Of a stretch of DNA of 64,000 nucleotides, positions 1 to 64,000 are shown one piece after another. A program made the position numbers and the translations under genes. Every line of letters begins with the position of its first letter. Within the stretch, counting starts at the first letter, position 1. The stretch covers positions 1 through 64,000 of the forward strand of contig JAADHK010000097.1 in the NCBI GenBank assembly GCA_013151835.1, read 5' to 3'. The notes beneath the pieces were generated by a model. The model had not been told where the DNA came from, did no database searches, and was given only the letters and a program-made list of their open reading frames with translations. The stretch is from Deltaproteobacteria bacterium. GTDB lineage: Bacteria; Desulfobacterota; Desulfobacteria; Desulfobacterales; Desulfosalsimonadaceae.

Positions 1-93
1 CCTCCGCTTTCGCGACACCACTACGCCTTGTATATGGAACTTTCTACTTAGCCATCGTAACCGGGGTGCCTGACTTTTTACGAGATCATCATG
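1..93 (+). repeat. MITE-like repeat, copy A (cut by window edge)
   Basis: The first 93 bases match, almost base for base, the right-hand part of the element at 51569-51727 and the reverse complement of the element at 5691-5843. The right end carries the terminal inverted repeat GACTTTTTACGA. The left half lies outside the window. No reading frame is present. This is a non-autonomous palindromic repeat; no transposase that could move it is visible in the window. Confidence 0.85.
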
Positions 94-197
94 ATTAAGC
101 ATCCTTTAATACATAACATAAAGATATTCGATAATGAAGCTCAAAAATTCCGATTTCGTTGTCATTGACAATGCCTGTGGTATGGATTAGGAAACTA

Positions 198-353
198 AGG
201 GCTCACGCAAAAATAACTTCACATTTTAAGTGCCGATGCATCCCGCCTGGCTGCGTTGCGAAAGCTCGGAATATTCCCGATATTCCTGCACTTTCCTTGC
301 CAGCCGGGCGCCTCAACACCAAAAATCTGTGAACTTATTCCTGCGCGAGCCCT
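198..353. repeat. Long imperfect palindromic element
   Basis: This stretch is one long imperfect palindrome. The left end AGGGCTCACGCAAAAATAAC is matched on the opposite strand by AGGGCTCGCGCAGGAATAAG, and both continue into TTCACA. The centre (262-287, read on the minus strand) resembles the core of the MITE-like repeats, sharing AGG.ATA and ATTCCGAG. The element ends 24 bases before the start codon of the sigma-54 activator, so the promoter of that gene lies inside or upstream of it. Confidence 0.7.
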
Positions 354-377
354 AAGCAAAAGGACAGATATTCATAT

Positions 378-2126
378 TTGGAAAACACACACATCATACT
401 CTTTCTTGCGGAAAGTACGAACAGCCTGAATCTTATGGCCGAAGGCCTTGTGCGCGCGCACCAGGGCCGCAGAATTGATATCATCAGCGCCACGATGAAG
501 CCTCCGAAACTCAACCCGCTTGCCGTGCGCGTGATGAATGAAGCCGGTTACAATATTTCAAACCTCCCGCAACTTACGTTCCTTGATGTTGAGCCCTTCA
601 TGTTTGATCTTATTATTACGCTGGGTGATTTTGATCCTGCATGCCGGCCAACGCTCCCCGGGATGCCCCCACATTTGCACTGGGATATGCCCGATCCACA
701 TCCGGAAGAGGATGCCGACGAAATTTATGCCGCCATGAAATCGGCGTTTGATATCCTGCAATTAAATATCCGCACGCTTTTTTCCTCCGGCCTGCTCAAT
801 GCCCTTTTTGTGACCCGCCGGAACCTGGAGCTGATCCTGGACAATTTACTTGACGGGGTGATGGCCCATACTATGACCCGGCGGATATTTTTTTTCAATA
901 AAGCAGCCGAAGAGATCACGGGGTATTCCCGGAGCAAGGTGATCGGAATGGATTGCCATGAAGTTTTTCCGGGACGATTTTGTGGAGGCGAATGCGAATT
1001 CTGCGAGAACATAACGAGCACCGGCAAGGGTAACGTATCCAGACGACACATCTCCTTCAGCAGCCCGGACGGTATGGAACGGATGCTGAGGATGTCCACC
1101 ATGTCCCTGAAGGAGAGCGACGGCCGTGAAGTCGGCGCGCTGATTTCTTTCAGGGATGAAACCGAGTTAAATCAACTCAAGCGGAGATTGAAGCACCACC
1201 ATTCGCTTGAGGGGCTCGTGGGCAGGGACCCGAAAACACTTTCATTGTTTGAACATATCCGGGAAGTCAGTTCCGTTGATGTCCCCGTGCTGATCGAGGG
1301 GGAAAGCGGAACCGGCAAGGAACTCGTGGCAAACGCAATCCATGCGCTGAGCCCTCGTTCCGAGATGCCGTTTGTTGCCATAAACTGCGGGGCACTGCCC
1401 GAGGACATTGTGGAAAGCGAGCTTTTCGGCCATGTCCGGGGTTCGTTTACAGGAGCTGTGGCGGACCGGAAGGGCCGGTTCGAACTGGCACACGAGGGGA
1501 CCATTTTTCTTGACGAAATCGACGAATTGACGCCCAAGATGCAGGTGAAGCTCCTGCGGATTATTCAGGAGCAGCAGTTTGAACGCGTGGGTGGAGAGAA
1601 ATCCATCCATGTGAATGTTCGGATCATTTCCGCCACTAACCGGAATTTGAGGCAGTTGATGACCAAAAAACAATTCCGGAAAGACCTGTTTTATCGTCTC
1701 TGCGTTTTTCCCATTCTTTTGCCACCTATCCGGGAACGGCGGCTCGACATACCTGTTCTTGTGGATTACTTTCTGGAAATGATAGCCGGTAATCTCAACC
1801 GGACCGTGCTGTCTCCGTCAAATGAGGTTTTAGACATATTCAATCGCTACCCGTGGCCGGGCAATGTCCGTGAACTCAGAAACGCCATTGAGTATATCCA
1901 TGTCAAGTGCCATGGCAGCACCATCCGTGAAGAACACCTTCCGCCCGAGATCGTTGGTTATGATGCGGGGCGGAACTCCAGGCCGGGCCCACCCATTAAA
2001 GTAAAGAAGGAAGCCGTGATGCTTGCCCTGGCCGAAGCCGAAGGCAATAAAAAAAATGCCGCGAAAATACTTGGTGTAGGGCGCGCCACCCTTTATCGAT
2101 ATCTCGATTATTTCAGTCTCAGGTAA
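378..2126 (+). CDS. Sigma-54-dependent activator with degenerate LMW phosphatase-like and PAS sensor domains
   Basis: This protein of 582 aa should activate a sigma-54 promoter. Residues 1-135 resemble the low-molecular-weight tyrosine phosphatase/ArsC fold: FLAESTNSLNLMAEGL aligns with the family P-loop, but the catalytic Cys and the P-loop Arg are replaced. A WDMPDP motif follows near residue 102. Residues 150-262 form a PAS domain with four cysteines (193, 202, 206, 209). Residues 280-520 are the AAA+ domain, with Walker A GESGTGKE near 308 and a GSFTGA loop at 355-360 (family: GAFTGA). A Fis-type helix-turn-helix ends the protein. The start is TTG, with AAAGGA upstream; I see no ATG start upstream of the P-loop-like segment. 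The target is probably the redox pair just downstream (inference). Confidence 0.88.
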   Translation: MENTHIILFLAESTNSLNLMAEGLVRAHQGRRIDIISATMKPPKLNPLAVRVMNEAGYNISNLPQLTFLDVEPFMFDLIITLGDFDPACRPTLPGMPPHLHWDMPDPHPEEDADEIYAAMKSAFDILQLNIRTLFSSGLLNALFVTRRNLELILDNLLDGVMAHTMTRRIFFFNKAAEEITGYSRSKVIGMDCHEVFPGRFCGGECEFCENITSTGKGNVSRRHISFSSPDGMERMLRMSTMSLKESDGREVGALISFRDETELNQLKRRLKHHHSLEGLVGRDPKTLSLFEHIREVSSVDVPVLIEGESGTGKELVANAIHALSPRSEMPFVAINCGALPEDIVESELFGHVRGSFTGAVADRKGRFELAHEGTIFLDEIDELTPKMQVKLLRIIQEQQFERVGGEKSIHVNVRIISATNRNLRQLMTKKQFRKDLFYRLCVFPILLPPIRERRLDIPVLVDYFLEMIAGNLNRTVLSPSNEVLDIFNRYPWPGNVRELRNAIEYIHVKCHGSTIREEHLPPEIVGYDAGRNSRPGPPIKVKKEAVMLALAEAEGNKKNAAKILGVGRATLYRYLDYFSLR

Positions 2127-2266
2127 CGACTGCCTTCAAATTATAAGTCTCAAGTCTCAAGTTTATCTCAAGTCTTTTCCATAAAACACGTCTTGGATTG
2201 AAATACAAAATATATTAATATAATATGGCAGTGACTAAGGTTGTGTGCATTGATTTTTTTCTTAAA

Positions 2267-2281
2267 TGGCACTCCACGTGT
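2267..2281 (+). promoter_or_regulatory. Weak candidate sigma-54 promoter
   Basis: TGGCACTCCACGTGT fits the -24 box TGGCAC exactly, but at the correct spacing the -12 box reads GTGT instead of TTGC. Only its position between a sigma-54 activator and a downstream operon makes it worth listing. Confidence 0.2.
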
Positions 2282-2360
2282 TTCATATCCAGGAGTTTGT
2301 TGGGATGTCAACTATATGATAAAACAGTGCTTAAATTAAAAGATAAGTTGCAGGCTTACT

Positions 2361-2375
2361 TGGCACGAAAAATGA
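2361..2375 (+). promoter_or_regulatory. Weak candidate sigma-54 promoter
   Basis: TGGCACG at 2361-2367 is a perfect -24 element. At the right distance the -12 box reads ATGA, which keeps the TG but not the C of TTGC. It lies about 70 bases before the small gene at 2442, downstream of a gene for a sigma-54 activator. This is the better of the two candidates but remains unproven. Confidence 0.28.
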
Positions 2376-2441
2376 ATGCATAAATAACTTCCTTGAGAAA
2401 AATGAAGGCGTTTTTGGTGTTCATAAAAAAGGTCGCCGCAT

Positions 2442-2657
2442 ATGCCAGGCAATATCATTGATCAAAATTTATACAATGTTATACGAATTAGTTTCGAGAT
2501 GCTTGAAATCGCGGCACGCGGAGACGAATTTCGTATGGACAGCAGATGCGGCGCAGTCTTCGGAAAGCTTCGGGATGCGGCATACCGGGTCCGCAGCCTG
2601 GCCGAGGAAGAACTTTCCCGTCATAAAAATTTTAAAACCGGCACCGGCAAGGGGTAA
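2442..2657 (+). CDS. Small conserved-looking protein upstream of the redox pair
   Basis: I do not assign a function. The protein has 71 aa, is soluble and probably helical, with an acidic first half and a basic tail; it has no signal peptide or membrane segment and a single Cys (36). The ATG at 2442 has only a weak Shine-Dalgarno (AAGG, about 10 bases upstream). The reading frame overlapping it at 2458 starts less well and would be lysine-rich nonsense. It sits 77 bases before the NarI-like gene in the same direction, so it may be an accessory protein of that complex, or a chance frame. Confidence 0.5.
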   Translation: MPGNIIDQNLYNVIRISFEMLEIAARGDEFRMDSRCGAVFGKLRDAAYRVRSLAEEELSRHKNFKTGTGKG

Positions 2658-2734
2658 ATTCTTCATCATGTAATTTAAATAATGGCTTGAAACGGAAAAA
2701 TACATGCAATCAATTAAACCCAGGGGGTTAATCG

Positions 2735-3673
2735 ATGTCAATCTTCGTCTATTTAACGATCTATGCGTCACTTATCATTTTTTTTGTAACTGTTATGTAT
2801 AAAATTACGGATTATCTTAAAAAACCTCTCCACGTTCGTTGGGAACTTTATCCTGTTGCACACGAAGGAAAAAAAACGAGTTACGGCGGGGGTTATCTGG
2901 AGGAAACCGACTGGTGGGACAAACCGAGACCCAAATCCCGACTGGGGGAACTCAAGGTCATGATACCGGAAATACTGTTCCTAAAGGCGGTATGGGAGAA
3001 CAATCGAAAACTCTGGTATGCCTCTTTTCCATTCCACTTCGGCCTGTATTTATGCACCATGTTTATGGCCCTGCTCGGTTTTGCTTCAATCGGTATGCTG
3101 CTCGGCCTTTCAAAAGGCTCCCTGATCCTTTCCGTGGTTTTTGCGATTACCAATCTTTGCGGGCCGGCGGGATTTATCCTGAGCATCGCCGGGGCAGCCG
3201 GGCTTTTTTATAAACGGCTGACGGATCCGACATTAAAGGATTATTCCACGTTTGAACATTTCTTCAACCTGGGTCTGTTTATTGTCACCATGACATTTGC
3301 GTTGCTGACCTGGCTTTTGGTTGATCCGAATTTTAATGTTTCAAGACAATTCGCAACCAACCTGATAAGTTTTAATCTCGTTCCCATAGGCTCATCCCTT
3401 CTTTCTATCCAGATGGTTTTGATTGCTATTCTTCTTGCCTACATCCCGTTGACGCATATGTCTCACTTTTTCATGAAATATTTCCTGTATCACGACATAC
3501 GGTGGGGGGATGCGCCCAACATCGACAGCCCGTCAACCAATGCAAAAATCGGCATTGTATTGAATTATCCGGTAACCTGGGCGGCTCCGCATATCGCCGG
3601 CCATGGAAAGAGCACCTGGGCTGAAGTCGCCACATTTAACCCGACTGCAGACGCTGAAGAAAAAAAGGAGTAA
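2735..3673 (+). CDS. NarI-like membrane cytochrome b subunit
   Basis: This 312-aa integral membrane protein has about five to six hydrophobic segments (near residues 3-25, 95-125, 130-155, 180-205, 225-250). It resembles the nitrate reductase gamma/DsrM/TmcC group of cytochrome b proteins, which pass electrons between the quinone pool and a partner FeS protein. Candidate haem-ligand histidines lie in the segments PFHFGLYL and LTHMSHFF. The start ATG follows GGGGG at good spacing. The partner is the HdrD-like gene three bases downstream. I avoid a dsrM or tmcC symbol because no dsr or tmcA gene is present in the window. Confidence 0.82.
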   Translation: MSIFVYLTIYASLIIFFVTVMYKITDYLKKPLHVRWELYPVAHEGKKTSYGGGYLEETDWWDKPRPKSRLGELKVMIPEILFLKAVWENNRKLWYASFPFHFGLYLCTMFMALLGFASIGMLLGLSKGSLILSVVFAITNLCGPAGFILSIAGAAGLFYKRLTDPTLKDYSTFEHFFNLGLFIVTMTFALLTWLLVDPNFNVSRQFATNLISFNLVPIGSSLLSIQMVLIAILLAYIPLTHMSHFFMKYFLYHDIRWGDAPNIDSPSTNAKIGIVLNYPVTWAAPHIAGHGKSTWAEVATFNPTADAEEKKE

Positions 3674-3676
3674 CAC

Positions 3677-5272
3677 ATGAGTAAAACAAAAGATTCATTG
3701 AAAATAAATGATGTCAGCAAAGATACGGAAAAATTGGCGTCCGTCGATCCTGAGGATCTCATGCCGCTTCCGGGTGAATTTGAAGAGGGGCCATGGGGGG
3801 AGATACCGGCGGAAACCCGTGAAAAGTATGCCTGTATTTTAGATGACACCTGCATTCTCCCCATTCCCCTTCCAAAGACAAAGGCGGAAGAGGACGACCT
3901 GGTCCGCAAGTTTCTGTCCGGCATGGAAAAACTCTTTTCAAAGGAGAACAACTGGACATTTGAGCCCATGCTTGAAACTTCCATGGAGCACTGCGCCAAA
4001 TGCAACACCTGTGCGGAGGCCTGTCACCTTTACGAAGCCAGCGGCCGGCACGACATGTACCGTCCCTTGTATCGCAGCGAAATCTTTCGCCGCATTTACA
4101 AGAAATACATCAAGAAGGAAAGCCTGAGTGATTGGCGAAACGGCCCCATTGATCTTAACTGGCGAACTGTGGCCCGTCTTGGGGAACTGGCCTACCGGTG
4201 CAACATCTGCCGCAGATGCGCCCAGACCTGTCCTATCGGCGTCGACAATGCGCTTATCGCCCGGGAGATACGAAAGATTTTCAGCCAGGAAATGGGGATT
4301 GCCACGCCTGAACTGCATGACAAGGGTTCAATGCTCCAGCTTAAGGTCGGGTCATCCACATCCATGAACGGGCTGGTGGCCAAGGATAATGTGCAGTTTA
4401 TCGACGAGGAATTCTCCGAGGAGACCGGATATGAATTTTCGACTCCCTGGGACGTTGAAGGCGCCGATATCCTTTTGATTCACAATGCCGGTGAAATTCT
4501 CGCATGGCCGGAAAACATTGCCGCTTTTTCCATTATTTTTCAGGCGGCGGGGCTTTCCTATACCCTTTCAAGCGACCTGGCCGCCTATGACAGCATCAAT
4601 TACGGTGTCTTCTACGATGATGTGCAGTTTGCGCGTACCGCTATTCTACAGGCCCAGGCCGCGAAAAAGCTCGGGGTCAAAAAAATAATTCTTGGGGAAT
4701 GCGGTCATGCACATAAGGCGTTAACGGTCATCGCCGACCGGGTACTGCCGCCGGGCCTGCAGATCCCGCGGGAAAGCTACCTGCCGACGCTTCGGGATAT
4801 TGTTTTGAAAGACAAGATCAAGCTGGACCCGACCCGGAATAATTTCCCGGTCACGCTTCATGATCCGTGCAATCTGACCCGGCTGATGGGGATTATCAAG
4901 CCCCAGCGGGATATTATCAAAAAAATCTGTCCGCAGTTCCGGGAAATGCATCCACACGGCCCTTTTAATTATTGCTGCGGTGGCGGAAGCGGGTATGCCA
5001 TCATGAGCCGCAACACCATTCCGGAATGGCGCGCCAAGATCAGCGGCCGCAAGAAACTCGAACAGATCTGTAACGCTTTTTCCGAGTGTCGCGGACCGGA
5101 GGAAAAATATGTTGCCGCTCCATGCTCCAACTGCAAGGGGCAGTTGCGGGACATGTTTGAGCGTTACGGGCTTCTCGAAAAGGAAGGCCTGAAATACGGG
5201 GGCCTGGTTGAGTTGGTGGTCAACGCCATGGTGGATGTAAAACCCGGATTCATAAGCTGGGAAGAGGAATAG
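3677..5272 (+). CDS. HdrD-like iron-sulfur protein with CCG domain
   Basis: This 531-aa cytoplasmic protein carries two [4Fe-4S] motifs of the ferredoxin type: Cys 106, 109, 112, 116 and Cys 175, 178, 181, 185. The C-terminal half has a CCG domain of the heterodisulfide reductase type, with HDPCNL, then CCGGGSGYA, then APCSNC. An earlier half-domain has GECGHAH in place of a full CCG. With the NarI-like subunit it forms a membrane-bound complex that would move electrons between menaquinone and a cytoplasmic thiol/disulfide or FeS partner, as in DsrMK or TmcBC. The N-terminal 100 residues differ from the DsrK sequence I know. A strong AAGGAG precedes the ATG. Confidence 0.85.
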   Translation: MSKTKDSLKINDVSKDTEKLASVDPEDLMPLPGEFEEGPWGEIPAETREKYACILDDTCILPIPLPKTKAEEDDLVRKFLSGMEKLFSKENNWTFEPMLETSMEHCAKCNTCAEACHLYEASGRHDMYRPLYRSEIFRRIYKKYIKKESLSDWRNGPIDLNWRTVARLGELAYRCNICRRCAQTCPIGVDNALIAREIRKIFSQEMGIATPELHDKGSMLQLKVGSSTSMNGLVAKDNVQFIDEEFSEETGYEFSTPWDVEGADILLIHNAGEILAWPENIAAFSIIFQAAGLSYTLSSDLAAYDSINYGVFYDDVQFARTAILQAQAAKKLGVKKIILGECGHAHKALTVIADRVLPPGLQIPRESYLPTLRDIVLKDKIKLDPTRNNFPVTLHDPCNLTRLMGIIKPQRDIIKKICPQFREMHPHGPFNYCCGGGSGYAIMSRNTIPEWRAKISGRKKLEQICNAFSECRGPEEKYVAAPCSNCKGQLRDMFERYGLLEKEGLKYGGLVELVVNAMVDVKPGFISWEEE

Positions 5273-5350
5273 CCGGTATTTGAGAAAGACACGCTTTTTT
5301 GCAAAGCCATCGGCTACAGTTTTAAAGTAACGATGACCTGATATTGCCCC

Positions 5351-5378
5351 GCGTTCCCACGCTCCGGCGTGGGAACGC
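5351..5378. repeat. REP-like perfect hairpin
   Basis: Two perfect 12-base arms, GCGTTCCCACGC and its complement, are separated by TCCG. This GTTCCCACGC...GCGTGGGAAC palindrome is a type of repeat I know from many bacterial genomes. It lies 78 bases behind the HdrD-like gene and may also end or protect that transcript. There is no T-run directly behind it. Confidence 0.7.
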
Positions 5379-5639
5379 ATACTCTGCCATAGGGAGGCAC
5401 GTACCTCCCCTTGTCCCTGCCCCTTTTTTCCTCACATAATTTCCGGATGATTTATCGCCCGCGTTTGAGTTTAAATAATTTTAATTCTCTTGAAATCGAA
5501 TAGTTATATGCAGCGCAGGATGAGATCTTATTGTCCCTCAGATTATGCTTCATGAATTACGGTTGAATTAATTCCCGAATAGATGTAGATTTCACAATAT
5601 GATATGCATCATCAATGGATGACGGACTTTACGAGTCCG

Positions 5640-5676
5640 CCACCCCGGCCGAGCGCGGTAGCGCCAGCCGGGGTGG
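5640..5676. repeat. Strong GC-rich hairpin next to MITE copy B
   Basis: CCACCCCGGC at 5640-5649 pairs perfectly with GCCGGGGTGG at 5667-5676, and the loop holds a second small hairpin (GCGC-ggta-GCGC). A smaller hairpin, GGACT-ttacg-AGTCC, lies directly upstream. The remainder of 5273-5865 holds no gene that I can support. Confidence 0.5.
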
Positions 5677-5690
5677 AACCATCCCCCGTC

Positions 5691-5843
5691 GAGTAAAAAG
5701 TGCGTCGACCCGGTTACGATGGCTAAGTAGAAAGTTCCATATACAAGGCGTAGCGGGTCGCAAAAGCGGAGGCATACATATAGTATTTCGAGCATTTTGC
5801 GACCCGCTACAACGCAGTAGATGGGACTTTTTACGACGCCATT
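5691..5843 (-). repeat. MITE-like repeat, copy B
   Basis: This is a complete copy of the repeat of about 155 bp, in inverse orientation to copies A and C. The right end keeps the TIR GACTTTTTACGAC; the left end is slightly altered (GAGTAAAAAGTG). The 26-nt core is at 5770-5795. It ends about 13 bases before the Shine-Dalgarno of the oxidoreductase gene, so it forms most of that gene's upstream region. It has no coding capacity. Confidence 0.88.
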
Positions 5844-5865
5844 AATGGATAAAAAGGAGTAAATC

Positions 5866-7053
5866 ATGTCGCTTCTCTTTACACCCATGAGCATAGGCAG
5901 GCTTTCCATCGCCAACCGTATCGTCCATTCAGCTACCTACGAGGGCATGGCCGAAGAGGACGGCACCGTCACGTCTGACCTGCTCAAGCGCTACAGAAGC
6001 CTTGCCAGGGGCCGTGTAGGGCTCATCATTCCAGGCTATATGTACATTCATAAAACCGGCAGGGCCATGAAGTTTCAAACCGGAATCCATAATGACCAGA
6101 TGATTCCGGGTTTACGGAAATTGACGGATGCGGTGCACAAAAATGATGGTAAAATCGTATTTCAATTAAATCATGCGGGCCGACAAACCGAAAAAAAGCT
6201 TTCCGGGGTGACTCCGATGTCGCCGTCATCGGTGGGGCGTGATCCGGTTTATTTTGTCAAGCCCCGCCGTATGAACGATAAAGACATCGCAAATGTCGTG
6301 GAATGGTTTGCGGCCGCCGCGGCCCGGGCGGTTTCCGCAGGTGCCGACGGTATTCAGCTTCACGCGGCCCATGGTTATCTTTTAAACCAGTTCCTTTCCC
6401 CGTTTTTCAACCGTCGCGCCGATGTTTGGGGTGGCACTGCGGAAAAACGATTTCGTATGCTCAAGTCGGTGATTGTATCGGTTCAAAAGGAGATGCCCGA
6501 TAATATGCCGCTTCTTGTGAAGATGAACGCAATGGACTATGCCCCAGGGCCGGGAATAACCCCGGAACTGGCCGCCCGTTATGCAAAGTGGATGGAAGAA
6601 CTTGGCGTTTCATGCATTGAGGTGAGCTGCGGGTCGGCGCTTTACTCCTTTATGAGCATGTGCCGCGGCGAGGTTCCGGTTGACGATATGGCGGCCGGAC
6701 TACCCTTCTGGAAACGGCCGGTCGGAAGGCTCATGTTGAAAAACATGGAAGGAAAATTCGATTTAGAGGAAGGCTATAACGTTGCTGCGGCAGGGATTGT
6801 AAAAGAGGCGGTAAGCGAACTGCTTGTGGCGGTCGTAGGTGGACTCAGGCGGGTGAGCCGGATGGAAGATGTGCTTAAAAAGGGGTATGCCGACCTGATT
6901 TCCATGAGCCGTCCGTTTATCCGGGAGCCCTTTCTGGCAAAGCGTTTTTTTGACGGAAAACAGGAGGAGGTCGGCTGTGTTTCATGCAACAAGTGCCTTG
7001 CCGCTGCCGCCACCGAAAGAAAGGTGAAGTGTTATTACAAGGGCGATAAATAG
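5866..7053 (+). CDS. NADH:flavin oxidoreductase, Old Yellow Enzyme family
   Basis: This 395-aa protein is an FMN-binding TIM barrel of the OYE/2,4-dienoyl-CoA reductase family. Visible hallmarks are LFTPMSIGRLSIANRIV at the start, FQLNHAGRQ near residue 105, and HAAHGYLLNQFLSPFFNRR near 165-185, which holds the substrate-side His residues. It ends with CVSCNKCL and one further Cys 12 residues on, close to the C-x2-C-x3-C-x11-C cluster motif of the larger dienoyl-CoA reductase/TMADH enzymes, but the flavodoxin-like C-terminal domains are absent. It should reduce an activated C=C bond; the substrate is unknown. AAGGAG precedes the ATG. It appears monocistronic. Confidence 0.85.
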   Translation: MSLLFTPMSIGRLSIANRIVHSATYEGMAEEDGTVTSDLLKRYRSLARGRVGLIIPGYMYIHKTGRAMKFQTGIHNDQMIPGLRKLTDAVHKNDGKIVFQLNHAGRQTEKKLSGVTPMSPSSVGRDPVYFVKPRRMNDKDIANVVEWFAAAAARAVSAGADGIQLHAAHGYLLNQFLSPFFNRRADVWGGTAEKRFRMLKSVIVSVQKEMPDNMPLLVKMNAMDYAPGPGITPELAARYAKWMEELGVSCIEVSCGSALYSFMSMCRGEVPVDDMAAGLPFWKRPVGRLMLKNMEGKFDLEEGYNVAAAGIVKEAVSELLVAVVGGLRRVSRMEDVLKKGYADLISMSRPFIREPFLAKRFFDGKQEEVGCVSCNKCLAAAATERKVKCYYKGDK

Positions 7054-7079
7054 AACCGGCGACTTGCCTTATAATTGCG

Positions 7080-7274
7080 TCAGACCAGGCCCGATCCCGG
7101 GTTTTGATCCCGTGGTTTTTTTGTTTTATCCCCGTGCGCTTCTGTGTCCGCCTGCAGTGTGCCTTGCTTTTCCTTACGCTGCTGGAGCTGGTCATGGACA
7201 ATGTAGGCAATTACAAGTATTATGATTGTGATGCTCGTAAAAAATTCCCACATGTAGTAGTACATCGGTGTCAT
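7080..7274 (-). CDS. Small single-pass membrane protein
   Basis: This 64-aa protein starts with an aromatic stretch (MYYYMWEFF) and one membrane segment (about residues 10-25), followed by a charged cytoplasmic tail rich in Gln, Lys and Asp. I do not recognise a family. The Shine-Dalgarno is strong: on the minus strand GGGAGG stands five bases before the ATG, which makes it a more credible gene than the overlapping plus-strand frame at 7104. It is convergent with the oxidoreductase gene, with only 26 bases between the two stops. Confidence 0.6.
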   Translation of the reverse strand: MTPMYYYMWEFFTSITIIILVIAYIVHDQLQQRKEKQGTLQADTEAHGDKTKKPRDQNPGSGLV

Positions 7275-7326
7275 TTTTTCCTCCCGGTCCGGATGTTTTT
7301 CATGGATTATGTCAGGTTCCGGGCAG

Positions 7327-7347
7327 GGGCGGGTTTTAAACCCGCCC
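7327..7347. repeat. Perfect short palindrome
   Basis: GGGCGGGTTT, one base, then AAACCCGCCC. The motif TTTTAAACCCGC recurs directly downstream (7353-7364), and GGGTTTTAAAAC appears at 7433. It lies between the ABC-F stop and the small membrane gene, both on the minus strand, and may act as a weak terminator or be a remnant of a repeat. Confidence 0.45.
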
Positions 7348-7435
7348 TTACGTTTTAAACCCGCTTTTACGTTTCAGTCTTATACCACGTCGCCGGCTGT
7401 ATTCAAGATGTTTTTGTTGTCTTTCTATGTGGGTT

Positions 7436-9307
7436 TTAAAACGGTTTTTTAGACTCAAGTTCCGAAAGACGCAGGTCAAACTGTTTGTTTTCGCCGTCAA
7501 TGTCTTCAGTGAGTGCTTCAAGCCGGTCAAATGCCGTCTCGGTCTTTTTCCCCAAATCAGCGATTGATTTTGACAAGCTGCCTATGGATTCGCCGTCACC
7601 CGCATCCACTGCAATAAGCAGTCGTCGTTCAAGGTCTTTTATCTGCTTTTCCCATTGATCAATATTGTCTTCAACTGCAATTACTTCAATCTCCATGGGC
7701 TTTATAACACGGCTCCGCTCCGCAATCACGGCGGAGCGCATTTTCCGGAAATCTTTTCGGTTTAACGTCTCTTTGTGCCCGATTTCGATCGTGCCGGGGT
7801 TTTCTTTGGATGCAATCCCGGGGGAATCTCCCCAACCCTCTTTTTCAAGGAATCGGTCATAAGTTCCTTCAAAGACATGCATGCCGTTTTCTTCAAAAAC
7901 GATAAGTCTTTTTGCAATGGCGTGAAGAAACATCTCGTTGTGGGTAACCATTACGACCGCACCGGGAAAGGCGTCGATGGCCGCAAGAAGGGCGTCGCAC
8001 GATTCCATGTCAAAATGGTTTGTGGGCTCGTCTAAAAACAAGAAATTAAGGGGCGTTGCCAGCAGCTTTCCCAGCATGACCCTGCATCTTTCACCGCCCG
8101 AGAGTACGCCGATTTTTTTTTCGGCGTTATCCGAGGAAAACAGCATGGCCCCGCAGATATTACGAGCCGCCCTGCGGTCCAGGCCGGGGCATGTATATAA
8201 AATCTCATCTTCTATGGTGCGTTCATCCGACATGAGGGCGGTATGGGTCTGTTCGAATACGCCCGTGGCTGCTGCCGGATGGGTTGCAATGCTGCCGGAA
8301 TCAGGATTTATGTCACCTGCAAGAAGCCGCAGCAACGTAGTTTTTCCGGCGCCGTTTCTGCCCACGATACAGATCCGGTCGCCGGGCGTGATCGAAATGC
8401 TTAAATTTTGAACCAGGGGCTTTTCCGGAATATATCCAAAGGAAATTGAATCAGCGTGCAGCATGTATTTCCCGGGAAACGGTTTGTGGATAAACGAGAA
8501 ATCAAGGTCCGTAAATTGTTCCAGCTTCTCTTTTTTTCCCATTTTTGCCAGGGTCTTGATCCTGGACTGCACCATGTTCGCAAGCCTTGCCTTGGCCCTG
8601 AACTGACGGATGAATTTTTCCATCTCTTTTTGTTTTTTTTCATCGTTGATCCGGGTCTTTTCATAAACACTCTCATCCTGGGCAATTAAAGAGTAATATT
8701 TTTCCGTATCGCCGGAAAATTTGCGGGTTTTTTTTCTGTGGATCCCAACGATATGGGTACATACGGTATCCATGAAAGACCTGTCGTGGGTTATGAAAAA
8801 AAGTTCTCCGGGCCAGGATTTTAAAAAGGTTTTAATCCAGCGGATGGCGGTGATATCAAGGTAGTTGGTGGGTTCGTCCAGCAAAAGGAGATCTGGTTCT
8901 GAAACAAGCACCTTGGCAAGGCTCAGTCGAACCTGAAACCCGCCTGAAAATTGCCTTGGCGGTTTTTGCATGTCAATGTCTGAAAAACCAAGGCCGGTGA
9001 GTATTTTTTCCGCCTTCCATTTAAGGCTTTCGATATTGTCACCAAGGCCCCGCATCCCTTCTTCAAGAACGGTTTTTTTGCAAAAATCAATCTGCTGGGT
9101 TACATATCCGAGCCTGTAATGCTTTGGTCGAATAATCCTTCCTGCGTCAGGAGTTTCAAGACCGGCGATTATCCTGAAAAGGGTGGTTTTTCCATGGCCG
9201 TTTCTCCCAACCAGTCCCACACGCTCTTTTGAATTAATCTTAAAGCCTATATTGTCGAAAAGAATATTTGAGCCGAATGATTTTGTGAGGTTTTCGATGG
9301 CTATCAT
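7436..9307 (-). CDS. ABC-F family ATPase
   Basis: This 623-aa protein has two ABC ATPase domains in one chain and no membrane segment, which is typical of ABC-F proteins that act on the ribosome (Uup/YheS/EttA type). Domain 1 has Walker A GRNGHGKTT and DEPTNYLD; domain 2 has GRNGAGKTT, LSGGERCR and DEPTNHFD. The charged linker near residues 215-270 is the usual ribosome-facing element. The C-terminal 90 residues form a charged coiled coil, as in Uup. It starts 10 bases behind the stop of the regulator gene and has no clear Shine-Dalgarno, so it is probably translationally coupled. The exact subfamily cannot be settled by eye. Confidence 0.92.
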   Translation of the reverse strand: MIAIENLTKSFGSNILFDNIGFKINSKERVGLVGRNGHGKTTLFRIIAGLETPDAGRIIRPKHYRLGYVTQQIDFCKKTVLEEGMRGLGDNIESLKWKAEKILTGLGFSDIDMQKPPRQFSGGFQVRLSLAKVLVSEPDLLLLDEPTNYLDITAIRWIKTFLKSWPGELFFITHDRSFMDTVCTHIVGIHRKKTRKFSGDTEKYYSLIAQDESVYEKTRINDEKKQKEMEKFIRQFRAKARLANMVQSRIKTLAKMGKKEKLEQFTDLDFSFIHKPFPGKYMLHADSISFGYIPEKPLVQNLSISITPGDRICIVGRNGAGKTTLLRLLAGDINPDSGSIATHPAAATGVFEQTHTALMSDERTIEDEILYTCPGLDRRAARNICGAMLFSSDNAEKKIGVLSGGERCRVMLGKLLATPLNFLFLDEPTNHFDMESCDALLAAIDAFPGAVVMVTHNEMFLHAIAKRLIVFEENGMHVFEGTYDRFLEKEGWGDSPGIASKENPGTIEIGHKETLNRKDFRKMRSAVIAERSRVIKPMEIEVIAVEDNIDQWEKQIKDLERRLLIAVDAGDGESIGSLSKSIADLGKKTETAFDRLEALTEDIDGENKQFDLRLSELESKKPF

Positions 9308-9317
9308 GAGGTCGGGT

Positions 9318-10724
9318 TTATTTGTCGCCGGACTGGTCTATGCCGAGCTTGCTGCACCGGTACCGGATTGATCGGAGATTTATTCCCAGGAGTTCGGCTG
9401 CATGCGTTTTACTGCCGCCGGCAGATGCCAAGGCCTTTTCAATGTATGCCCGTTCGATTTCATCCATGATGTCATCGAGCATCACGCCGCCGGAAACATC
9501 TTCGAGATCATACCGATCGTTTTTCATTCCCTCGATCCAGCGCCGTTTATGGATGGATAAAGAGAGGCTTTCCGGGAGGATTATGTTTGTGGTGGAAAGG
9601 GCCACGCTTCTTTCAATCAGGTTTTCAAGCTCACGGATATTGCCCGGGAAATCATAGCGCTGGAGAAGATCGACTGCATAGGATGAAATTTTGGATATTT
9701 CCCGGCCGGTTATCCGGGAATGTTTTTCCAGAAAATGCTGGGCTAAAAGCCGTATATCGGTTTTCCTCTCCCGCAGGGGAGGGACCCGGATTTCAACGAC
9801 GTTTAATCGGTAGTAAAGATCTTCACGAAAACGGCCTTCAATGACCTCGTCCACGAGAGTTTTGTTTGTGGCGGAAATGATCCTGATATCCACCTGTTTC
9901 TCAATATTGTCCCCAACCGGCTTAAAGGAACGCTCCTGGACCACGCGAAGAAGTTTAACCTGCATCTGGAGATCAAGTTCCCCTATTTCATCTAAAAAAA
10001 TCGTTCCGGTATGCGCGGCTTCAAAGAGCCCTTTTTTATCGTGGGAAGCCCCGGTAAAAGCACCTTTTTTGTAGCCGAAAAATTCGGATTCAACCAGCGA
10101 TTCAGGGATGCTGCCACAGTTTACGACCACAAACGGTCGCTCATTGCGTGGGCTTTTATTGTGAATCGCCTTGGCGATAAGCTCTTTTCCGGTGCCTGAT
10201 TCGCCGGTTACAAGGACGTTGGTGTTGGTGGGCGCAATCTGGTCGATAAGTTTGTATATTTTTTGCATTCCCAGGGAGTTCCCCACCAGTATGCCGTAAT
10301 GGATGTGCTGCTTTATTTCATCATTAATCCGTTTTTTTACATCTCCGTCCGAGCTGATTTCAAGGGCCTTTGCAATGGTCTGCTTCAGTTCCTCGTTGTC
10401 AAAGGGCTTGGGCAGATAGTCGTATGCTCCGCAGTTCATGGCTTCAACCGCGTTTTCAGCCGATGCGTAGGCGGAAATCATGATGAAGACGGTCTCCGGC
10501 CGACGTGTCTTAGCACTTTTAAGCACGTCGATTCCGGTCATGTCACCCAGGCGGATGTCACATAAGATAAGATTAAAGGATGTTTTCCCGATCATGGAAA
10601 CAGCCTTTTTTCCGTTTTCAGCTGTAAGGACTTCGTAGCCTTCAGCCGTAAGCATGATTTCAAGCAATTCGCGCATGCTCAGTTCGTCATCCACGACCAG
10701 AATTTTTGCTTTTATTTCAGACAT
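9318..10724 (-). CDS. NtrC/PilR-type sigma-54 response regulator
   Basis: This 468-aa protein consists of a receiver (residues 6-120, with VVDDE and the phosphorylatable Asp in LILCDIRLGD near 55), a sigma-54 AAA+ domain (about 150-380, with GESGTGKE and GAFTGA), and a Fis-type HTH (about 425-465). The receiver most resembles PilR. No cognate histidine kinase lies next to it; it sits at the end of a lepB-pyrB-pyrC run. The only pilus-linked gene in the window is the prepilin peptidase 27 kb away. I therefore leave the symbol empty. Confidence 0.9.
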   Translation of the reverse strand: MSEIKAKILVVDDELSMRELLEIMLTAEGYEVLTAENGKKAVSMIGKTSFNLILCDIRLGDMTGIDVLKSAKTRRPETVFIMISAYASAENAVEAMNCGAYDYLPKPFDNEELKQTIAKALEISSDGDVKKRINDEIKQHIHYGILVGNSLGMQKIYKLIDQIAPTNTNVLVTGESGTGKELIAKAIHNKSPRNERPFVVVNCGSIPESLVESEFFGYKKGAFTGASHDKKGLFEAAHTGTIFLDEIGELDLQMQVKLLRVVQERSFKPVGDNIEKQVDIRIISATNKTLVDEVIEGRFREDLYYRLNVVEIRVPPLRERKTDIRLLAQHFLEKHSRITGREISKISSYAVDLLQRYDFPGNIRELENLIERSVALSTTNIILPESLSLSIHKRRWIEGMKNDRYDLEDVSGGVMLDDIMDEIERAYIEKALASAGGSKTHAAELLGINLRSIRYRCSKLGIDQSGDK

Positions 10725-10795
10725 AATAATCGGTTGTCAGTTGACAGTTTCCGGTTATCGGTTATGTTCAATCAGCCCGTTTTAGCTGCCAACCG

Positions 10796-12103
10796 TTAAC
10801 CGTCAACTGTATTCATTCTTTCATAGGTGATCCGCCCACCCGAAATGGTATAAGCGGCGCGGCCTGTAAATTCCCATCCGTCAAAAGGGGAATTTTTACT
10901 TTTTGAATATCCGTTTGTGGCAATATAGGTAAATTTTTCCTCCCTGTCGATGATCGTCAGGTCGGCGGGCGCACCCGGAGTGATTTTCCGGCTGAGGCCG
11001 ATTATTTTTGCGGGATTTACCGCCATTTTTTCTATCAATGCCGTCAATGTGAGAACGCCGTCGGATACAAGGGCAAGGCCGAGGGGGAGGGCGGTTTCAA
11101 GCCCTGTGATTCCGTTTGCAGCCAAATCGAATTCGATCTGTTTTTCCATGACTGAATGGGGTGCATGATCTGTGGCGATAACGTCGATGGTACCGTCCGC
11201 AAGGCCTTTTCGCACAGCTTTCAGGTCTTGGCTGTTCCGAAGCGGCGGGTTCATTTTCGCATGGGTGTTGTAACCGAATACAGACTCATCGGTAATGGTA
11301 AAATAATGAGGTGCGGTCTCGGCGGTAACAAGAATCCCCTTTTTTTTGGCCGCACGTAATGCATCAATAGATTCCCTTGTACTCACGTGGGCAATGTGGA
11401 GGCTGCTTTTCGTAAGGGCACAAAGGGCGATATCGCGCATGACCATGATCGATTCAGCGGCATTGGGTATACCGGCAAGACCCATTTTCGTGGAAACCGG
11501 GCCTTCGTTCATGACGCCGCAGGAAAGTGACGCCTCCTCGCAGTGCGAAATGACCGGAAGCCCTATGCCCCTTGCATATTCCAAAGCCCTGCGCATGACC
11601 TGGGAGTCTGCAACCGGATGGCCGTCATCGGATACGGCAATTGCCCCGGCTTCTTTCATATCCCCATATTCGGCAAGTAGTTTTCCCTTAAGGCCCATGG
11701 TCATGGCGCCCACGGGATATACTGCGGCATGCCCGCATTTGCAGGCTTTTTCAGCAATAAACCGGGTTACCTGAGCGCAATCGTTAGCAGGCTGGGTATT
11801 GGGCATGCAGCATACTGCGGTGAACCCGCCGGCAGCCGCCGCCATGGTCCCGGTCTCAATGGTCTCCTTGTATTCCTGGCCGGGTTCGCGCAGATGAACA
11901 TGCATATCAATAAGACCGGGAACGACCAGCAGGTTGCGGGCATTGATTACCCTGTCCTGATTATATTCGGCGGCTTTGGGTGAATTGTTCTTTTCGCCTT
12001 CAGGGATAAGTTCCGCAATTTGGCCGTTTTCGATGAGGATATCCGCGACACCTTCAAATCGGCCCGGATCGATCACCCGGCCGTTCTTAATCCATATCCG
12101 CAT
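10796..12103 (-). CDS. pyrC: Dihydroorotase
   Basis: This 435-aa enzyme closes carbamoyl-aspartate to dihydroorotate in pyrimidine synthesis. All metal-site signatures of class I dihydroorotases are visible: HVHLREPG with the HxH pair, HCEEASL, HIAHVSTR, and the catalytic ATDHAPH. It should be active and not a pyrB-bound pseudo-dihydroorotase. I place the start at the ATG of MRIWIKNGR, which overlaps the end of pyrB by 17 bases; a longer frame exists but would lie deep inside pyrB. The gene is coupled to pyrB. Confidence 0.95.
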   Translation of the reverse strand: MRIWIKNGRVIDPGRFEGVADILIENGQIAELIPEGEKNNSPKAAEYNQDRVINARNLLVVPGLIDMHVHLREPGQEYKETIETGTMAAAAGGFTAVCCMPNTQPANDCAQVTRFIAEKACKCGHAAVYPVGAMTMGLKGKLLAEYGDMKEAGAIAVSDDGHPVADSQVMRRALEYARGIGLPVISHCEEASLSCGVMNEGPVSTKMGLAGIPNAAESIMVMRDIALCALTKSSLHIAHVSTRESIDALRAAKKKGILVTAETAPHYFTITDESVFGYNTHAKMNPPLRNSQDLKAVRKGLADGTIDVIATDHAPHSVMEKQIEFDLAANGITGLETALPLGLALVSDGVLTLTALIEKMAVNPAKIIGLSRKITPGAPADLTIIDREEKFTYIATNGYSKSKNSPFDGWEFTGRAAYTISGGRITYERMNTVDG

Positions 12104-13028
12104 TATGCCGTCCTCCGGAAAGTAGATAAAAAAGGGCCATCCGGACGGCGACCCCGTTTGTAACCTGATCGAGGATAACCGTTTGCGGCCCGTCCGCAAC
12201 CTCGGGTGCTATTTCAACCCCCCTGTTCATGGGACCCGGATGCATGATCACCGCATCCGGCCTGAGAAGCCGAAGTCGCTTTGCGGTCAATCCGTACAGG
12301 GCCGCATATTCCCTTTCGGAAGGGAATAGCATGTCTTTTTGTCGTTCCTTTTGGATGCGCAGCATCATGACCACATCGGCGTTTGAAACAGCCTCGTCCA
12401 TATTCGGCGCAACTAAGGCCCCAAGGGTTTCGATTCCAACCGGAATCATGGTCGGCGGGCCACAGACCGTAACAACAGCCCCCATTTTGGTGAAGCCGGC
12501 AATGTCGGAGCGGGCCACGCGGCTGTGACTAATGTCTCCTATGATCGAAATATTTACATCCCTGATGCGCCCGAATTTACGTTTTACAGTCAGCATATCG
12601 AGCAAAGCCTGGGTGGGATGGGCGTGCATCCCGTCACCCGCGTTAATCACGCAAGCCTTGAGATTCCGGGCAAGAAAATGCGGTGCGCCTGCGGAAGAAT
12701 GCCTGACAACGATGATATCAGGGTTCATGGCCTCGAGATTTTTTGCCGTGTCCATGAGCGTTTCACCCTTGACGATGCTGCTTGAGGATGCGGATATGGA
12801 GACGCAGTCGGCCGAAAGGCGCTTTGCGGCGATGTCAAATGATATACGTGTGCGGGTGCTCGGTTCCACGAAAAAGAGGACAATTGTTTTTCCTCGCAGG
12901 GCAGGGACCTTTTTTACCGGTCTTTCGGAGATTTCATACATCCCGACGGCAGTTTCGAGAATCAGTTCGATCTCGTTTGCGCGCAGGGATTCAATGTCTA
13001 AAATATCCTTTTTTGTCCAGGCCATCAT
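12087..13028 (-). CDS. pyrB: Aspartate carbamoyltransferase, catalytic subunit
   Basis: This 313-aa enzyme condenses carbamoyl phosphate with aspartate. It shows the carbamoyl-phosphate site EPSTRTR (55-61), the HPTQALLD motif, and MHPGPMNRG near the C-terminus. Length is typical. No pyrI regulatory subunit is present. The start follows GGAGA; two ATG codons in a row are possible starts. It lies 12 bases behind lepB and overlaps pyrC by 17 bases. Confidence 0.96.
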   Translation of the reverse strand: MMAWTKKDILDIESLRANEIELILETAVGMYEISERPVKKVPALRGKTIVLFFVEPSTRTRISFDIAAKRLSADCVSISASSSSIVKGETLMDTAKNLEAMNPDIIVVRHSSAGAPHFLARNLKACVINAGDGMHAHPTQALLDMLTVKRKFGRIRDVNISIIGDISHSRVARSDIAGFTKMGAVVTVCGPPTMIPVGIETLGALVAPNMDEAVSNADVVMMLRIQKERQKDMLFPSEREYAALYGLTAKRLRLLRPDAVIMHPGPMNRGVEIAPEVADGPQTVILDQVTNGVAVRMALFYLLSGGRHNADMD

Positions 13029-13040
13029 TGTCTCTCCACT

Positions 13041-13712
13041 TTAATGAAGCAGCATGCCGGTCCGTCTCCATCTGACCCCGAAATCCTCGCTGTTCCAGGA
13101 CCAGTATATGATAAAAGCCTTTCCCAGAATAACGCTTTTGTCCACAAAGCCCCAGAACCTGCTGTCATAGCTGTTGTCGCGGTTATCGCCCATGACAAAG
13201 TATTGGCCTTCGGGAACGGTTATTGGGCCGTAATTGTCCCTACGGCTCAGTCCCGCAGGTAGAAATGAGGGATCTGAATGAACCCCGGGATCAGGAGAAA
13301 GGAGTTTGTTATTAATATATATTTTCTTGTTTTTGACACGGATTGTATCACCGGGAAGCCCGATTACCCTTTTTATAAAGTCCATGTCGGGGTTCACCGG
13401 ATATGGAAATACGATAATGTCTTTACGTTTGGGTTCGGATATCGGGATAATAGTTTTGTGGATAAAGGGTAATTTTATTCCATAAATAAATTTGTTGACC
13501 AGGAGATGGTCCCCGATTTGAAGCGTTGGTTTCATGGACCCGGATGGAATTTTAAATGCCTGAACCACGAATGTTCGTATGAAAAGGGCCAGCACTATGG
13601 CGATGAGGATGGCTTCGATGTTTTCGCGAAGCTTGCTTTTACCGGTTATCTCCGGATTTGCGGGCAGGGCGTCTGAATGCCCTTTTTTCAATGCCAATTG
13701 TTTAGCTCCCAT
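13041..13712 (-). CDS. lepB: Signal peptidase I
   Basis: This 223-aa membrane protease cleaves signal peptides at the outer face of the inner membrane. One anchor segment (about residues 32-52) precedes the box PSGSM, where Ser59 is the nucleophile. The general base is Lys114 in FIKRVIGLPGD. Box E, MGDNRDNSYDSRFWG, follows. Length and order of boxes are typical. It lies 18 bases behind the M23 peptidase gene. GGA stands eight bases before the ATG. Confidence 0.95.
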   Translation of the reverse strand: MGAKQLALKKGHSDALPANPEITGKSKLRENIEAILIAIVLALFIRTFVVQAFKIPSGSMKPTLQIGDHLLVNKFIYGIKLPFIHKTIIPISEPKRKDIIVFPYPVNPDMDFIKRVIGLPGDTIRVKNKKIYINNKLLSPDPGVHSDPSFLPAGLSRRDNYGPITVPEGQYFVMGDNRDNSYDSRFWGFVDKSVILGKAFIIYWSWNSEDFGVRWRRTGMLLH

Positions 13713-13730
13713 GGATTTTCCGTGTTATTG

Positions 13731-15152
13731 TTATTCGGTTTTGTTGACGGGCTGCTTTGATTCCGCGTTGAGGCGGTCTTTTACGGCCGAGAGTTTAATG
13801 AGTACATTGTTTTTGATCCATCCCGCATCCCACCATTCCACAGGATTTACGAATTTATGATCAATGAACATTCCAAAATGAAGGTGGTCTCCGCCGGCAA
13901 GGCCGGTTGAGTCGGTATGAGCAATGATATCGCCTTGTTGTACCATGTCGCCCTCTTTCACAAGCGCACTGCTCAGGTGTGCGTAAATGGAAAACAGGCC
14001 GAACCCGTGATCTATGCAGACAAGGTTGCCGTAAATACCCATGGGACCGACAAATGCGACCCGGCCGGTGTTGGCTGCGGGCACGGGTGCGTTGTGAACG
14101 GAAGCCAGGTCGATTCCGAGATGGACGGCGTGGTCAATGATCTTACCCTTGTATGTATAGCTCCTGTGATCGGCGAAATTGGCCCGTCTAGCGGAATTGG
14201 GCAGTCTTTTAAATGCGCCTGACCAGTGCATTGCAGGATCAGTATGTTTGCCGATCGCGAGTATTGCCTCGTTGTTTTTCTTCCTGAGTTCCTTGTTGAC
14301 ATAAAGGAATTGATCGATAAGGGCAGCCTTGTTATCGAGTCCGGGTATGCCGTAGAATCTCGGGAGGATGCGGGATAAAAAGGAATCACTTATCTTCAGC
14401 GCCTCTTTTTTGAAGCGCCTGAGGTTTATGTGGTGATAAAATCCGCTTCTGGAAATGTTGCCTGCCGGGTCTTTGGCCTCAATATAGAACCGGGTGTCGG
14501 CGCCCTGGTTGTATCCGAGCGCAAAAAAAGCCAGGCAAATGTTTGGGTCCTTGAAATATCCCTCATGCCCGGGGAAAAAATCATTGCCCACATAGACTCC
14601 ATGCTCGGGGCATTGTTCCGAAAGACGGTAAATTACGAGCCCCGACCCGCCCTGACTCATATTGTGCTGCCGGCTTAAAACCTGGATTGCAGGTGGCTGT
14701 GTATCGATGAAGATATTTTTTTCAGCCTTTGATTCATTGCCTTTAAATCCGTTTTTCCACGAATTGTCCGAAGCCTTGATGAAAAGCCTTGCCTTGCCAT
14801 CGCTAAGTCCCATTTTTTTGGGGTCAAGGAGGATTGAAAAAGGATATGCATGTATTTTTCTGCCTGTCTCGACTGAATCTTTATGGAGATCTGTTTGTTT
14901 TAATACAATATTGCGCCCGTTATTCACAATAGTTATGGATATTTTGTCAAGCCCGGTTTTTTCGTCCGTGATCCGCCCCGAGATTTCCGTTGCGGTACGA
15001 ATATACGGGCTTTTTAAGTCAATCGTTATTCTGGGGGGTTCGCCTTCATAGCGGGTTGTAAAAAACCAGCCGCAACTGATAACAAGTGCGCCGGCAATTA
15101 TAGTCAAAAGGCTGATTTTCAGCTTTTTTCCCTGCTTCTTCTGTTTAAACAT
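13731..15152 (-). CDS. M23-family metallopeptidase with N-terminal membrane anchor
   Basis: This 473-aa protein has a basic N-terminus and one membrane segment (about residues 13-32). The C-terminal 120 residues form a LytM/M23 domain with zinc motif HLGID and the catalytic HLHFG. The 300 residues between them are beta-rich, with Ig-like features (TATEISGRI and similar). The protein should sit on the periplasmic side of the inner membrane and cut peptidoglycan cross-links, or act as a divisome/elongasome regulator. It is the first gene of the minus-strand run, divergent from kdsA. Confidence 0.87.
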   Translation of the reverse strand: MFKQKKQGKKLKISLLTIIAGALVISCGWFFTTRYEGEPPRITIDLKSPYIRTATEISGRITDEKTGLDKISITIVNNGRNIVLKQTDLHKDSVETGRKIHAYPFSILLDPKKMGLSDGKARLFIKASDNSWKNGFKGNESKAEKNIFIDTQPPAIQVLSRQHNMSQGGSGLVIYRLSEQCPEHGVYVGNDFFPGHEGYFKDPNICLAFFALGYNQGADTRFYIEAKDPAGNISRSGFYHHINLRRFKKEALKISDSFLSRILPRFYGIPGLDNKAALIDQFLYVNKELRKKNNEAILAIGKHTDPAMHWSGAFKRLPNSARRANFADHRSYTYKGKIIDHAVHLGIDLASVHNAPVPAANTGRVAFVGPMGIYGNLVCIDHGFGLFSIYAHLSSALVKEGDMVQQGDIIAHTDSTGLAGGDHLHFGMFIDHKFVNPVEWWDAGWIKNNVLIKLSAVKDRLNAESKQPVNKTE

Positions 15153-15284
15153 GAAAATTTTTACATCCTCATTGTAATTTTGTGGTATTGTGCTGTTTTA
15201 GAAATGAGTTGGATGGCGCACTCCCCATTAACTCGAAACACATATCAGCTCCTGCCCTTTCAGGCAAGTCATTATTTCCGTGCC

Positions 15285-15313
15285 TTGACATTTAGGTCCC
15301 CGCAGGTTAATTT
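15285..15313 (+). promoter_or_regulatory. Candidate sigma-70 promoter of the kdsA operon
   Basis: A perfect -35 box TTGACA at 15285-15290 is followed after 17 bases by a weak -10 box TAATTT. The site lies 67 bases before the kdsA start in the divergent spacer of 227 bases. The -10 box is poor, so this is only a candidate. Confidence 0.35.
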
Positions 15314-15379
15314 CCAATTAAGGACTGCGGTTTTTAGCGGATAAATTCAGACATTGCCCAAACACTATCTGGAGAACAC

Positions 15380-16225
15380 ATGGCTCACAATGTAAAAATA
15401 TGCAAAAACGTCTCAATAGGGGGCGGCCACTTTGCCCTGATTGCAGGCCCGTGCGTGATCGAGAGCGAATCCGTTACATTTTCAATCGCATCCGCCTTAA
15501 AGGAAATGACCGACGATCTCGGTATCCCTTTTGTGTTCAAGGCGTCCTTTGACAAGGCAAACCGCACATCAATCACCTCTTACCGGGGCCCCGGCATTGA
15601 AGTCGGACTGGATATACTCTCGGACATCAGGTCCCGGTTGTCGGTCCCGGTTATTTCTGATTTGCATTCCCTGGACCAGGTCAAACCTGCGGCCCGGGTG
15701 CTTGATATCCTCCAGATACCCGCATTTTTATGCAGGCAGACCGACCTTCTGGTTGCCGCAGCCCGGACCGGCAAGCCCCTTAATATCAAAAAGGGGCAGT
15801 TTCTCGCCCCCTGGGACATGAAGCACGTGGTCGCCAAGGTCCGGTCGGCCGGAAATGATCAAATAATGCTTACCGAACGGGGCGCGATGTTCGGGTACAA
15901 TAACCTGGTAACCGATTTCAGGAGCATAAAGATCATGAAGGATCTCGATTGTCCCGTGATTTTTGATGCGACACACTCGGTTCAGCTCCCCGGCGGTGCG
16001 GGTGGGGCCTCCGGCGGGCAGCGCGAGTTCGCTCCCGTCCTGGCCCGGGCGGCCATAGCCGTCGGGGCTGATGCAATATTTATGGAAGTGCATCCGGATC
16101 CTGACAATGCCCTGTCTGACGGTCCCAATTCCATTAAATTAGATGACATGTCTGGTATTTTGAAGGATCTGGTCCGCATTGCAAAGGCATGCGGAAACTT
16201 TCGTGCAAAAGAGGTCTGCACCTAA
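15380..16225 (+). CDS. kdsA: 3-deoxy-8-phosphooctulonate synthase
   Basis: This 281-aa enzyme condenses phosphoenolpyruvate with arabinose 5-phosphate to give KDO 8-phosphate for the LPS inner core. Signatures are IAGPCVIES, FKASFDKANRTS, NIKKGQFLAPWDM and FDATHSVQ, all typical of KdsA. GGAG stands eight bases before the ATG. It opens an operon for LPS building and export. Its stop codon overlaps the kdsC start (TAATG). Confidence 0.97.
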   Translation: MAHNVKICKNVSIGGGHFALIAGPCVIESESVTFSIASALKEMTDDLGIPFVFKASFDKANRTSITSYRGPGIEVGLDILSDIRSRLSVPVISDLHSLDQVKPAARVLDILQIPAFLCRQTDLLVAAARTGKPLNIKKGQFLAPWDMKHVVAKVRSAGNDQIMLTERGAMFGYNNLVTDFRSIKIMKDLDCPVIFDATHSVQLPGGAGGASGGQREFAPVLARAAIAVGADAIFMEVHPDPDNALSDGPNSIKLDDMSGILKDLVRIAKACGNFRAKEVCT

Positions 16226-16743
16226 TGAATCCTATTCTTCATATGAAACGGATCAGGCTGGTTCTCCTGGATGTCGACGGTGTTCTGACAACCGGCGGGA
16301 TTGCCTATACCGGTTCGGAGCTTGAAACCAAGGTGTTTAATGTAAAAGACGGGCTTGGTATCCGTCTTCTTATGCGGGCAGGCATAGGTGTTGGCATCGT
16401 CACGGGCCGGCGGTCGGCAGCCCTTGACCGGCGGTGCTCCGAACTCGGAATTAAGCTCATGTTTGATGGTGTTTCGGACAAGGGAGCGGTTTTAGCTCAG
16501 GTACTGTCCGCAACCGGGTTGTCCGTGGATGAAGTCGCCTTCATGGGTGACGACCTTCCCGACATTCCCCTGCTGCGTAAAGTCGGCTTTGGCGTGGCCG
16601 TTGCCGACGCCGCCGAGCAGGTGAAACATGCCGCAGATATTGTTACCGAAAAAAACGGGGGATGCGGCGCTGTCCGGGAATTGTCGGAATCCATTCTCAG
16701 GGCAAAGGGTGTCTGGGATGAATTAATCGCGGTATGGGATTGA
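16225..16743 (+). CDS. kdsC: KDO-8-phosphate phosphatase (HAD family)
   Basis: This protein of about 172 aa removes the phosphate from KDO 8-phosphate. It shows the HAD nucleophile motif LLDVDGVLTTG, the TGRRS motif and MGDDLPDIPLL. It lacks a cap domain, as KdsC does. The start I prefer is the ATG at 16225, which overlaps the kdsA stop by one base; an alternative ATG at 16189 would lie inside kdsA. Confidence 0.94.
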   Translation: MNPILHMKRIRLVLLDVDGVLTTGGIAYTGSELETKVFNVKDGLGIRLLMRAGIGVGIVTGRRSAALDRRCSELGIKLMFDGVSDKGAVLAQVLSATGLSVDEVAFMGDDLPDIPLLRKVGFGVAVADAAEQVKHAADIVTEKNGGCGAVRELSESILRAKGVWDELIAVWD

Positions 16744-16792
16744 TTTTTCATGATTGCTATAACATTCAGATTTTTTATGAGATCATCGCCTT

Positions 16793-17362
16793 TTGCCTGA
16801 TAACCTGATTTCAAATATCCGCATTATCCTTTCGGCCTTAATAGTCGTCATTGCCGGGGTTGTGATTTTTCTCTTTCTCCAGTACAGGTTTGCAGGAAAT
16901 CCGGCGAAAAAAACCCCGCCCCCCACGGACAGCCATGCCATTCTTACTCTGGAAGGGTTTCACCATGTCGCCACCCGGGATGGTAAAACCGAATGGACGC
17001 TTGACGCGAAGTCCGCTAAACTGTATTCCGATGTTGCGGTTTTAACAGGCATGTCGGGCCGGTTTTATGCAGGAAAGAACAAGGACGCTGTTTTTACGGG
17101 AAAAACCGGGCGAGTTAATTTAAAATCCCTTGACTTCAATGTGTACGGGGAGGTTCGCGTCGTATATGAAGGGCTTGTTTTGCGGACCCGCGACTTGCTT
17201 TATCACCATGATTCACATATGATAATAATTGATTCGCCGGCAAGTGTGACGGGCCAGAAGGCAGTGATTACCGCAGATTCGGCCCGGCTTTTGCTGGAGA
17301 GCGGGAAGGTCGTTTTAAATGGACATGTTAAGGGACTTTTAAAAAATGGTTTTGGTTTATAA
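16793..17362 (+). CDS. lptC: LPS export protein LptC
   Basis: This 189-aa protein has one N-terminal membrane anchor (about residues 8-28) followed by a periplasmic beta-jellyroll of the LptC/OstA type. Typical is the ATRDGKTEWTLDAKSAKLY stretch. It should bridge the LptBFG transporter and LptA. The start seems to be TTG: I see no ATG in frame upstream that would retain the anchor. lptA begins 17 bases before its stop. lptF and lptG are not in the window. Confidence 0.87.
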   Translation: MPDNLISNIRIILSALIVVIAGVVIFLFLQYRFAGNPAKKTPPPTDSHAILTLEGFHHVATRDGKTEWTLDAKSAKLYSDVAVLTGMSGRFYAGKNKDAVFTGKTGRVNLKSLDFNVYGEVRVVYEGLVLRTRDLLYHHDSHMIIIDSPASVTGQKAVITADSARLLLESGKVVLNGHVKGLLKNGFGL

Positions 17363-17975
17363 TAAGTTTAAAATGCTTTCCATATGGGTGGGATTCGCTT
17401 TTTTTTTCGCGAATGCTTTTTGCTCCCACGCAGGGGATTTGCCGCAGGGAGCTCAAAAAGCGGCCCAGGCACCATCGCCCACGGTCCATAGTCCCCGCTT
17501 GTCTGGAGATATACATATCAGCGCCGATAAACTGATTTCAAGCAGGGACGCCTTTACAGCCGAATTTTCAGGGAATGTGCTCGCAACCCAGGCGGGAGCC
17601 ACCATCCAATCGGATCAGCTTTTCGTATATTATGAAAAGCGTGAATCCTCCCCGTCCGATGAAGAGAAAGGCGGAATGGGAGCAAATCGTATTAAAAAGA
17701 TTGTCGCTATGGGAAATGTTAAAATTAAAATGAATAATAAGACCGCTTTTTGTGATAAGGCCGTATATGCTGTTGCAGACGGCATTATTGTCTTAACCGG
17801 AAATGATGTGCGGATAGCTGACGCCGGCAATTATATTCACGGTCGCCAGATCACTTTAAATCGACTGACCGGCGCCATCAGCGTATCCGGAGGGCCGGAA
17901 AAACGGGTTGAGGCGGTTTTTAATCCCGGGGCCGAAAATACACCGGTAATACTTAAGCCCGAAAATCAGGATTAG
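17346..17975 (+). CDS. lptA: Periplasmic LPS transport protein LptA
   Basis: This 209-aa protein has a signal peptide (about residues 10-28, cleaved near CSHAG) and an OstA-type beta-jellyroll that carries LPS across the periplasm. Typical stretches are DIHISADKL, AEFSGNVLATQ and GRQITLNRLTG. AAGGGA stands about nine bases before the chosen ATG; a second ATG 27 bases further is possible. Overlap with lptC suggests coupled translation. Confidence 0.9.
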   Translation: MVLVYNKFKMLSIWVGFAFFFANAFCSHAGDLPQGAQKAAQAPSPTVHSPRLSGDIHISADKLISSRDAFTAEFSGNVLATQAGATIQSDQLFVYYEKRESSPSDEEKGGMGANRIKKIVAMGNVKIKMNNKTAFCDKAVYAVADGIIVLTGNDVRIADAGNYIHGRQITLNRLTGAISVSGGPEKRVEAVFNPGAENTPVILKPENQD

Positions 17976-17981
17976 ATCAGT

Positions 17982-18704
17982 ATGCCGGTCCTTTCAGTAC
18001 ATAAACTTATAAAGGCATACCACGGGCGTCGCGTGGTCGATTCCGTAGATCTCTCGGTTTCCGGGGGAGAGGTTGCAGGGCTTTTGGGCCCCAATGGGGC
18101 AGGAAAGACCACTACATTTTACATGACGGTGGGAATGATCCGACCGGACAATGGCGGCATTTTTATTGACGATATTGAGATAACATCCTTTCCCATGTAC
18201 GTAAGGGCTGCAAAAGGCATCGGTTACCTCCCTCAGGAGCCGTCGGTGTTCCGGAAAATGACAGTTTACGACAACATCATGGCAATCCTGGAAACCCGGG
18301 ATATGTCCCGACGGGAACGAAAACAAAAGGCGGATGCCCTTCTTACGGAACTCGGTATCGACCGGCTCGCGGGAAGCAAGGCCGCCGTGCTTTCAGGTGG
18401 AGAACGCCGCCGCCTTGAAATAAGCCGGGCGCTTGCGACCGATCCGTCTTTTATTTTATTGGACGAACCCTTTGCGGGAATAGATCCCCTGGCGGTTATT
18501 GATATCCAGAACATCATTGTTCATTTGACAAAAAAAAAAATCGGCGTCCTGATTTCAGATCACAATGTAAGGGAAACCCTGGGTGTCTGCGATAAGGCGT
18601 ATATTCTTAACAAGGGTAGCGTCATCTGTTCCGGTACACCGACTGAGATCGCGGCAAGCCCCATGGCAAGAGAGATTTACCTGGGCGATAGTTTTTCTCT
18701 GTAG
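17982..18704 (+). CDS. lptB: LPS export ABC transporter ATPase
   Basis: This 240-aa cytoplasmic ATPase drives LPS extraction together with LptFG. Walker A is GPNGAGKTT, the signature is LSGGERRR, and Walker B is LLDEPFAGIDP, all in the exact form usual for LptB. It lies six bases behind lptA and just before rpoN, the order conserved in many proteobacteria. Confidence 0.97.
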   Translation: MPVLSVHKLIKAYHGRRVVDSVDLSVSGGEVAGLLGPNGAGKTTTFYMTVGMIRPDNGGIFIDDIEITSFPMYVRAAKGIGYLPQEPSVFRKMTVYDNIMAILETRDMSRRERKQKADALLTELGIDRLAGSKAAVLSGGERRRLEISRALATDPSFILLDEPFAGIDPLAVIDIQNIIVHLTKKKIGVLISDHNVRETLGVCDKAYILNKGSVICSGTPTEIAASPMAREIYLGDSFSL

Positions 18705-18719
18705 TTTTTGGAATATATA

Positions 18720-20147
18720 ATGGTAATTGGTTTAAGCCAAAATTTGCGAATGCAGCAACAGCTCATCATGACTCCGCAGCTTCAGATGGCGATCCGTCTG
18801 TTGCAGGTCTCCCGTATGGAGCTGGTGGATATGATTAATGAAGAGCTTGAGACCAACCCCACCCTCGAGGAACCGGACACCGGAAAAGATCCCGATGAAA
18901 AAAACGAAGCGGTTGAGGCTGTTGAGACGGCTGTGACAAAGGAAGTCGAGGTCGGGGAAAAATTCGACAATGATATTGACTGGTCTAATTATTTAGGTGA
19001 GTACAATTCCGTCGGCAAAGTCGCCTACGAAACCGAAGAAAGGGAAGCCGCCAATTACGAGGCGTTCACTCCGAGCCGTTCTAACCTGTCGGATCACCTG
19101 AAATGGCAGCTTCTGATGGCCGAGCCGACGCCTGAACAAGAGCGCATCGGGGAAATGATCATAGGAAACCTGAACCGCCTTGGATATCTTGATGCTTCGC
19201 TTGATGAAATCGTCCGTATGACCGGAGGCACGATTTCAGACGTTGAGAGCGTGTTGAAAAAACTTCAGGAGTTCGATCCACCCGGGATCTGCGCGAGAAA
19301 CCTTTCAGAATGCCTTTTAATCCAGATACGACAGTTGGGCATGGATGATCCTATCTTAGAAAATATTGTTCTACATCACATACCGGATCTTGAGAACAAA
19401 CGATACAAGGCCATCGCGCGGGATCTGGGTACGGATATCGAGACGGTTTCGGCGGCCGTGGCCCTGATTAAACAGCTTGATCCCAGACCCGCCGACGGGT
19501 ATAATGATGATGATCAGATTTATATCACCCCTGATGTTTACGTATTCATGGAAGGTGACGATTATTCCGTTCGTTTGAACGATGACAGTGTCCCTCCTCT
19601 ATACATTAACAATTATTACAGAAAGGTGGTCGGGCGGGGGGATCACATTACAAAGGAGGCCCGTTCTTACCTTAAAGAGAGGCTCAGGTCTGCGGAATGG
19701 CTTATCAAAAGCATACGCCAGCGCCAGAAAACAATATATAGCGTGACAAAGAGTATTGTTAAGTTTCAGAGGGATTTTTTTGATAACGGCATTACCCATC
19801 TTAAACCACTTGTTTTAAGGGATGTGGCTGAGGATATCGAGATGCACGAATCGACCGTCAGCCGTGTTACCACCAATAAATATGCTCATACTCCGCACGG
19901 GATATTCGAGCTTAAATTTTTTTTCAACAGTTCCATAGGCCGGGACAACGGCGGATCGATTGCATCCGCCAGCGTGCAGGAAAAAATTCGGCGAATCATT
20001 GCAGAAGAAGATTCAAAAAAACCCATGAGCGATAACAAGATAGCCGATGCCCTTTCGGACGCAGGAATCCGGATCGCCAGGCGAACAGTGGCCAAGTACA
20101 GAGAAATGATGGGTGTTCTTCCATCAGGAAAACGTAAACAAATATAA
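18720..20147 (+). CDS. rpoN: RNA polymerase sigma-54 factor
   Basis: This protein of about 475 aa directs RNA polymerase to -24/-12 promoters and needs AAA+ activators such as the two encoded in this window. Region I is the Gln- and Leu-rich start QNLRMQQQLIMTPQLQM; an acidic region II follows; the C-terminal RpoN box is ARRTVAKYRE. I choose the ATG at 18720, which has GGA eight bases upstream; a TTG at 18708 would add four residues. Confidence 0.97.
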   Translation: MVIGLSQNLRMQQQLIMTPQLQMAIRLLQVSRMELVDMINEELETNPTLEEPDTGKDPDEKNEAVEAVETAVTKEVEVGEKFDNDIDWSNYLGEYNSVGKVAYETEEREAANYEAFTPSRSNLSDHLKWQLLMAEPTPEQERIGEMIIGNLNRLGYLDASLDEIVRMTGGTISDVESVLKKLQEFDPPGICARNLSECLLIQIRQLGMDDPILENIVLHHIPDLENKRYKAIARDLGTDIETVSAAVALIKQLDPRPADGYNDDDQIYITPDVYVFMEGDDYSVRLNDDSVPPLYINNYYRKVVGRGDHITKEARSYLKERLRSAEWLIKSIRQRQKTIYSVTKSIVKFQRDFFDNGITHLKPLVLRDVAEDIEMHESTVSRVTTNKYAHTPHGIFELKFFFNSSIGRDNGGSIASASVQEKIRRIIAEEDSKKPMSDNKIADALSDAGIRIARRTVAKYREMMGVLPSGKRKQI

Positions 20148-20161
20148 GGAGGCAGGAATCC

Positions 20162-20716
20162 ATGCAAATTTCAGTTACATTTAAAAATCTCGATCCCTCC
20201 GACAACCTGAGGTCGTATGTTTCCAACAAGCTGAACAAGCTCGACAAGCTTCTGGACAACCCGGCCGAGGCAAACGTCGTGCTCTCCGTGGAAAAAATCC
20301 GTCATATAACCGAGATCAGGCTTTCAGGCGACAGGCTGAATCTTGTCTGTCGTGAAAAGACAAACGATATGTATTCGTCAATCGACATGGCACTGGACAA
20401 ACTTGAAAAACAGATAAAAAAGAACAAGGAAAAACAGAAACGTCACAAGACCGGGTCCCGAGGAGAGACGCTCGGCCGGGTTTTTGGCGGAAAACTGATG
20501 GACATGGATGCAAAAATGGATGAAAAAAAAACTCCTGAGTCTATGATAATTATTGAAAATATTGAGTATAAACCGATGGATATAGAAGAAGCAGCCATGC
20601 AGATGGAATTGGTTTCAGACCCGTTTCTCGTCTTTACCAATGCCCGGACCCAGCGGGTGAATGTGCTTTACCGGAAATCGGATGGCGCGCTCGGCTTGAT
20701 CCAGCCGACGGCTTGA
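20162..20716 (+). CDS. hpf: Long-form ribosome hibernation promoting factor
   Basis: This 184-aa protein has an N-terminal S30AE domain (about 1-100) that binds the 30S subunit and a C-terminal domain (about 125-182) that drives 100S ribosome dimers, so it is the long type of HPF. AAGGAGG precedes the ATG. Its place behind rpoN is conserved in many proteobacteria. Confidence 0.95.
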   Translation: MQISVTFKNLDPSDNLRSYVSNKLNKLDKLLDNPAEANVVLSVEKIRHITEIRLSGDRLNLVCREKTNDMYSSIDMALDKLEKQIKKNKEKQKRHKTGSRGETLGRVFGGKLMDMDAKMDEKKTPESMIIIENIEYKPMDIEEAAMQMELVSDPFLVFTNARTQRVNVLYRKSDGALGLIQPTA

Positions 20717-20750
20717 TGGCGTCGAAAATTATTTTGAAAGATATTGCAAT

Positions 20751-21209
20751 ATGAAAATTCTCGATTTTTTAACACCGGCAACCATTCTGACACGCATGGC
20801 CGCAACCGATAAGGCAGGTGCCATTGAAGAACTCTCTATCTCTGTTGCGGATTTTACGGGTATTGATAACAAGGAGATCATCCGCGTCCTCCTTGAGCGT
20901 GAACGGCTCGGAAGTACGGGTATTGGCGGGGGTATCGCCATTCCGCACGGAAAGCTTGCGGGCCTTGACAGGCTGGTCATGGGGTTCGGGAGGAGCGAAA
21001 ACGGCGTGGAATTCGACTCCCTGGACGGCAAATCGATATTTATTTTTCTGGTTCTGTTAAGCCCTGACAATTCAACCGGCCTGCATCTTCGCCTGCTGGC
21101 CAGGCTCTCAAAGCTTTTAAAGGATACAACACTGAAGGACTCGCTGATGAGAGCCGATCTTCCCGAAGATGTGCTTCGTCTCATAGGAGAGGTGGACGAG
21201 GAGATCTAA
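20751..21209 (+). CDS. ptsN: PTS EIIA(Ntr)-like regulatory protein
   Basis: This 152-aa single-domain PTS IIA protein of the fructose/Ntr type keeps the phosphorylated His in GIAIPHGKL (near residue 63). It is expected to regulate rather than transport. No membrane permease of the PTS is encoded here. Its stop overlaps the rapZ start by one base. Confidence 0.92.
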   Translation: MKILDFLTPATILTRMAATDKAGAIEELSISVADFTGIDNKEIIRVLLERERLGSTGIGGGIAIPHGKLAGLDRLVMGFGRSENGVEFDSLDGKSIFIFLVLLSPDNSTGLHLRLLARLSKLLKDTTLKDSLMRADLPEDVLRLIGEVDEEI

Positions 21210-22087
21210 TGGCTAAAAGCCGGGTCCACAGGATAATTGTAATTACCGGCCTATCCGGCTCGGGCAAGAGCGTCGCGCTGGCGGCGCTTGAAGATGCCGA
21301 GTTTTATTGCGTTGATAACATGCCGGTCGTACTGCTTCCGAAATTCCTGGAGCTTGCCCACGAAACTGAAACGGAATTTTCCGGGCTCGCCTTTGTCATG
21401 GACCTGCGGGAAAGAGGGTTTGTGTCGGCGTTTCCCGGTATTTCACATGATTTGAGAAACAAGGGATACAAAATAGAGATATTGTTTCTCGAAGCAGACA
21501 TTGCCATCATATTGCGACGGTACAGCCAGACCCGGCGTCACCATCCCCTGTCTGGTGATTTGTCACTTACGGAAGGAATCAGGCTGGAGATGGAGCAGCT
21601 TGCACCTGTCCGGGAGTTGGCCGATCATGTTGTTGATACCTCAGCCTATAATATTCATGAATTAAAGTCGGTGGTTTTCGATCTGGTTGAGGCATCAACC
21701 CAACGGTCAGGAATGCATATAAATATAGTATCGTTCGGATTCAAGCACGGGATTCCGCCCGAGGCCGATATCATAATGGATGTCAGGTTTATTAAAAATC
21801 CATTTTTCGTGCCTGATTTAAAGCCCATGGACGGACGGGACACAGCCGTCAGGCGATTTGTCTTAAACGACGGTAACACAAATCTGTTTTTGGAGAGGTT
21901 TTACGGATTAATCGATTTTCTTGTGCCCTTGTATGAAAAAGAGAACCGTGCGTATCTGACCATATCCTTCGGCTGTACCGGGGGGAAACACCGGTCGGTG
22001 GCCATTGCAGAGGAGGTCCGTGATCATGTCAATGCGACGGGCCGGAAGGCTAAACTTGTTCACAGGGATGTTGATATTGAATTATAA
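21209..22087 (+). CDS. rapZ: RNase adapter / nucleotide-binding protein RapZ
   Basis: This 292-aa protein has Walker A GLSGSGKS (14-21), the DLRERG motif, and the C-terminal FGCTGGKHRSV stretch typical of RapZ/YvcJ. In E. coli RapZ controls glucosamine-6-phosphate synthase through a small RNA. In this organism the target is unknown, but the link to cell-envelope precursors fits an LPS gene block. Confidence 0.95.
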   Translation: MAKSRVHRIIVITGLSGSGKSVALAALEDAEFYCVDNMPVVLLPKFLELAHETETEFSGLAFVMDLRERGFVSAFPGISHDLRNKGYKIEILFLEADIAIILRRYSQTRRHHPLSGDLSLTEGIRLEMEQLAPVRELADHVVDTSAYNIHELKSVVFDLVEASTQRSGMHINIVSFGFKHGIPPEADIIMDVRFIKNPFFVPDLKPMDGRDTAVRRFVLNDGNTNLFLERFYGLIDFLVPLYEKENRAYLTISFGCTGGKHRSVAIAEEVRDHVNATGRKAKLVHRDVDIEL

Positions 22088-22096
22088 GGAAACTCT

Positions 22097-22513
22097 ATGA
22101 TCGGAATAGTGATAGTAACGCACGCACATCTGGGGGAGGCGTTAATCGAAGCGGCCCGGCTGATTTTTGATGAAATGCCGGAGTCACTCGTATCCGTTTC
22201 CATTGATCTCACCCATGATGTGAACAGGCTGAGAAACAAGATCAAGGACGCCATTTCCGCAGTCGACCAGAACAGCGGAGTTTTGATCCTTACGGATATG
22301 TTCGGCGGGACGCCTTCAAATCTGAGCTATTCGTTTCTCGAGGAAGGCAGGATCGAAGTAATGTCCGGTGTGAACCTCCCTGTTGTCATAAGGGCCGTAA
22401 ACTTAAGAAAACGGAACCCGAAGCTCCATGACATGGCCGTTGTCATAGAGGAGTACGGGAAAAAGAGTATTTCCCTGGCCTCGGATATCCTCAAGGGAAA
22501 CAAACGGGGATAG
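22097..22513 (+). CDS. PTS IIA component of the mannose type
   Basis: This 138-aa protein has the EIIA-Man fold. VTHAHLGEAL carries the phosphorylatable His near residue 10, and TDMFGGTPSN is the second signature. In related deltaproteobacteria such a protein follows rapZ and is followed by HPr; here HPr is not the next gene. It is probably regulatory. Its stop overlaps the rimI start region. Confidence 0.88.
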   Translation: MIGIVIVTHAHLGEALIEAARLIFDEMPESLVSVSIDLTHDVNRLRNKIKDAISAVDQNSGVLILTDMFGGTPSNLSYSFLEEGRIEVMSGVNLPVVIRAVNLRKRNPKLHDMAVVIEEYGKKSISLASDILKGNKRG

Positions 22514-23004
22514 TGATGCTTTTTTCATGTCTTCCCATGCAACGGGCCGACATGGGGCGGGCTTTCGAAATAGAGCGCGCATGTTTTGCCGAGCCGTGGA
22601 GCAGGGCCATGTTTGAAGGCGAGTTTTTGCATGAATACAGCCGGGCCTTGTTGCTGCGCATGGAGGGTGGCTCACAAACCGAAATTATCGGATATCTTTT
22701 TTTTCACCTTGTGGCCGACGAGATGCATGTGCTAAAAATAACAGTTTCACCGGAACACCGTCGTTGCGGAGGCGCCGGGCAATTGATGAAGGCTGGCATG
22801 TCTGCGGCCGTGAAACAGGGCGCGGCAATGGCTTTTCTCGAAGTCCGAAGGTCCAATGCAGCGGCTTTTTTATTTTACGAAAGTCTCGGTTTTGAAAGGG
22901 TCGGTATAAGACCGGCATATTATAAGAACCCAGGCACGGAGGATGCCATAATCATGCGAAAAACATTACAAGGAGGGAATCATGGCTTTACGGATTGGGA
23001 TTAA
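22513..23004 (+). CDS. rimI: Ribosomal protein S18 alanine N-acetyltransferase-like GNAT
   Basis: This 163-aa GNAT acetyltransferase has ISPEHRR-like TVSPEHRRCGGAG as the acetyl-CoA loop, then EVRRSNAAAFLFYESLGFERVG and YYKNPGTEDAIIM, which fit RimI. The GTG at 22513 overlaps the preceding gene by one base, and the next codon is ATG. The gene ends 23 bases inside the start of gap. Confidence 0.87.
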   Translation: MMLFSCLPMQRADMGRAFEIERACFAEPWSRAMFEGEFLHEYSRALLLRMEGGSQTEIIGYLFFHLVADEMHVLKITVSPEHRRCGGAGQLMKAGMSAAVKQGAAMAFLEVRRSNAAAFLFYESLGFERVGIRPAYYKNPGTEDAIIMRKTLQGGNHGFTDWD

Positions 23005-23983
23005 CGGCATGGGCCGTATCGGAAGGATTGTGTTTCGGGCCATTTTAAAACGGTCCGATATCGAGGTTGTTGCCGTAAACGATATCATGGATCCGGAGAC
23101 GCTTGCACACCTGCTGATTTACGATTCAGTGCACAAGCGATTGGATGATGAGATACTGCCCGGGCAAAACGCCATCAGTGTAAACGGGAAGACTATTGCC
23201 GTGAGTGCGGAAAGAGACCCCGCAAACCTGAAATGGAAGGACCACGGGGTTGATATCGTTGCCGAATGCACAGGTCTGTTCCGGGACCGGGACTCTGCTT
23301 CCAAACATCTGACCGCAGGAGCTCAAAAGGTGATCATCTCAGCTCCGGCAACCAACCCGGATGCCACCTTCGTCATGGGCGTTAATTCAGACACCTATGA
23401 TCCGGCGACCCATCACATCGTATCTAACGCCTCGTGCACGACAAATTGTCTTGCGCCCCTGGCAAAAGTGATCCACGAAGAATTCACCATTCTTTCCGGG
23501 CTGATGACGACGATTCATTCATATACGGGTGATCAGAGGCTGCTTGATGCGCCCCACAAGGATCTGCGGCGGGCACGGGGCGCATGTCTTGCCATGATCC
23601 CGACCACCACCGGCGCGGCCCGGGCCGTGGGTCTTGTCCTTCCCGAATTGAACGGGAAATTGAACGGCATTTCCATCCGGGTCCCAACCCCGAACGTATC
23701 CGTGGTCGACCTGACGGCAAAAGTGGCAAAACCGGCTGATGCCGAAAGCGTCAACGCTGCTCTCAAGGCCGCGTCCGAAGGCGCCCTTGGAGGGATTCTC
23801 GGCTACAGCGAGCTTCCCCTGGTTTCCGGTGACTATAACGGGTGTACTCTCTCGTCTACAATAGATGCTCCCAATACTTATGTTATAGATGATCTTGTCA
23901 AGGTCCTTTCCTGGTATGACAATGAAACCGGATACTCAGAAAGACTTGTGGATCTTGCCGAAATGATGGGGAACTCACTCTAA
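22982..23983 (+). CDS. gap: Glyceraldehyde-3-phosphate dehydrogenase
   Basis: This 333-aa type I GAPDH has the Rossmann motif INGMGRIGR at the start and the catalytic Cys in SNASCTTNCLAP. It works in glycolysis and gluconeogenesis, with NAD as the expected cofactor. AAGGAGG precedes the ATG. tpiA follows after 16 bases. Confidence 0.97.
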   Translation: MALRIGINGMGRIGRIVFRAILKRSDIEVVAVNDIMDPETLAHLLIYDSVHKRLDDEILPGQNAISVNGKTIAVSAERDPANLKWKDHGVDIVAECTGLFRDRDSASKHLTAGAQKVIISAPATNPDATFVMGVNSDTYDPATHHIVSNASCTTNCLAPLAKVIHEEFTILSGLMTTIHSYTGDQRLLDAPHKDLRRARGACLAMIPTTTGAARAVGLVLPELNGKLNGISIRVPTPNVSVVDLTAKVAKPADAESVNAALKAASEGALGGILGYSELPLVSGDYNGCTLSSTIDAPNTYVIDDLVKVLSWYDNETGYSERLVDLAEMMGNSL

Positions 23984-23999
23984 AAGGAGGAGAACTTTC

Positions 24000-24764
24000 A
24001 TGACTCAACGAAAACCCCTTATCGCGGGCAACTGGAAGATGAACAAGACCTGCGCCGAAGCGATGGATACCGCGCGGACGCTTGTTTCACTGGTTTCGGA
24101 CGTCAAAGATGTCGAGGTGATGATAACTCCTCCGTTTACGGCCCTGGCCCAGGTGGCCGACATCATAGCATCGACTCCGGTAGAGCTCGGGGCACAGGAC
24201 GTTTTCTGGGAAGATCATGGCGCGTATACCGGACAGGTTTCTGCGCCCATGCTGGTCTCGGCCGGATGCACTTACGTGATTATCGGGCATTCCGAGCGGC
24301 GGCAGTATTTCAATGAAACCGATCAAACGGTCAACAAAAAGGTAAAAGCCGCTTTTGCCGGGGGCCTGGCGCCGGTTGTCTGCGTGGGTGAAACCGAAGC
24401 TGACAGGGATGCTCAAAAAACGTTTTCAGTACTTGACAAGCAAATGGACAATGGGTTAGAAGGGCTTACCGTTGAGATAATGGCAAATGCAGTGATCGCC
24501 TATGAACCCGTGTGGGCCATAGGAACGGGCAAGACGGCGACCCCGTTGCAGGTCCAGGAAGTACATGCTTTTTTGAGGTCCTTTTTAAAGCAGCGGTTTG
24601 GCGACGGGATCGCGGGCCAGATCCGGATTCTCTACGGCGGAAGCGTTAAGCCGGGAAATGCGGCGGAGCTTATGGCGCTTGCCGATGTTGATGGCGCACT
24701 CGTGGGAGGCGCCAGTCTGGATGCGGAAATATTTTCAAAAATCGTTCATTTCGGGAAAGCATAA
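24000..24764 (+). CDS. tpiA: Triosephosphate isomerase
   Basis: This 254-aa TIM-barrel enzyme shows GNWKMNKT, the catalytic His in IIGHSERRQYF and the catalytic Glu in AYEPVWAIGTG. AAGGAGGAG precedes the ATG. It forms a central-metabolism pair with gap. Confidence 0.98.
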   Translation: MTQRKPLIAGNWKMNKTCAEAMDTARTLVSLVSDVKDVEVMITPPFTALAQVADIIASTPVELGAQDVFWEDHGAYTGQVSAPMLVSAGCTYVIIGHSERRQYFNETDQTVNKKVKAAFAGGLAPVVCVGETEADRDAQKTFSVLDKQMDNGLEGLTVEIMANAVIAYEPVWAIGTGKTATPLQVQEVHAFLRSFLKQRFGDGIAGQIRILYGGSVKPGNAAELMALADVDGALVGGASLDAEIFSKIVHFGKA

Positions 24765-24773
24765 TCTGACATC

Positions 24774-25226
24774 ATGATAAATGTACTGATAATAATACTT
24801 CACTTGATCGTATGTGTGGCCCTGATCCTGATCGTCCTTTTGCAGACCGGCAAGGGCGCCAGTATGGGAGCCATGTTTGGCGGGGCAGGTAACCAGACCC
24901 TGTTTGGCAACACCGGGGCATCTACTTTTTTAAGCAAGGCCACCACAGTCGCGGCAGTAGTTTTCATGCTCACCTCCCTGACCCTGGCCTATATTTCAAC
25001 CGGCGGAACCGGTTCCGTGGTGGAGGATTACCATCCCCCGGCATCTACCGAACTGCCTATTCCGGGCGGGGATGTAGCCGTTCCCGCACAACAACCGGTT
25101 TCTTCGGCCCCTTCGACGGTGCCTCAGAGTGCCCGGGAGGCCGCTCAACCGGCTCCGGTGAATACGCAGTCGTCAGTTGCTGCGCCCGCCGCGCAGAATC
25201 AGGCTGCGCCGCCCGCCGAAAAATAA
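24774..25226 (+). CDS. secG: Preprotein translocase subunit SecG
   Basis: This 150-aa protein has two membrane segments (about residues 2-22 and 55-75) with the family motif LLQTGKGASMGAMFGG between them. The last 70 residues are rich in Pro and Ala, a common feature of deltaproteobacterial SecG. The order tpiA-secG-tRNA-Leu is conserved in many bacteria. Confidence 0.94.
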   Translation: MINVLIIILHLIVCVALILIVLLQTGKGASMGAMFGGAGNQTLFGNTGASTFLSKATTVAAVVFMLTSLTLAYISTGGTGSVVEDYHPPASTELPIPGGDVAVPAQQPVSSAPSTVPQSAREAAQPAPVNTQSSVAAPAAQNQAAPPAEK

Positions 25227-25248
25227 GGGACATATATACACATCATGG

Positions 25249-25355
25249 TAAGCGTTTACAGGGTGCCGCAGATGCGAGGCGGCGGGTACGCAGGCGTACT
25301 TATTGTACTTCAAGTACCCGCTAACAAAGCAGATGCGGTGCCCTGTGAATGCTTA
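25249..25355. repeat. Long imperfect palindromic element
   Basis: The ends TAAGCGTTTACAGGGTGCCG and (other strand) TAAGCATTCACAGGGCACCG are inverted repeats. The core at 25292-25317 (AGGCGTAC...GTACTTCAAGTAC) matches the core of the repeats at 51445 and of the MITE-like copies. It lies between secG and the tRNA gene, ending eight bases before the tRNA. Confidence 0.75.
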
Positions 25356-25362
25356 AAAATAT

Positions 25363-25448
25363 GCCGAAGTGGTGGAACTGGTAGACACGCTATCTTGAGG
25401 GGGTAGTGGGTTACGCCCGTGCCGGTTCGAGTCCGGCCTTCGGCACCA
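25363..25448 (+). tRNA. tRNA-Leu (anticodon GAG)
   Basis: The cloverleaf folds fully by eye: acceptor GCCGAAG pairs with CTTCGGC; the anticodon stem CTATC/GGTAG encloses the loop TTGAGGG with anticodon GAG (codon CUC); a long variable arm TGGGTTACGCCCG marks a class II tRNA; the T arm is GCCGG-TTCGAGT-CCGGC. The 3' end ACCA is encoded. Confidence 0.97.
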
Positions 25449-25453
25449 TCTTA

Positions 25454-25491
25454 AAGAGCCGCAACCCGTAAATACGGGTTGCGGCTCTTTT
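25454..25491. terminator. Bidirectional intrinsic terminator
   Basis: A perfect stem, AGAGCCGCAACCCGTA against its complement, with a loop of three bases, is flanked by A and T runs on both sides. It can end the tRNA transcript from the left and the HD-GYP gene from the right. Confidence 0.92.
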
Positions 25492-25498
25492 GCTATTG

Positions 25499-26599
25499 TC
25501 AGACCGGCTTTTCGGCAAGTTTGAATAAGAAGCTTACGTCCTCATCCCTGTATTTATCCCTGATCCGCAATATCTCGTCTTCAACCGCAAAAAAAGCATC
25601 CACCACGTTCGGATCAAAATGGCTTCCCCTCCCTTCCCGGAGAATGGCATACGATTTTTCCAGGGAAAAGGGCTCCTTGTAGGGCCGCCTGGTGGTAAGC
25701 GCGTCAAACACGTCGGCAATGGCTGTAATCCGTCCGGCAAGGGGGATTTTTTTACCCTTGAGCCCGTTGGGGTAACCGTTTCCATCCCATTTTTCATGAT
25801 GGCTCATGGCAATCACCCGGCCCAGCTCGATAAACCCTGCCCCCGATCCCTCGAGAATCCTTCCGCCGTTTGCCGCATGCTCCTTCATGATCTTCCATTC
25901 ATCGGCATCGAGCTTTCCGGGTTTTAAAAGAATCCGGTCCGGGGTCCCGATTTTCCCGATATCGTGCATGGGCGCGGCATACAGGATCGATTCCACCGTT
26001 TTTTCGTTCAGTCCCATTTTTCGGGCCACCGCAGCCGAGTAATTGCTCATGCGCAGGGTGTGCGCGCCGGTATCCTCATCCTTGTATTCGGCGGCCCTGG
26101 AAAGCCTGTAAATGGTTTCCAGGGATGCTTTCCTGATTTTCTCAAAGGCCAGCCTCAATTGCCCGGTCTGTTTTTCCACCGCATCTTCGAGGGCTTTTTG
26201 ATAGTTTTGCATATGATCGTTGTAGGCCTTGACCTTGAGAAGGGATTGGACTCTTGCCGCAAGCTCGGTTTTATCCACGGGTTTTGTCAGAAAATCGTCC
26301 GCTCCCGACTCAAGGGCCCGGACGCGATCCGCGACTCCGGAAAGAGATGTGACCATGACGATGGGGATAATAGCCGTACCGTCTTTTTCCTTTAAGCGTT
26401 TGGCTGTTTCAAAGCCATCCATTTTCGGCATCATGACGTCAAGCAGAATCAGATCGGGGGAAATTTCCGCTACTTTTTCAATTGCCTCTTCTCCGTCATT
26501 GGCGGAAAAAAAACTGTAGCCGAGCGGCATGAGAAGGGCTTCCATGAGGCGCAGGTTACGCTCCTCGTCATCCACCACCAGAATCCTCGGTTTTTCCAT
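25499..26599 (-). CDS. Response regulator with HD-GYP c-di-GMP phosphodiesterase domain
   Basis: This protein of about 366 aa consists of a receiver (phosphorylated Asp in LILLDVMMPKMDG) and an HD-GYP domain with HTLRMS, HDIGKIG, HHEKWDGNGYP and DVFDALTTRRPYK. It should hydrolyse c-di-GMP when phosphorylated (RpfG type). On the minus strand GGAGG stands nine bases before the chosen ATG; another ATG two codons earlier is too close. It is the last gene of the phosphorelay cluster. Confidence 0.93.
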   Translation of the reverse strand: MEKPRILVVDDEERNLRLMEALLMPLGYSFFSANDGEEAIEKVAEISPDLILLDVMMPKMDGFETAKRLKEKDGTAIIPIVMVTSLSGVADRVRALESGADDFLTKPVDKTELAARVQSLLKVKAYNDHMQNYQKALEDAVEKQTGQLRLAFEKIRKASLETIYRLSRAAEYKDEDTGAHTLRMSNYSAAVARKMGLNEKTVESILYAAPMHDIGKIGTPDRILLKPGKLDADEWKIMKEHAANGGRILEGSGAGFIELGRVIAMSHHEKWDGNGYPNGLKGKKIPLAGRITAIADVFDALTTRRPYKEPFSLEKSYAILREGRGSHFDPNVVDAFFAVEDEILRIRDKYRDEDVSFLFKLAEKPV

Positions 26600-26730
26600 G
26601 ATCATTTTCCTCCGGAATATTCAGACTTTTTAGTCTTTCTCCCGCGTCCGGAACGGACCCGGGAGCAAAGTGGCTCAAGGACGGGGGCGGGCAGGGCGGA
26701 GCGTCAACCGGCCGTGTCTCCCACACCGCT

Positions 26731-27105
26731 TTAACCAGCCCCGGCCAGGTACTCCCCTATGATCTTAATAAATTTTCGGGTGTCCATGGGTTTTGTGATA
26801 TACCCGTCGCATCCGGATTTGCAGAATCTTTCTTTATCTTCCTTCATGGCGAATGCCGTAAGGAGAATAACGGGTATGGATTTTGTGTCATCATCCGCCT
26901 TGATGATTTTCATTGCGTCAAGCCCGTTCATCACCGGCATCTGGACATCCATGAGGATGAGGTCCGGTTTTTTTTCAGCGGCAAGCACAACTCCCTGCTT
27001 TCCATTTTCAGCCTCGATGATCCGATATCCCCTGGTAGCAAGAAGCTCTTTAACCAGCTTACGGTTTTGCGTATCATCTTCCACGATTAATATTGTCTTT
27101 TCCAT
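26731..27105 (-). CDS. Single-domain response regulator (DivK/CheY-like)
   Basis: This 124-aa protein is a lone receiver. Phosphate site Asp is in LILMDVQMPVMNG, the switch Thr in ILLTAFA and the Lys in YITKPMD. It has no output domain, so it is probably a phosphate shuttle or sink between the kinases encoded just upstream and the HD-GYP protein downstream (inference from position). Confidence 0.9.
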   Translation of the reverse strand: MEKTILIVEDDTQNRKLVKELLATRGYRIIEAENGKQGVVLAAEKKPDLILMDVQMPVMNGLDAMKIIKADDDTKSIPVILLTAFAMKEDKERFCKSGCDGYITKPMDTRKFIKIIGEYLAGAG

Positions 27106-27141
27106 TTTGCTCTTGCTCTATTGAATTCTTTTCCCCGCCTT

Positions 27142-29598
27142 TTATAAGGCACCCCCGGCCTGTTCCGTGACCCGACCTATAAGTATTTCGGCCGTCTCCC
27201 CGTGATCGGGAAAAACGGCCCAGGAAAATGAAATTCTTTTTCCGGAAAGGGCGGATTCGATTTTCCCGGCCAGGCGATTGAAAACCGCTTTTGCATCCTC
27301 CGGCCCGGTTTCGGGAAAGATCAGGTCGATATCCCCGTTTTTATATGTACGCATGAAGTCATAGCCCCTTTTATCATTTTCCAGGATTTTTAAGATAATA
27401 TGATTTTTTGCGATTGCAAGCTCTCCTCTACTTCCTTTCCCGTGTATCCGTAAGAGGGTAAAGGGCTTTTTGTTCCGTTTTGCAAGGCTTATAAATCGCC
27501 TTAAATGATTCAGCAAAAGTATGTCCGACTCCATGACGGGCACAGGCTGCGCGGATCCGGGACCGCGTTTTTGTTTCAGGGGGAGGGTGACGATAAACCG
27601 GCTTCCTTTACCGGGTCCCCCGGTTTCCGCACTGATTTCAGCCCCGTGGAGTTGAAGCAGCTTTCTCGTCAGTGAAAGCCCCAGGCCGGTGCCGGGCGTC
27701 TTGCCGGTAAGACCGCCCGCAGCCTGGTGAAACTCTTCGAAAATTTTTTCCGTCTCTTCCTTTGCAAGGCCGATGCCTGTATCTGAAACGGTTATGCGGA
27801 GGGCGTTTTTCTTTTTTTCAGCCGATATTCTTATCATGCCGTTGTCATTGCTGAATTTTACCGCGTTGGACAGGAGATTAAACATCACCTGTTTGAGCTT
27901 GCGCTCGTCTGCGTGAATATCAATATCCGGCACATCGCCATCGAAAAAGAGTTCGATGTTGATCCCGTGCTTCATGGCCTTTTCCCTGATCATGACGAGG
28001 CTGTTTTCAAGGAGGTCTTTGATGTTTACGGCGGAAAGCCGGAGCTCCATCTTGCCCACCTCGACTTTTGAGAGATCGAGGATATCGTTTATAAGGGATA
28101 ACAGGTGGTTGCCGCTTTCAAGTATATCCTTGAGATATTCGGCCTGCTTTTTGTTGAGCGTGCCGAAATATTCGTCCTGCAGCACCTCTGAAAAGCCGAT
28201 GATCGCGTTTAGCGGGGTGCGCAGTTCGTGGCTCATGTTGGACAGAAATTCGCTTTTGGCCGTGTTGGCGGCTTCCGCCGCCTTTTTCGCGGTCTCAAGC
28301 TCCATGACCGCGTTTTTCAGGGCCGCTGTCCTTTGATCAACCATTTTCTCGAGGTCCAGGTTGTATTTCGCAAGCTTTTTTTCGGCCCATTTCCTCTTGG
28401 TGATATCGGTTACGGTCCCTTCGTATGATTCGAGTTCCCCGGCTTCATCGCGCCTGGCCCTGGCGTTTATGGATATCCAGGTTTTTGAACCGTCTTTTTT
28501 AAATATCTCGAGTTCAAATTCGTTTACTCTTCCTTTTTTTTCAAGCACTTGTCTGAATTCTTCAAAGCGGTCGGGATCCGTAAAGAGTTTTTTCGTGATT
28601 AAAAAATCCGATGCTATCAATTGTCTTGGTGAAGCAAATCCGAAAAACCGGGCCATTGCCGGGTTTACCAGGAGAAGCCGGCCGTGGGGCGCAAGCCTGA
28701 ATATTCCTTCGGTGACGTTTTCAAATATCTCTCTATACCCGGCCTCGGCCCTTTCGGCCCTTTCGGTCAGAAGGGTCTGGAGCCGTATCATTTTGAATCC
28801 GACATTGATACGGGCCCGCAGTTCGGGGCCTGAAAAGGGTTTGCGCAGATAGTCGTCGGCCCCGGCGTCAAACGCGGCCACGACTTCCCTGGTATCGCCC
28901 TTGGCCGTGAGCATGATCAGGTAGGGGGGAGGCGTTCTTTTATGGCACCGGACCGTCCTGCATACCTCGACCCCGTCGGTTTTCGGCATCATCCAGTCGA
29001 GAACCGCGATGTTCGGGGGATCATCGCCTTCAAGAATTTCTATGGCCTTGTCCCCGTTTGCAACCGGGACTGCCTTGTAACCCCATTCGGCGAAATTTTC
29101 AATCAGGACAGTACGCGAGATCGCGTCATCCTCGGCCACGAGAACCCTCCGGTCCGGCGGCAGACCAAGATCAAGGGTAAAAGAAGATTCCTCTGCATCA
29201 AGGTTTTCATCCGACGCCTTTGAAAGGAGCGCAAGGATACGGACCCCGGCCAGAAGCCTGGCCCGAAGCTCCCGCCCGGAAAACGGTTTGACGATATAAT
29301 CATCGGCCCCGGCCTCGAAGGCTGTCACCATGTTTTCGGTGGTGATCCTGCCGGTGAGCATGATCACGTAAAATGGCCCGCCATCCTTTTTTTGCCTGAT
29401 GCGCCTGCAGACCTCGATTCCACTCATGCCCGGCAGCATCCAGTCCGCGATTACAAGGCGCGGTGGGTCGGGTGCATCAAGCAGGTTCCAGGCGTTCTCT
29501 CCGTTTTCAGCCGCCACGGGCTCGTATCCCCATTCCTCTAAATCGGCCCGAAGGGTGGTGCGGGTGATGGGATCATCCTCGATGACCAGTACCCTCAT
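27142..29598 (-). CDS. Hybrid histidine kinase with two N-terminal receivers, PAS and degenerate GGDEF-like tail
   Basis: This 818-aa soluble protein has receiver 1 (1-120, Asp in LVIADWMLPGMSG), receiver 2 (152-270, Asp in IAVLDWMMPKTDG), a PAS domain (about 300-425), HisKA with the phosphorylated His in NMSHELRTPLNA (near 470), and HATPase (about 575-685, DTGIGL and GTGLGL). The last 120 residues resemble a GGDEF nucleotide-cyclase fold, but the signature reads NGDID in YKNGDIDLIF, so it should be inactive. There is no membrane segment. The start overlaps the upstream kinase stop by four bases (ATGA), with GGAGGAG as ribosome site. Confidence 0.9.
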   Translation of the reverse strand: MRVLVIEDDPITRTTLRADLEEWGYEPVAAENGENAWNLLDAPDPPRLVIADWMLPGMSGIEVCRRIRQKKDGGPFYVIMLTGRITTENMVTAFEAGADDYIVKPFSGRELRARLLAGVRILALLSKASDENLDAEESSFTLDLGLPPDRRVLVAEDDAISRTVLIENFAEWGYKAVPVANGDKAIEILEGDDPPNIAVLDWMMPKTDGVEVCRTVRCHKRTPPPYLIMLTAKGDTREVVAAFDAGADDYLRKPFSGPELRARINVGFKMIRLQTLLTERAERAEAGYREIFENVTEGIFRLAPHGRLLLVNPAMARFFGFASPRQLIASDFLITKKLFTDPDRFEEFRQVLEKKGRVNEFELEIFKKDGSKTWISINARARRDEAGELESYEGTVTDITKRKWAEKKLAKYNLDLEKMVDQRTAALKNAVMELETAKKAAEAANTAKSEFLSNMSHELRTPLNAIIGFSEVLQDEYFGTLNKKQAEYLKDILESGNHLLSLINDILDLSKVEVGKMELRLSAVNIKDLLENSLVMIREKAMKHGINIELFFDGDVPDIDIHADERKLKQVMFNLLSNAVKFSNDNGMIRISAEKKKNALRITVSDTGIGLAKEETEKIFEEFHQAAGGLTGKTPGTGLGLSLTRKLLQLHGAEISAETGGPGKGSRFIVTLPLKQKRGPGSAQPVPVMESDILLLNHLRRFISLAKRNKKPFTLLRIHGKGSRGELAIAKNHIILKILENDKRGYDFMRTYKNGDIDLIFPETGPEDAKAVFNRLAGKIESALSGKRISFSWAVFPDHGETAEILIGRVTEQAGGAL

Positions 29599-31283
29599 CG
29601 TTCTCCTCCTTCATTAAAGGATAGGATGGCGTCCATAAATCTTTTGACCTCCGCCTCGATTTCAACCAGAGCTTTACTGCCTGCGGACAGGTCCCCGGCT
29701 TCGCCGATTTTTTCAAGGTTGAACGCGGCTGTTCTCGCCCGGTGCGCGCCGAAATTGTCGAGTGTGCCCTTGAGTCTGTGGGCCGTTTCCCGAAGTGCGG
29801 CCGGGTCGCCCGAATCGATTGCGGCCCTGATGTCCGCCACGAGTCCCGGCCCTGTTTCGAGAAATATGGATATGATCTGCTTAAGGAGTTTCAGGTTTCC
29901 GTCCACGGGCAAAAGGGCTGCATCCAGGTCGAAAATATCATTCCTGCCGTATTCCCCCGGCAATGGGGGCGTGTTTTTATCTTCATCAGGTTTTTCGGAC
30001 AGAATCGCCTTGATGGCCGTAAACAGTTCGTCCGGCCGAAGCGGTTTTGATACGTATCCGTCCATTCCCACTTCCAGGCACTTTTTCCTGTCCCCGGTCA
30101 TGGTGTGGGCCGTCAGGGCAATGATTGGGACGCGGGGCGGGCCTGTCCCCCCGTTTTCATCCCCGGCCCGCTTGTCGCAGGCTTTTTGCCCGGCGGCCCG
30201 GGCTTCCTGTTTCCTGATTTCCCGGGTCGCGGCAAGGCCGTCCATCTCCGGCATCTGGATATCCATGAGCACGAGGTCGAATCGTTTTTCGTTAAGCGAG
30301 TTAATGGCTTCAAGACCGTTTCTCGCAACAGTTACCCTGTGCCCCGCAGCCTCGAGAAGGCCCGTGGCCACGGCCTGGTTGATCTCGCTGTCTTCCGCCA
30401 AAAGGATATCAAGGCGTTGCGGGTGGTTTTCATTTCCCTTTACCGCTTTCGGGCCGTCTTCCCGGTCCGGACCGTAAGCCATGGTTCCCATGACCCTCTG
30501 GATGGCGTTTAACAATTGTGACTGTCTTACCGGTTTTAAAAGCAGGGCGTCTATCAACCCGCGATTGAGCGCAACAGAACATTCATTTCCGCCCGCAGAG
30601 GAAAGGATTATGAGCAGGATGCCCGCAAACACAGGGTTTTCACGTATCCTTTCGCATAAATCGAGTCCGTTCATCTCCGGCATATTATAATCTGAGATGA
30701 GTATGTGAAACGGCTTTTTTTTAAAAGCCGCTTTTTCAAGTTCGTTCAAGGCTTTCGGGCCGCTTTCCGTAACCGTGATGTCAAGCCCCCAGTTTCCAAG
30801 CAACTCTTCTAATATCCGCCGGTTGGTGGTGTTGTCATCCACGGCAAGGAACCTGAAGGCAGAAAGATCGGAAATGGCGGGCGGTTTGGCGGTTTTATCT
30901 TCAACGGCCTTAAATTCCAAGGTGAAATAGAAAGTCGACCCCTTGCCGGCGCCCCTGCTTTCCACCCACATCCTTCCCCCCATCATGGAGACAAGCTGCG
31001 AGGATATGGAGAGCCCGAGGCCGGTACCCCCGAACTCCCGGGTCGTGGAAGAGTCTGCCTGTGAAAACATTTCAAATATTTTTTCCTGCTTTTCCGGTTC
31101 GATTCCCATGCCGGTGTCTTTAATGGAAACCAGGAGCATCACGTTTCCAAAAGATACAGGCGGGTTTTCATCCGCAATTTCCACATTGAGAAATATATCT
31201 CCCCCCGGTGGGTAAACTTGAGGGCGTTTCCCAAAAGGTTTACAATCACTTGCCTGAAACGGACCGAGTCGCCAATCACCCAT
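29595..31283 (-). CDS. C-terminal part of a frameshifted hybrid kinase: HATPase end, two receivers, HPt
   Basis: This frame continues the kinase encoded by 31139-32743. The family-like sequence begins near 31206 with the middle of the HATPase domain (DTGMGI, GGTGLGLSIS). It is followed by a receiver (Asp in ILISDYNMPEMNG), a second receiver (Asp in LVLMDIQMPEMDG) and an HPt domain with AHRLKG. The ATG at 31283 is only the first start in this frame; a separate protein from there would lack HisKA and half the ATPase. One extra G in the run at 31201-31206 would fuse both parts into a single BarA-like protein of about 1050 aa. Confidence 0.8.
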   Translation of the reverse strand: MGDWRLGPFQASDCKPFGKRPQVYPPGGDIFLNVEIADENPPVSFGNVMLLVSIKDTGMGIEPEKQEKIFEMFSQADSSTTREFGGTGLGLSISSQLVSMMGGRMWVESRGAGKGSTFYFTLEFKAVEDKTAKPPAISDLSAFRFLAVDDNTTNRRILEELLGNWGLDITVTESGPKALNELEKAAFKKKPFHILISDYNMPEMNGLDLCERIRENPVFAGILLIILSSAGGNECSVALNRGLIDALLLKPVRQSQLLNAIQRVMGTMAYGPDREDGPKAVKGNENHPQRLDILLAEDSEINQAVATGLLEAAGHRVTVARNGLEAINSLNEKRFDLVLMDIQMPEMDGLAATREIRKQEARAAGQKACDKRAGDENGGTGPPRVPIIALTAHTMTGDRKKCLEVGMDGYVSKPLRPDELFTAIKAILSEKPDEDKNTPPLPGEYGRNDIFDLDAALLPVDGNLKLLKQIISIFLETGPGLVADIRAAIDSGDPAALRETAHRLKGTLDNFGAHRARTAAFNLEKIGEAGDLSAGSKALVEIEAEVKRFMDAILSFNEGGER

Positions 31284-32743
31284 TGAGGGACATCCGGGTC
31301 GATGCGTACGGCCAGCTCCAGGCCCTTTGCAAATGCCTCGATCCCCATGGTCGCGGCGGTATTTTCAACGACATCCCGCATGATGAACGGCTGATAGTCG
31401 AGTTCCAGGCGGCCGGCCTCGATCCTGGAAAAATCGAGGATATCGTTTATTACCGTTAAAAGCGACTCGGCCGAATGGCGGGCCATGTCTAAAAATTCCT
31501 TCTGGCGGCCGGTGGGGCCGGTGTTGCCGAGAAGCTCGATCATTCCCATGATCCCGTTTAAGGGCGTGCGGATCTCATGGCTCATGTTGGCTAAAAATTC
31601 GCTCTTGGCCCGGCTGGCGGCCTCGGCGATTTTTTTCGCATTTTTCAATTTCTCTTCTGCTTCGTGCTGTTTGGTTATGTCCATATTGATGCCGGTCATG
31701 CGTACGGGCCCGCCTTCGGGGTTTTTCTGCACCAGGGAACATGCCTTGATCACGCGCAGGCCGTCGCCGGTCATGACGCGAAAATCGGTGTCAAAATCCT
31801 TTTCTCCGCGCAGGGCCGTCTGAATTTCGTCCTCGACCCGGCCCAGATCTTCGGGAAGGATCCTTTGCCGCCAGTCGTCGTAGGTGTTGGTAAAGCGGTC
31901 CGGGTGAATCCCGTAAATCGCGTACATGGTCCTGTCCCAGATCAGGACGCCCGAGCTTATATCCCAGTCCCACACCCCGATTTCCGCTGCAAAAGTCGCG
32001 AGTTTCAGGCGCTCGGATACATCCCTGACCTGCTTTTCCTTTTTTTTGCGCATAAGGCTTTCTTGTTCTAGCCTGGTATTTGTGTCATTAAGTTCGTCAA
32101 TGAGGCTCCGCCGTTCGGCCATGGCGCGGAAAAAGAAAAAAAAAGCCAATCCCATGATTAAAAGTCCGGAGACAATAGCCAGGACAATAAACGCGATGGT
32201 CTTTTGAACATCTGAAACGGCTGCGGCTTTGCGTTTTTGAAAAAGTAAATCTTCCCGGTTTCCCATTGAGGCCAGAATTTTTCGGATATTGTCCATGGTC
32301 TTTTTGCCGGCGCCGGTCATCACAATATCCCTTGCGGCTTCAAATCCCATGTTTTTCCGTAAGGCAACCGCGTTTTTCAGTTCCGCGAGTTTTCTGTCCA
32401 TCAGCAGGCGGAGAACCTCGAGTTCTTTTTCGACGGCGGGATTTTGGCCGTAAAGGCGGCACAGGTCTTTGTAATGTCTGTTTGCGGATGAAATTCCAAG
32501 AGTATAATATCCCAGGTAGGTATCATCGCCCGTTATGACAAAGCCCTGCTTTCCTGTCTCTGCGTCCGCAATGTCCGCAAGCAGCGAAGAAAGCGTATCT
32601 TTTACTTTAATAGTCTTGTCCACCACGGCAAGGTCATTCAGCAGCCTGCCGGTGCTGTAATAGGAGGTGATGCCGACGCCGGCCAGCATGACCAGTGCAA
32701 GAAAGAAGAAGATGGCGATATTTCTTTCAATGTCTAATTTCAT
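31139..32743 (-). CDS. N-terminal part of a frameshifted hybrid kinase: CHASE3, PAS, HisKA, partial HATPase
   Basis: From the ATG at 32743 (AGGA upstream) the protein has a membrane segment (10-30), a periplasmic CHASE3-like helical domain (about 35-170, DAETGKQGFVITGD), a second membrane segment (about 180-205), a PAS domain (about 240-350), and HisKA with the phosphorylated His in NMSHEIRTPLNG. The HATPase begins (VRFRQVIVNLLGNALKFTHRG) and then the frame runs out of family sequence after the G6 run, ending after about 20 unrelated residues. A start at 32929 also exists, but the residues before 32743 look like a non-coding leader. Confidence 0.82.
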   Translation of the reverse strand: MKLDIERNIAIFFFLALVMLAGVGITSYYSTGRLLNDLAVVDKTIKVKDTLSSLLADIADAETGKQGFVITGDDTYLGYYTLGISSANRHYKDLCRLYGQNPAVEKELEVLRLLMDRKLAELKNAVALRKNMGFEAARDIVMTGAGKKTMDNIRKILASMGNREDLLFQKRKAAAVSDVQKTIAFIVLAIVSGLLIMGLAFFFFFRAMAERRSLIDELNDTNTRLEQESLMRKKKEKQVRDVSERLKLATFAAEIGVWDWDISSGVLIWDRTMYAIYGIHPDRFTNTYDDWRQRILPEDLGRVEDEIQTALRGEKDFDTDFRVMTGDGLRVIKACSLVQKNPEGGPVRMTGINMDITKQHEAEEKLKNAKKIAEAASRAKSEFLANMSHEIRTPLNGIMGMIELLGNTGPTGRQKEFLDMARHSAESLLTVINDILDFSRIEAGRLELDYQPFIMRDVVENTAATMGIEAFAKGLELAVRIDPDVPQWVIGDSVRFRQVIVNLLGNALKFTHRGEIYFSMWKLRMKTRLYLLET

Positions 32744-32775
32744 ATATGTTCCTGCTTTAGATGGTCGAAAAACAG

Positions 32776-32789
32776 GGCGTTTTAACGCC
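32776..32789. terminator. Possible bidirectional terminator
   Basis: GGCGTTTTAACGCC is a short hairpin followed by TTTTTAC on the plus strand and by CTGTTTTTC on the minus strand. It stands between the stop of the LamG gene and the kinase start, both on the minus strand. The stem is short, so it is only a candidate. Confidence 0.4.
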
Positions 32790-32969
32790 TTTTTACTCTG
32801 CCGTTGTTCACAAACCGGCCCGGGCAGGGCGGATCTCACAGGGAGGAACGTGGACGACATGGAATCTTTTTTTCCGCACAGCCTGGGGTCGGCAAAGCAG
32901 AAAAGCACCAATGCGAAGTGGAACAGCAAATGACGAGCTCTGAACGATCACTCGGTGATCGCCCGCAGT

Positions 32970-35900
32970 CTACCATTCGATAACGGAAATAAAGCAGATG
33001 TTGTGATTCTCCGATGCAGGCGTATCCACTGAAGCCGATGATTTGTATCGCCTGGTGTTTTTCGGAGCCGCAACATTTACCGGCCCGTAGAATTCGCTTT
33101 CGGCATTTGCCGAATCCGGGATCGATTCGAGCTTGTAGTAATGACGGGAAGCGTCCGCCGCAGAAATATCGTTGTCGGTAAATGTGTAGGTTTCTCCTGA
33201 AAGGGCATTTGCCCCGGTGGCGTAAATCATGCCGGGAGAAATAATCCCGTAGGGGCCGTCTTCATTGTCCGACCGCCAGATCCGGTAGGCCAGAGTGTCG
33301 AGTTCAACGGAGGTGGTCCATGTCACCTCGATGCAGTCACGGTCCGCGCAGGGGGCCGCTGAAAATGCCGCAAGTGTGATGGCGAGCGGAGCCCCGGCCC
33401 CGCCGAACACGTATTCGGTTCCTGACTGGCCGGTGGTGGTGAGGGTGTTTCCCGTTGTGTCGAGTGTGGCGCCTGAATCGCTCCAGATCGCCTGGCAGTA
33501 ATCGCTTCTGGTTGCAAGCCCCACCACGGAGTCGTCCACCGGCGTCATGGGGTTGTTCCCGTAATCGTAAACAGCGGTATAGGTCGGGGTGACGCCGCCG
33601 GTGACAAACACGCCCCAATACCGGGTATAGTCGAGGGAGGACCACCCGGCCGGAGGGGTAAGCCCGTTGGGCGAGCGGAGATAGGGATCGGATCCGATAT
33701 CCGGAGGGTATACGGACGGCTCGTCCAGGCGGTAGACCTCTATCCCGGAGTTATTGGCCGTGCTCCACGTGCCGCCGTCGCCGGTTGCCGTGAAAAAATC
33801 CCCGTCAACATGGGCGATGGAGGCGGTAAAATCCCCGGGGGCCGTGCCGGTGAAGTCGTATGCGCACGCATCGCCGATGGGGGCCTCGGAGCAGGTTCTG
33901 GCGGTTGCGACGTCGGCGAAATTCGTCATGACGCCGTTATTATTGTTGGCCGTCTGGTCCAGGCAGGTCGTACTCGAAGATTCCTCGTCAAACCTCCAGT
34001 ACCCGACCAGTCCTGATTCGCTTCCCGTGAGTTTCCTGCACATGGCGTCCTGGATCTGGGCCTGGGTTCTGGCCGTGTTCCATACCCGGATGTCGTCGAT
34101 CTTCCCGTCAAAATAGATTGTGTCGATTGCCTGTCTGCCGAATTCCAGGGCTTCGTTGTTTGTCCGGGACGCGTTGTCTATGTTGGCGGCGGAGTTTGTA
34201 TCCTGAACCCCGTCGATGTAAATGGTCATGGAATCGGCGCCTGCCGTGTTGCTCCATACACAGGCAACATGGTACCATTGGCCTGTTGTAAGGGTAGCCG
34301 ATCCGGTGAGCAGGTAGTTTCCGCCTGCGGTATTGCCCACAACAAACCCGATGTTCGAGCTTGCGCCGCCGTTAAATACGGTTCCGGCGGCGCCGCCGCC
34401 CGACCCGAAACCATAGCACGCGGCGGTCGTGCCTTTGAGCAGTATCCCCGCGTTTGCCGTCAGGGTGTCCGCATATATCCATGCCTCCAGGGTTCCTGAA
34501 TTATCCAGGTCAAGGGTGGCGTCGTCGGGAACGGTGACATAATCGTCGGCACCGTCATAGTCTATGGCGTTTCTCGGGTCCACGAGCTGGCCGAGGATGT
34601 ACTCAGTCCCTGTTTGTCCGGTCTTTGTAAGGGTGTTTGCTCCCGTATCGAGCGTGGCGTCCGAATCGATCCATTGCAGGCCGGCCCTGTGGCGGTAAGC
34701 CATTTTCAGCCGGTTTTCGCGCAGCAGAAGGGGAATACCGGTGTAATTATACTCGGCCGTGTAGGTCGGATCAGTACCGCCGGCCATGAATACCCCGAAG
34801 AAATGAGAGTTGTTTTCAAAAAGCCGCCAGTGGACGGGCCCGAAGATGTCACCGGGTGACATGTCGACCCGGTAGATCACCACGCCCGTGGGCGAGCCGG
34901 TGATGGATTTCACCGTGAGTCTGTCGCCAAGAGAGCTTGCCAGGAATATGGAGGAAGGACTGGAAAAATCGGCCGTCATGTCATCGCCCAGAGGCGCGCC
35001 CGAGGTGACCCGGGCGGTTGCGGGAGTCATATTGGTCATGGTCCCGTTGGACTGGTTGTCTGAAAAATCGGTGCATTTGTTCCCGGCTTTATGGTCGAAA
35101 CGCCAGTAGGCCACGATCCCGGTTTCGGCGCCGGAGAGTTTTAAGCAAAGGTTGTTCTGTATATCCGAAGCGCTCCTGGCCGTATTCCAGACGCGCACCT
35201 CGTCGATGCTGCCCGTAAAGGGGTTTGCCACGGTTGCATACCTCGCGCCGATCCTCAGTTTTCCCGAGGCGTTCTGCGCATTTCTCCGGCAGTCGCCGGT
35301 ATTGTCGGAAATGCCGTTTATATATATGACAAGATCGGATGTGCCGGCCGTATTGTCCCAGGTTCCGGCCACGTGGTACCACTTGTGGAGCATCAGCTCC
35401 GATGTTGAGGTGACCGTGTCTGAATTCGTGCCGTCGTTCACGGTAAGGACAAGCTTTTTGTTATCCGCGCCGGCCCCGAATTTTAAAACATACGCCTCGT
35501 CTGCGGCGGAATCCCCCTTGGCGATGATTGTCGCGTTGTCCGAAAAGGTCGATACCTTGATCCATGCCTCCAGGGTGCCGGATGATGAAAGGTCGAGGGT
35601 GGCCGTGTCGTTTACGGACACGAAATCGTCGATCCCGTCAAGATCAAGAGCCCGGCCCGCCTCTGGTGGGGATGACGGGGAGAGGGGGTTTCCCCTGATC
35701 AGGTCTCCATCTGCGGCCTTGGCCCTCTGCACTGTCCCGTCGCTGGTCTGCCAGTTGTCGTCGGTTCCGGGGTTGTGGGTGACGACCCGCTCCAGGGATG
35801 CGTAGTTGAAAGTGCTCCCCCCGGGCCAGCCTCCGCCGTCGGGATTGACGACATCGATCAGCGTGCCCCCGGAGTTTTTTAGTTCAAGCTGCTCGCCCGT

Positions 35901-37178
35901 GTCCTGGAGTTCGCCGGTGTATATCTGGTCTGCCGTAAGATTCGAGATGGTCCAGTCGTCGTCCCGCTCGAGAAGATAATATGATTTTGCCGCTATGGTA
36001 CCGGTTAAGGCGATGTTCGGGGTTCCGTCCTTTGCGGCAAGGGTCCAGGCCGAGAGGTTGATAAGGGCAGTGGTGTTATTGTAAAGCTCGATCCATTCGT
36101 CTTCCGGATATGCGTACGTCCCCATCCACCCGACTTCCGATATGGCGACCGTGGGGTTGTCCGGCACGCCCGAGGCGTCAAAGTTCAGGGAAAAGACCAG
36201 GACACCGGCGTCTTCCAGGATATGGCTTCGATCCGAGTCATAGTACTGATCCTCGTCCACAGTGAGGCCCACGTAGGATGTGGTGAGATCGCAGCGCCTC
36301 AGCCACCCGCCGTTGTTTCCGTTTCTCGAGTTCATGGACGCCATGACCAGGGGAGTGGTGGTGTAGGTGTTGGTGAAGCTCACGTCAAAGCATCCGTTGG
36401 CCCAGCCCTGGATGGCGCTGGTTGCCACGATCGATTCATAGGTGACGGTGGTGCCTGAACCGTCTGTGAACGTGCCTGAAAGTCCACCCTCCATGACCGC
36501 GATGCCGATGGTTTCGTTTGATGATACGACTCCGGTGGCCACCTCGGCGCGCTCCAGGGCTACGTCCACGCTCGATGTGGTTACGTTTGACGCGGCCACG
36601 GTGAGCCAGGGCGTGGACGTGGTGGACGGCGGGGTGCCTGTTTCATTTACCATGGTCTGGATCTGGGTGATCACCGCCGGGGTGGAGCCCACGCCCGGAA
36701 AGGCCACGGTGTCCCATCCGGCGGTACAACCGACATTGGTCGCGCACTGCACGGTCTGGGTATCGTGGGTGGTTACGTAAATTGAATCACCGTTTGGCAG
36801 GATAGTGGTTCCGGTCTCGATTGCAAGATAATGAACGGTCATGGCAACGTGCCCGCCGTCCTGATTGTCCGGCTCCACCTGGCACATGTCGCACCCCGTG
36901 GTGGTGACGTTTTTGATCCTTATCGAGCAGGGTTGACTCCCGTCGCTGGTGGCCATGGCAAAGACCACGGGAGTCGTGGCATAGGTGTTGGTAAAGGTCA
37001 CTGTGGTAAAGGAGGGGGTGGATAACGTGTTGTTCAGCGCCACGCTCCCCACCTCGAAGTTTCCGGCAATGGCTGTTCCGGGCCGGGACACGAGGGCGAG
37101 CAGACAGAAAAACAGGGACAGGAAACACGACCGCAAGATATTCTTATTTATCTGACAGGAGCGCTTATCGCGACTCAT
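32970..37178 (-). CDS. Giant secreted protein with LamG domains and a lamin-tail-like domain
   Basis: This protein of about 1402 aa starts with a signal peptide (cleaved near TAIAG). The first 330 residues hold two beta-rich repeats with the pattern FTNTYATTPVVFAM / FTNTYTTTPLVMAS, similar to H-type lectin folds. A lamin-tail-like domain follows (ISEVGWMGTYAYPEDEWIELYNN). Then a block is repeated twice: a LamG/concanavalin-like domain (DGIDDFVSV and DGADDYVTV) and a partner domain ending in TGQTGTEYILG / TGQSGTEYVFG. The C-terminus resembles a fibronectin-III fold. No sorting signal is seen. The start is set by AAGGAG eight bases before the ATG; an upstream ATG at 37250 lacks this. It is probably an extracellular adhesin or polysaccharide-binding protein. 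Confidence 0.85.
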   Translation of the reverse strand: MSRDKRSCQINKNILRSCFLSLFFCLLALVSRPGTAIAGNFEVGSVALNNTLSTPSFTTVTFTNTYATTPVVFAMATSDGSQPCSIRIKNVTTTGCDMCQVEPDNQDGGHVAMTVHYLAIETGTTILPNGDSIYVTTHDTQTVQCATNVGCTAGWDTVAFPGVGSTPAVITQIQTMVNETGTPPSTTSTPWLTVAASNVTTSSVDVALERAEVATGVVSSNETIGIAVMEGGLSGTFTDGSGTTVTYESIVATSAIQGWANGCFDVSFTNTYTTTPLVMASMNSRNGNNGGWLRRCDLTTSYVGLTVDEDQYYDSDRSHILEDAGVLVFSLNFDASGVPDNPTVAISEVGWMGTYAYPEDEWIELYNNTTALINLSAWTLAAKDGTPNIALTGTIAAKSYYLLERDDDWTISNLTADQIYTGELQDTGEQLELKNSGGTLIDVVNPDGGGWPGGSTFNYASLERVVTHNPGTDDNWQTSDGTVQRAKAADGDLIRGNPLSPSSPPEAGRALDLDGIDDFVSVNDTATLDLSSSGTLEAWIKVSTFSDNATIIAKGDSAADEAYVLKFGAGADNKKLVLTVNDGTNSDTVTSTSELMLHKWYHVAGTWDNTAGTSDLVIYINGISDNTGDCRRNAQNASGKLRIGARYATVANPFTGSIDEVRVWNTARSASDIQNNLCLKLSGAETGIVAYWRFDHKAGNKCTDFSDNQSNGTMTNMTPATARVTSGAPLGDDMTADFSSPSSIFLASSLGDRLTVKSITGSPTGVVIYRVDMSPGDIFGPVHWRLFENNSHFFGVFMAGGTDPTYTAEYNYTGIPLLLRENRLKMAYRHRAGLQWIDSDATLDTGANTLTKTGQTGTEYILGQLVDPRNAIDYDGADDYVTVPDDATLDLDNSGTLEAWIYADTLTANAGILLKGTTAACYGFGSGGGAAGTVFNGGASSNIGFVVGNTAGGNYLLTGSATLTTGQWYHVACVWSNTAGADSMTIYIDGVQDTNSAANIDNASRTNNEALEFGRQAIDTIYFDGKIDDIRVWNTARTQAQIQDAMCRKLTGSESGLVGYWRFDEESSSTTCLDQTANNNNGVMTNFADVATARTCSEAPIGDACAYDFTGTAPGDFTASIAHVDGDFFTATGDGGTWSTANNSGIEVYRLDEPSVYPPDIGSDPYLRSPNGLTPPAGWSSLDYTRYWGVFVTGGVTPTYTAVYDYGNNPMTPVDDSVVGLATRSDYCQAIWSDSGATLDTTGNTLTTTGQSGTEYVFGGAGAPLAITLAAFSAAPCADRDCIEVTWTTSVELDTLAYRIWRSDNEDGPYGIISPGMIYATGANALSGETYTFTDNDISAADASRHYYKLESIPDSANAESEFYGPVNVAAPKNTRRYKSSASVDTPASENHNICFISVIEW

Positions 37179-37261
37179 TTCCGAAGCTCCTTTTTGACAT
37201 GAGCGCCCCGGTATTACCGAATGAGGGCATTCCTTTTTTTGAAGTGTCATGGCAAAAGTCT

Positions 37262-37290
37262 CCGGGCCGGGGCTTTGACTTCCGGCCCGG
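37262..37290 (-). terminator. GC-rich hairpin behind the HU gene
   Basis: CCGGGCCGG and CCGGCCCGG form a perfect nine-base stem with an 11-base loop, between the HU stop and the LamG start. The T-run behind it on the minus strand is only CTTTTG, so termination may be partial. Confidence 0.5.
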
Positions 37291-37328
37291 GGAATTTGCC
37301 GTTTTGTTTGATGCTGTAAATGCGGGCT

Positions 37329-37598
37329 TTAATTCACGGCATCCTTTAAAGCCTTTCCCGGTGTGAACTTGGCGGCGGTGCGGGCCGCGATCTCCAGGGT
37401 CTTTCCGGTCTGCGGGTTTCTGCCCGTGCGGGCGCCTCTTTTTACGGTTTTAAACGTGCCGAAACCCACCAGCGTTACGGTATCGCCTGCGGCAAGCGAA
37501 TCCGTGATCGCCGATAAAACCGTGTCAACTGCGGCCTGGGCCTCTTTTTTCGTAGCCACGACTTCCGCCACCTTGCTTACTAAATCGGTCTTGTTCAT
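37329..37598 (-). CDS. hup: HU-family DNA-binding protein
   Basis: This 89-aa histone-like protein bends and packs DNA. It shows the usual N-terminal helices and the GFGTFKTVKR ... ARTGRNPQTGKTL beta-arm. AGAGGAAAA stands at good distance before the ATG. It is separated from the LamG gene by a hairpin. Confidence 0.96.
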   Translation of the reverse strand: MNKTDLVSKVAEVVATKKEAQAAVDTVLSAITDSLAAGDTVTLVGFGTFKTVKRGARTGRNPQTGKTLEIAARTAAKFTPGKALKDAVN

Positions 37599-37859
37599 GT
37601 TGCTTTTCCTCTCATTGTGTTGGGGGTAAATGGGGTTGAATACGGAACGGATATGTCCCCGATCCGCCGGGGCCGGCCATGAAACGGCATTTATTCAAAA
37701 GAAGCGGAATCAGCCTTGAAACCGGGATGCAAAAAAAGAATACGGGCAGTGGAGAAAAGTGTCAAGACAGATTTAACGCTCTTGTCAATTTTGATGATCT
37801 CGTAAAAAGTCAATCGCCGGAAAAGAAACCCGGCCGGCTCCATAGAGGCAAACAGTCTT
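37599..37859. other. Intergenic stretch with a possible MITE end remnant
   Basis: No gene is supported in these 261 bases. GATCTCGTAAAAAGTCA at 37797-37813 matches the end of the MITE-like repeat exactly over 17 bases, but the rest of the element is missing. Confidence 0.4.
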
Positions 37860-38639
37860 TCAAAACAGCCGGCCTGTGCCAAAATACCAGGAGATGAGAA
37901 ACTGCCCAAAAAAAATGTATAATACCGCACCCATGGAAAGAAACGGGCCGAAGGGCACCGCGAGCTTCATGTCTTTTCCGTTTGCGAGCATCAACGCAAG
38001 GCCTATTACCGAGCCCGTCACCGAGGCCGCAAAGAGCGTGAAAACAACGCCCTGCCACCCTATGACCGCACCGATCATGGCAAGAAGCTTCACGTCTCCT
38101 CCGCCCATTCCTTCGATCCCGGTTATTAGCCTGTAGCCAAACCCCACTAAAAAGAGGCTCCCCCCGCCCGCAAGGATACCGATCAGGCCGTCTGAAAGAG
38201 GGAGGTCAAGGAAAAAATGCGATGCAAAAAGACCGATGGGGATGCCTGAAAGGCTTATTGCATCCGGGATGATCCTGTGGTCGATATCAATAAAGGTTAT
38301 GACGATAAGCGCGCAGATAAAGGCAAAAATGAGCGGGGCCGCCGGTGAAAGCCCGTATTTAAGGATGCTGCAGGCGGCAAATCCGGCGGTGATGAGTTCG
38401 ACCATCGGATACCTGAATGATATTTTTTGCCCGCAGGCCCGGCATCTGCCCATCAAAAGGATAAAACTGACAACCGGGATATTGTCATAGGCGCGTATGG
38501 GCCTTGCGCACCCCGGGCATTTCGAGCCCGGGCTTACGATTGATTCTCCTGCCGGGATGCGGTAGATGCAGACGTTTAAAAAGCTGCCGATGCAGGCCCC
38601 AAAAACAAGGGCCGCGATTATTATTGCCGGATTTGACAT
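37860..38639 (-). CDS. pilD: Prepilin peptidase (A24 family)
   Basis: This 259-aa inner-membrane protein cleaves and methylates type IV pilin-like precursors. It has the N-terminal GSFLNVCIYRIP motif, the zinc-site CPGC and CRACGQ pairs, and both catalytic aspartates, in DIDHRIIPD and in GGGDVKLLAM. About seven to eight membrane segments are visible. I start at the ATG of MSNPAI; the longer frame upstream reads through the divergent lon promoter region and lacks family features. No other pilus gene is near. Confidence 0.92.
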   Translation of the reverse strand: MSNPAIIIAALVFGACIGSFLNVCIYRIPAGESIVSPGSKCPGCARPIRAYDNIPVVSFILLMGRCRACGQKISFRYPMVELITAGFAACSILKYGLSPAAPLIFAFICALIVITFIDIDHRIIPDAISLSGIPIGLFASHFFLDLPLSDGLIGILAGGGSLFLVGFGYRLITGIEGMGGGDVKLLAMIGAVIGWQGVVFTLFAASVTGSVIGLALMLANGKDMKLAVPFGPFLSMGAVLYIFFGQFLISWYFGTGRLF

Positions 38640-38811
38640 AAATGTTATCCGTATTACTTTGTAAGAAGATTGGCCGGGCAGCCGGTTGTCGGCCCGCCGG
38701 GAATTTATATTGTGTTTACCACACGACCGGCGTATGTAAAACAGATTTTTCCACAAGTACGTCAAAAATGAGTTATACTCCATAACCGTTAAAGATATTC
38801 CGGGAGAAATA

Positions 38812-41274
38812 ATGGCTGAAAGAGACAAGGACGACCTGATCCGGTTAATTGATGAAAACGATCCGCGTGACATAGAAATACCGGACAGGATTCCCGTTCT
38901 TCCCGTCAGGGACATCGTTATTTTTAATGACATGGTGCTTCCCCTTTTCATCGGCCGCGACAAGTCCTTAAAGGCCGTTGACGAGGCCATGAAAAAAGAC
39001 AGGCTCGTCTTGCTTGCCACTCAGAGGGACCCGCTTGCGGATGATCCGGGACCGCGCGAGATATACAGGGTCGGGACCGTATGCAGGATATTGCGTATTT
39101 TGAAACTCCCGGACGGGCATTTCAAGGTCCTGGTGCACGGCATTGAAAAGGCGAAGATCCAAAGGTTTATAAATTGCAAGACCCATTACGAAGTCAAACT
39201 CCATGTGATTAAGGAAGAGCCGCCTGAAAAAATTGAACTGGAACATCAGGCACTGATGCGTATTGTACGGGAGCATTGCGAAAAAATTCTCACCATCAGG
39301 GGTGAATACACGGGTGAAATCGGAATACTCTTAGGCGAGATCAATGATCCCGGTAAACTCGCCGATCTTGTGGCCTCGAACCTGAAACTTAAAATCGAGG
39401 AAGCCCAGGGACTGCTTGAAATAGACGACTCCATGGAGCGGTTGATGGAGGTAAATAATTATTTGACCCGGGAGGTTGAGCTTTCTACCGTTCAGGCCAA
39501 GATTCAGTCCACCGTGCGCGATGAAATATCCAAAAACCAGCGGGATTATTTTTTGCGTGAGCAGGCCAGGGCCATTCACCGGGAACTTGGGGACATGGAT
39601 GAACGGTCAGAGGATATCACCGAATTCATGGAAAAGATCCGCAAGGCCAGGATGCCGGCGCAGGCGCAAAAGGAATGTGAGAAGCAATTATCCCGCCTTG
39701 AACAGATGCATCCGGATTCATCAGAGGCGACGATTATACGCACGTACATGGACTGGCTCGTTGAACTGCCCTGGAGCAAGTCCACAAAAGATCTGATTGA
39801 TATCAAAGCCGCCAAGGAAGTTCTGGATGAACGGCATTATGGCCTTGCGCCCGTAAAAGACCGGATCCTCGAATATCTTTCCGTACGGAAACTCAATCCC
39901 AAGAAAAAGGGGCAGATTCTCTGTTTTGTGGGCCCTCCCGGCGTGGGTAAAACCTCCCTGGGCCAGGCCATTGCCACGGCCATGAATCGTAAATTTTTTC
40001 GAATGTCTCTGGGAGGGATAAGAGACGAGGCCGAGATCCGAGGGCATCGGCGGACCTATATCGGGTCCATGCCCGGAAGAATTCTCCAGGGGCTTTCCCA
40101 GTGCAAGACCAACAACCCTGTTTTCATGATGGACGAGGTGGATAAGATTGGAGTGGATTTCAGAGGCGATCCCGCGTCTGCCCTGCTGGAGGCCCTTGAT
40201 CCCGAGCAGAATGTCGGCTTTGTGGACCATTTTGTAAACATGCCCTTTGATCTGTCAAAGGTCTTGTTCATACTGACCGCAAACATAACGGATACTATCC
40301 CATATGCCTTGCTCGATCGGATGGAGGTGATTCAGCTTCCGGGTTATACGGAGGAAGAGAAGACCGCTATTGCCAAAAAGTACCTTTTTCCAAGGCAGCT
40401 TTTGGACAACGGACTTACGGAACAGGATTTGTCCGTAAGCCCGACAGCTCTTGAGCGAATCATCACCCAATATACTTCCGAGGCGGGATTGCGGAACCTG
40501 GAGCGTGAGCTTGCGGCCCTGTGCAGAAAGGTCGCCCGAAAAATCGCCGAGGGTAAGAAAGGCCGTTTTACGATTTCATGCGGCAATCTCCACAAGTACC
40601 TCGGCCCGCCGAAGTTCATCCCCGAACTGGACCAGGACGACAGCCAGGTGGGCCTCGCAACCGGCCTTGCCTGGACCCAGGTGGGAGGTGAGGTCCTTTA
40701 TATAGAGGTTTCGCTCATCGACGGGAAAGGCGAGCTTATCATCACCGGCCAGCTCGGGGATGTCATGCAGGAATCCGCCAGGGCTGCGGTTACCTTTGCG
40801 CGGTCAAGGCGCAAAGCCTTGGGAATTGAGAAAAAAGTGTTTGAAAACACTGATATCCATATTCACGTGCCGGCCGGGGCCATACCAAAGGATGGACCGT
40901 CGGCCGGGATATCAATGACAACGGCCCTGATTTCCGCGCTTACGGATCGACCGGTAGACAGGTTAGTGGCCATGACCGGAGAAATTTCATTGCGGGGCCG
41001 GATTCTTCCCATCGGGGGGTTAAGGGAAAAGTCCATCGGGGCATTGCGGGCGGGAATCACGACCATTATAATACCCGAGAAAAATAAATCGGATTTGATG
41101 GAGATACCAAAGACCGTTTTAAAGAAAGTCCGGTTCATGCCGGTTTCAACCATTGACGAAGCCCTTGAAATCGCCATTGGCAATGGCGTGTTCATCGCTG
41201 AAACAGGACGGAAGTCATCAAAAAAATCAGTTCGAAAATCAGCCGGGAAATCAAAAGAGGCTCCCGGTAAATGA
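38812..41274 (+). CDS. lon: ATP-dependent protease Lon
   Basis: This 820-aa LonA protease degrades misfolded and regulatory proteins. It has the N-terminal substrate domain (LPVLPVRDIV-like RIPVLPVRDIVIF), Walker A GPPGVGKTS near residue 373, and the catalytic Ser in PKDGPSAGIS near 695 with the Lys of GGLREKSIGA about 40 residues later. The C-terminal 25 residues are a Lys/Ser-rich tail beyond the usual end. GGGAG stands before the ATG; a possible -10 TATACT is at 38774-38779. The stop overlaps tsaB by four bases. Confidence 0.98.
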   Translation: MAERDKDDLIRLIDENDPRDIEIPDRIPVLPVRDIVIFNDMVLPLFIGRDKSLKAVDEAMKKDRLVLLATQRDPLADDPGPREIYRVGTVCRILRILKLPDGHFKVLVHGIEKAKIQRFINCKTHYEVKLHVIKEEPPEKIELEHQALMRIVREHCEKILTIRGEYTGEIGILLGEINDPGKLADLVASNLKLKIEEAQGLLEIDDSMERLMEVNNYLTREVELSTVQAKIQSTVRDEISKNQRDYFLREQARAIHRELGDMDERSEDITEFMEKIRKARMPAQAQKECEKQLSRLEQMHPDSSEATIIRTYMDWLVELPWSKSTKDLIDIKAAKEVLDERHYGLAPVKDRILEYLSVRKLNPKKKGQILCFVGPPGVGKTSLGQAIATAMNRKFFRMSLGGIRDEAEIRGHRRTYIGSMPGRILQGLSQCKTNNPVFMMDEVDKIGVDFRGDPASALLEALDPEQNVGFVDHFVNMPFDLSKVLFILTANITDTIPYALLDRMEVIQLPGYTEEEKTAIAKKYLFPRQLLDNGLTEQDLSVSPTALERIITQYTSEAGLRNLERELAALCRKVARKIAEGKKGRFTISCGNLHKYLGPPKFIPELDQDDSQVGLATGLAWTQVGGEVLYIEVSLIDGKGELIITGQLGDVMQESARAAVTFARSRRKALGIEKKVFENTDIHIHVPAGAIPKDGPSAGISMTTALISALTDRPVDRLVAMTGEISLRGRILPIGGLREKSIGALRAGITTIIIPEKNKSDLMEIPKTVLKKVRFMPVSTIDEALEIAIGNGVFIAETGRKSSKKSVRKSAGKSKEAPGK

Positions 41275-41948
41275 AAATACTCGCCGTTGATACCGCGACT
41301 CCAACATGTGGCGTGGCGATTGTCGATGACGAGCGGGTCTGCGCGTCCATGACGATAAATCCGGGGTGCACCCATTCCAGGTCCGTCATGGGTCTGATAA
41401 AAAGCGCGCTCGATGCGGCTTGTGTTTCTGTGCCCGACATCGATGCTTTTGCCATAACCACGGGGCCTGGGAGCTTTACCGGGCTCAGGATAGGGATGGC
41501 CGTAATAAAGGGCCTTGCCATGGCTGCGGGAAAACCGGTTTGCGGAGTATCCTCCCTTGAGGCCCTGGCAGCGCCTTTTGTTACGAGCACTGCCTTGGTC
41601 TGTTCAATAATTGATGCGCGCAAACATGAGGTGTATTTCGCGGTATATGGGAACGATGAAGGCAGGCTCGTGGAGGTGCAGCCTGCCGGGGTGGGTCCTG
41701 TTGCAGCCGTGACAGCGGCAATCAAGACGCCCTGCCTGTTCGTCGGGACCGGCGCATATGCCGCAAAACGGGAAATACTTGAAAGTCTTGGGGAATCGGC
41801 CGTGTTTGTCCCGGCCGGGTCCAATCTGATTAATCCAACGTTTGTGGCAGGCCTTGCCCGGACCCGTCTTTGCGAACATGGCCCGGATTTGCCGGAAACT
41901 CTTGCTCCGGTTTATGTCCGCCCGCCCGATGCGAAGAAAAGCCTGTGA
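41271..41948 (+). CDS. tsaB: tRNA threonylcarbamoyladenosine biosynthesis protein TsaB
   Basis: This 225-aa protein belongs to the ASKHA fold and forms the t6A-synthesis complex with TsaD and TsaE. Signatures are LAVDTATPTCGVAI at the start and TTGPGSFTGLRIGM near 65. It starts inside the lon stop (ATGA), so both are translated together. Confidence 0.93.
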   Translation: MKILAVDTATPTCGVAIVDDERVCASMTINPGCTHSRSVMGLIKSALDAACVSVPDIDAFAITTGPGSFTGLRIGMAVIKGLAMAAGKPVCGVSSLEALAAPFVTSTALVCSIIDARKHEVYFAVYGNDEGRLVEVQPAGVGPVAAVTAAIKTPCLFVGTGAYAAKREILESLGESAVFVPAGSNLINPTFVAGLARTRLCEHGPDLPETLAPVYVRPPDAKKSL

Positions 41949-41972
41949 ATATCCAGATCCTTTCACTTTTTA

Positions 41973-41999
41973 TTGACACACCTTCCTCAGGCTGATAAT
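41973..41999 (+). promoter_or_regulatory. Candidate sigma-70 promoter of psd
   Basis: TTGACA at 41973-41978 and GATAAT at 41994-41999 are strong boxes, but the spacer is only 15 bases. The site is about 50 bases before the psd start, in a spacer of 103 bases. Confidence 0.4.
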
Positions 42000-42051
42000 C
42001 ACAAGAGCTTAAAAGCAAGTGCCCTGTGGAATATACTAAAGGAATGTTATA

Positions 42052-42741
42052 ATGGATAAATACATCTGGGCCGATCCCGCGCAGGGATCGGCTTTTCCAG
42101 TGGCCCGGCCGGGTTATCCGATCATTGCCGCATCGGCATTTGTCACTCTTATTCTGGCCCTTATTGGTTTGAAATGCCTGACCCTGTCGGCCCTTTTTGT
42201 CACGGGGTTTATTTGTGCTTTTTTCCGTGATCCTGACCGGGTCACCCCGGATATTGAAAATGCAGTAATCTGTCCGGCCGACGGCCGGGTGGTCAGTGCG
42301 TCGGTTGTGAAGGAAAATCCCTTTGTGACTGGCCCCTGCATGAAGGTCGGGATATTCATGAACGTCTTTAACGTGCATGTAAACCGGATACCCGTAAATG
42401 GAGTCATCGAGTCCATAACCTATCGGCCGGGCCGGTTTTTACCCGCAGACAAGACCGAAGCGTCCACTAAAAATGAACATAATGCCATTGTTATTAAAAT
42501 GGAAGACGGGACCAGGGTCGGCGTGGTGCAGATCGCCGGGCTGGTCGCCCGCAGGATTATCTGCCGGAAGGCGGAAAGCGATTCAGTTGCCGCCGGCAGC
42601 CGTTTCGGCATGATCTGTTTCGGGTCCCGGGTTGACCTTTATCTTCCTCCCGACACAAGGATTACCGTTTCTGCCGGCGAAAAGGTAAAGGCCGGAAGCA
42701 CGATCATCGGATACCTTAAGAAAGAGGATGTGTCCGCTTGA
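42052..42741 (+). CDS. psd: Phosphatidylserine decarboxylase (short type)
   Basis: This 229-aa membrane-bound proenzyme makes phosphatidylethanolamine. Two hydrophobic stretches (about 22-60) precede FFRDPDR, CPADGRV and NVFNVHVNR. The self-cleavage site is the Gly-Ser in RFGMICFGSRVD, which yields the pyruvoyl group. Length matches the short Psd family. AAAGGA precedes the ATG. No pssA is adjacent. Confidence 0.93.
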   Translation: MDKYIWADPAQGSAFPVARPGYPIIAASAFVTLILALIGLKCLTLSALFVTGFICAFFRDPDRVTPDIENAVICPADGRVVSASVVKENPFVTGPCMKVGIFMNVFNVHVNRIPVNGVIESITYRPGRFLPADKTEASTKNEHNAIVIKMEDGTRVGVVQIAGLVARRIICRKAESDSVAAGSRFGMICFGSRVDLYLPPDTRITVSAGEKVKAGSTIIGYLKKEDVSA

Positions 42742-42781
42742 CGGACTTTTTATCAGATTATATTATTTTGGAGTGTAAATC

Positions 42782-43867
42782 ATGACAAAGAGTTATTCCA
42801 TCGCCGTTATTCCCGGGGACGGGACCGGCCCGGAAGTTGTTGCCGAAGGGGTCAAGGTATTAAAAACCGCAGCGGACACCTTCGGCTTTAAATTAAATTT
42901 CACTAATTACCCTCTGGGCGGGGACCATTATTTAAAGACCGGCGAAATACTTTCCGACAAAACCATTGCAGATCTTAAAAAAGCCGATGCTATTTTTCTT
43001 GGCGCCATCGGCAATCCAAAGGTAAAACCCGGCATTCTGGAAAAGGGGATTTTACTTAAACTTCGATTCGACCTTGACCAGTACATCAACCTGCGTCCCG
43101 TAAAGCTCTATGAAGGTGTTGAAACACCCCTCAAGGATAAAGGACCCGATGAAATCGATTTTGTCGTGGTCCGGGAAAACAGCGAAGGCCTGTATACCGG
43201 CGCGGGCGGATGCCTGAAAAAAGGCACGCCCGACGAGGTTGCGGTCCAGGAATCCATAAACACCCGTAAGGGTGTTGAACGGTGCATAAGGTACGCATTT
43301 GAATACTGCCGCAAGCGTAACAAGGGAAAGAAACTTACCCTGTGCGGCAAGACAAATGTTTTAACTCATGCATTCGACCTCTGGGAACGGGCGTTTTATG
43401 CGGTAGCCGAAGAATATCCGGACATAAAAACCGATTACGCTCACGTGGACGCCACATGCATGTGGATGGTAAAAAATCCCGAGTGGTTTGACGTGATCGT
43501 GACCGACAACATGTTCGGGGATATCATCACCGACCTCGGGGCCATGATCCAGGGCGGAATGGGAATTGCCGCAGGCGGGAACATCAATCCCGAAGGCGTT
43601 TCCATGTTCGAGCCCATCGGCGGGTCAGCGCCGAAATATACCGGAATGCAGGTCATAAACCCCCTGGCCGCCATTTCGGCGACCCAGCTTCTGCTCGAAA
43701 CCCTGGGCGAGGCTGATGCTGCGGCCAGGGTTGAGGCTTCGGTTAAAAAGGTTCTAAAAGACGATATAAAAGATGTCTCCGCCGGGCGTATGGGTTTCAC
43801 TACATCCGGGGTGGGTGATCTGGTGGCAGGGTATGTGAAAAATGGAATCCCGGAGGTCGGCGCGTGA
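42782..43867 (+). CDS. leuB: 3-isopropylmalate dehydrogenase
   Basis: This 361-aa enzyme carries out the oxidative step of leucine synthesis. Visible are VIPGDGTGPEV, LRFDLDQYINLRP, the VVRENSEGLYTGAGG motif, the DNMFGDIITD metal-binding stretch and the nucleotide-binding PIGGSAPKYTG. TTGGAG precedes the ATG. Other leu genes are not next to it. Related beta-decarboxylating dehydrogenases (isocitrate, tartrate) cannot be wholly excluded. Confidence 0.88.
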   Translation: MTKSYSIAVIPGDGTGPEVVAEGVKVLKTAADTFGFKLNFTNYPLGGDHYLKTGEILSDKTIADLKKADAIFLGAIGNPKVKPGILEKGILLKLRFDLDQYINLRPVKLYEGVETPLKDKGPDEIDFVVVRENSEGLYTGAGGCLKKGTPDEVAVQESINTRKGVERCIRYAFEYCRKRNKGKKLTLCGKTNVLTHAFDLWERAFYAVAEEYPDIKTDYAHVDATCMWMVKNPEWFDVIVTDNMFGDIITDLGAMIQGGMGIAAGGNINPEGVSMFEPIGGSAPKYTGMQVINPLAAISATQLLLETLGEADAAARVEASVKKVLKDDIKDVSAGRMGFTTSGVGDLVAGYVKNGIPEVGA

Positions 43868-44331
43868 AACCGGTACCGATTACAAAACAGGGTTATGAAA
43901 TCCTGAAAAAGGAGCTTGCCCGGCTCAAGTCTGTGGAGCGGCCCGCGAATATCAGGGCCATCGAAGAGGCCCGCGCCCATGGCGATCTTTCCGAAAATGC
44001 GGAGTTTTCGGCTGCAAAGGAGCGCCAGTCGTTAATAGATGCCCGTCTTCGCGAACTCGAATACAAACTGGGAAATGCCGAGGTGATCGATCCGGACACA
44101 CTGTCCAAGGACCGCGCCCTTTTCGGTTCGCGGGTGGTTCTGGAAAATCTTGACACCGGCGACGAAGTGACCTATCAGCTTGTGGGTCCGGATGAATCCG
44201 ACATCAAGAGCGGAAGGATATCAATCGGATCTCCACTTGGGCGGGCCATGCTCGGTAAGGTGATCGGTGACGAGATAGTGATTAATGCACCGGGTGGTAA
44301 GAGGGAATACGAATTAGTAGAGATATTATGA
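43864..44331 (+). CDS. greA: Transcription elongation factor GreA
   Basis: This 155-aa factor rescues backtracked RNA polymerase. It has the N-terminal coiled coil with DLSENAEFSAAKE at the tip and the C-terminal FKBP-like domain ending in GGKREYELVEIL. The start is GTG and overlaps the leuB stop by four bases. Confidence 0.96.
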   Translation: MKPVPITKQGYEILKKELARLKSVERPANIRAIEEARAHGDLSENAEFSAAKERQSLIDARLRELEYKLGNAEVIDPDTLSKDRALFGSRVVLENLDTGDEVTYQLVGPDESDIKSGRISIGSPLGRAMLGKVIGDEIVINAPGGKREYELVEIL

Positions 44332-44347
44332 TAAAAGGAGTTAGGAA

Positions 44348-44581
44348 ATGGCGCGAATAACAGTCGAAGACTGCCTGAAACGGATACCGAATCGTTTTTT
44401 TCTGGTTCAGGCAACTACAAAGAGGGTCAGGCAGTTGCTTGAGGGGAGCCCCAGGCTGGTTAAAGCCGACGGCAACGAGGATGTGGTTGCGGCCCTGCGG
44501 GAAATAGCCGCAGGCAAGGTTTTTGTAACCGAGAATTATACAACTTATCTGAATCCGGAAGAAGAGCAGCCGGATGAATGA
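44348..44581 (+). CDS. rpoZ: RNA polymerase omega subunit
   Basis: This 77-aa protein has [20 protein letters not shown] and the region [15 protein letters not shown], typical of omega. AAGGAG precedes the ATG. It follows greA by 16 bases. Confidence 0.94.
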
Positions 44582-44593
44582 CCCGGCAGGCTC

Positions 44594-44791
44594 GTGCACG
44601 CCTGCTTTTCAGTCTTCTCATGCCTGGAATACCTTCATAAGGTCATAAGCCGGGATATGGGCCGGGCCATTGCCCGTTACGCGATGATTTCATCCGGGGG
44701 ATCGTTCTTGGGGGTTTCGGGCGGCAAGGACAGTATGACGCTATTGTTGCTCTTAAACGAGAGGCTCGGGCGTATTCCGATTTTTGGATAA
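44594..44791 (+). pseudogene. Truncated TtcA/TilS-like PP-loop ATPase
   Basis: Only 65 codons are present, from a GTG at 44594 (or ATG at 44657) to a TAA. The sequence MGRAIARYAMISSGGSFLGV followed by SGGKDSMTLLLLLNERLGRIPI matches the beginning of TtcA-like tRNA thiolation enzymes, including the PP-loop SGGKDS. The remaining 200 or so residues, with the CxxC pairs, are absent: folE2 starts six bases behind the stop. I find no continuation in another frame, so this is a 3' deletion and not a simple frameshift. Confidence 0.72.
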
Positions 44792-44796
44792 AACCC

Positions 44797-45585
44797 ATGA
44801 AAGATGTACAAAACGAGCGGGATCACCGCAATATAGCAATCAACAAGGTCGGCATCAAGGGCCTGCGCTACCCCATTACCGTTCTGGATAAGAACAACGG
44901 GGAACAGCATACGGTTGCGATGATCAACATGTATGTGGATTTGCCCCATGAAAGCAAGGGCACGCACATGAGCCGGTTTGTTGAGCTTCTTCACATGCTT
45001 GCCCCCAAACTCTCCCTCAAGATTTTCGCAGATATTCTCGAGCAGATGAAATCCCACTTAAACGCCGAGTCTGCCCATATTGAGGTTACCTTCCCTTTTT
45101 TTATAGAAAAAAAAGCCCCTGTGACAGGTGCGCCCGGGCTCATGGATTATACCTGCCGTTTGATCGGGTCGATTAATTCAAAATGCCGGATCGATCTGGT
45201 TTCCGAGGTTAATGTGCCGATTTCATCGATATGCCCGTGTTCAAGGGAGATAAGCGATTTCGGGGCACATAATCAGCGGGGCGAGGTCTGCCTTTCCACA
45301 AGGTTTAAGAAATTTATCTGGATCGAGGATATGATAGAGCTTGCGGAAAACGCGGCTTCCTGCGATGTTTATTCGGTCCTGAAACGGGCGGATGAAAAAT
45401 TCGTTACTGAAAAGGGGTTTTCCAATCCAAAGTTCGTGGAAGACATTGTGCGCGATATCGCCCTTGTGCTCGGGGAGGATGCAAATATCACATGGTTTTC
45501 CGTGTCCGTGGAAAATTTCGAATCGATTCACAACCACAACGCATATGCCTATATTACCGGCGGCAAAAAGCCGGACGGGGCGTGA
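44797..45585 (+). CDS. folE2: GTP cyclohydrolase FolE2
   Basis: This 262-aa type IB GTP cyclohydrolase makes dihydroneopterin triphosphate for folate and queuosine-type products. Signatures are GLRYPITV near the N-terminus, the metal-ligand Cys in ICPCSREIS and the following GAHNQRG. GGA stands nine bases before the ATG. It is convergent with the PBP4 gene with no gap. Confidence 0.94.
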   Translation: MKDVQNERDHRNIAINKVGIKGLRYPITVLDKNNGEQHTVAMINMYVDLPHESKGTHMSRFVELLHMLAPKLSLKIFADILEQMKSHLNAESAHIEVTFPFFIEKKAPVTGAPGLMDYTCRLIGSINSKCRIDLVSEVNVPISSICPCSREISDFGAHNQRGEVCLSTRFKKFIWIEDMIELAENAASCDVYSVLKRADEKFVTEKGFSNPKFVEDIVRDIALVLGEDANITWFSVSVENFESIHNHNAYAYITGGKKPDGA

Positions 45586-46857
45586 TTAATTGACGGGTAC
45601 CAGTTTTTCAAGCTTTTTTATAATCGCGTCAGTTGTTTTATCCGGTGTATTAATAAAGATCACAAAGGGATAAAGCCCACTTTTCCCCCGTATATAACCC
45701 GCCATGTTCCTCACATCCGAAAGCGTGCCGGTTTTATAGAAGATGCGGCCCTCATGCTTCATCAGCCCGTGATAAGGCTCAAACCGTTCCAGAACCTTTA
45801 AAAACATGGACGGCGATATTTGGTTTGTGCGCGAAATCCCGGAGCCCTCAATTATTGTTGGGTGGATGAATAAAATTTTCGCCGCATATTCAGATATTGC
45901 GCGAACTCCCTTTTTAATGGTGGCCGGTTTGCCGTAAACCCGGGCGCCCGTAGCTAAAAGAACCTGGTTTGCCATGAAGTTGTTTGAAAATTTGAAGATT
46001 TTTTGAATGATCCCGGCAAGGGGAGGGGAGCATGCCGTGTAAATAAGCCGGCTGGAGGCAGGGTTTACACGCCCGGTCCTGACTCTGCCTGATATTTTAA
46101 CCCCCTTTTGTGCAAGAAAAAAGGCGAACATCTCGCCCGCATAGCGTGCGGCCTGACCTTCATCGGTCGTAAGGAGTATCCTTCCGGCTTTTTCCCCGCT
46201 TTTTTCTATCCGTTGCATTACCATGGGGAGAAGCGGGGTTTGTGCTTCCGCGCTCACGTATTTTCCCTGTCTGGTTTTATAATAAACCGTGTTGAAATTT
46301 ACGCACAAGGCGCCGTTGGGCGAGTCATAGGGCTGAAGTGAATTTGTATCCGCGCCGGGAACCAGCACCGGTTGGGCCACGAATGTATCGTCGATTATGA
46401 TATCCTTGACAGACGAAATTTTTTCAGCCAGACGGCCGGAAATGGATGAAACCCGTTCGGAAACCATGAATGGATCGCCATACCCCTTGATTACGAGATT
46501 TATATCTTTGTCCAGGTAAAAATCTGTTTTAAAGCAAAAATTTTCCCCGAGATAATGGATGGCGGCAAGGGCGGTGAGTATCTTGAGCGTTGATGCCGGC
46601 ATCCTTTGCAAGTCGGCGTTTTTAGACAGGAGTATCGATCCGTCGGGGTTTGCGAGTAAAAGGGAATCTTTTGGTCCGATTTGCCTAACAATCGTGTCGG
46701 TATGCATCCCGGATGCCGTCGCGCATGCAACAAAAACAAAGACGATGAAAAGTAGGGGCATGCCCCCGTGCCTGCCCATGCCCCCGTGCCTGCCCATGCC
46801 CCCGTGCCTGCCCTTTTTAGCCATTGCAAGTATGCGTCTGGAAGGGTTTGCAATCAT
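45586..46857 (-). CDS. dacB: D-alanyl-D-alanine carboxypeptidase, PBP4/DacB family
   Basis: This 423-aa S13-family enzyme trims or opens peptidoglycan cross-links in the periplasm. The SxxK motif is in PASTLKIL, the SxN motif in SGISRTN, and KTG in FYKTGTLSD. It is somewhat short for the family. The N-terminus has three GRHGGM repeats before a hydrophobic signal segment ([15 protein letters not shown]), encoded by an 18-bp tandem repeat. The ATG overlaps the dtd stop by four bases. Possible lipoprotein Cys: the box FVAC does not fit the standard lipobox well. Confidence 0.88.
46759..46812. repeat. 18-bp tandem repeat, three perfect units
   Basis: CATGCCCCCGTGCCTGCC stands three times in direct succession inside the N-terminal part of the PBP4 gene, encoding GRHGGM per unit. 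The unit is a multiple of three, so gain or loss of a unit would keep the frame. Confidence 0.95.
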
Positions 46858-47342
46858 TCCAGTGGCCCGGAAATTATAGCAGATTGCTTTTTAGCGCCGG
46901 TTTTCGGGCTTTCCACAATCAGGGTTACCGGCCCGTCGTTTGTCAGGGAAACAACCATCATGGCCCCGAAACTGCCGGTCTCCACACGAATCCCCTCTGC
47001 CTGCACCTGGTCTGTAAATGCCGTATAAAGGGATTCGGCAATATCCGGGCGGGCGGCGTTTATAAAGGATGGCCTTCGTCCCTTGCGGCAGTCGCCCAAA
47101 AGTGTGAACTGGGAAACAACGAGCATTTCACCGCCAATGTCGAGCAGAGAGCGGTTCATTTTTCTGTGCCTGTCTTCGAATATGCGAAGGTTTATTATCT
47201 TGTTTGAAAGGAAATTGACGTCGGCAAGGGTGTCGCCTTCCGCCACACCCAGAAGAACCAGGAGGCCGGGGCCTATCTCTGAGATCATCTCGCCGGAAAC
47301 CGAGACAGAACTTTTTTTAACCCGCTGTATAACTGAGATCAT
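46854..47342 (-). CDS. dtd: D-aminoacyl-tRNA deacylase
   Basis: This protein of 162 aa removes D-amino acids from tRNA. It has [15 protein letters not shown] at the start, the [17 protein letters not shown] active-site stretch, and the late LTNDGPVT motif with the Gly-cis-Pro-like region. I start at 47342, in a four-base overlap with larB (ATGA); the longer frame lies inside larB. The last 15 residues extend past the usual end. Confidence 0.94.
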
Positions 47343-48094
47343 AGACTTAGATGATTTATGGTGGACGCCACACACCCCGCCCCAAATCCGTTGTCGATGT
47401 TTACCACGGACACGTTTGAAGCGCATGAATTTAACATGGCAAAAAGGGCCGTAAGTCCGGAAAAGCTGGTGCCGTAGCCAACGCTGGTGGGAAGCCCGAT
47501 TATGGGCCGGTTGACAAGGCCCGCGACCACGCTGGGAAGCGCGCCTTCCATGCCTGCGGCAACTATAATAACCGATGCCTTCTCCATTGCCTCCCTGTGG
47601 ACAAAGAGTCGATGAATTCCTGCAACGCCCACGTCCCGGATTTGAGAGGTTCTGTTTCCCATGGCCACGGACGTAAGATATGCTTCCTGGGCAACCGGAA
47701 TGTCAGAGGTGCCCGCGCACATCACAAGGACTTCTCCCTTCCCGGTCACGGGGATTTCTCCTTTTGATTTTATCAATATCCGGGATTCGGGATGGTAGTT
47801 CGCGTCGGAAAATCTGCGGCACACCCGGTCCGCCTTGTCTGCGTCAAGCCGGGTTACCATGACCACGGGCTCATGTTCGGCCAGTTTTTCCATGATCCCT
47901 ATCACCTGATCTGCGGTTTTATCCTGTCCGAATATCGTTTCCGGAAAACCCTTGCGTAAGCTCCGGTGATGATCGATGCTGGCAAACCCGATGTCCTCGA
48001 AATCAAAATGACGCAGCGAGTCGGTTGCGTCGCTGACGGTCATTTCGCCACTTGCCACCGCTGCCAGGAGTTTTTCAAGCACGCCCTTATTCAT
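47339..48094 (-). CDS. larB: Nickel-pincer cofactor biosynthesis protein LarB
   Basis: This 251-aa protein carboxylates nicotinate adenine dinucleotide at the start of pincer cofactor synthesis for lactate racemase-like enzymes. The C-terminal half is PurE-like ([39 protein letters not shown]). larC and larE are not in the window. It overlaps dtd and the preceding membrane gene by four bases each. Confidence 0.92.
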
Positions 48095-48951
48095 TTGATC
48101 TCCTGTTCCATGATCCGGTCCGGGACAGCCGGCGCAGGGCCGGGGTCTTTTGAGACAACCGGAGCAGGGGATGTCAATACAGGGTGCTGTGCGGCTTTAA
48201 CCGTTTTTTTAATACCGGCAAGTTCCGAACGGATTGCGGAAACTTCACGGGCATGGAGAGTCTCGGCCCGGTCAATGCGCCCGCTCATTTCCTTTTTCAA
48301 GGCATCAATGGCGGCGCTCATCTGTTTTTTGTCAATGGTCGATTGTGAAATAGTGTTGATACGGGAGGATAGTTCTTTTATTCGGTTTTGTTGGGTTGCA
48401 ATAGTATCTGCGCTTGTTTTAAGCTCCTTGATAGCGCTATCCGTGGCAGCCAGATGTTTGTCAATGCGGATTGTTTCCTTGTCGGTTTTGGCCTTAATTT
48501 TTTTAAGAGATGAATCAAGTCGTGAGAGCCGTTTTTTGATTGCAACAAGACTGCCGACCGATTTTTTTAAAGACGCGGTTTCCCTTGAAAGCCTGTGAAT
48601 GTCCTCTTTATCCCTTTTAATATGAGACTCAAGCGCATCGGTCTTTTTTTGCAGATCTTTTCCTATGCTGTTGAGATTTTTTGTAATACCGTCAAGTCTG
48701 TCTCCAACGCCGCTGGAAACGGTCTTGATCCTGGTTTCGCCGGCCTTTGTAATGGCGTTTATCCTTGAGCCCAGGTTCAGGAAAACAAAGAGGATTAGTG
48801 CAAGAATGGCCACGAAAACAAGGACGAGCGCGATTGACGGGGACCGGCCCAGATCCGCAATCCCGGCGTCCGGGAGCAGGGCGTCTGTTTCCGCCGCTTC
48901 GTCGTTTTCATCAAGGTCTATTTTAAAGCCTTCCGGTTTGCCGGTATCCAT
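48091..48951 (-). CDS. Membrane-anchored coiled-coil protein
   Basis: I do not recognise a family. The protein of about 286 aa has an acidic N-terminal tail (about 1-35), one membrane segment (about 37-58) and then a long heptad-rich coiled coil (about 65-250) full of Lys, Asp and Ser, ending in a Pro/Ala tail. The topology suggests an elongated periplasmic rod. I start at the ATG at 48951, eight bases behind the guaA stop; a start at 49002 would lie inside guaA. It overlaps larB by four bases. Confidence 0.7.
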   Translation of the reverse strand: MDTGKPEGFKIDLDENDEAAETDALLPDAGIADLGRSPSIALVLVFVAILALILFVFLNLGSRINAITKAGETRIKTVSSGVGDRLDGITKNLNSIGKDLQKKTDALESHIKRDKEDIHRLSRETASLKKSVGSLVAIKKRLSRLDSSLKKIKAKTDKETIRIDKHLAATDSAIKELKTSADTIATQQNRIKELSSRINTISQSTIDKKQMSAAIDALKKEMSGRIDRAETLHAREVSAIRSELAGIKKTVKAAQHPVLTSPAPVVSKDPGPAPAVPDRIMEQEIK

Positions 48952-48958
48952 TGTATAT

Positions 48959-50488
48959 CTATTCCCATTCGATTGTTCCGGGAGGCTTGGAACTGATATC
49001 ATACACCACCCGGTTCACACCCGTAACCTCGTTTATAATCCTGCCGGATATGGATGCCAGAAGCTTGTGAGGAAGTCTTGCCCAGTCGGCGGTCATGGCG
49101 TCCCTGCTCGTTACCGCCCGGATGGCTGCAATGTTTTCATAGGTCCGTTTGTCGCCCATTACGCCTACGCTTTTTAGGGGAAGGAGTACGGCAAAGGACT
49201 GCCACAGCTTCCGATAATATCCGGCGGCCTTGATTTCCTCAAGCAGGATCGAATCAACGTTTCTGAGCACTAAAAGTCGTTTTTTCGTTATTTCCCCTAT
49301 GATGCGGATGCCGAGACCGGGCCCGGGAAAAGGCTGCCTCCAGATCAGTTCATCCGGCATGCCCAGGGCCTTGCCCAGGGCCCTGACCTCATCCTTGAAC
49401 AGGAATTTCAAGGGCTCGATCAGCTTTAGCTTCATTTTTTTGGGAAGTCCGCCGACGTTGTGGTGTGATTTAATGACTGACGACGGGCCCCCGAATGTGG
49501 ATTGCGATTCAATTATATCCGGGTACAAAGTGCCTTGGGCCAGAAACCGGGCGCCCTTTATTTTTTTTGCCTCGGCCTCGAATACGTCCATGAATATTTT
49601 TCCGATGATCTTTCGCTTTTTTTCCGGGTCCGTAACGCCTGACAAGGCGGCCAGAAAGGCATCTGAAGCATTGACAAACCGGATATTGAGGTGAAGGTGC
49701 CGTGCGAAAATCTTTTTCAGCCGGGTCGCCTCGTTTTTGCGCAGCAGGCCGTTATCAACGAAAATACAGGTCAGGCGGTCGCCGATGGCCTTGTGGATCA
49801 GAATTGCCGTTACCGAGGAATCGACTCCGCCGCTGAGTCCCAGAATAACCTGTTTGTCCCCGGCAGTTGCGCGTATCCGTTCAACAGCTTCATCCGCAAA
49901 GGATTTCATGGTCCAGGAACGTTTGCATTCGCAGATATCGAACAAAAAATTTTTCAGCATTTTTTTCCCTGCGGGCGTATGCTCTACTTCGGGATGAAAC
50001 TGGAGGCCGAAGATTCGCTGCTCAGTATTCGCTATGGCCGCAATGGGGGTGTTTGCCGTTTTTGCCAATGGCGAATATCCGCGGGGAAGGGCGCTGATCG
50101 AATCACCGTGGCTCATCCAGCATTGTAGCGGCGAATCAATTCCCTTGAAAAGCTCATTGTCACGCGTCACTTCAAGTTGTGCGAATCCGTATTCGCGCTT
50201 GGGCGATTGTTTTACGGAACCGCCCATGACATGTACCAGAAACTGCATGCCGTAACAGATGCCGAGAACCGGTATGCCCAGCTCAAAAATAGCAGGGTCG
50301 GCCTTTGGGCTCTTTTTTTCATAAATGCTCGAAGGTCCGCCTGAAAGTATTATCCCGTCCGGATTTAATTCCCGTAGCCGGGCGACCGTGATGTCCGGGG
50401 GTTCAATCCGGCAATAGACGCGGCATTCGCGTACCCGCCGCGCGATCAACTGGTTGTATTGCGATCCAAAGTCTATAATGATGATCAT
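48959..50488 (-). CDS. guaA: GMP synthase (glutamine-hydrolysing)
   Basis: This 509-aa enzyme turns XMP into GMP. The N-terminal glutamine amidotransferase has the catalytic Cys in GICYGMQ and the His in FHPEVEH. The synthetase domain has the PP-loop GLSGGVDSS. The C-terminal dimerisation domain ends with PPGTIEWE, the usual end of GuaA. It is the first gene of a tightly packed minus-strand chain. Confidence 0.97.
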
Positions 50489-50656
50489 AAGTTTTATCCC
50501 GTGAGAATACGCCTGAAATAATAATGAGGGACGAAGGACGCCGGATCACACACCCTTATGCGGGAATGCAGGCCCAACCGGTCGCCGGTCCTGTAAAATT
50601 TAGGTTTGATTAGACAATACGAATATGTTAAACGGCCGTAAAAAGTCAATCTTAAA

Positions 50657-51454
50657 TTGCAAACAAATCAAATGACGGCAGACAATAAAATCATAATCCA
50701 GATATATGAAATCCAGACTCCGGACGAAGCCGAAGCCATGATCGAACTCGGGGTTGATCATGTTGGGAGTGTTGTCCTCCCGGAAATGGGCCGGAAAAAC
50801 CCGGACCTTGTGGAAACAATGCGTCTGGTCGAAGATTCCCCGGCAAAAAGCTGCCTTATTCCGCTCTTTGCCGATTCTGACCGGATTTCCCTGGCCATTG
50901 ATGATTGCCGCCCGGACATCGTTCATCTCTGCGACGCCGTTACAGGCGGTCCCGGGGACTGGGAACGGGCCTGCGGCTACATGATATCCGTTCAGGCGAC
51001 GATCCGGGAACGATTTCCCGGGGTCTTGATCATGCGGACAATCCCGATTCCGCCCGAGGGTATAAAAAGCCCCGTCCCCGTCATGGAACTGGCCCGTTAT
51101 TTCGAGCCCCTTTCGGATTTTTTCCTCGCGGACACCGTGCTGCCGGTAGATTGCGGGCCGCAGTCCGGGGCTCAACCGGTCAACGGTTTTGTGGGAATCA
51201 CGGGGAAAACCTGTGACCGGAATACGGCAAAACGTTTGGTGGAAAACGCGGCGATTCCGGTTATCCTTGCGGGCGGCCTCCACGGGGGAAATGTTTATAG
51301 CGCCGTAAAAGCGATCGGCCCTGCAGGGGTTGATTCCTGCACCCTGACAAACGAGATGGATCTGCGGGGAATGCCGGTACGATTTAAAAAGGACAGGAGC
51401 AGGGTGGCTCGGTTTGTATCCGAAGCCGGACGCGCAGCAGTGATGGCTTTGTAA
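50657..51454 (+). CDS. TrpF-like TIM-barrel protein lacking the catalytic Cys
   Basis: This protein of up to 265 aa resembles phosphoribosylanthranilate isomerase: the phosphate-site motif VILAGGLHGGNVYSAV and the ending RVARFVSEAG fit, and EAEAMIELGVDHVGSVVLP fits the first beta-alpha unit. But the KICG motif with the general-base Cys is replaced by QIYE. It is therefore unlikely to be the tryptophan-pathway enzyme; a related sugar-phosphate isomerase role is possible. The start is TTG at 50657 or, as likely, ATG at 50672. The TAA stop lies inside a palindromic repeat. Confidence 0.75.
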   Translation: MQTNQMTADNKIIIQIYEIQTPDEAEAMIELGVDHVGSVVLPEMGRKNPDLVETMRLVEDSPAKSCLIPLFADSDRISLAIDDCRPDIVHLCDAVTGGPGDWERACGYMISVQATIRERFPGVLIMRTIPIPPEGIKSPVPVMELARYFEPLSDFFLADTVLPVDCGPQSGAQPVNGFVGITGKTCDRNTAKRLVENAAIPVILAGGLHGGNVYSAVKAIGPAGVDSCTLTNEMDLRGMPVRFKKDRSRVARFVSEAGRAAVMAL

Positions 51455-51556
51455 AAAGCCCAATTTTGGCGTTGCGCTGCATCCCGAGGACATTCGACGT
51501 ACGAAAAGTACGCCTCATTTCTCGGGATTTGCGCGCCTTGAACTTTTTACTTTGCC
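51445..51556. repeat. Long imperfect palindromic element
   Basis: The ends GGCTTTGTAAAAAG and (other strand) GGCAAAGTAAAAAG are inverted repeats, and an inner pair CCCGAG / CTCGGG encloses the core at 51490-51515 (minus strand AGGCGTAC, then GTACGTCGAATG). It overlaps the last codons of the TrpF-like gene. Copy C of the MITE-like repeat starts 13 bases downstream. Confidence 0.75.
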
Positions 51557-51568
51557 ATTTAATTAATG

Positions 51569-51727
51569 ATGGCGTCGTAAAAAGTCCCATCTACTGCGTT
51601 GTAGCGGGTCGCGAAATACTCGGAATACTATATGTATGCCTCCGCTTTCGCGACACACTACGCCTTGTATATGGAACTTTCTACTTAGCCATCGTAACCG
51701 GGGTGCCTGACTTTTTACGAGATCATC
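51569..51727 (+). repeat. MITE-like repeat, copy C (complete)
   Basis: The element of about 155 bp has inverted ends TCGTAAAAAGTC and GACTTTTTACGA and an internal stem GGGTCGCGAAA/TTTCGCGACAC around the core at 51616-51641. It has no coding capacity. It ends about 13 bases before the Shine-Dalgarno of efp. Confidence 0.9.
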
Positions 51728-51753
51728 AATTAATAACAGGAGAATAGAATCAT

Positions 51754-52317
51754 ATGTATGAATCAGGAGATTTGAGAAAAGGCTTGAAGATCGAGATAGA
51801 CGGTGACCCCTATGTGATCGTCGGGTTCCAGTTTGTAAAGCCGGGTAAGGGCCAGGCCCTTTATAAATGTAAACTGAAAAATATGATTTCCGGAGTTCAG
51901 TTCGACCGGACATACCGGTCGGGCGAGAAATTTAATCCCGCAGCCCTTGAGGAACAGGACATGGAATATCTCTATACGGACGGCGACCACTATCATTTCA
52001 TGAACAACTCCACCTATGACCAGGAGTCGATGACCGCCGAGCAGATCGGAGATGACATTAAGTTTCTCAAGGAAAATACGACATGCTCTGTTTTACTCTT
52101 TGATGGCCGGCCCATTGCAGTGTCTTTGCCGAATTTCATGGAGCTTACAATCGTAAAGGCCGATCCCTGGGCGAAGGGAGACACTGCGTCCGGAAGCAGC
52201 AAACCGGCCACCCTGGAGACGGGCCTTGAGATACAGGTGCCCCCTTTCATCGAAGAAGGGGAGATGGTCCGTATCGATACGCGCACGGGCCAGTATGTGG
52301 AGCGGGTTAAGAAATAA
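51754..52317 (+). CDS. efp: Elongation factor P
   Basis: This 187-aa factor relieves ribosome stalling at polyproline. The KOW-like first domain has the modified-Lys loop KPGKGQALY; the two OB domains follow, ending with RIDTRTGQYVERV. AGGAGA precedes the ATG. The gene's promoter must lie in or before the repeat region upstream. Confidence 0.96.
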   Translation: MYESGDLRKGLKIEIDGDPYVIVGFQFVKPGKGQALYKCKLKNMISGVQFDRTYRSGEKFNPAALEEQDMEYLYTDGDHYHFMNNSTYDQESMTAEQIGDDIKFLKENTTCSVLLFDGRPIAVSLPNFMELTIVKADPWAKGDTASGSSKPATLETGLEIQVPPFIEEGEMVRIDTRTGQYVERVKK

Positions 52318-52332
52318 TCCCACTTTTTTTGC

Positions 52333-52360
52333 TTGACTTTTCGGGAATTGTCCTGATAGT
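52333..52360 (+). promoter_or_regulatory. Candidate sigma-70 promoter of the fatty-acid oxidation operon
   Basis: TTGACT at 52333-52338 and GATAGT at 52355-52360 are separated by 16 bases. The first operator begins at the last base of the -10 box, the position expected for repression. Confidence 0.45.
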
Positions 52361-52377
52361 GAATGAATCTTCATTCA
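52360..52377. promoter_or_regulatory. FadR-type operator 1
   Basis: TGAATGA-ATCT-TCATTCA is a perfect palindrome that fits the consensus of the Bacillus subtilis TetR-family regulator FadR. It lies 127 bases before the TetR gene and overlaps the candidate promoter. Confidence 0.8.
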
Positions 52378-52378
52378 T

Positions 52379-52396
52379 TGAATGAAGCCTCATTCA
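52379..52396. promoter_or_regulatory. FadR-type operator 2
   Basis: TGAATGA-AGCC-TCATTCA is a second perfect palindrome, one base behind the first and centred 19 bases from it. The spacing would allow two dimers to bind side by side. Confidence 0.8.
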
Positions 52397-52503
52397 CATT
52401 GTGGTAGTTTATCGGGAATTTTTATGGTTAAGCAGGAACCATCCCCGAGCATGAACAACAGGCCGATTTTTTAAACCTGCTCAGGAGGTATTTTCACGAT
52501 AAC

Positions 52504-53115
52504 GTGATGAAACCGATGAAAACAGATCAGCAGAATGCCAAGTACCATCGCATCCTCGAGGCGGCCATAAAGGTCTTTGCCGAACAGGGCTTTCATAATT
52601 CCACCATATCCCAGGTGGCAAGGGAGGCCGGGGTCGCGGATGGCACCATTTATCTTTATTTTAAAAACAAAACCGACATCCTTTCACATTTTTTTACATA
52701 CAAATCCCGTCTGGTCTTTGACCGTTTTCGCGAAGTCGTGGACCAGGCAGGAAGCGCCGAAGACAAGCTCCGCAGCCTTGTTTATAGGCATTTGACGGAG
52801 TTTCAGAGGGATCGGAACATGGCCGTTGTCTTCCAGTGCGAGGCGCTGATGTCCCGCTATGTTAACGAAGAATACATCCGTGAAATCACAAAAAACTATT
52901 TTTCAATATTAGATGAAATCATACGCCAGGGACAGGCAGAAGGGAGCGTCAGGAAAGAACTGCCAAGGGGTCTTGTGAAACGATTTATCCTCGGAGCTGT
53001 AAACGAGGTGATCAATACGTGGGTGGTGACAGGCGGAAAGACCGATATTTCGAAGATGGTCGATCCTTTGACCGAGCTTTTTTTCGAGGGTCTCGGGGCA
53101 CCACATGCAACTTGA
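52504..53115 (+). CDS. TetR-family regulator, probably of fatty-acid oxidation
   Basis: This 203-aa protein has an N-terminal TetR HTH (about 15-60, TISQVAREAGVADGTIYLYF) and a helical ligand domain of the FadR/TetR_C type. It probably binds the two operators upstream of its own gene and responds to acyl-CoA; both points are inferred from the operator sequence and the acyl-CoA dehydrogenase gene next door. The start is GTG followed by ATG; AGGAGG stands somewhat far upstream (16 bases). Confidence 0.88.
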   Translation: MMKPMKTDQQNAKYHRILEAAIKVFAEQGFHNSTISQVAREAGVADGTIYLYFKNKTDILSHFFTYKSRLVFDRFREVVDQAGSAEDKLRSLVYRHLTEFQRDRNMAVVFQCEALMSRYVNEEYIREITKNYFSILDEIIRQGQAEGSVRKELPRGLVKRFILGAVNEVINTWVVTGGKTDISKMVDPLTELFFEGLGAPHAT

Positions 53116-53139
53116 CCGGCACGATGATTTTCGTATGAC

Positions 53140-53157
53140 CCGGGTTTAATGACCCGG
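53140..53157. other. Small hairpin between regulator and acyl-CoA dehydrogenase genes
   Basis: CCGGGT and ACCCGG form a six-base stem without a T-run. It may reduce read-through or stabilise an mRNA end. The rest of the 173-base spacer shows no promoter that I can support. Confidence 0.3.
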
Positions 53158-53288
53158 TGAAACGGATAAATAAAGATTGACCTGAGCGGTTGGCTGTCAG
53201 CAATTAGCCGTTAAAAGCCGACCGCATAGATTGAAAATTTATGTGAAATATTTATGGCAATAATTTTATAACGCAAAGGAGAGATGAA

Positions 53289-55100
53289 ATGGCGCAGCAG
53301 ATCGCGGACCGCAGGGATGTCGATTTCGTCCTGCATGAACAATTGAACGTGGCCGAACTCAGCAAACATGAAAAGTATGCGGAGTTTAACAAAAAGACCG
53401 TGGACCTGATCGTATCCGAGGCCCGGAACCTGGCCGTAAAGGAGATACTTCCGACCCGCAAGGAGGGAGATGATGAAGGGGTTAAATTCGAAAACGGCGA
53501 GGTGATCGTCCCGGAATGTTTTCGCAAGCCCTTTGAACTGCTTAGGGAGGGCGAATGGACGGCCATGCCCGAAGACCCGGAATGGGGCGGCCAGGGCATG
53601 CCGCGTGCCGTGACAATGGCGGCGGCCGAATATTTCAACGGCGCCAATTACGCATTCATGATGTATTCCGGTCTGACCCACGGAGCCGGAAAACTCGTCG
53701 AGGCATTCGGCACGGATGAGCAAAAAAAGCTCTATCTTAAAAAACTCTTTACCAGTGAATGGGGCGGGACCATGCTTTTGACAGAGCCCGAGGCAGGTTC
53801 CGACGTGGGCGCCCTGACCACAAAGGCCGTGAAAAACGACGACGGCACTTATTCCATCACCGGCCAGAAGATTTTTATTTCAAGCGGTGATCACGACCTG
53901 GTTGAAAACATTCTGCATCCCGTCCTGGCCCGTATCGAGGGTGCGCCTGCCGGAACCAAGGGAATCTCTTTGTTCGCGGTTCCCAAGTATCGCGTGAATC
54001 CGGATGGAAGCATTGGCGAATTTAATGATGTCAAGTGCGTCGGTATCGAGGAAAAAATGGGCATCCACGGCAACGCCACCTGCACCATGTCCCTGGGTGA
54101 AAAAGGGGAGTGCCTCGGAACCCTGCTCGGCGACGAGAACAAGGGGATGCGGGCCATGTTCCTCATGATGAACGAAGCCCGCCTCCTGGTCGGCATGCAG
54201 GGATACTCCTGCGCCACGGCTTCCTACATAAACTCGGTCAACTATGCCAAGGAGCGCCTTCAGGGCAGAAATCTTCTCAAGATGCTGGACAAGGATGCGC
54301 CTGCCGTTCCGATTATACAGCACCCGGATGTCCGCCGCATGCTTTTGACCATGAAGGTGTATGTCGAGGGCATCAGGAGCCTTCTTTACTACGTGGGCTG
54401 GCTGGAAGACAAGGCCGACACCGTCGATGACGAGGCTGAAAAGGACAAATGTCATGGGCTCATTGATATTCTGATTCCTATTGCCAAGGGCTATGTTACT
54501 GATCGTGCGTTTGATGTTTGCAGCCTTGGGATGCAGGTGTACGGGGGATACGGGTACATCAAGGAATACCCGCAGGAACAGCTCCTGCGCGATTGCCGGA
54601 TCACCATGATTTACGAGGGGGCCAACGGTATCCAGTCCATGGATCTCCTGGGCCGTAAGCTCGGCATGAAAAAGGGTAAACTCGTGATGGATCTCATGGG
54701 AGAGATAATGGTGGCCATCTCCGCAGGAAAGGTTGATGAAAAAACAAAGGCCTTTGCGGAAAAGGTGGAGCAGGCATTGAATAAACTGGGCGAGGTCGCC
54801 ATGCATCTCGGCAAGACCGCCATGTCCGAAAAAATACTCGATGCATTTGCATTTTCCTACCCCTTCATGGAAGTCTGCGGAGACGTTGTCATGGCCTGGA
54901 TGTTGCTTTGGAGGGCAAATGTAGCCGCCGGGGCAATCGAAAAAGCCAAGAAAAAGGATGTTGCCTTTTATGACGGCCAGCTCAAAAGCGCCCAGTTCTT
55001 CTGCAACACTATCCTGCCCACCACCCTGGGCAAGATGAACGCGATCCTGGCGACCGACAGCGCGATCATGGATATTGACGAGGCATCTTTTAACGGATAA
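53289..55100 (+). CDS. Acyl-CoA dehydrogenase (long form, about 600 aa)
   Basis: This 603-aa flavoenzyme makes the first oxidation in beta-oxidation and passes electrons to ETF. Typical are PEWGGQGMP, TEPEAGSDVGAL, GQKIFISSGDHD, and CSLGMQVYGGYGYIKEYPQEQLLRD. The catalytic Glu is probably in IYEGANGIQSMDLLGRK. The C-terminal extension is that of the long acyl-CoA dehydrogenase group. AAAGGAGAG precedes the ATG. It lies between its likely regulator and its electron acceptors. Confidence 0.95.
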   Translation: MAQQIADRRDVDFVLHEQLNVAELSKHEKYAEFNKKTVDLIVSEARNLAVKEILPTRKEGDDEGVKFENGEVIVPECFRKPFELLREGEWTAMPEDPEWGGQGMPRAVTMAAAEYFNGANYAFMMYSGLTHGAGKLVEAFGTDEQKKLYLKKLFTSEWGGTMLLTEPEAGSDVGALTTKAVKNDDGTYSITGQKIFISSGDHDLVENILHPVLARIEGAPAGTKGISLFAVPKYRVNPDGSIGEFNDVKCVGIEEKMGIHGNATCTMSLGEKGECLGTLLGDENKGMRAMFLMMNEARLLVGMQGYSCATASYINSVNYAKERLQGRNLLKMLDKDAPAVPIIQHPDVRRMLLTMKVYVEGIRSLLYYVGWLEDKADTVDDEAEKDKCHGLIDILIPIAKGYVTDRAFDVCSLGMQVYGGYGYIKEYPQEQLLRDCRITMIYEGANGIQSMDLLGRKLGMKKGKLVMDLMGEIMVAISAGKVDEKTKAFAEKVEQALNKLGEVAMHLGKTAMSEKILDAFAFSYPFMEVCGDVVMAWMLLWRANVAAGAIEKAKKKDVAFYDGQLKSAQFFCNTILPTTLGKMNAILATDSAIMDIDEASFNG

Positions 55101-55183
55101 AAAAGCGATGACCGCGAGGCGGGGAACCGGTCCGCATGGGCCGCTTCCCCGTAATAACGGTCCGCCTGAATATGAGGTCGATT

Positions 55184-57253
55184 ATGGACTCTTTACTGCT
55201 TTCACCCGCGACGTACAAACTTTTCGGTTTTTTCCCGATGGTAATCTTTTCCGTGTTGATTCCGGTGGCCGCGATTGCGCTGTTTACATTTATCCTGGCA
55301 AAAAGGCTCGCGCCCATTGTCCGAGCAAAACCGGATTTCAGGTTTGACCGCCCCGTGGAGCGGGTTATAAACGTTATTAAGATATGGCTGGGCCAGTATC
55401 GTCACCCGAGATACATGGTTGCCGGCGTTATTCACATGACAATTTTTTTCGGTTTTTTAATCCTTTCAATCCGTTCCACCGAGCTGGTTTTCAAGGGAAT
55501 CAAGGAAGGTTTTATCTTTCCGGGCCTTGGCGGGATTCTTGGGCATATTTATTACACGCTCAAGGATTATGCATCAACCGCCGTTTTTATCGCGGCCGTG
55601 GTGGCATTTATACGTCGCGCCTGGTTCCGGCCGTCAAGGTATAGCTATCCGGATTCCTACGGCGAGGATCATACCTGGGAGGCTCTGCTGGTCCTGGGTT
55701 TCATCATGACCCTGATGGTCTCGGAAAGTCTTTATGAGGCCGTGGCCGTGGCCCAGCAGGTGCATGCCGGCATAAGTCCGGATTTTATTTCACCGCTCAC
55801 CCTTGGATGGTTTTTTGAAAAAATCTCCGTCCATGCCGGACGATCCACTTTACAATCACTTCATATAATATCGTATTACGTGCATGACCTCACCTTTTTC
55901 ACTTTTCTCTGCTTTCTGCCCCTTGGCAAGCATTTTCATGTCATCACCTCTCTTTTCAACGTTTATTTCATGCGTCTTGAAAGAGGAAATATCCGACCGG
56001 TGCGCTATGGAGTGAGCGACGAGGAACTGGATGACCTGGAATCTTTCGGGGTCAAGAAATACGATGATTTTACCTGGAAGGATATTCTCGATTTTTATAC
56101 CTGCGCGGATTGCGGGCGTTGCTCGGACCAGTGCCCGGCCAATTTCGTGGGCCGGCCCCTTTCGCCACGGTTCATTAGTTTAAAAGGCAGAGATTTCGCC
56201 TTTGAACACTATTCCCTCTTTTCTGATTTCACCAAAAGAGATGAGGAACTCATCGGAACGATTTACTCTGAAGATGAGATCTGGTCATGTACCACCTGCG
56301 GGGCCTGCGAGCAGGAGTGCCCCATAGGGATCGAGTATATCAATAAGATCGTTGATTTGCGGCGTGGAATGGTGGATGACGGAAATGTGCCCCAGACGCT
56401 TCAAAAACCGCTCCAGTCCCTTGGAAAGCGCGGCAATCCCTATGGGAAGCTTGAAAAGAAACGGGCCGACTGGACAAAGGAATTAGAGGATTTCGAGGTA
56501 AAGATCCTGGACAAGAAAGAGACTGCGGACACCCTGTATTTTGTGGATTCCGTAACCTCCTATGACGAGCGGATGCAGTCAATCGCAAAGGCCACGGCGA
56601 CGATTTTAAACCGCGCCGGGGTCGATTTCGGTATTCTGGGTAAAAAGGAAAAGGATAGCGCAAACGAGGTCCGGAGATTTGGGGAGGAGATGCTTTTCCA
56701 GGATCTAAGGGACCGGAATACGGATGCGATTCTCGATTCGGGTGTGAGTCGGATTGTAACCGCCGACCCCCATGCTCTTAATGCCCTGAAGCATGAATAT
56801 AAAGACCTGCCGCCGGTTGAGCATATCAGCCAGTTCATGGCGCGCAGCATCGCCGAGGGCAGGATCAGGTTGAAGGGGATTTGCCCCGAGGAGCCGGGCA
56901 AGGTATATACCTATCACGATCCCTGCTATCTGGGCCGTCACAATTCGGTTTACGATGATCCTAGAGAGGTTATCGACGCGATTGCCGGCATTCGCCGGGT
57001 TGAGATGGTAAAGAGCCGCGACCGGTCGTTCTGCTGTTCAGGCGGCGGTTTGATGCTTTTTTATGAACCCGAGGAAGACGAACGTATGGGTGTTGTTCGT
57101 GTCAGGATGGCAAAGGAGGCCGGTGCAAATGTCATTGTTACGGCCTGCCCGTTCTGTTTGACAAACATCGAGGACGCCATAAAGGTCGCCGGTCTCGAAG
57201 GCGAGATGGAAGCGATTGATCTTTGCGAACTCGTAGAGCAGCATTTGCAGTAA
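55184..57253 (+). CDS. Membrane FeS oxidoreductase, ETF:(mena)quinone reductase type
   Basis: This protein of about 689 aa joins a NarI-like cytochrome b domain with five to six membrane segments (about 1-275), two [4Fe-4S] motifs (CADCGRCSDQCP and CTTCGACEQECP) and a CCG domain (HDPCYLGRHN, FCCSGGG, TACPFCLTN). Such fusions next to etfBA pass electrons from acyl-CoA dehydrogenase via ETF to the quinone pool (EMR type). I choose the ATG at 55184 (GAGG seven bases upstream); a start at 55136 is possible. Confidence 0.9.
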   Translation: MDSLLLSPATYKLFGFFPMVIFSVLIPVAAIALFTFILAKRLAPIVRAKPDFRFDRPVERVINVIKIWLGQYRHPRYMVAGVIHMTIFFGFLILSIRSTELVFKGIKEGFIFPGLGGILGHIYYTLKDYASTAVFIAAVVAFIRRAWFRPSRYSYPDSYGEDHTWEALLVLGFIMTLMVSESLYEAVAVAQQVHAGISPDFISPLTLGWFFEKISVHAGRSTLQSLHIISYYVHDLTFFTFLCFLPLGKHFHVITSLFNVYFMRLERGNIRPVRYGVSDEELDDLESFGVKKYDDFTWKDILDFYTCADCGRCSDQCPANFVGRPLSPRFISLKGRDFAFEHYSLFSDFTKRDEELIGTIYSEDEIWSCTTCGACEQECPIGIEYINKIVDLRRGMVDDGNVPQTLQKPLQSLGKRGNPYGKLEKKRADWTKELEDFEVKILDKKETADTLYFVDSVTSYDERMQSIAKATATILNRAGVDFGILGKKEKDSANEVRRFGEEMLFQDLRDRNTDAILDSGVSRIVTADPHALNALKHEYKDLPPVEHISQFMARSIAEGRIRLKGICPEEPGKVYTYHDPCYLGRHNSVYDDPREVIDAIAGIRRVEMVKSRDRSFCCSGGGLMLFYEPEEDERMGVVRVRMAKEAGANVIVTACPFCLTNIEDAIKVAGLEGEMEAIDLCELVEQHLQ

Positions 57254-57327
57254 TGATCGGTTAGAATATATCATCAGGTATTACAATTCGTTTTTTTATT
57301 AACTTTTAAGCTTGGTGGGAGGAGCAT

Positions 57328-58116
57328 ATGGAAATCTTGGTATGTGTTAAACGGGTTCCCGATACTGCGGAAAACGAGATCGAGATCAACTCCGATGGAA
57401 ACGACATCGAACGTGACGATCTGGTTTATTCCGTAAATGAGTGGGACAACTACGCGGTCGAGGAAGCGATCCAAATCGTGGACAAGGTCGGCGGTTCCGT
57501 TACGGTTGTGACGGTGGGCGATGACGAGTCCGAGGAAGTCCTGCGCCGGGAAATGGCCATGGGCGCTGAAAAGGGGATTCTCCTTTCAGACGACGCCTTC
57601 GAGGGATCGGATGGAAAAGGGATAGCCACGGCCTTAAAGGCGGCGGTGGAAAAAGGGAGTTATGACCTTATTTTCACGGGGGCGCAGGCCGATGACGGCG
57701 CGGCCCAGGTCGGGGGCATGCTTGCGGCAATGCTCGATTATCCCTATGCCTCTCTCGTAAACTTGATAGAGCCCGGTGACGGTAAATTGAAAGTCGGCCG
57801 GGAAATCGAAGGCGGCAATCAGGAGATTAATGAAATCGAGCTTCCCTGCGTTCTTTCGATTCAGACCGGTATTAATGAGCCACGGTACGTGGGTATCCGC
57901 GGTATTCGTAAGGTCGCTTCCGTTGAAATCCCGACCCTGGGCGCCTCCGATCTTGGCCTTGACGCCGGGTCTGTTGGAGAGGGCGCGGCAAAGGTCAGGA
58001 GAGTCGATTACTTCATGCCCGAGATGGGCGAGGGCGCCGAAATGCTCGAAGGGAGCACGGAGGAGATCATCGACAAGCTCATTGAACTCTTAAAAGCCAA
58101 AGGAGGGCTGAAATAA
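57328..58116 (+). CDS. etfB: Electron transfer flavoprotein beta subunit
   Basis: This 262-aa subunit has the start MEILVCVKRVPDTAENEI, the NEWDNYAVEEAI stretch and FTGAQADDGAAQVGGMLA, typical of EtfB. It pairs with EtfA to accept electrons from acyl-CoA dehydrogenase. GGGAGGAG precedes the ATG. Its stop overlaps the etfA start by one base (TAATG). Confidence 0.96.
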   Translation: MEILVCVKRVPDTAENEIEINSDGNDIERDDLVYSVNEWDNYAVEEAIQIVDKVGGSVTVVTVGDDESEEVLRREMAMGAEKGILLSDDAFEGSDGKGIATALKAAVEKGSYDLIFTGAQADDGAAQVGGMLAAMLDYPYASLVNLIEPGDGKLKVGREIEGGNQEINEIELPCVLSIQTGINEPRYVGIRGIRKVASVEIPTLGASDLGLDAGSVGEGAAKVRRVDYFMPEMGEGAEMLEGSTEEIIDKLIELLKAKGGLK

Positions 58117-59081
58117 TGGCCGAGGTTTTCGCATATATAAAACACGAAGGTGGTGTTGCGGATGATTCTGCTCTGGAACTCCTTTCCGCAGCAAAAAAGA
58201 TTGCGCCCGGAGCAAATGTTACCGCAGTTGTAACCGGAAACGGCGCGGATATTGACACGGTCTGCAATGCCATGGCGTCTGCTTACAGCGCCGTCTGGAA
58301 AATCGATAATGAAGCGCTGGCCTACCCGAATGCGGAAGTGGTCAGAAAAGCCCTGGTAAATACCCTGGCCGCAGACAGTATAGTCCTTCTGCCCCATGAT
58401 ACTTTCGGCATGGACCTGGGCCCGGGCCTTTCCATAAAGATGAATTCCGCGTTTGTCGCGGATCTCGTGGACGTGGAAGATTCCGATGGGGCGGTTCTCA
58501 AGGTGATCCGCCAGGAATTTTCAGGCCAGGCATACACGCATGTTACCTGTGATATCTCGGGCGGCGCGGTCATAAACGTCCGTCCCGGTGTGTTTGCAGC
58601 CGAAGAGGCGGCGGCAACAGGTGCGGTAGTGGACAAGTCGGCCGATGCCGGAGATCTGTCCGCTAAACGGAAATATATCGAGATTGTCGAAGCGGAAGCA
58701 GGAGATGTCGATATCACCAAGGCCGAGGTCCTGGTATCCGTGGGTCGTGGAATAGAGGACGAGGACAATATTGAAATCGTACATGACCTTGCAAAAGCCA
58801 TGGGGGCCGAGGTTTCATGTTCACGGCCCATTGTCGACGCAAAGTGGCTTGAAAAGGCCCGGCAGGTCGGAACTTCCGGCAAGACCGTCAAGCCCAAGGT
58901 CTACATGGCCATGGGAATTTCCGGGTCCTTCCAGCACATGGGCGGCCTCAAGGGTAATCCTTTTATCGTTGCCGTCAACAAGAACCCCAAGGCCCCGATC
59001 TTCCAGGTGGCCGATGTGGGTGTCGAGGCCGACATCCTCGAGTTTATTCCCGAACTCACGGAAAAGATCGAGGAACTGTAA
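58116..59081 (+). CDS. etfA: Electron transfer flavoprotein alpha subunit
   Basis: This 321-aa subunit holds the C-terminal FAD-binding domain with GTSGKTVKPKVYMAMGISGS and the QHMGGLKGNPFIVAVNKN loop. N-terminal domain features are typical (VFAYIKHEGG, LLPHDTFGMDLGPGLS). It is the last gene of the fatty-acid oxidation operon and is followed by a strong terminator. Confidence 0.96.
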   Translation: MAEVFAYIKHEGGVADDSALELLSAAKKIAPGANVTAVVTGNGADIDTVCNAMASAYSAVWKIDNEALAYPNAEVVRKALVNTLAADSIVLLPHDTFGMDLGPGLSIKMNSAFVADLVDVEDSDGAVLKVIRQEFSGQAYTHVTCDISGGAVINVRPGVFAAEEAAATGAVVDKSADAGDLSAKRKYIEIVEAEAGDVDITKAEVLVSVGRGIEDEDNIEIVHDLAKAMGAEVSCSRPIVDAKWLEKARQVGTSGKTVKPKVYMAMGISGSFQHMGGLKGNPFIVAVNKNPKAPIFQVADVGVEADILEFIPELTEKIEEL

Positions 59082-59109
59082 TACGTTAAACGCATAGGTG
59101 TGAAGAGAA

Positions 59110-59144
59110 AAGCCGCGCCCGGATTGCCGGGCGCGGCTTTTTTT
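59110..59144 (+). terminator. Intrinsic terminator of the ETF operon
   Basis: AAAGCCGCGCCCGG and its complement form a strong stem with a short loop, followed by at least eight T. It lies 28 bases behind the etfA stop. Confidence 0.95.
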
Positions 59145-59293
59145 GTACCTTGCGGGTTGGTTTCCTTTTGTTGGCAGCAAATGAATTGCCTGCTTTTTCA
59201 GCAATACCTGAGCAATATGGAATCTTTTTTCATTGGAACTTTTCTGATATTGACTCAGGTCAAATAGCCGGCCGTGTTCCATTTCGAGGAAAA

Positions 59294-59323
59294 CCAGCCA
59301 GGATGACATAAAAAACAGGCTGG
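59294..59323. other. Hairpin in the ETF-PHP spacer
   Basis: CCAGCC and GGCTGG form a six-base stem around 18 bases. It is the first of three consecutive inverted repeats in the 547-base spacer 59082-59628, in which I see no gene. Confidence 0.4.
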
Positions 59324-59353
59324 GGAAGGGGCAACCTTTTTATCACATGATTA

Positions 59354-59378
59354 CAGGTAAACTGCTAGTTTACACCTG
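59354..59378. other. Second hairpin in the ETF-PHP spacer
   Basis: GTAAACT-gct-AGTTTAC is a perfect seven-base stem with outer CAGG/CCTG pairs after a small bulge. It stands two bases before the 36-bp palindrome. Confidence 0.5.
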
Positions 59379-59380
59379 CC

Positions 59381-59416
59381 GCTTTTCACATCGTCGACGT
59401 CGACGATGTGAAAAGC
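59381..59416. repeat. Perfect 36-bp palindrome without loop
   Basis: GCTTTTCACATCGTCGAC is followed directly by its exact reverse complement. A loopless palindrome of this length is rare by chance. It could be a dimer binding site or a relic of a recombination event; it has no T-run and is no ordinary terminator. Confidence 0.9.
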
Positions 59417-59628
59417 CCTGCAATTTTCTTCCCGTTAAAGTCGTTTTTCCTCCCAACTCAAAATCGATCAATGATCAACAGCTATATTGAAACTTAACGC
59501 TTGACAGTTACAGGTCTCCGGGTGGCCCATCAATATTGATTCCGTCCCCGAATCGTATTGCAAAGCAAGGCTGCAGCGTGTAATACGTCATAAATGGGCA
59601 TTCTTTACATCTGGAAGCAGAAGAGAAT

Positions 59629-60531
59629 ATGACGAAAATGGGTACGAATAACCGGGTGGTTTTTGCCGAGCCTGATCTGGCGCGTCTTTCAGGTAAATAT
59701 ACTGTGGTGGATCTCCATTTTCATTCCAGGCATTCAGACGGAAAAGATGATGTTGCAGCCATTGCGCAAAGGGCGCGGAAACTCGGCATAGGCATTGCCA
59801 TAACCGACCATAACCGGATTGATGGCGCCCTTGAGATTGATGAGTACCATGACATTCTCACCATTCCGGGAATCGAGATTACCGCACGGGAGGGCGCCCA
59901 CCTTCTGGCGTATTTTTATTCAACCGTGGATCTGAAGAAATTTTTTTCCGAGCTTTCGCCTTACCTGGGTGAAAAGGTGATGATCTCGGCGGGCCTTTCA
60001 ATGGAGTCGTTGATTTGTCTGGCACGCAGCTTTAATGGCGTGATTATTTTTCCGCATCCGTTTTCGGCGATATACACCGGTATCTGCAATCCTGTTTTCA
60101 GCGAAAAACGTCAGGAAACCCTCCTCGCCATGGCGGATGGCATCGAGGTGATCAATGCCGGTAATCTTCACCGCTGGAACCTGGAGAGTACGGTACTGGG
60201 ATTTAACATGGAGACTGCCCTTGTGGGTGGAAGCGATGGACACATACTTTCTCACATGGGACGTGTCGTAACCTGCGCACCGTGCAAAAATGACAGAGCC
60301 GCTTTTCTGGATGCCGTGCGCGCGGGGAGAACCCGGGTTGTTGGAAAGGAGATCAATCTTCTCCGCAAGGTTGGTTCGGGTGGTACACGGATCAGGTCGA
60401 ATATTAGCACGCCCGCCGACCTTATGGGTAAAAACGTCCGTTACGGGTATGCGCTGATCAACCGGCAGTCAAAACGGTTTCGCGACAATATCCGGCGAAG
60501 GCGGGTGAAAAAAAAGGCAGGACGGGACTGA
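59629..60531 (+). CDS. PHP-domain phosphoesterase
   Basis: This 300-aa protein is a metal-dependent PHP phosphoesterase of the TrpH/YciV type. Metal motifs are DLHFHSRHSDG at residues 26-36, AITDHNRIDG, GIEITAREG, and GSDGH near 203. It has no polymerase or other domain. The C-terminal 50 residues are basic. The substrate (short oligonucleotides or a bis-phosphate nucleotide in known relatives) is not clear. It is convergent with the cardiolipin synthase gene. Confidence 0.85.
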   Translation: MTKMGTNNRVVFAEPDLARLSGKYTVVDLHFHSRHSDGKDDVAAIAQRARKLGIGIAITDHNRIDGALEIDEYHDILTIPGIEITAREGAHLLAYFYSTVDLKKFFSELSPYLGEKVMISAGLSMESLICLARSFNGVIIFPHPFSAIYTGICNPVFSEKRQETLLAMADGIEVINAGNLHRWNLESTVLGFNMETALVGGSDGHILSHMGRVVTCAPCKNDRAAFLDAVRAGRTRVVGKEINLLRKVGSGGTRIRSNISTPADLMGKNVRYGYALINRQSKRFRDNIRRRRVKKKAGRD

Positions 60532-60541
60532 CAGAGACGCT

Positions 60542-61942
60542 TTACAGGTATGGTGAAAACAGCCATGCCAGAGCATCACGGGTCTTTATCATGATCGGCA
60601 GATCCCGGATATCCTTTAATTCAATCTTGCGGGATATGGCGATTCTTTTTTCAATGTACGAGGATATTTTTTTTGCGACAGTCGGGTCGTAGATTTCGAC
60701 GTTAAGCTCGAAATTCAGGCGCAGGCTTCTCGGGTCGATATTCGCGGACCCGATCTGTGCGTATTTTTCGTCCACCACAAAAAGCTTTGAATGCACGAAG
60801 GGCGGGGGCTGGTAAAATACCCGCACGTCTTGCTTTAGAAAATCGGAAAGCATGTGGTTCATGGCCCATTTAACCACAGGCAGGTTGTTTTTCTCAGGAA
60901 GAACGATATCGACGGCTATCCCCTTGAGTACCGCCGTTCTCAATGCCGCCATCATTTCAAGGGACGGCAGAAAATAGGGTGTCATTATAATGACCCGGGT
61001 TTCAGCCGCCGTAACCGCCCCTACCAATATGGCTTCCAGCTTGTCGATGTCCTCGTTCGGTCCGTCTGTAATCACGCGGCAAATTGCGTTTCCAACAACA
61101 GGCGCTGGGTGTGAAGACGGCTGAACATCCTCGCCCGCGCAAAAGGCCCAGTCCTCGATAAATGAATGTTCGAGCTGCCGTGTGATTGGTCCGGTAAGCC
61201 TGAAATGGGTATCAATTATTCCGGCCTTTTTCCCTTCCAGGTGTTTTTCACGGATATTCATACCGCCGGTATAGCCAGTGTCTCCATCAGCAACAAGGAG
61301 CTTGCGGTGATTGCGCAAATTGATGTTGAGCATGGGCGGAAAATACCTTGGGGGGAGGTAGCGCGCCACTTTTACACCGTTTTTTTCGAGCAGTGTTCCG
61401 GCTTTTGGAACGGAGTATAACTCCCCCACCCCGTCGATGATGACCCGGACTATCACTCCTCTTTTAACGGCCGATGTCAGGGCTTCGATAAACCGCATGC
61501 CGACCGGGGATGTATCGAAAATATAGCTAGCTAGAAAAATACGTTTATGCGCGGATTCGATGGTTTCAATCATTGCGGGATATGCGGCCTCACCGGTGTG
61601 AAGGAGGTCGATGTGATTGCCCGAGACCATGGGCAGGCGGGTCACCGTATTTGAAATTTTACAAATTCCGTAAAGGGCGCCTGAGAATTCTGGCGTAACC
61701 GGTGTGATTACGGGTCTTCCGCTTGGAACCTGCCGCTCGTCATCCAATTTGCGGGCCCTTGTCCGTACCCGGTTGATGCCGAACAGAAAATAGAAAAAAG
61801 GACCGGCAAAGGGGAATATGAGGCATACGGACACCCATGCCAGGGCAGCAGCAGGCGTTTTCTTGAAAAAAAGGGCATGGCCCGCGCAGGTCATGGAAAG
61901 GGCTATATGTAAATCTATCAGGACCCAATTTAACAGCGGCAT
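60542..61942 (-). CDS. cls: Cardiolipin synthase
   Basis: This 466-aa phospholipase D-family enzyme has two N-terminal membrane segments (about 3-22 and 32-55) and both HKD motifs: NHRKLLVADGDTGYTGG and HSKLFVVDEKYAQIGSANID. It joins two phosphatidylglycerols into cardiolipin. The start ATG at 61942 stands 36 bases behind the helicase stop. Confidence 0.94.
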   Translation of the reverse strand: MPLLNWVLIDLHIALSMTCAGHALFFKKTPAAALAWVSVCLIFPFAGPFFYFLFGINRVRTRARKLDDERQVPSGRPVITPVTPEFSGALYGICKISNTVTRLPMVSGNHIDLLHTGEAAYPAMIETIESAHKRIFLASYIFDTSPVGMRFIEALTSAVKRGVIVRVIIDGVGELYSVPKAGTLLEKNGVKVARYLPPRYFPPMLNINLRNHRKLLVADGDTGYTGGMNIREKHLEGKKAGIIDTHFRLTGPITRQLEHSFIEDWAFCAGEDVQPSSHPAPVVGNAICRVITDGPNEDIDKLEAILVGAVTAAETRVIIMTPYFLPSLEMMAALRTAVLKGIAVDIVLPEKNNLPVVKWAMNHMLSDFLKQDVRVFYQPPPFVHSKLFVVDEKYAQIGSANIDPRSLRLNFELNVEIYDPTVAKKISSYIEKRIAISRKIELKDIRDLPIMIKTRDALAWLFSPYL

Positions 61943-61978
61943 TGATTTTCCTTGTTTATTGCAGATCCCATGCGCCCA

Positions 61979-64000
61979 TCAGGGTTCCGGATAAGGCGTC
62001 GGCTGTATGAGTGACGGTACAACCGGTTCCCGTAATATAAGATTAACAGCGGTTCGGGCCGTTTCGGCCGCAACCGGGAAGACATCGGACAGGCTGGCGA
62101 TGTGCCGCAGATTATCGGCCGTCCGGAGAATGAGCATGGCAAGATCGCCTTCCGCACCGGACCAGATAGCGATCGTATCATCCCACGCACCACCTTGTGC
62201 CCAGTAATACAATACGGCAGCGGGCTTTAAAAAAAAATGGGGCGCATTGAACCCGGCGGTGATCAGTTCCTTTGCAAAGGGCTCAAGACCGGATGCGATC
62301 CGTTCAAAGACGTTGATCAGCGCGTCCGGCACGTGCTCGGATTTCAGGCTTTCGTCATCCATATCCCGTTCATTTACAAAGGACGCCATGATTCCCGCCA
62401 GCAGCGATGGGGTTGAATCCGGGAACAGCTCTCTTCGCAACCCCTCGGCCACCATCAGCGGATGGTCTATCCTGAGCTTGGACCCCCATACGCCGGATTC
62501 GGTAAGCCGGTTGTCTGATGTTACATATGATTTTTCCTTTAAAAAATCCAGATGCCGGAGAAATTCCCGCCAGAGAAATCCCGAATCAATGCTTTTCTGA
62601 TCGGACGGGTTTCTACCGTGAGATCGTGTTGCATGATAAAGGAAGGCTGCAAAGGATTTATCAAGGAGGCCGTGAATCTGAACCGGGGAGTGGGACATGA
62701 TCAGGTTCAGGGTCATGGAAAAATCAAGTCGTATCTGGCTTTCAACGTCCGATGGAGGCGCGTGGATCAGTCTCGCCACAAAATGGGTATCCATGAACCG
62801 GCCCGGTATGACCACTGCGAATCCGATCATGTCTTTACCGCGTCTTCCGGCACGGCCGGTCATCTGGTGGAATTGCGTTGCGTCCAGGGGAATGAAATCC
62901 CGGCCGTTGAACCGGTCTGAATTTAAAAAAAGGATGGTTCTGGCCGGAAAGTTTACGCCGGCGGCAACCGTTGATGTCGCGAAAACCGCATCCAGGTACC
63001 CTTCGGTCATTAGGGTTTCAACGAGGAGTTTCCAGCCGGGCAGCTGACCGCTGTGGTGGGCGGCCACGCCTTTTTTCCGCAATAAACCCATATGACGATG
63101 ATTTTTCACGTGGGCAATGGTTTCGCAAAGTTCTTTGATACGCGCAATTCGTCCGTTTTTCCGCTCGATATCTTCCCGGGGGAAATGATTTTCGCACATG
63201 GCCACCGAGCTGTCACAGTCGGCCCGGGATTTTAAAAAGAATATGGCCGGAAGCAGGTTGTATTTGGTGAGCACACCGGCGATTGCATCCATGCGCGGAA
63301 GCTGACCGCCGAACCTCGGCTTATCGCTCTGTTTGAGATATGCAATGACCTTTTTATAAAGCCGCTTTTTCCCCTTTTTTTCCATTTCTCCCAAAAGCGG
63401 ATACAGCGTGCCGGACGGATGAAGAAAAAGGGGGAAAAGGGGGACCGCCCGTTTCTTTTCCTCAATGATGCCACATGGCTTTTTTCGAATTGATTCAAGC
63501 CATTCCGCGATTTTATGAGCGTTGCCTATGGTCGCCGAAAGCATGAGCAACGGGATGCGGGAAGGGAGATAGATCATGGTCTCTTCCCATACCACGCCCC
63601 GGTCGGGATCACCGATATAATGGGCTTCATCAAGGACGACCAGATCTGTTTCAAGGTCCCGGCCCCGGTACATGGCATCGTAAAGTTGATTCCTGAGGAT
63701 TTCGGTGGTCCCGACGATAATGGGCGCATCGGGGTTTTCCTTCCGGTCCCCCGTGAGTATGCCGACATTTTCCTTCCCGAATATTGCGGAAAACTCGGTG
63801 TATTTCGAGTTGGTAAGGGCTTTGAGAGGCGAGGCATACCATGCGCGGCCATTATTTTTGAAAACATCGCTAATGGCCTGAACGGCGATCCAGGTTTTGC
63901 CTGAACCCGTGGGCGCGGTCACCAGACAATCCCCTTTTCGGATCGCCGAAACCGCTTTGTTTTGATAAGAATCAGGTATAAACGGGTGTTTTTCCGGGAC
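61979..64000 (-). CDS. Ski2-like DEAD/DEAH-box helicase (5' end outside window)
   Basis: The open frame runs to the window edge without a start, so at least 670 residues are present and the N-terminus is missing. Motif I is TAPTGSGKT, motif II LDEAHYIGD, motif III SATIGNA, and motif VI QMTGRAGRRGKD. The HHSGQLPGWK and VFATSTVAAGVNFPAR stretches fit the Ski2/Mtr4 group of RNA helicases. The C-terminal 280 residues form a helical region as in that group. The in-frame GTG near 63922 would remove motif I's lead-in and is not the true start. Confidence 0.92.
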   Translation of the reverse strand, partial: VPEKHPFIPDSYQNKAVSAIRKGDCLVTAPTGSGKTWIAVQAISDVFKNNGRAWYASPLKALTNSKYTEFSAIFGKENVGILTGDRKENPDAPIIVGTTEILRNQLYDAMYRGRDLETDLVVLDEAHYIGDPDRGVVWEETMIYLPSRIPLLMLSATIGNAHKIAEWLESIRKKPCGIIEEKKRAVPLFPLFLHPSGTLYPLLGEMEKKGKKRLYKKVIAYLKQSDKPRFGGQLPRMDAIAGVLTKYNLLPAIFFLKSRADCDSSVAMCENHFPREDIERKNGRIARIKELCETIAHVKNHRHMGLLRKKGVAAHHSGQLPGWKLLVETLMTEGYLDAVFATSTVAAGVNFPARTILFLNSDRFNGRDFIPLDATQFHQMTGRAGRRGKDMIGFAVVIPGRFMDTHFVARLIHAPPSDVESQIRLDFSMTLNLIMSHSPVQIHGLLDKSFAAFLYHATRSHGRNPSDQKSIDSGFLWREFLRHLDFLKEKSYVTSDNRLTESGVWGSKLRIDHPLMVAEGLRRELFPDSTPSLLAGIMASFVNERDMDDESLKSEHVPDALINVFERIASGLEPFAKELITAGFNAPHFFLKPAAVLYYWAQGGAWDDTIAIWSGAEGDLAMLILRTADNLRHIASLSDVFPVAAETARTAVNLILREPVVPSLIQPTPYPEP

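Follow-up and report, generated by a model that had tools for sequence, protein, structure and literature searches.

The window, a 64,000-nucleotide stretch of a contig from a deltaproteobacterium of the Desulfosalsimonadaceae, contains a minus-strand gene for a large multidomain protein, with a CHASE3 hybrid kinase downstream. The longest open reading frame runs from 37250 to 32970 on the minus strand and encodes 1426 aa. The ATG at 37178 is the preferred start, given a GGAG Shine–Dalgarno-like stretch and a signal peptide ending in GTAIAG, and yields a protein of 1402 aa. The features of the locus are as follows.

32970–37178, minus strand: coding sequence of the 1402-aa exported multidomain protein, from the ORF list and the start choice
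37062–37178, minus strand: N-terminal signal peptide, likely cut after AIAG (by eye, no predictor)
36819–37007, minus strand: H-type lectin repeat 1 (PF09458; Pfam H_lectin 34.5 bits, cut-off 24)
36219–36383, minus strand: H-type-lectin-like repeat 2 (BLAST between the N-terminal parts, E 9e-6; absent from the Pfam listing)
35844–36158, minus strand: lamin tail domain, LTD (PF00932; Pfam 42.2 bits, cut-off 34.3)
35028–35684, minus strand: LamG 1 (PF13385; Pfam, extent by our own profile)
34587–35018, minus strand: partner domain copy 1, ending TGQTGTEY
33918–34610, minus strand: LamG 2 (PF13385; Pfam, extent by our own profile)
33399–33905, minus strand: partner domain copy 2, ending TGQSGTEY
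33066–33398, minus strand: Fn3-like stretch (named by eye, without a Pfam match)
32973–32996, minus strand: C-terminal tail CFISVIEW (short CFI tail)
32776–32789, minus strand: terminator-like hairpin between the gene and the kinase ATG at 32743 (consensus match only)

The sequence-only reading had described a giant exported chain with lectin-like repeats, a lamin-tail-like domain and internal duplications. The signal peptide is visible by eye at the N-terminus, in agreement with export, and both H_lectin and LTD score above their Pfam gathering cut-offs in the 1402-aa protein, as does Laminin_G_3 (PF13385), with 184.6 bits over two stretches against a cut-off of 27.6. The H_lectin match covers one stretch, the second repeat being recognized solely by internal similarity (35% over 55 aa). 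The duplications were borne out, as the two N-terminal lectin parts align with each other, and so do the two blocks of LamG plus partner domain (37% identity over 342 aa, E 9e-61). A domain search of the blocks thus recovered LamG, LTD and H_lectin, and the partner domain was left without a model. "Giant" is apt for 1402 aa only as a relative term, since the open frame of one homologue extends to 3632 aa or more. The sole NCBIfam listing for the protein, by hmmscan at E up to 1, is TafC family fimbrial protein (NF052521), which matches LamG 1 and the part preceding it (aa 496–699), scoring 105 bits where the cut-off is 410. The Fn3-like stretch is 33–36% identical to each of the three same-family homologues compared. 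The G+C content of the gene region is 0.54–0.58, compared with 0.44–0.55 in the other 2-kb steps, and base composition gives no strong sign of a recent import.

The partner domain copies occupy aa 745–888 and 1116–1284 in the numbering of the 1426-aa frame. The domain had been noted as unrecognized, with an end of the form TGQ.GTEY; both endings are confirmed, and our tests against Pfam, NCBIfam and the PDB sequence set assigned it to no family. A Pfam scan of 43 partner copies gave no family in more than three members (best E 0.057), and an NCBIfam scan of the same copies gave single-member matches only, the best being a BapA/Bap/LapF adhesin (E 0.0037). Searching the PDB with the partner profile yielded fibronectin, at E 0.001 over 62 positions. 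Structure prediction, which had been proposed for this domain, produced models of low confidence (AlphaFold pLDDT 60 and 51, from alignments of 4 and 3 sequences). Because of the low pLDDT, a best Foldseek hit of E 0.019 with nothing under E 0.001, and VIA Z values of at most 6.6, a level that the tool calls common, we do not name a fold; a beta-sandwich may be proposed at low confidence only. In the literature searches made, judged by title and the start of the abstract, no description of the partner domain or of the CFI tail was recognized.

The partner domain has matches in 15 of 36 same-family genomes and in 15 of 296 Bacteroidota genomes. Of 47 copies examined, 40 have LamG directly in front; two of the remaining seven are cut, and the other five, all weak Bacteroidota matches, have no LamG in front. 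The partner domain and the LamG in front of it may therefore act as one unit. In a tree of 37 partner copies, those of the same bacterial family form one clade (90/90), within which 12 second copies cluster with copy 2 of the window (100/99), which suggests that the block duplication is old and took place in the ancestor of the family's proteins. None of 42 pattern matches on viral contigs encodes a relative of the protein. The LamG-plus-partner query matched 39 plasmid records, and among the 20 of these listed, 19 matches fell in the LamG part of the query (about the first 225 of its 357 residues) and one reached residue 265.

At its C-terminus the window protein has five residues after CFI, and the last eight residues follow the pattern Cys-Phe-Ile-x-x-hydrophobic-x-x, a feature that the sequence-only reading had overlooked. 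Among 17 partner-bearing proteins of the same family, the tail is present at all 14 intact C-termini, which, coming from homologous proteins, do not count as independent; the other three are cut by contig ends. Mechanical ORFs served as a background: the tail occurs in one of the 55 ORFs of the window, namely this gene, and in none of 224 ORFs (at least 100 aa) at 20 pilD loci. At 17 loci of homologues of the giant protein, 20 of 117 ORFs are CFI-tailed, 13 of them partner proteins and the other 7 C25 peptidases. Two proteins encoded elsewhere in the same genome, named from the matches fetched and read in frame rather than from a census, carry the NCBIfam choice_anch_U domain immediately before the tail, and a beta-propeller protein also has a CFI-type end. 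A genome-wide DNA pattern for the tail, which is too unspecific for counting, gave 92 matches with TGC and TAA/TGA, where the reversed control pattern gave 36; the figures were 249 and 192 with TGT, and 20 and 20 with TGC and TAG. There was thus an excess over the control in one of three runs and little or none in two.

The tail resembles CFI-box-CTERM (NCBIfam NF041770) in having Cys-Phe-Ile near the C-terminus, often preceded by a Gly-rich run. Such a Gly run is seen in the C25 peptidases, unlike the NHNI found in the window protein. The model spans 69 positions, whereas here the chain stops 4–9 residues past CFI and scores stay below the cut-off. Searching the organism's own genome with this model (40-bit cut-off) at E up to 10 gave one match of 17.7 bits, on another contig. 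PEP-CTERM tags are built of a motif, a transmembrane helix and a basic cluster. The same plan is described for GlyGly-CTERM tags and, in PMC11980579, for MYXO-CTERM tags, which are handled by myxosortase and share with the CFI tail an invariant Cys at the C-terminus of surface proteins. Unlike MYXO-CTERM as outlined there, the CFI tail lacks both a transmembrane helix and an Arg-rich end. Since it contains neither a transmembrane segment nor a basic cluster, it does not fit the three-part layout of the known C-terminal tags, and with five residues after CFI the window tail was rejected as a member of the MYXO-, GlyGly- or PEP-CTERM classes. Our best reading is that the CFI tail is probably a sorting or anchoring signal, an abbreviated form of the CFI-box type.

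Bacteroidota LamG proteins with a type IX sorting domain (TIGR04183) carry the same partner domain after LamG, followed by a stretch weakly similar to the Fn3-like part of the window protein (E 0.003 for L008, 0.038 for L009 and 4e-5 for L033). All four Bacteroidota partner proteins tested end in the TIGR04183 Por_Secre_tail, above its cut-off, whereas the window protein is closed by the CFI tail and begins with H-lectin repeats and a lamin-tail domain. The CFI tail of the same-family proteins thus occupies the place of the type IX sorting domain in the four Bacteroidota homologues; the window protein itself gave no match to T9SS type A cargo (TIGR04183) by hmmscan at E up to 1.

We consider it probable, on the strength of its modules and its end, that the protein is a surface adhesin or lectin whose C-terminal tail serves as a sorting or anchoring signal. 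The signal peptide would direct Sec export across the inner membrane, and the H-lectin-like, lamin-tail and LamG modules, judging from their domain families, would make up a beta-rich chain for binding to glycans or surfaces. The last eight residues, which are held in common with C25 peptidases and choice-of-anchor-U proteins, would then sort or anchor the chain. It could instead be a multidomain lectin, or an accessory to an enzyme, of the usual kind that is secreted freely; the tail Cys would then be structural, in a disulfide, or what is left of a longer CFI box, with no role in sorting. Such a protein would account for a tail far shorter than the CFI-box model and missing from its own-genome matches, for C-termini common by descent among homologues, and for two of three pattern counts without a clear excess. 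However, the same end is found on proteins with different domains, including the beta-propeller protein, and its retention at every intact partner-protein C-terminus also speaks against free secretion, which we regard as rather unlikely.

Two further explanations invoke neighbouring genes. In one, a PorU-like C25 peptidase (gingipain/PorU superfamily) cuts the CFI tail and attaches the protein, as a PorU-type sortase without a type IX system. A C25 gene lies downstream of the partner-protein gene in 9 of 12 informative loci, followed in five of these by a Ser/Thr-His hybrid kinase. C25 matches, some of them distant or partial, occur in 15 of 15 same-family genomes with the partner domain and in 4 of 21 without it (Fisher p 7e-7, ignoring relatedness). 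The C25 proteins near homologues share the Peptidase_C25 family with PorU, and have what we take to be the catalytic His and Cys motifs. The two tested against the NCBIfam PorU model scored 269.4 and 250.5 bits, below the equivalog cut-off of 420. The C25 proteins also differ from PorU at an Arg 32 residues past the catalytic Cys, which PMC4560394 reports to be conserved in PorU but lacking in gingipains: it is missing in all 11 C25 proteins parsed from the 16 loci given, with the Cys placed by motif, and PorU identity was rejected for these neighbours. Moreover, the C25 peptidases bear the CFI tail themselves (12 of 13 close ones, and 1 of 6 more distant proteins), and the organism's own genome shows just two distant C25 proteins (29–31% identical), on a different contig and both without the tail. 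This makes a C25 sortase improbable. In the other explanation, the protein would work as a unit with the CHASE3 hybrid kinase encoded downstream, either sensing at the surface or presenting a ligand to the kinase cluster. As first described, the gene is immediately upstream of the signalling cluster, on the same strand, with 226 bp between it and the ATG at 32743, which we take to start the kinase. The linkage to the kinases also supposed at that stage is not conserved. The pilD site was compared in 20 relatives, of 31 with a pilD match, in pieces reaching 0.5 to 8.6 kb downstream (at least 1.3 kb in 19, at least 4.9 kb in 14 and less than 4.9 kb in six), and none contained a match to this gene or the CHASE3 kinase. 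In 11 of the 20, the only match was a receiver domain (about 100–114 aa), between another kinase of the window and a response regulator. Most homologues with enough flanking sequence have neighbours that differ from those of the window, the kinase itself is divided between two frames, and the terminator-like hairpin separates the two genes, as a type of consensus match common in the region (13 found against 6.0 expected). A unit with the kinase is thus highly improbable.

Beyond the adhesin or lectin reading, we tentatively raise the possibility that the CFI tail is a new Gram-negative sorting signal, carried by several unrelated exported proteins, whose Cys is enzymatically modified. The signal would often consist of a Gly/Ser-rich run and CFI-x-x-L, within the last 12 residues or so; in this bacterial family it would replace the type IX domain on LamG-plus-partner proteins shared with Bacteroidota, with a C25 peptidase of the PorU superfamily co-inherited.

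The companion domain of LamG is a unit the size of a protein family that has no model, and a model would improve how surface proteins are annotated in two or more groups of bacteria. Ectodomains of the same modules are followed by a type IX sorting domain in Bacteroidota and by a short Cys tail here, a natural swap that makes the anchoring of Cys-tagged Gram-negative proteins testable on one small motif.

The gene under study occupies the following positions.

37250-32970, minus strand: longest ORF, 1426 aa
37178, minus strand: ATG opening a coding sequence of 1402 aa, the most likely start, with a GGAG stretch ahead
Signal peptide of the encoded protein: ends GTAIAG (read by eye)

A Pfam scan of the protein gave matches over the cut-offs to H_lectin, LTD and two Laminin_G_3 stretches, and none for the partner domain that follows each LamG. 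A second lectin-like repeat emerged when the two N-terminal parts were aligned with each other (35% identity over 55 aa; E 9e-6), and the two LamG-plus-partner blocks aligned over 342 aa with 37% identity, bearing out the domain description of the sequence-only reading.

That reading had also linked the gene to the neighbouring kinases. The surroundings are as follows.

37860-39020: prepilin peptidase gene, on the same side as HU
37598-37329: HU gene, on one side of the gene together with the prepilin peptidase
32789-32776: terminator-like hairpin between the gene's stop and the kinase ATG
29595-32929, minus strand: CHASE3-PAS-HisKA / HATPase-REC-Hpt kinase, on the other side

An ATG at 32743 is the probable kinase start, which leaves 226 bp between it and the stop of the gene. 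The kinase itself appears split into two overlapping frames (overlap 31139-31283), through a genuine frameshift or an error in the assembly. A match to the prepilin peptidase (pilD) was present in 31 relatives, 20 of which were fetched at that site, with at least 1.3 kb of downstream sequence in 19 and at least 4.9 kb in 14. HU was recognized in nine of the 20, and 11 showed a receiver-domain match alone (about 100-114 aa). Since none of the 20 matched either the window gene or the CHASE3 kinase at this site, the proposed linkage is not conserved.

The partner domain, which the sequence-only reading did not recognize, was aligned as 43 copies. No Pfam family was found in more than three of the 43 (best E 0.057), and no NCBIfam family in more than one (best E 0.0037). 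Searched against the PDB, the 43-copy profile aligned 62 of its 151 positions with fibronectin fragments (E 0.001), which hints at a beta-sandwich at most. AlphaFold gave nine strands at pLDDT 60 for the domain (four-sequence input) and pLDDT 51 for LamG plus partner (three-sequence input). Foldseek returned no match below E 0.001, and VIA structure comparison never exceeded Z 6.6. Given the absence of a Pfam or NCBIfam family, the low pLDDT and the weak structural matches, the domain is left unnamed and no fold is assigned.

A three-sequence profile matched one of 297 genomes of the window's phylum, its own, and the 43-sequence profile matched two of 395, both Desulfosalsimonadaceae; within this family the domain was found in 15 of 36 genomes. 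A scan of genome contigs detected it on two, from a Flavobacteriales MAG and a Flavisolibacter MAG, and the viral contigs searched yielded none. In the phylum of the Flavisolibacter MAG, which we take to be Bacteroidota, 15 of 296 genomes matched, several weakly or partially. From this distribution, transfer between Bacteroidota and the family, in either direction, is a reasonable inference. On the Flavobacteriales contig (L008, 238-2152), LamG and its partner are encoded in two frames that overlap.

After eight partial matches of 55 were set aside, LamG ended directly before the partner domain in 40 of 47 rows; two others were cut upstream, and five weak Bacteroidota matches lacked LamG. Among the 47, some rows show a single copy more than once because loci overlap, and a 15-bit fragment is the evidence for one of the 40. 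This pairing suggests that the two act largely as a single module. In a maximum-likelihood tree of 37 copies (six weak ones of the 43 left out), the 28 family copies formed one clade (support 90/90). Window copy 2 grouped with 12 other second copies (support 100/99), so the internal duplication is likely old and common to relatives rather than private to the window gene.

The protein ends in NHNI-CFISVIEW. Among 17 partner-bearing proteins of the family, three had C-termini cut by contig ends, and all 14 intact ones ended in CF[IV] plus 4-9 residues (CFI tail). The same test was passed by none of 224 mechanical ORFs of at least 100 aa at the pilD loci, and by one of 55 ORFs in the window, the gene under study. 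An additional partial protein in family locus L077, outside the filtered ORF count, has the same type of end. Pattern counts over the whole own genome exceeded the control in one of three runs. In that genome the tail also occurs on two choice-of-anchor-U proteins (contigs C144 and C59), on a beta-propeller protein (C46) and on a partial ORF inside which contig C10 begins (L153, 1-131). This piece, ending QQGGGGCFISVLGN, may be the end missing from a paralogue that runs off contig C70.

The nearest named element is CFI_box_CTERM (NCBIfam NF041770, 69 positions), which in 36 family genomes was reached in one, by another protein and not by the short tails. All four Bacteroidota partner proteins tested had the type IX sorting domain (TIGR04183) at their C-terminus, scoring over the cut-off, whereas the family's carry the CFI tail; the C-terminal signal on the same modules thus differs between the two groups.

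Neighbours were surveyed for the 17 proteins (16 in loci L062-L078 plus the window's), 12 of which had enough downstream sequence. A Peptidase_C25 (gingipain/PorU superfamily) gene lay downstream in nine: immediately next in seven (L065, L066, L070, L071, L073, L075, L076), and, in L064 and L068, with other ORFs in between. The remaining three, L067, L074 and the window, had none. In five of the nine loci (L064, L071, L073, L075, L076) the next product measures up to 1772 aa. The one scanned, from L071, contains Ser/Thr-kinase, AAA, GAF and His-kinase domains; its four counterparts, two of which are cut, share 70-82% identity with it. Three of the five loci continue with a gene for a LuxR-type response regulator. 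Loci L149, L150 and L151 also hold C25 and Ser/Thr kinase-AAA-GAF-histidine kinase genes together.

At genome level, a C25 match was present in 15 of 15 genomes with the partner domain versus four of 21 without (Fisher p 7e-7, relatedness ignored), with G596, whose matches are confined to a repeat part, scored as without, and the own genome scored as present through two distant C25 proteins. Among close C25 proteins, 12 of the 13 whose C-terminus could be seen carry the tail themselves, behind a Gly run (e.g., GGGGGGG-CFISSLQD), the exception being that of L151. Six more distant ones, a pair from L142 and a single protein from each of L145-L148, include one CFI end, in L145. This protein (6729-10685) ends GGGGGGCFITTAAHGF and matches CFI_box_CTERM at positions 1-20 alone (E 0.26); by its sequence it is an intermediate between the short tail and the full CFI-box.

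PorU identity was considered for the C25 neighbours. Two of them scored 250 and 269 bits against the NCBIfam PorU sortase model, below its cut-off of 420. PMC4560394 describes PorU, unlike gingipains, as carrying an Arg 32 residues downstream of its catalytic Cys; this Arg was absent in all 11 C25 proteins parsed. The neighbours are C25 peptidases, with sortase a candidate role at most. In L142 (own-genome C59:5000-24000), a CFI-tailed choice-of-anchor-U protein lies between two large C25 peptidase genes, followed by PqqD-like, radical SAM and HprK-like proteins, possibly a peptide-modification cluster around the tailed protein.

In the proposed pathway, the window protein would be exported by Sec and its beta-rich modules displayed at the surface, where the lectin-type domains, judging from their families, would bind glycans. 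The CFI tail would retain the protein there, since exported proteins of different make-up share it, choice-of-anchor-U proteins among them, and a type IX signal replaces it in Bacteroidota. Its Cys may be modified, as proposed for MYXO-CTERM in PMC11980579, although the tail lacks MYXO-CTERM's helix and basic end. A C25 peptidase is a candidate for the enzyme acting on the tail, on mixed evidence. The original observation is real; its partner domain is unnamed, and the link to the kinases is not conserved. Of greatest interest are the last eight residues of the protein, which the sequence-only reading did not mention.

Follow-up and report, generated by a model that had tools for sequence, protein, structure and literature searches.

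Adjacent putative FadR operators with a fixed spacing at the promoter of a fadR-acd-fadF-etfBA operon in a deltaproteobacterium

The closest described counterpart of the locus analysed here is the FadR system of Bacillus, in which the regulator is inhibited by C14-C20 acyl-CoA and which includes the operons lcfA-fadR-fadB-etfB-etfA and fadF-acdA (PMC4525379). For FadR of Sulfolobus acidocaldarius it has been reported that two dimers can bind the protein's own operator cooperatively (PMC6449355), and within the proteobacteria the GntR-type FadR is reported absent outside the gammaproteobacteria and FadP unique to the betaproteobacteria (PMC5343134). In Desulfococcus multivorans, proteomics identified FadR2, AcdA9, FadA, FadB and FadD5 as specific to myristate (C14) and FadF as constitutive, and the authors suggested FadR2 as the regulator; the accessible part of that report names no operator for FadR2 (PMC5109826). 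Our own literature search, which covered few subscription journals and excluded RegPrecise, found no paper on the operator or regulon considered below in these bacteria.

The window, the whole stretch of DNA analysed, comprises 64,000 nucleotides of a contig from a member of the Desulfosalsimonadaceae, a relative of sulfate reducers. It contains two perfect TGAATGA-N4-TCATTCA palindromes, at 52360-52377 and 52379-52396, with a gap of 1 base and a period of 19. This matches exactly, in coordinates and in sequence, the two side-by-side promoter sites of the preliminary description, which had been made from the sequence alone. The motif is identical to the operator consensus of Bacillus FadR. The promoter region is laid out as follows.

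52333..52338, + strand: -35 box TTGACT of the fadR operon promoter; TTGACA stands at an equal distance from the first operator in nearly all orthologues of the order.
52355..52360, + strand: -10 box GATAGT; the aligned promoters read TTGACA-N16/17-GATAAT(GAATGA).
52360..52377, no strand assigned: candidate operator O1, TGAATGAATCTTCATTCA, in the ancestral position and overlapping the -10 box; other families have a single site in the same place.
52379..52396, no strand assigned: candidate operator O2, TGAATGAAGCCTCATTCA, the second, family-specific site, 19 bp downstream of O1.

The -10 box and O1 share one base, the last of the former and the first of the latter, and O2 falls within the first transcribed bases; the gene upstream of the promoter is efp, which ends at 52317. 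The tandem sites are the sole perfect copies in the 3,325,361-bp genome, with 0 elsewhere, and under an order-1 Markov model the expected number of perfect sites is 0.0005 per window and 0.027 per genome, and that of an adjacent pair about 2e-10. Downstream of the promoter lie a ribosome-binding site and five genes.

52483..52489, + strand: Shine-Dalgarno sequence AGGAGGT, 14 nt before the GTG start of fadR.
52504..53115, + strand: fadR, TetR-family regulator with a YsiA-like C-terminal domain, 203 aa (Pfam, NCBIfam, PDB and Foldseek).
53289..55100, + strand: acd, acyl-CoA dehydrogenase, 603 aa, kept beside fadR in the order.
55136..57253, + strand: fadF-type membrane Fe-S/CCG (4Fe-4S) oxidoreductase, electron transfer from ETF to quinone, 705 aa.
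57328..58116, + strand: etfB, electron transfer flavoprotein beta.
58116..59081, + strand: etfA, electron transfer flavoprotein alpha.

The TetR/acyl-CoA dehydrogenase/ETF unit proposed earlier is thus confirmed as TetR, acd, a fadF-type oxidoreductase, EtfB and EtfA. As a separate observation, positions 51567-51731 hold a copy of a MITE-like dispersed repeat of about 165 bp with terminal inverted repeats (TGATGGCGTCGTAAAAAGTCCC ... ACTTTTTACGAGATCATCA), of which about 40 copies more than 90% alike occur in the genome, including further ones in the window at 5693-5842 (- strand) and 1-91.

The regulator carries both the TetR_N helix-turn-helix (PF00440, 1.5e-17) and the YsiA-like C-terminal domain TetR_C_4 (PF08359, 1.1e-25). 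With the NCBIfam FadR model it scores 185.5 bits (next model, 63 bits), narrowly missing the cut-off of 200, and by the equivalog rule it is a close relative and no certified member. Its nearest solved structures are 1vi0, 3whb, 5gp9 and 5gpa (E 1e-40; next family, 1e-15), and the top 13 Foldseek matches of its AlphaFold model (pLDDT 88) are all FadR of B. subtilis or B. halodurans, with 5gpc and 3whc, a complex with stearoyl-CoA, among them. Identity to Bacillus FadR is 37-38%, and the recognition segment V-A-D-G-T-I-Y-x-Y-F, invariant or nearly so in 45 homologues, is identical in the Bacillus protein. Identity, fold and recognition segment together bear out the assignment to the FadR type, and the shared segment makes "distant relative", as Bacillus FadR had first been called, an understatement. 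As to the ligand, it is improbable that this regulator senses a short, branched or aromatic acyl-CoA and not a long-chain fatty acyl-CoA: TetR regulators of similar size do sense such CoA esters, for instance AibR with isovaleryl-CoA, which appears among the lower-ranked Foldseek matches, but the closest structures bind long-chain acyl-CoA (C14-C20 in PMC4525379), and the D. multivorans orthologue FadR2 is myristate-specific in proteomics.

Among 79 relatives searched, 60 encode a FadR orthologue and 58 contain the exact motif, with the reversed control pattern found in 0. The motif lies upstream of fadR throughout most of the order. In its other families fadR has one site, which follows the -10 box of a TTGACA promoter immediately or overlaps it, and a perfect or near-perfect site precedes the gene even in homologues from elsewhere in the phylum with only about 35% identity. 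These comparisons support the view that the motif and a FadR-type regulator form a pair conserved phylum-wide. They also bear on the notion that a different TetR protein of this genome binds the sites and FadR is merely their neighbour. About 20 TetR proteins are encoded in it, of which this FadR is the only close FadR/YsiA relative (444.6 bits versus 65.7 for the next TetR); but the motif accompanies fadR across the phylum, down to the homologues of about 35% identity, and equals the Bacillus FadR box, and we regard a different binder as very improbable.

With high probability, the two palindromes serve as operators for the FadR-type repressor whose gene follows them, working in a switch of the following kind. 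When long-chain acyl-CoA is lacking, O1 would be occupied by one FadR dimer, which would cover the start site and the -10 box, and the neighbouring O2 by another; the fadR-acd-fadF-etfBA operon would thereby be tightly autorepressed. Once fatty acids are activated, acyl-CoA would bind FadR, the DNA-binding domains would part, and both dimers would leave; the resulting derepression would supply acyl-CoA dehydrogenase together with the ETF and FadF proteins that pass electrons to the quinone pool. At the level of sequence, the operators, their overlap with the promoter, the orthology of the regulator, the joint conservation of motif and regulator, the synteny and the fixed spacing are established. 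FadR would be expected to bind these operators and, by homology, to take acyl-CoA as its ligand; to judge from the anatomy of the site and the behaviour of Bacillus FadR, it would repress by covering the -10 box and start region, regulate its own gene, and leave the DNA when long-chain acyl-CoA is bound, and dimers on O1 and O2 might, as a hypothesis, bind cooperatively.

The doubling itself belongs to the window's family. In each of 24 loci of the family the best pairing of O1 and O2 has a period of 19, while any of the four bases can fill the one-base spacer, the N4 cores vary, and O2 lies 54-143 nt from the coding sequence. A scan of 291 genomes of the order for perfect pairs with gaps of 0-15 bp found none outside this family, and always a 1-bp gap. 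The FadR tree gives the tandem state a single origin (branch support 100/99), followed by its loss in genus g9, where O2 is absent, and its weakening in g6, g8 and g10, although the bootstrap is not fully settled and the nested position of g9 is tentative. Sequence comparison thus indicates that the tandem pair is derived and family-specific and the single site ancestral. The period is fixed while the spacer, N4 cores and flanks vary, and we therefore argue for selection on the pair; the fixed 19-bp period suggests two adjacent dimers, though it could be partly inherited, indels within 37 bp being rare. A less favoured but still appreciable possibility is that only O1 works and that O2 is a duplicate persisting by descent, or one that mainly raises the local repressor concentration. 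Outside the family, promoters of the order as a rule carry one site, and the weakened or missing O2 of the four genera just named fits such dispensability; against it, most of the clade has a perfect O2 despite turnover of the N4 core, spacer base and flanks, and the exact 19-bp placement is kept in every one of the 24 loci. Two working operators remain our preferred reading of the pair.

The regulon is wide in relatives and narrow here. Twenty further exact sites were examined in relatives: nine stand before fadB (3-hydroxyacyl-CoA dehydrogenase/enoyl-CoA hydratase), seven before fadF followed by etfBA, and one before an acyl-CoA synthetase gene (fadD). Where an opposite-strand fadD lies between fadR-acd and fadF-etfBA, a second operator precedes fadF in 9/10 loci, and unbroken operons mostly lack it (Fisher p 3e-4, kinship of the loci ignored); the operator before fadF tracks the split of the operon, and there is therefore roughly one operator per transcription unit. 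In D. multivorans DSM 2059, motif sites precede fadR2, fadF and fadBA. A point against our best explanation is that FadF of this species is described as constitutive in the proteomic report, although a site precedes fadF. One motif before a RACo gene in a relative (G041, C877) has core letters unlike those of FadR sites and is probably unrelated. In genus g9, a FadR box lies between fadB and a divergent LolA-like gene at one locus (L110), and at another (L108) a box is placed where a LolA-like gene begins.

In the window genome, the scan for more strong sites near lipid genes, whose failure the preliminary description had named among its grounds for refutation, found none, and the genome's own fadB and fadD promoters, inspected for a FadR site, have none. 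The 15 sites with 1-2 mismatches lie nearly all inside reading frames of unrelated genes, and the sole intergenic candidate by a lipid-type gene, an enoyl-CoA hydratase gene (C89:7071, 12/14), is too weak as a site. The conserved fatty-acid regulon envisaged at first is therefore found in relatives, at fadB, fadF-etf and fadD, and apparently not in this genome, where only the own operon carries strong sites; judging from the genomes compared, the wide FadR regulon is a property of the relatives, and here it looks contracted to a single operon, with FadR a local regulator. At the own fadB promoter (L180, C8), a palindrome GATTAAA-T-TTTAATC follows the TTGACA box near the -10 region, at the place occupied by the FadR box in relatives from other families, and fadB may have been handed over to another regulator. 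Within the window's family the box at fadB is seen only in genus g9, whose fadR has a single operator. That a core beta-oxidation gene such as fadB is without a site is a further point against the best explanation, for it puts a coordinated regulon here in doubt. Two further sequences occur elsewhere in the genome: GGAATGAACGTTCATTCC, an operator look-alike with changed outer bases in front of a TetR gene by an RND efflux-type operon (C33:14532), and a palindrome TGACTGA-N4-TCAGTCA between divergent MMPL/RND-type transporter genes (C41:7838).

A further, unexpected trait is that most fadR genes of the order have no usual start codon where one would be expected. Among 58 order orthologues with a Shine-Dalgarno match (survey loci L065, which is D. 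multivorans, L021-L069, L152-L158 and L221-L229), 44 have an in-frame ATC, ATT or ATA 3-6 nt after it, codons that make up 8.5% of those inside fadR. In 38 of the 44 no ATG, GTG or TTG lies between this codon and the HTH, and in 17 of 64 fadR genes, that of D. multivorans included, none occurs anywhere in the open frame. The neighbouring acd and etfB genes start with ATG in 68/68 and 30/30 cases, distant fadR homologues mostly have normal starts, and the window fadR has GTG at the homologous position, with the Shine-Dalgarno sequence 14 nt away. From these patterns, fadR in most of the order appears to initiate at ATC, ATT or ATA, and it is possible that the weak start keeps the repressor scarce relative to the enzymes encoded on the same mRNA. 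A precedent is Streptomyces sigR, whose GTC start is repressed by IF3 (PMC5472188). Taken jointly, it is slightly more probable than not that the family's rigid 19-bp doubled operator places two dimers for a steep switch, other targets having been lost, and that the order's AUC/AUU/AUA start limits the repressor, perhaps with IF3 as the controlling factor, as it is for infC and sigR. For FadR we found no description, in the literature searched, of such two-level control by a doubled operator and a start other than AUG, GUG or UUG; if true, the conserved AUC/AUU/AUA start would offer a rare example from nature of repressor dosage being set by the choice of start codon.

Much fatty acid in anoxic sediment is oxidised by sulfate reducers, yet in the literature searched no operator turned up for the long-chain fatty-acid genes of these bacteria. 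A Bacillus-like regulator-operator pair kept across two distant phyla would offer a ready-made, testable regulon, and a doubled operator with one fixed spacing a natural series on side-by-side binding of TetR dimers.

Set beside known systems, E. coli FadR (GntR), PsrA and FadP also regulate fatty-acid degradation in proteobacteria but differ from the window FadR in family or subfamily and in operator. S. acidocaldarius FadR is, like the predicted function here, a TetR-type, acyl-CoA-responsive repressor of beta-oxidation genes (PMC6449355), with an overlapping, 16-bp semi-palindromic site and a protein distant in sequence. The D. multivorans FadR2 locus shares with the window an orthologous regulator (about 59% identity) and the gene set; unlike the window, it has a single fadR2 operator, an inserted fadD, a second operator before fadF and a third before fadBA. 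FadR (YsiA) of B. subtilis and B. halodurans resembles the window protein in fold, recognition segment and operator, and in both settings fadR is linked to etfBA and acd/fadF-type genes. Unlike in Bacillus, the host here is anaerobic and didermic, fadR heads an acd-fadF-etfBA operon, the operator is doubled with a 19-bp period, and the regulon is apparently that one operon.
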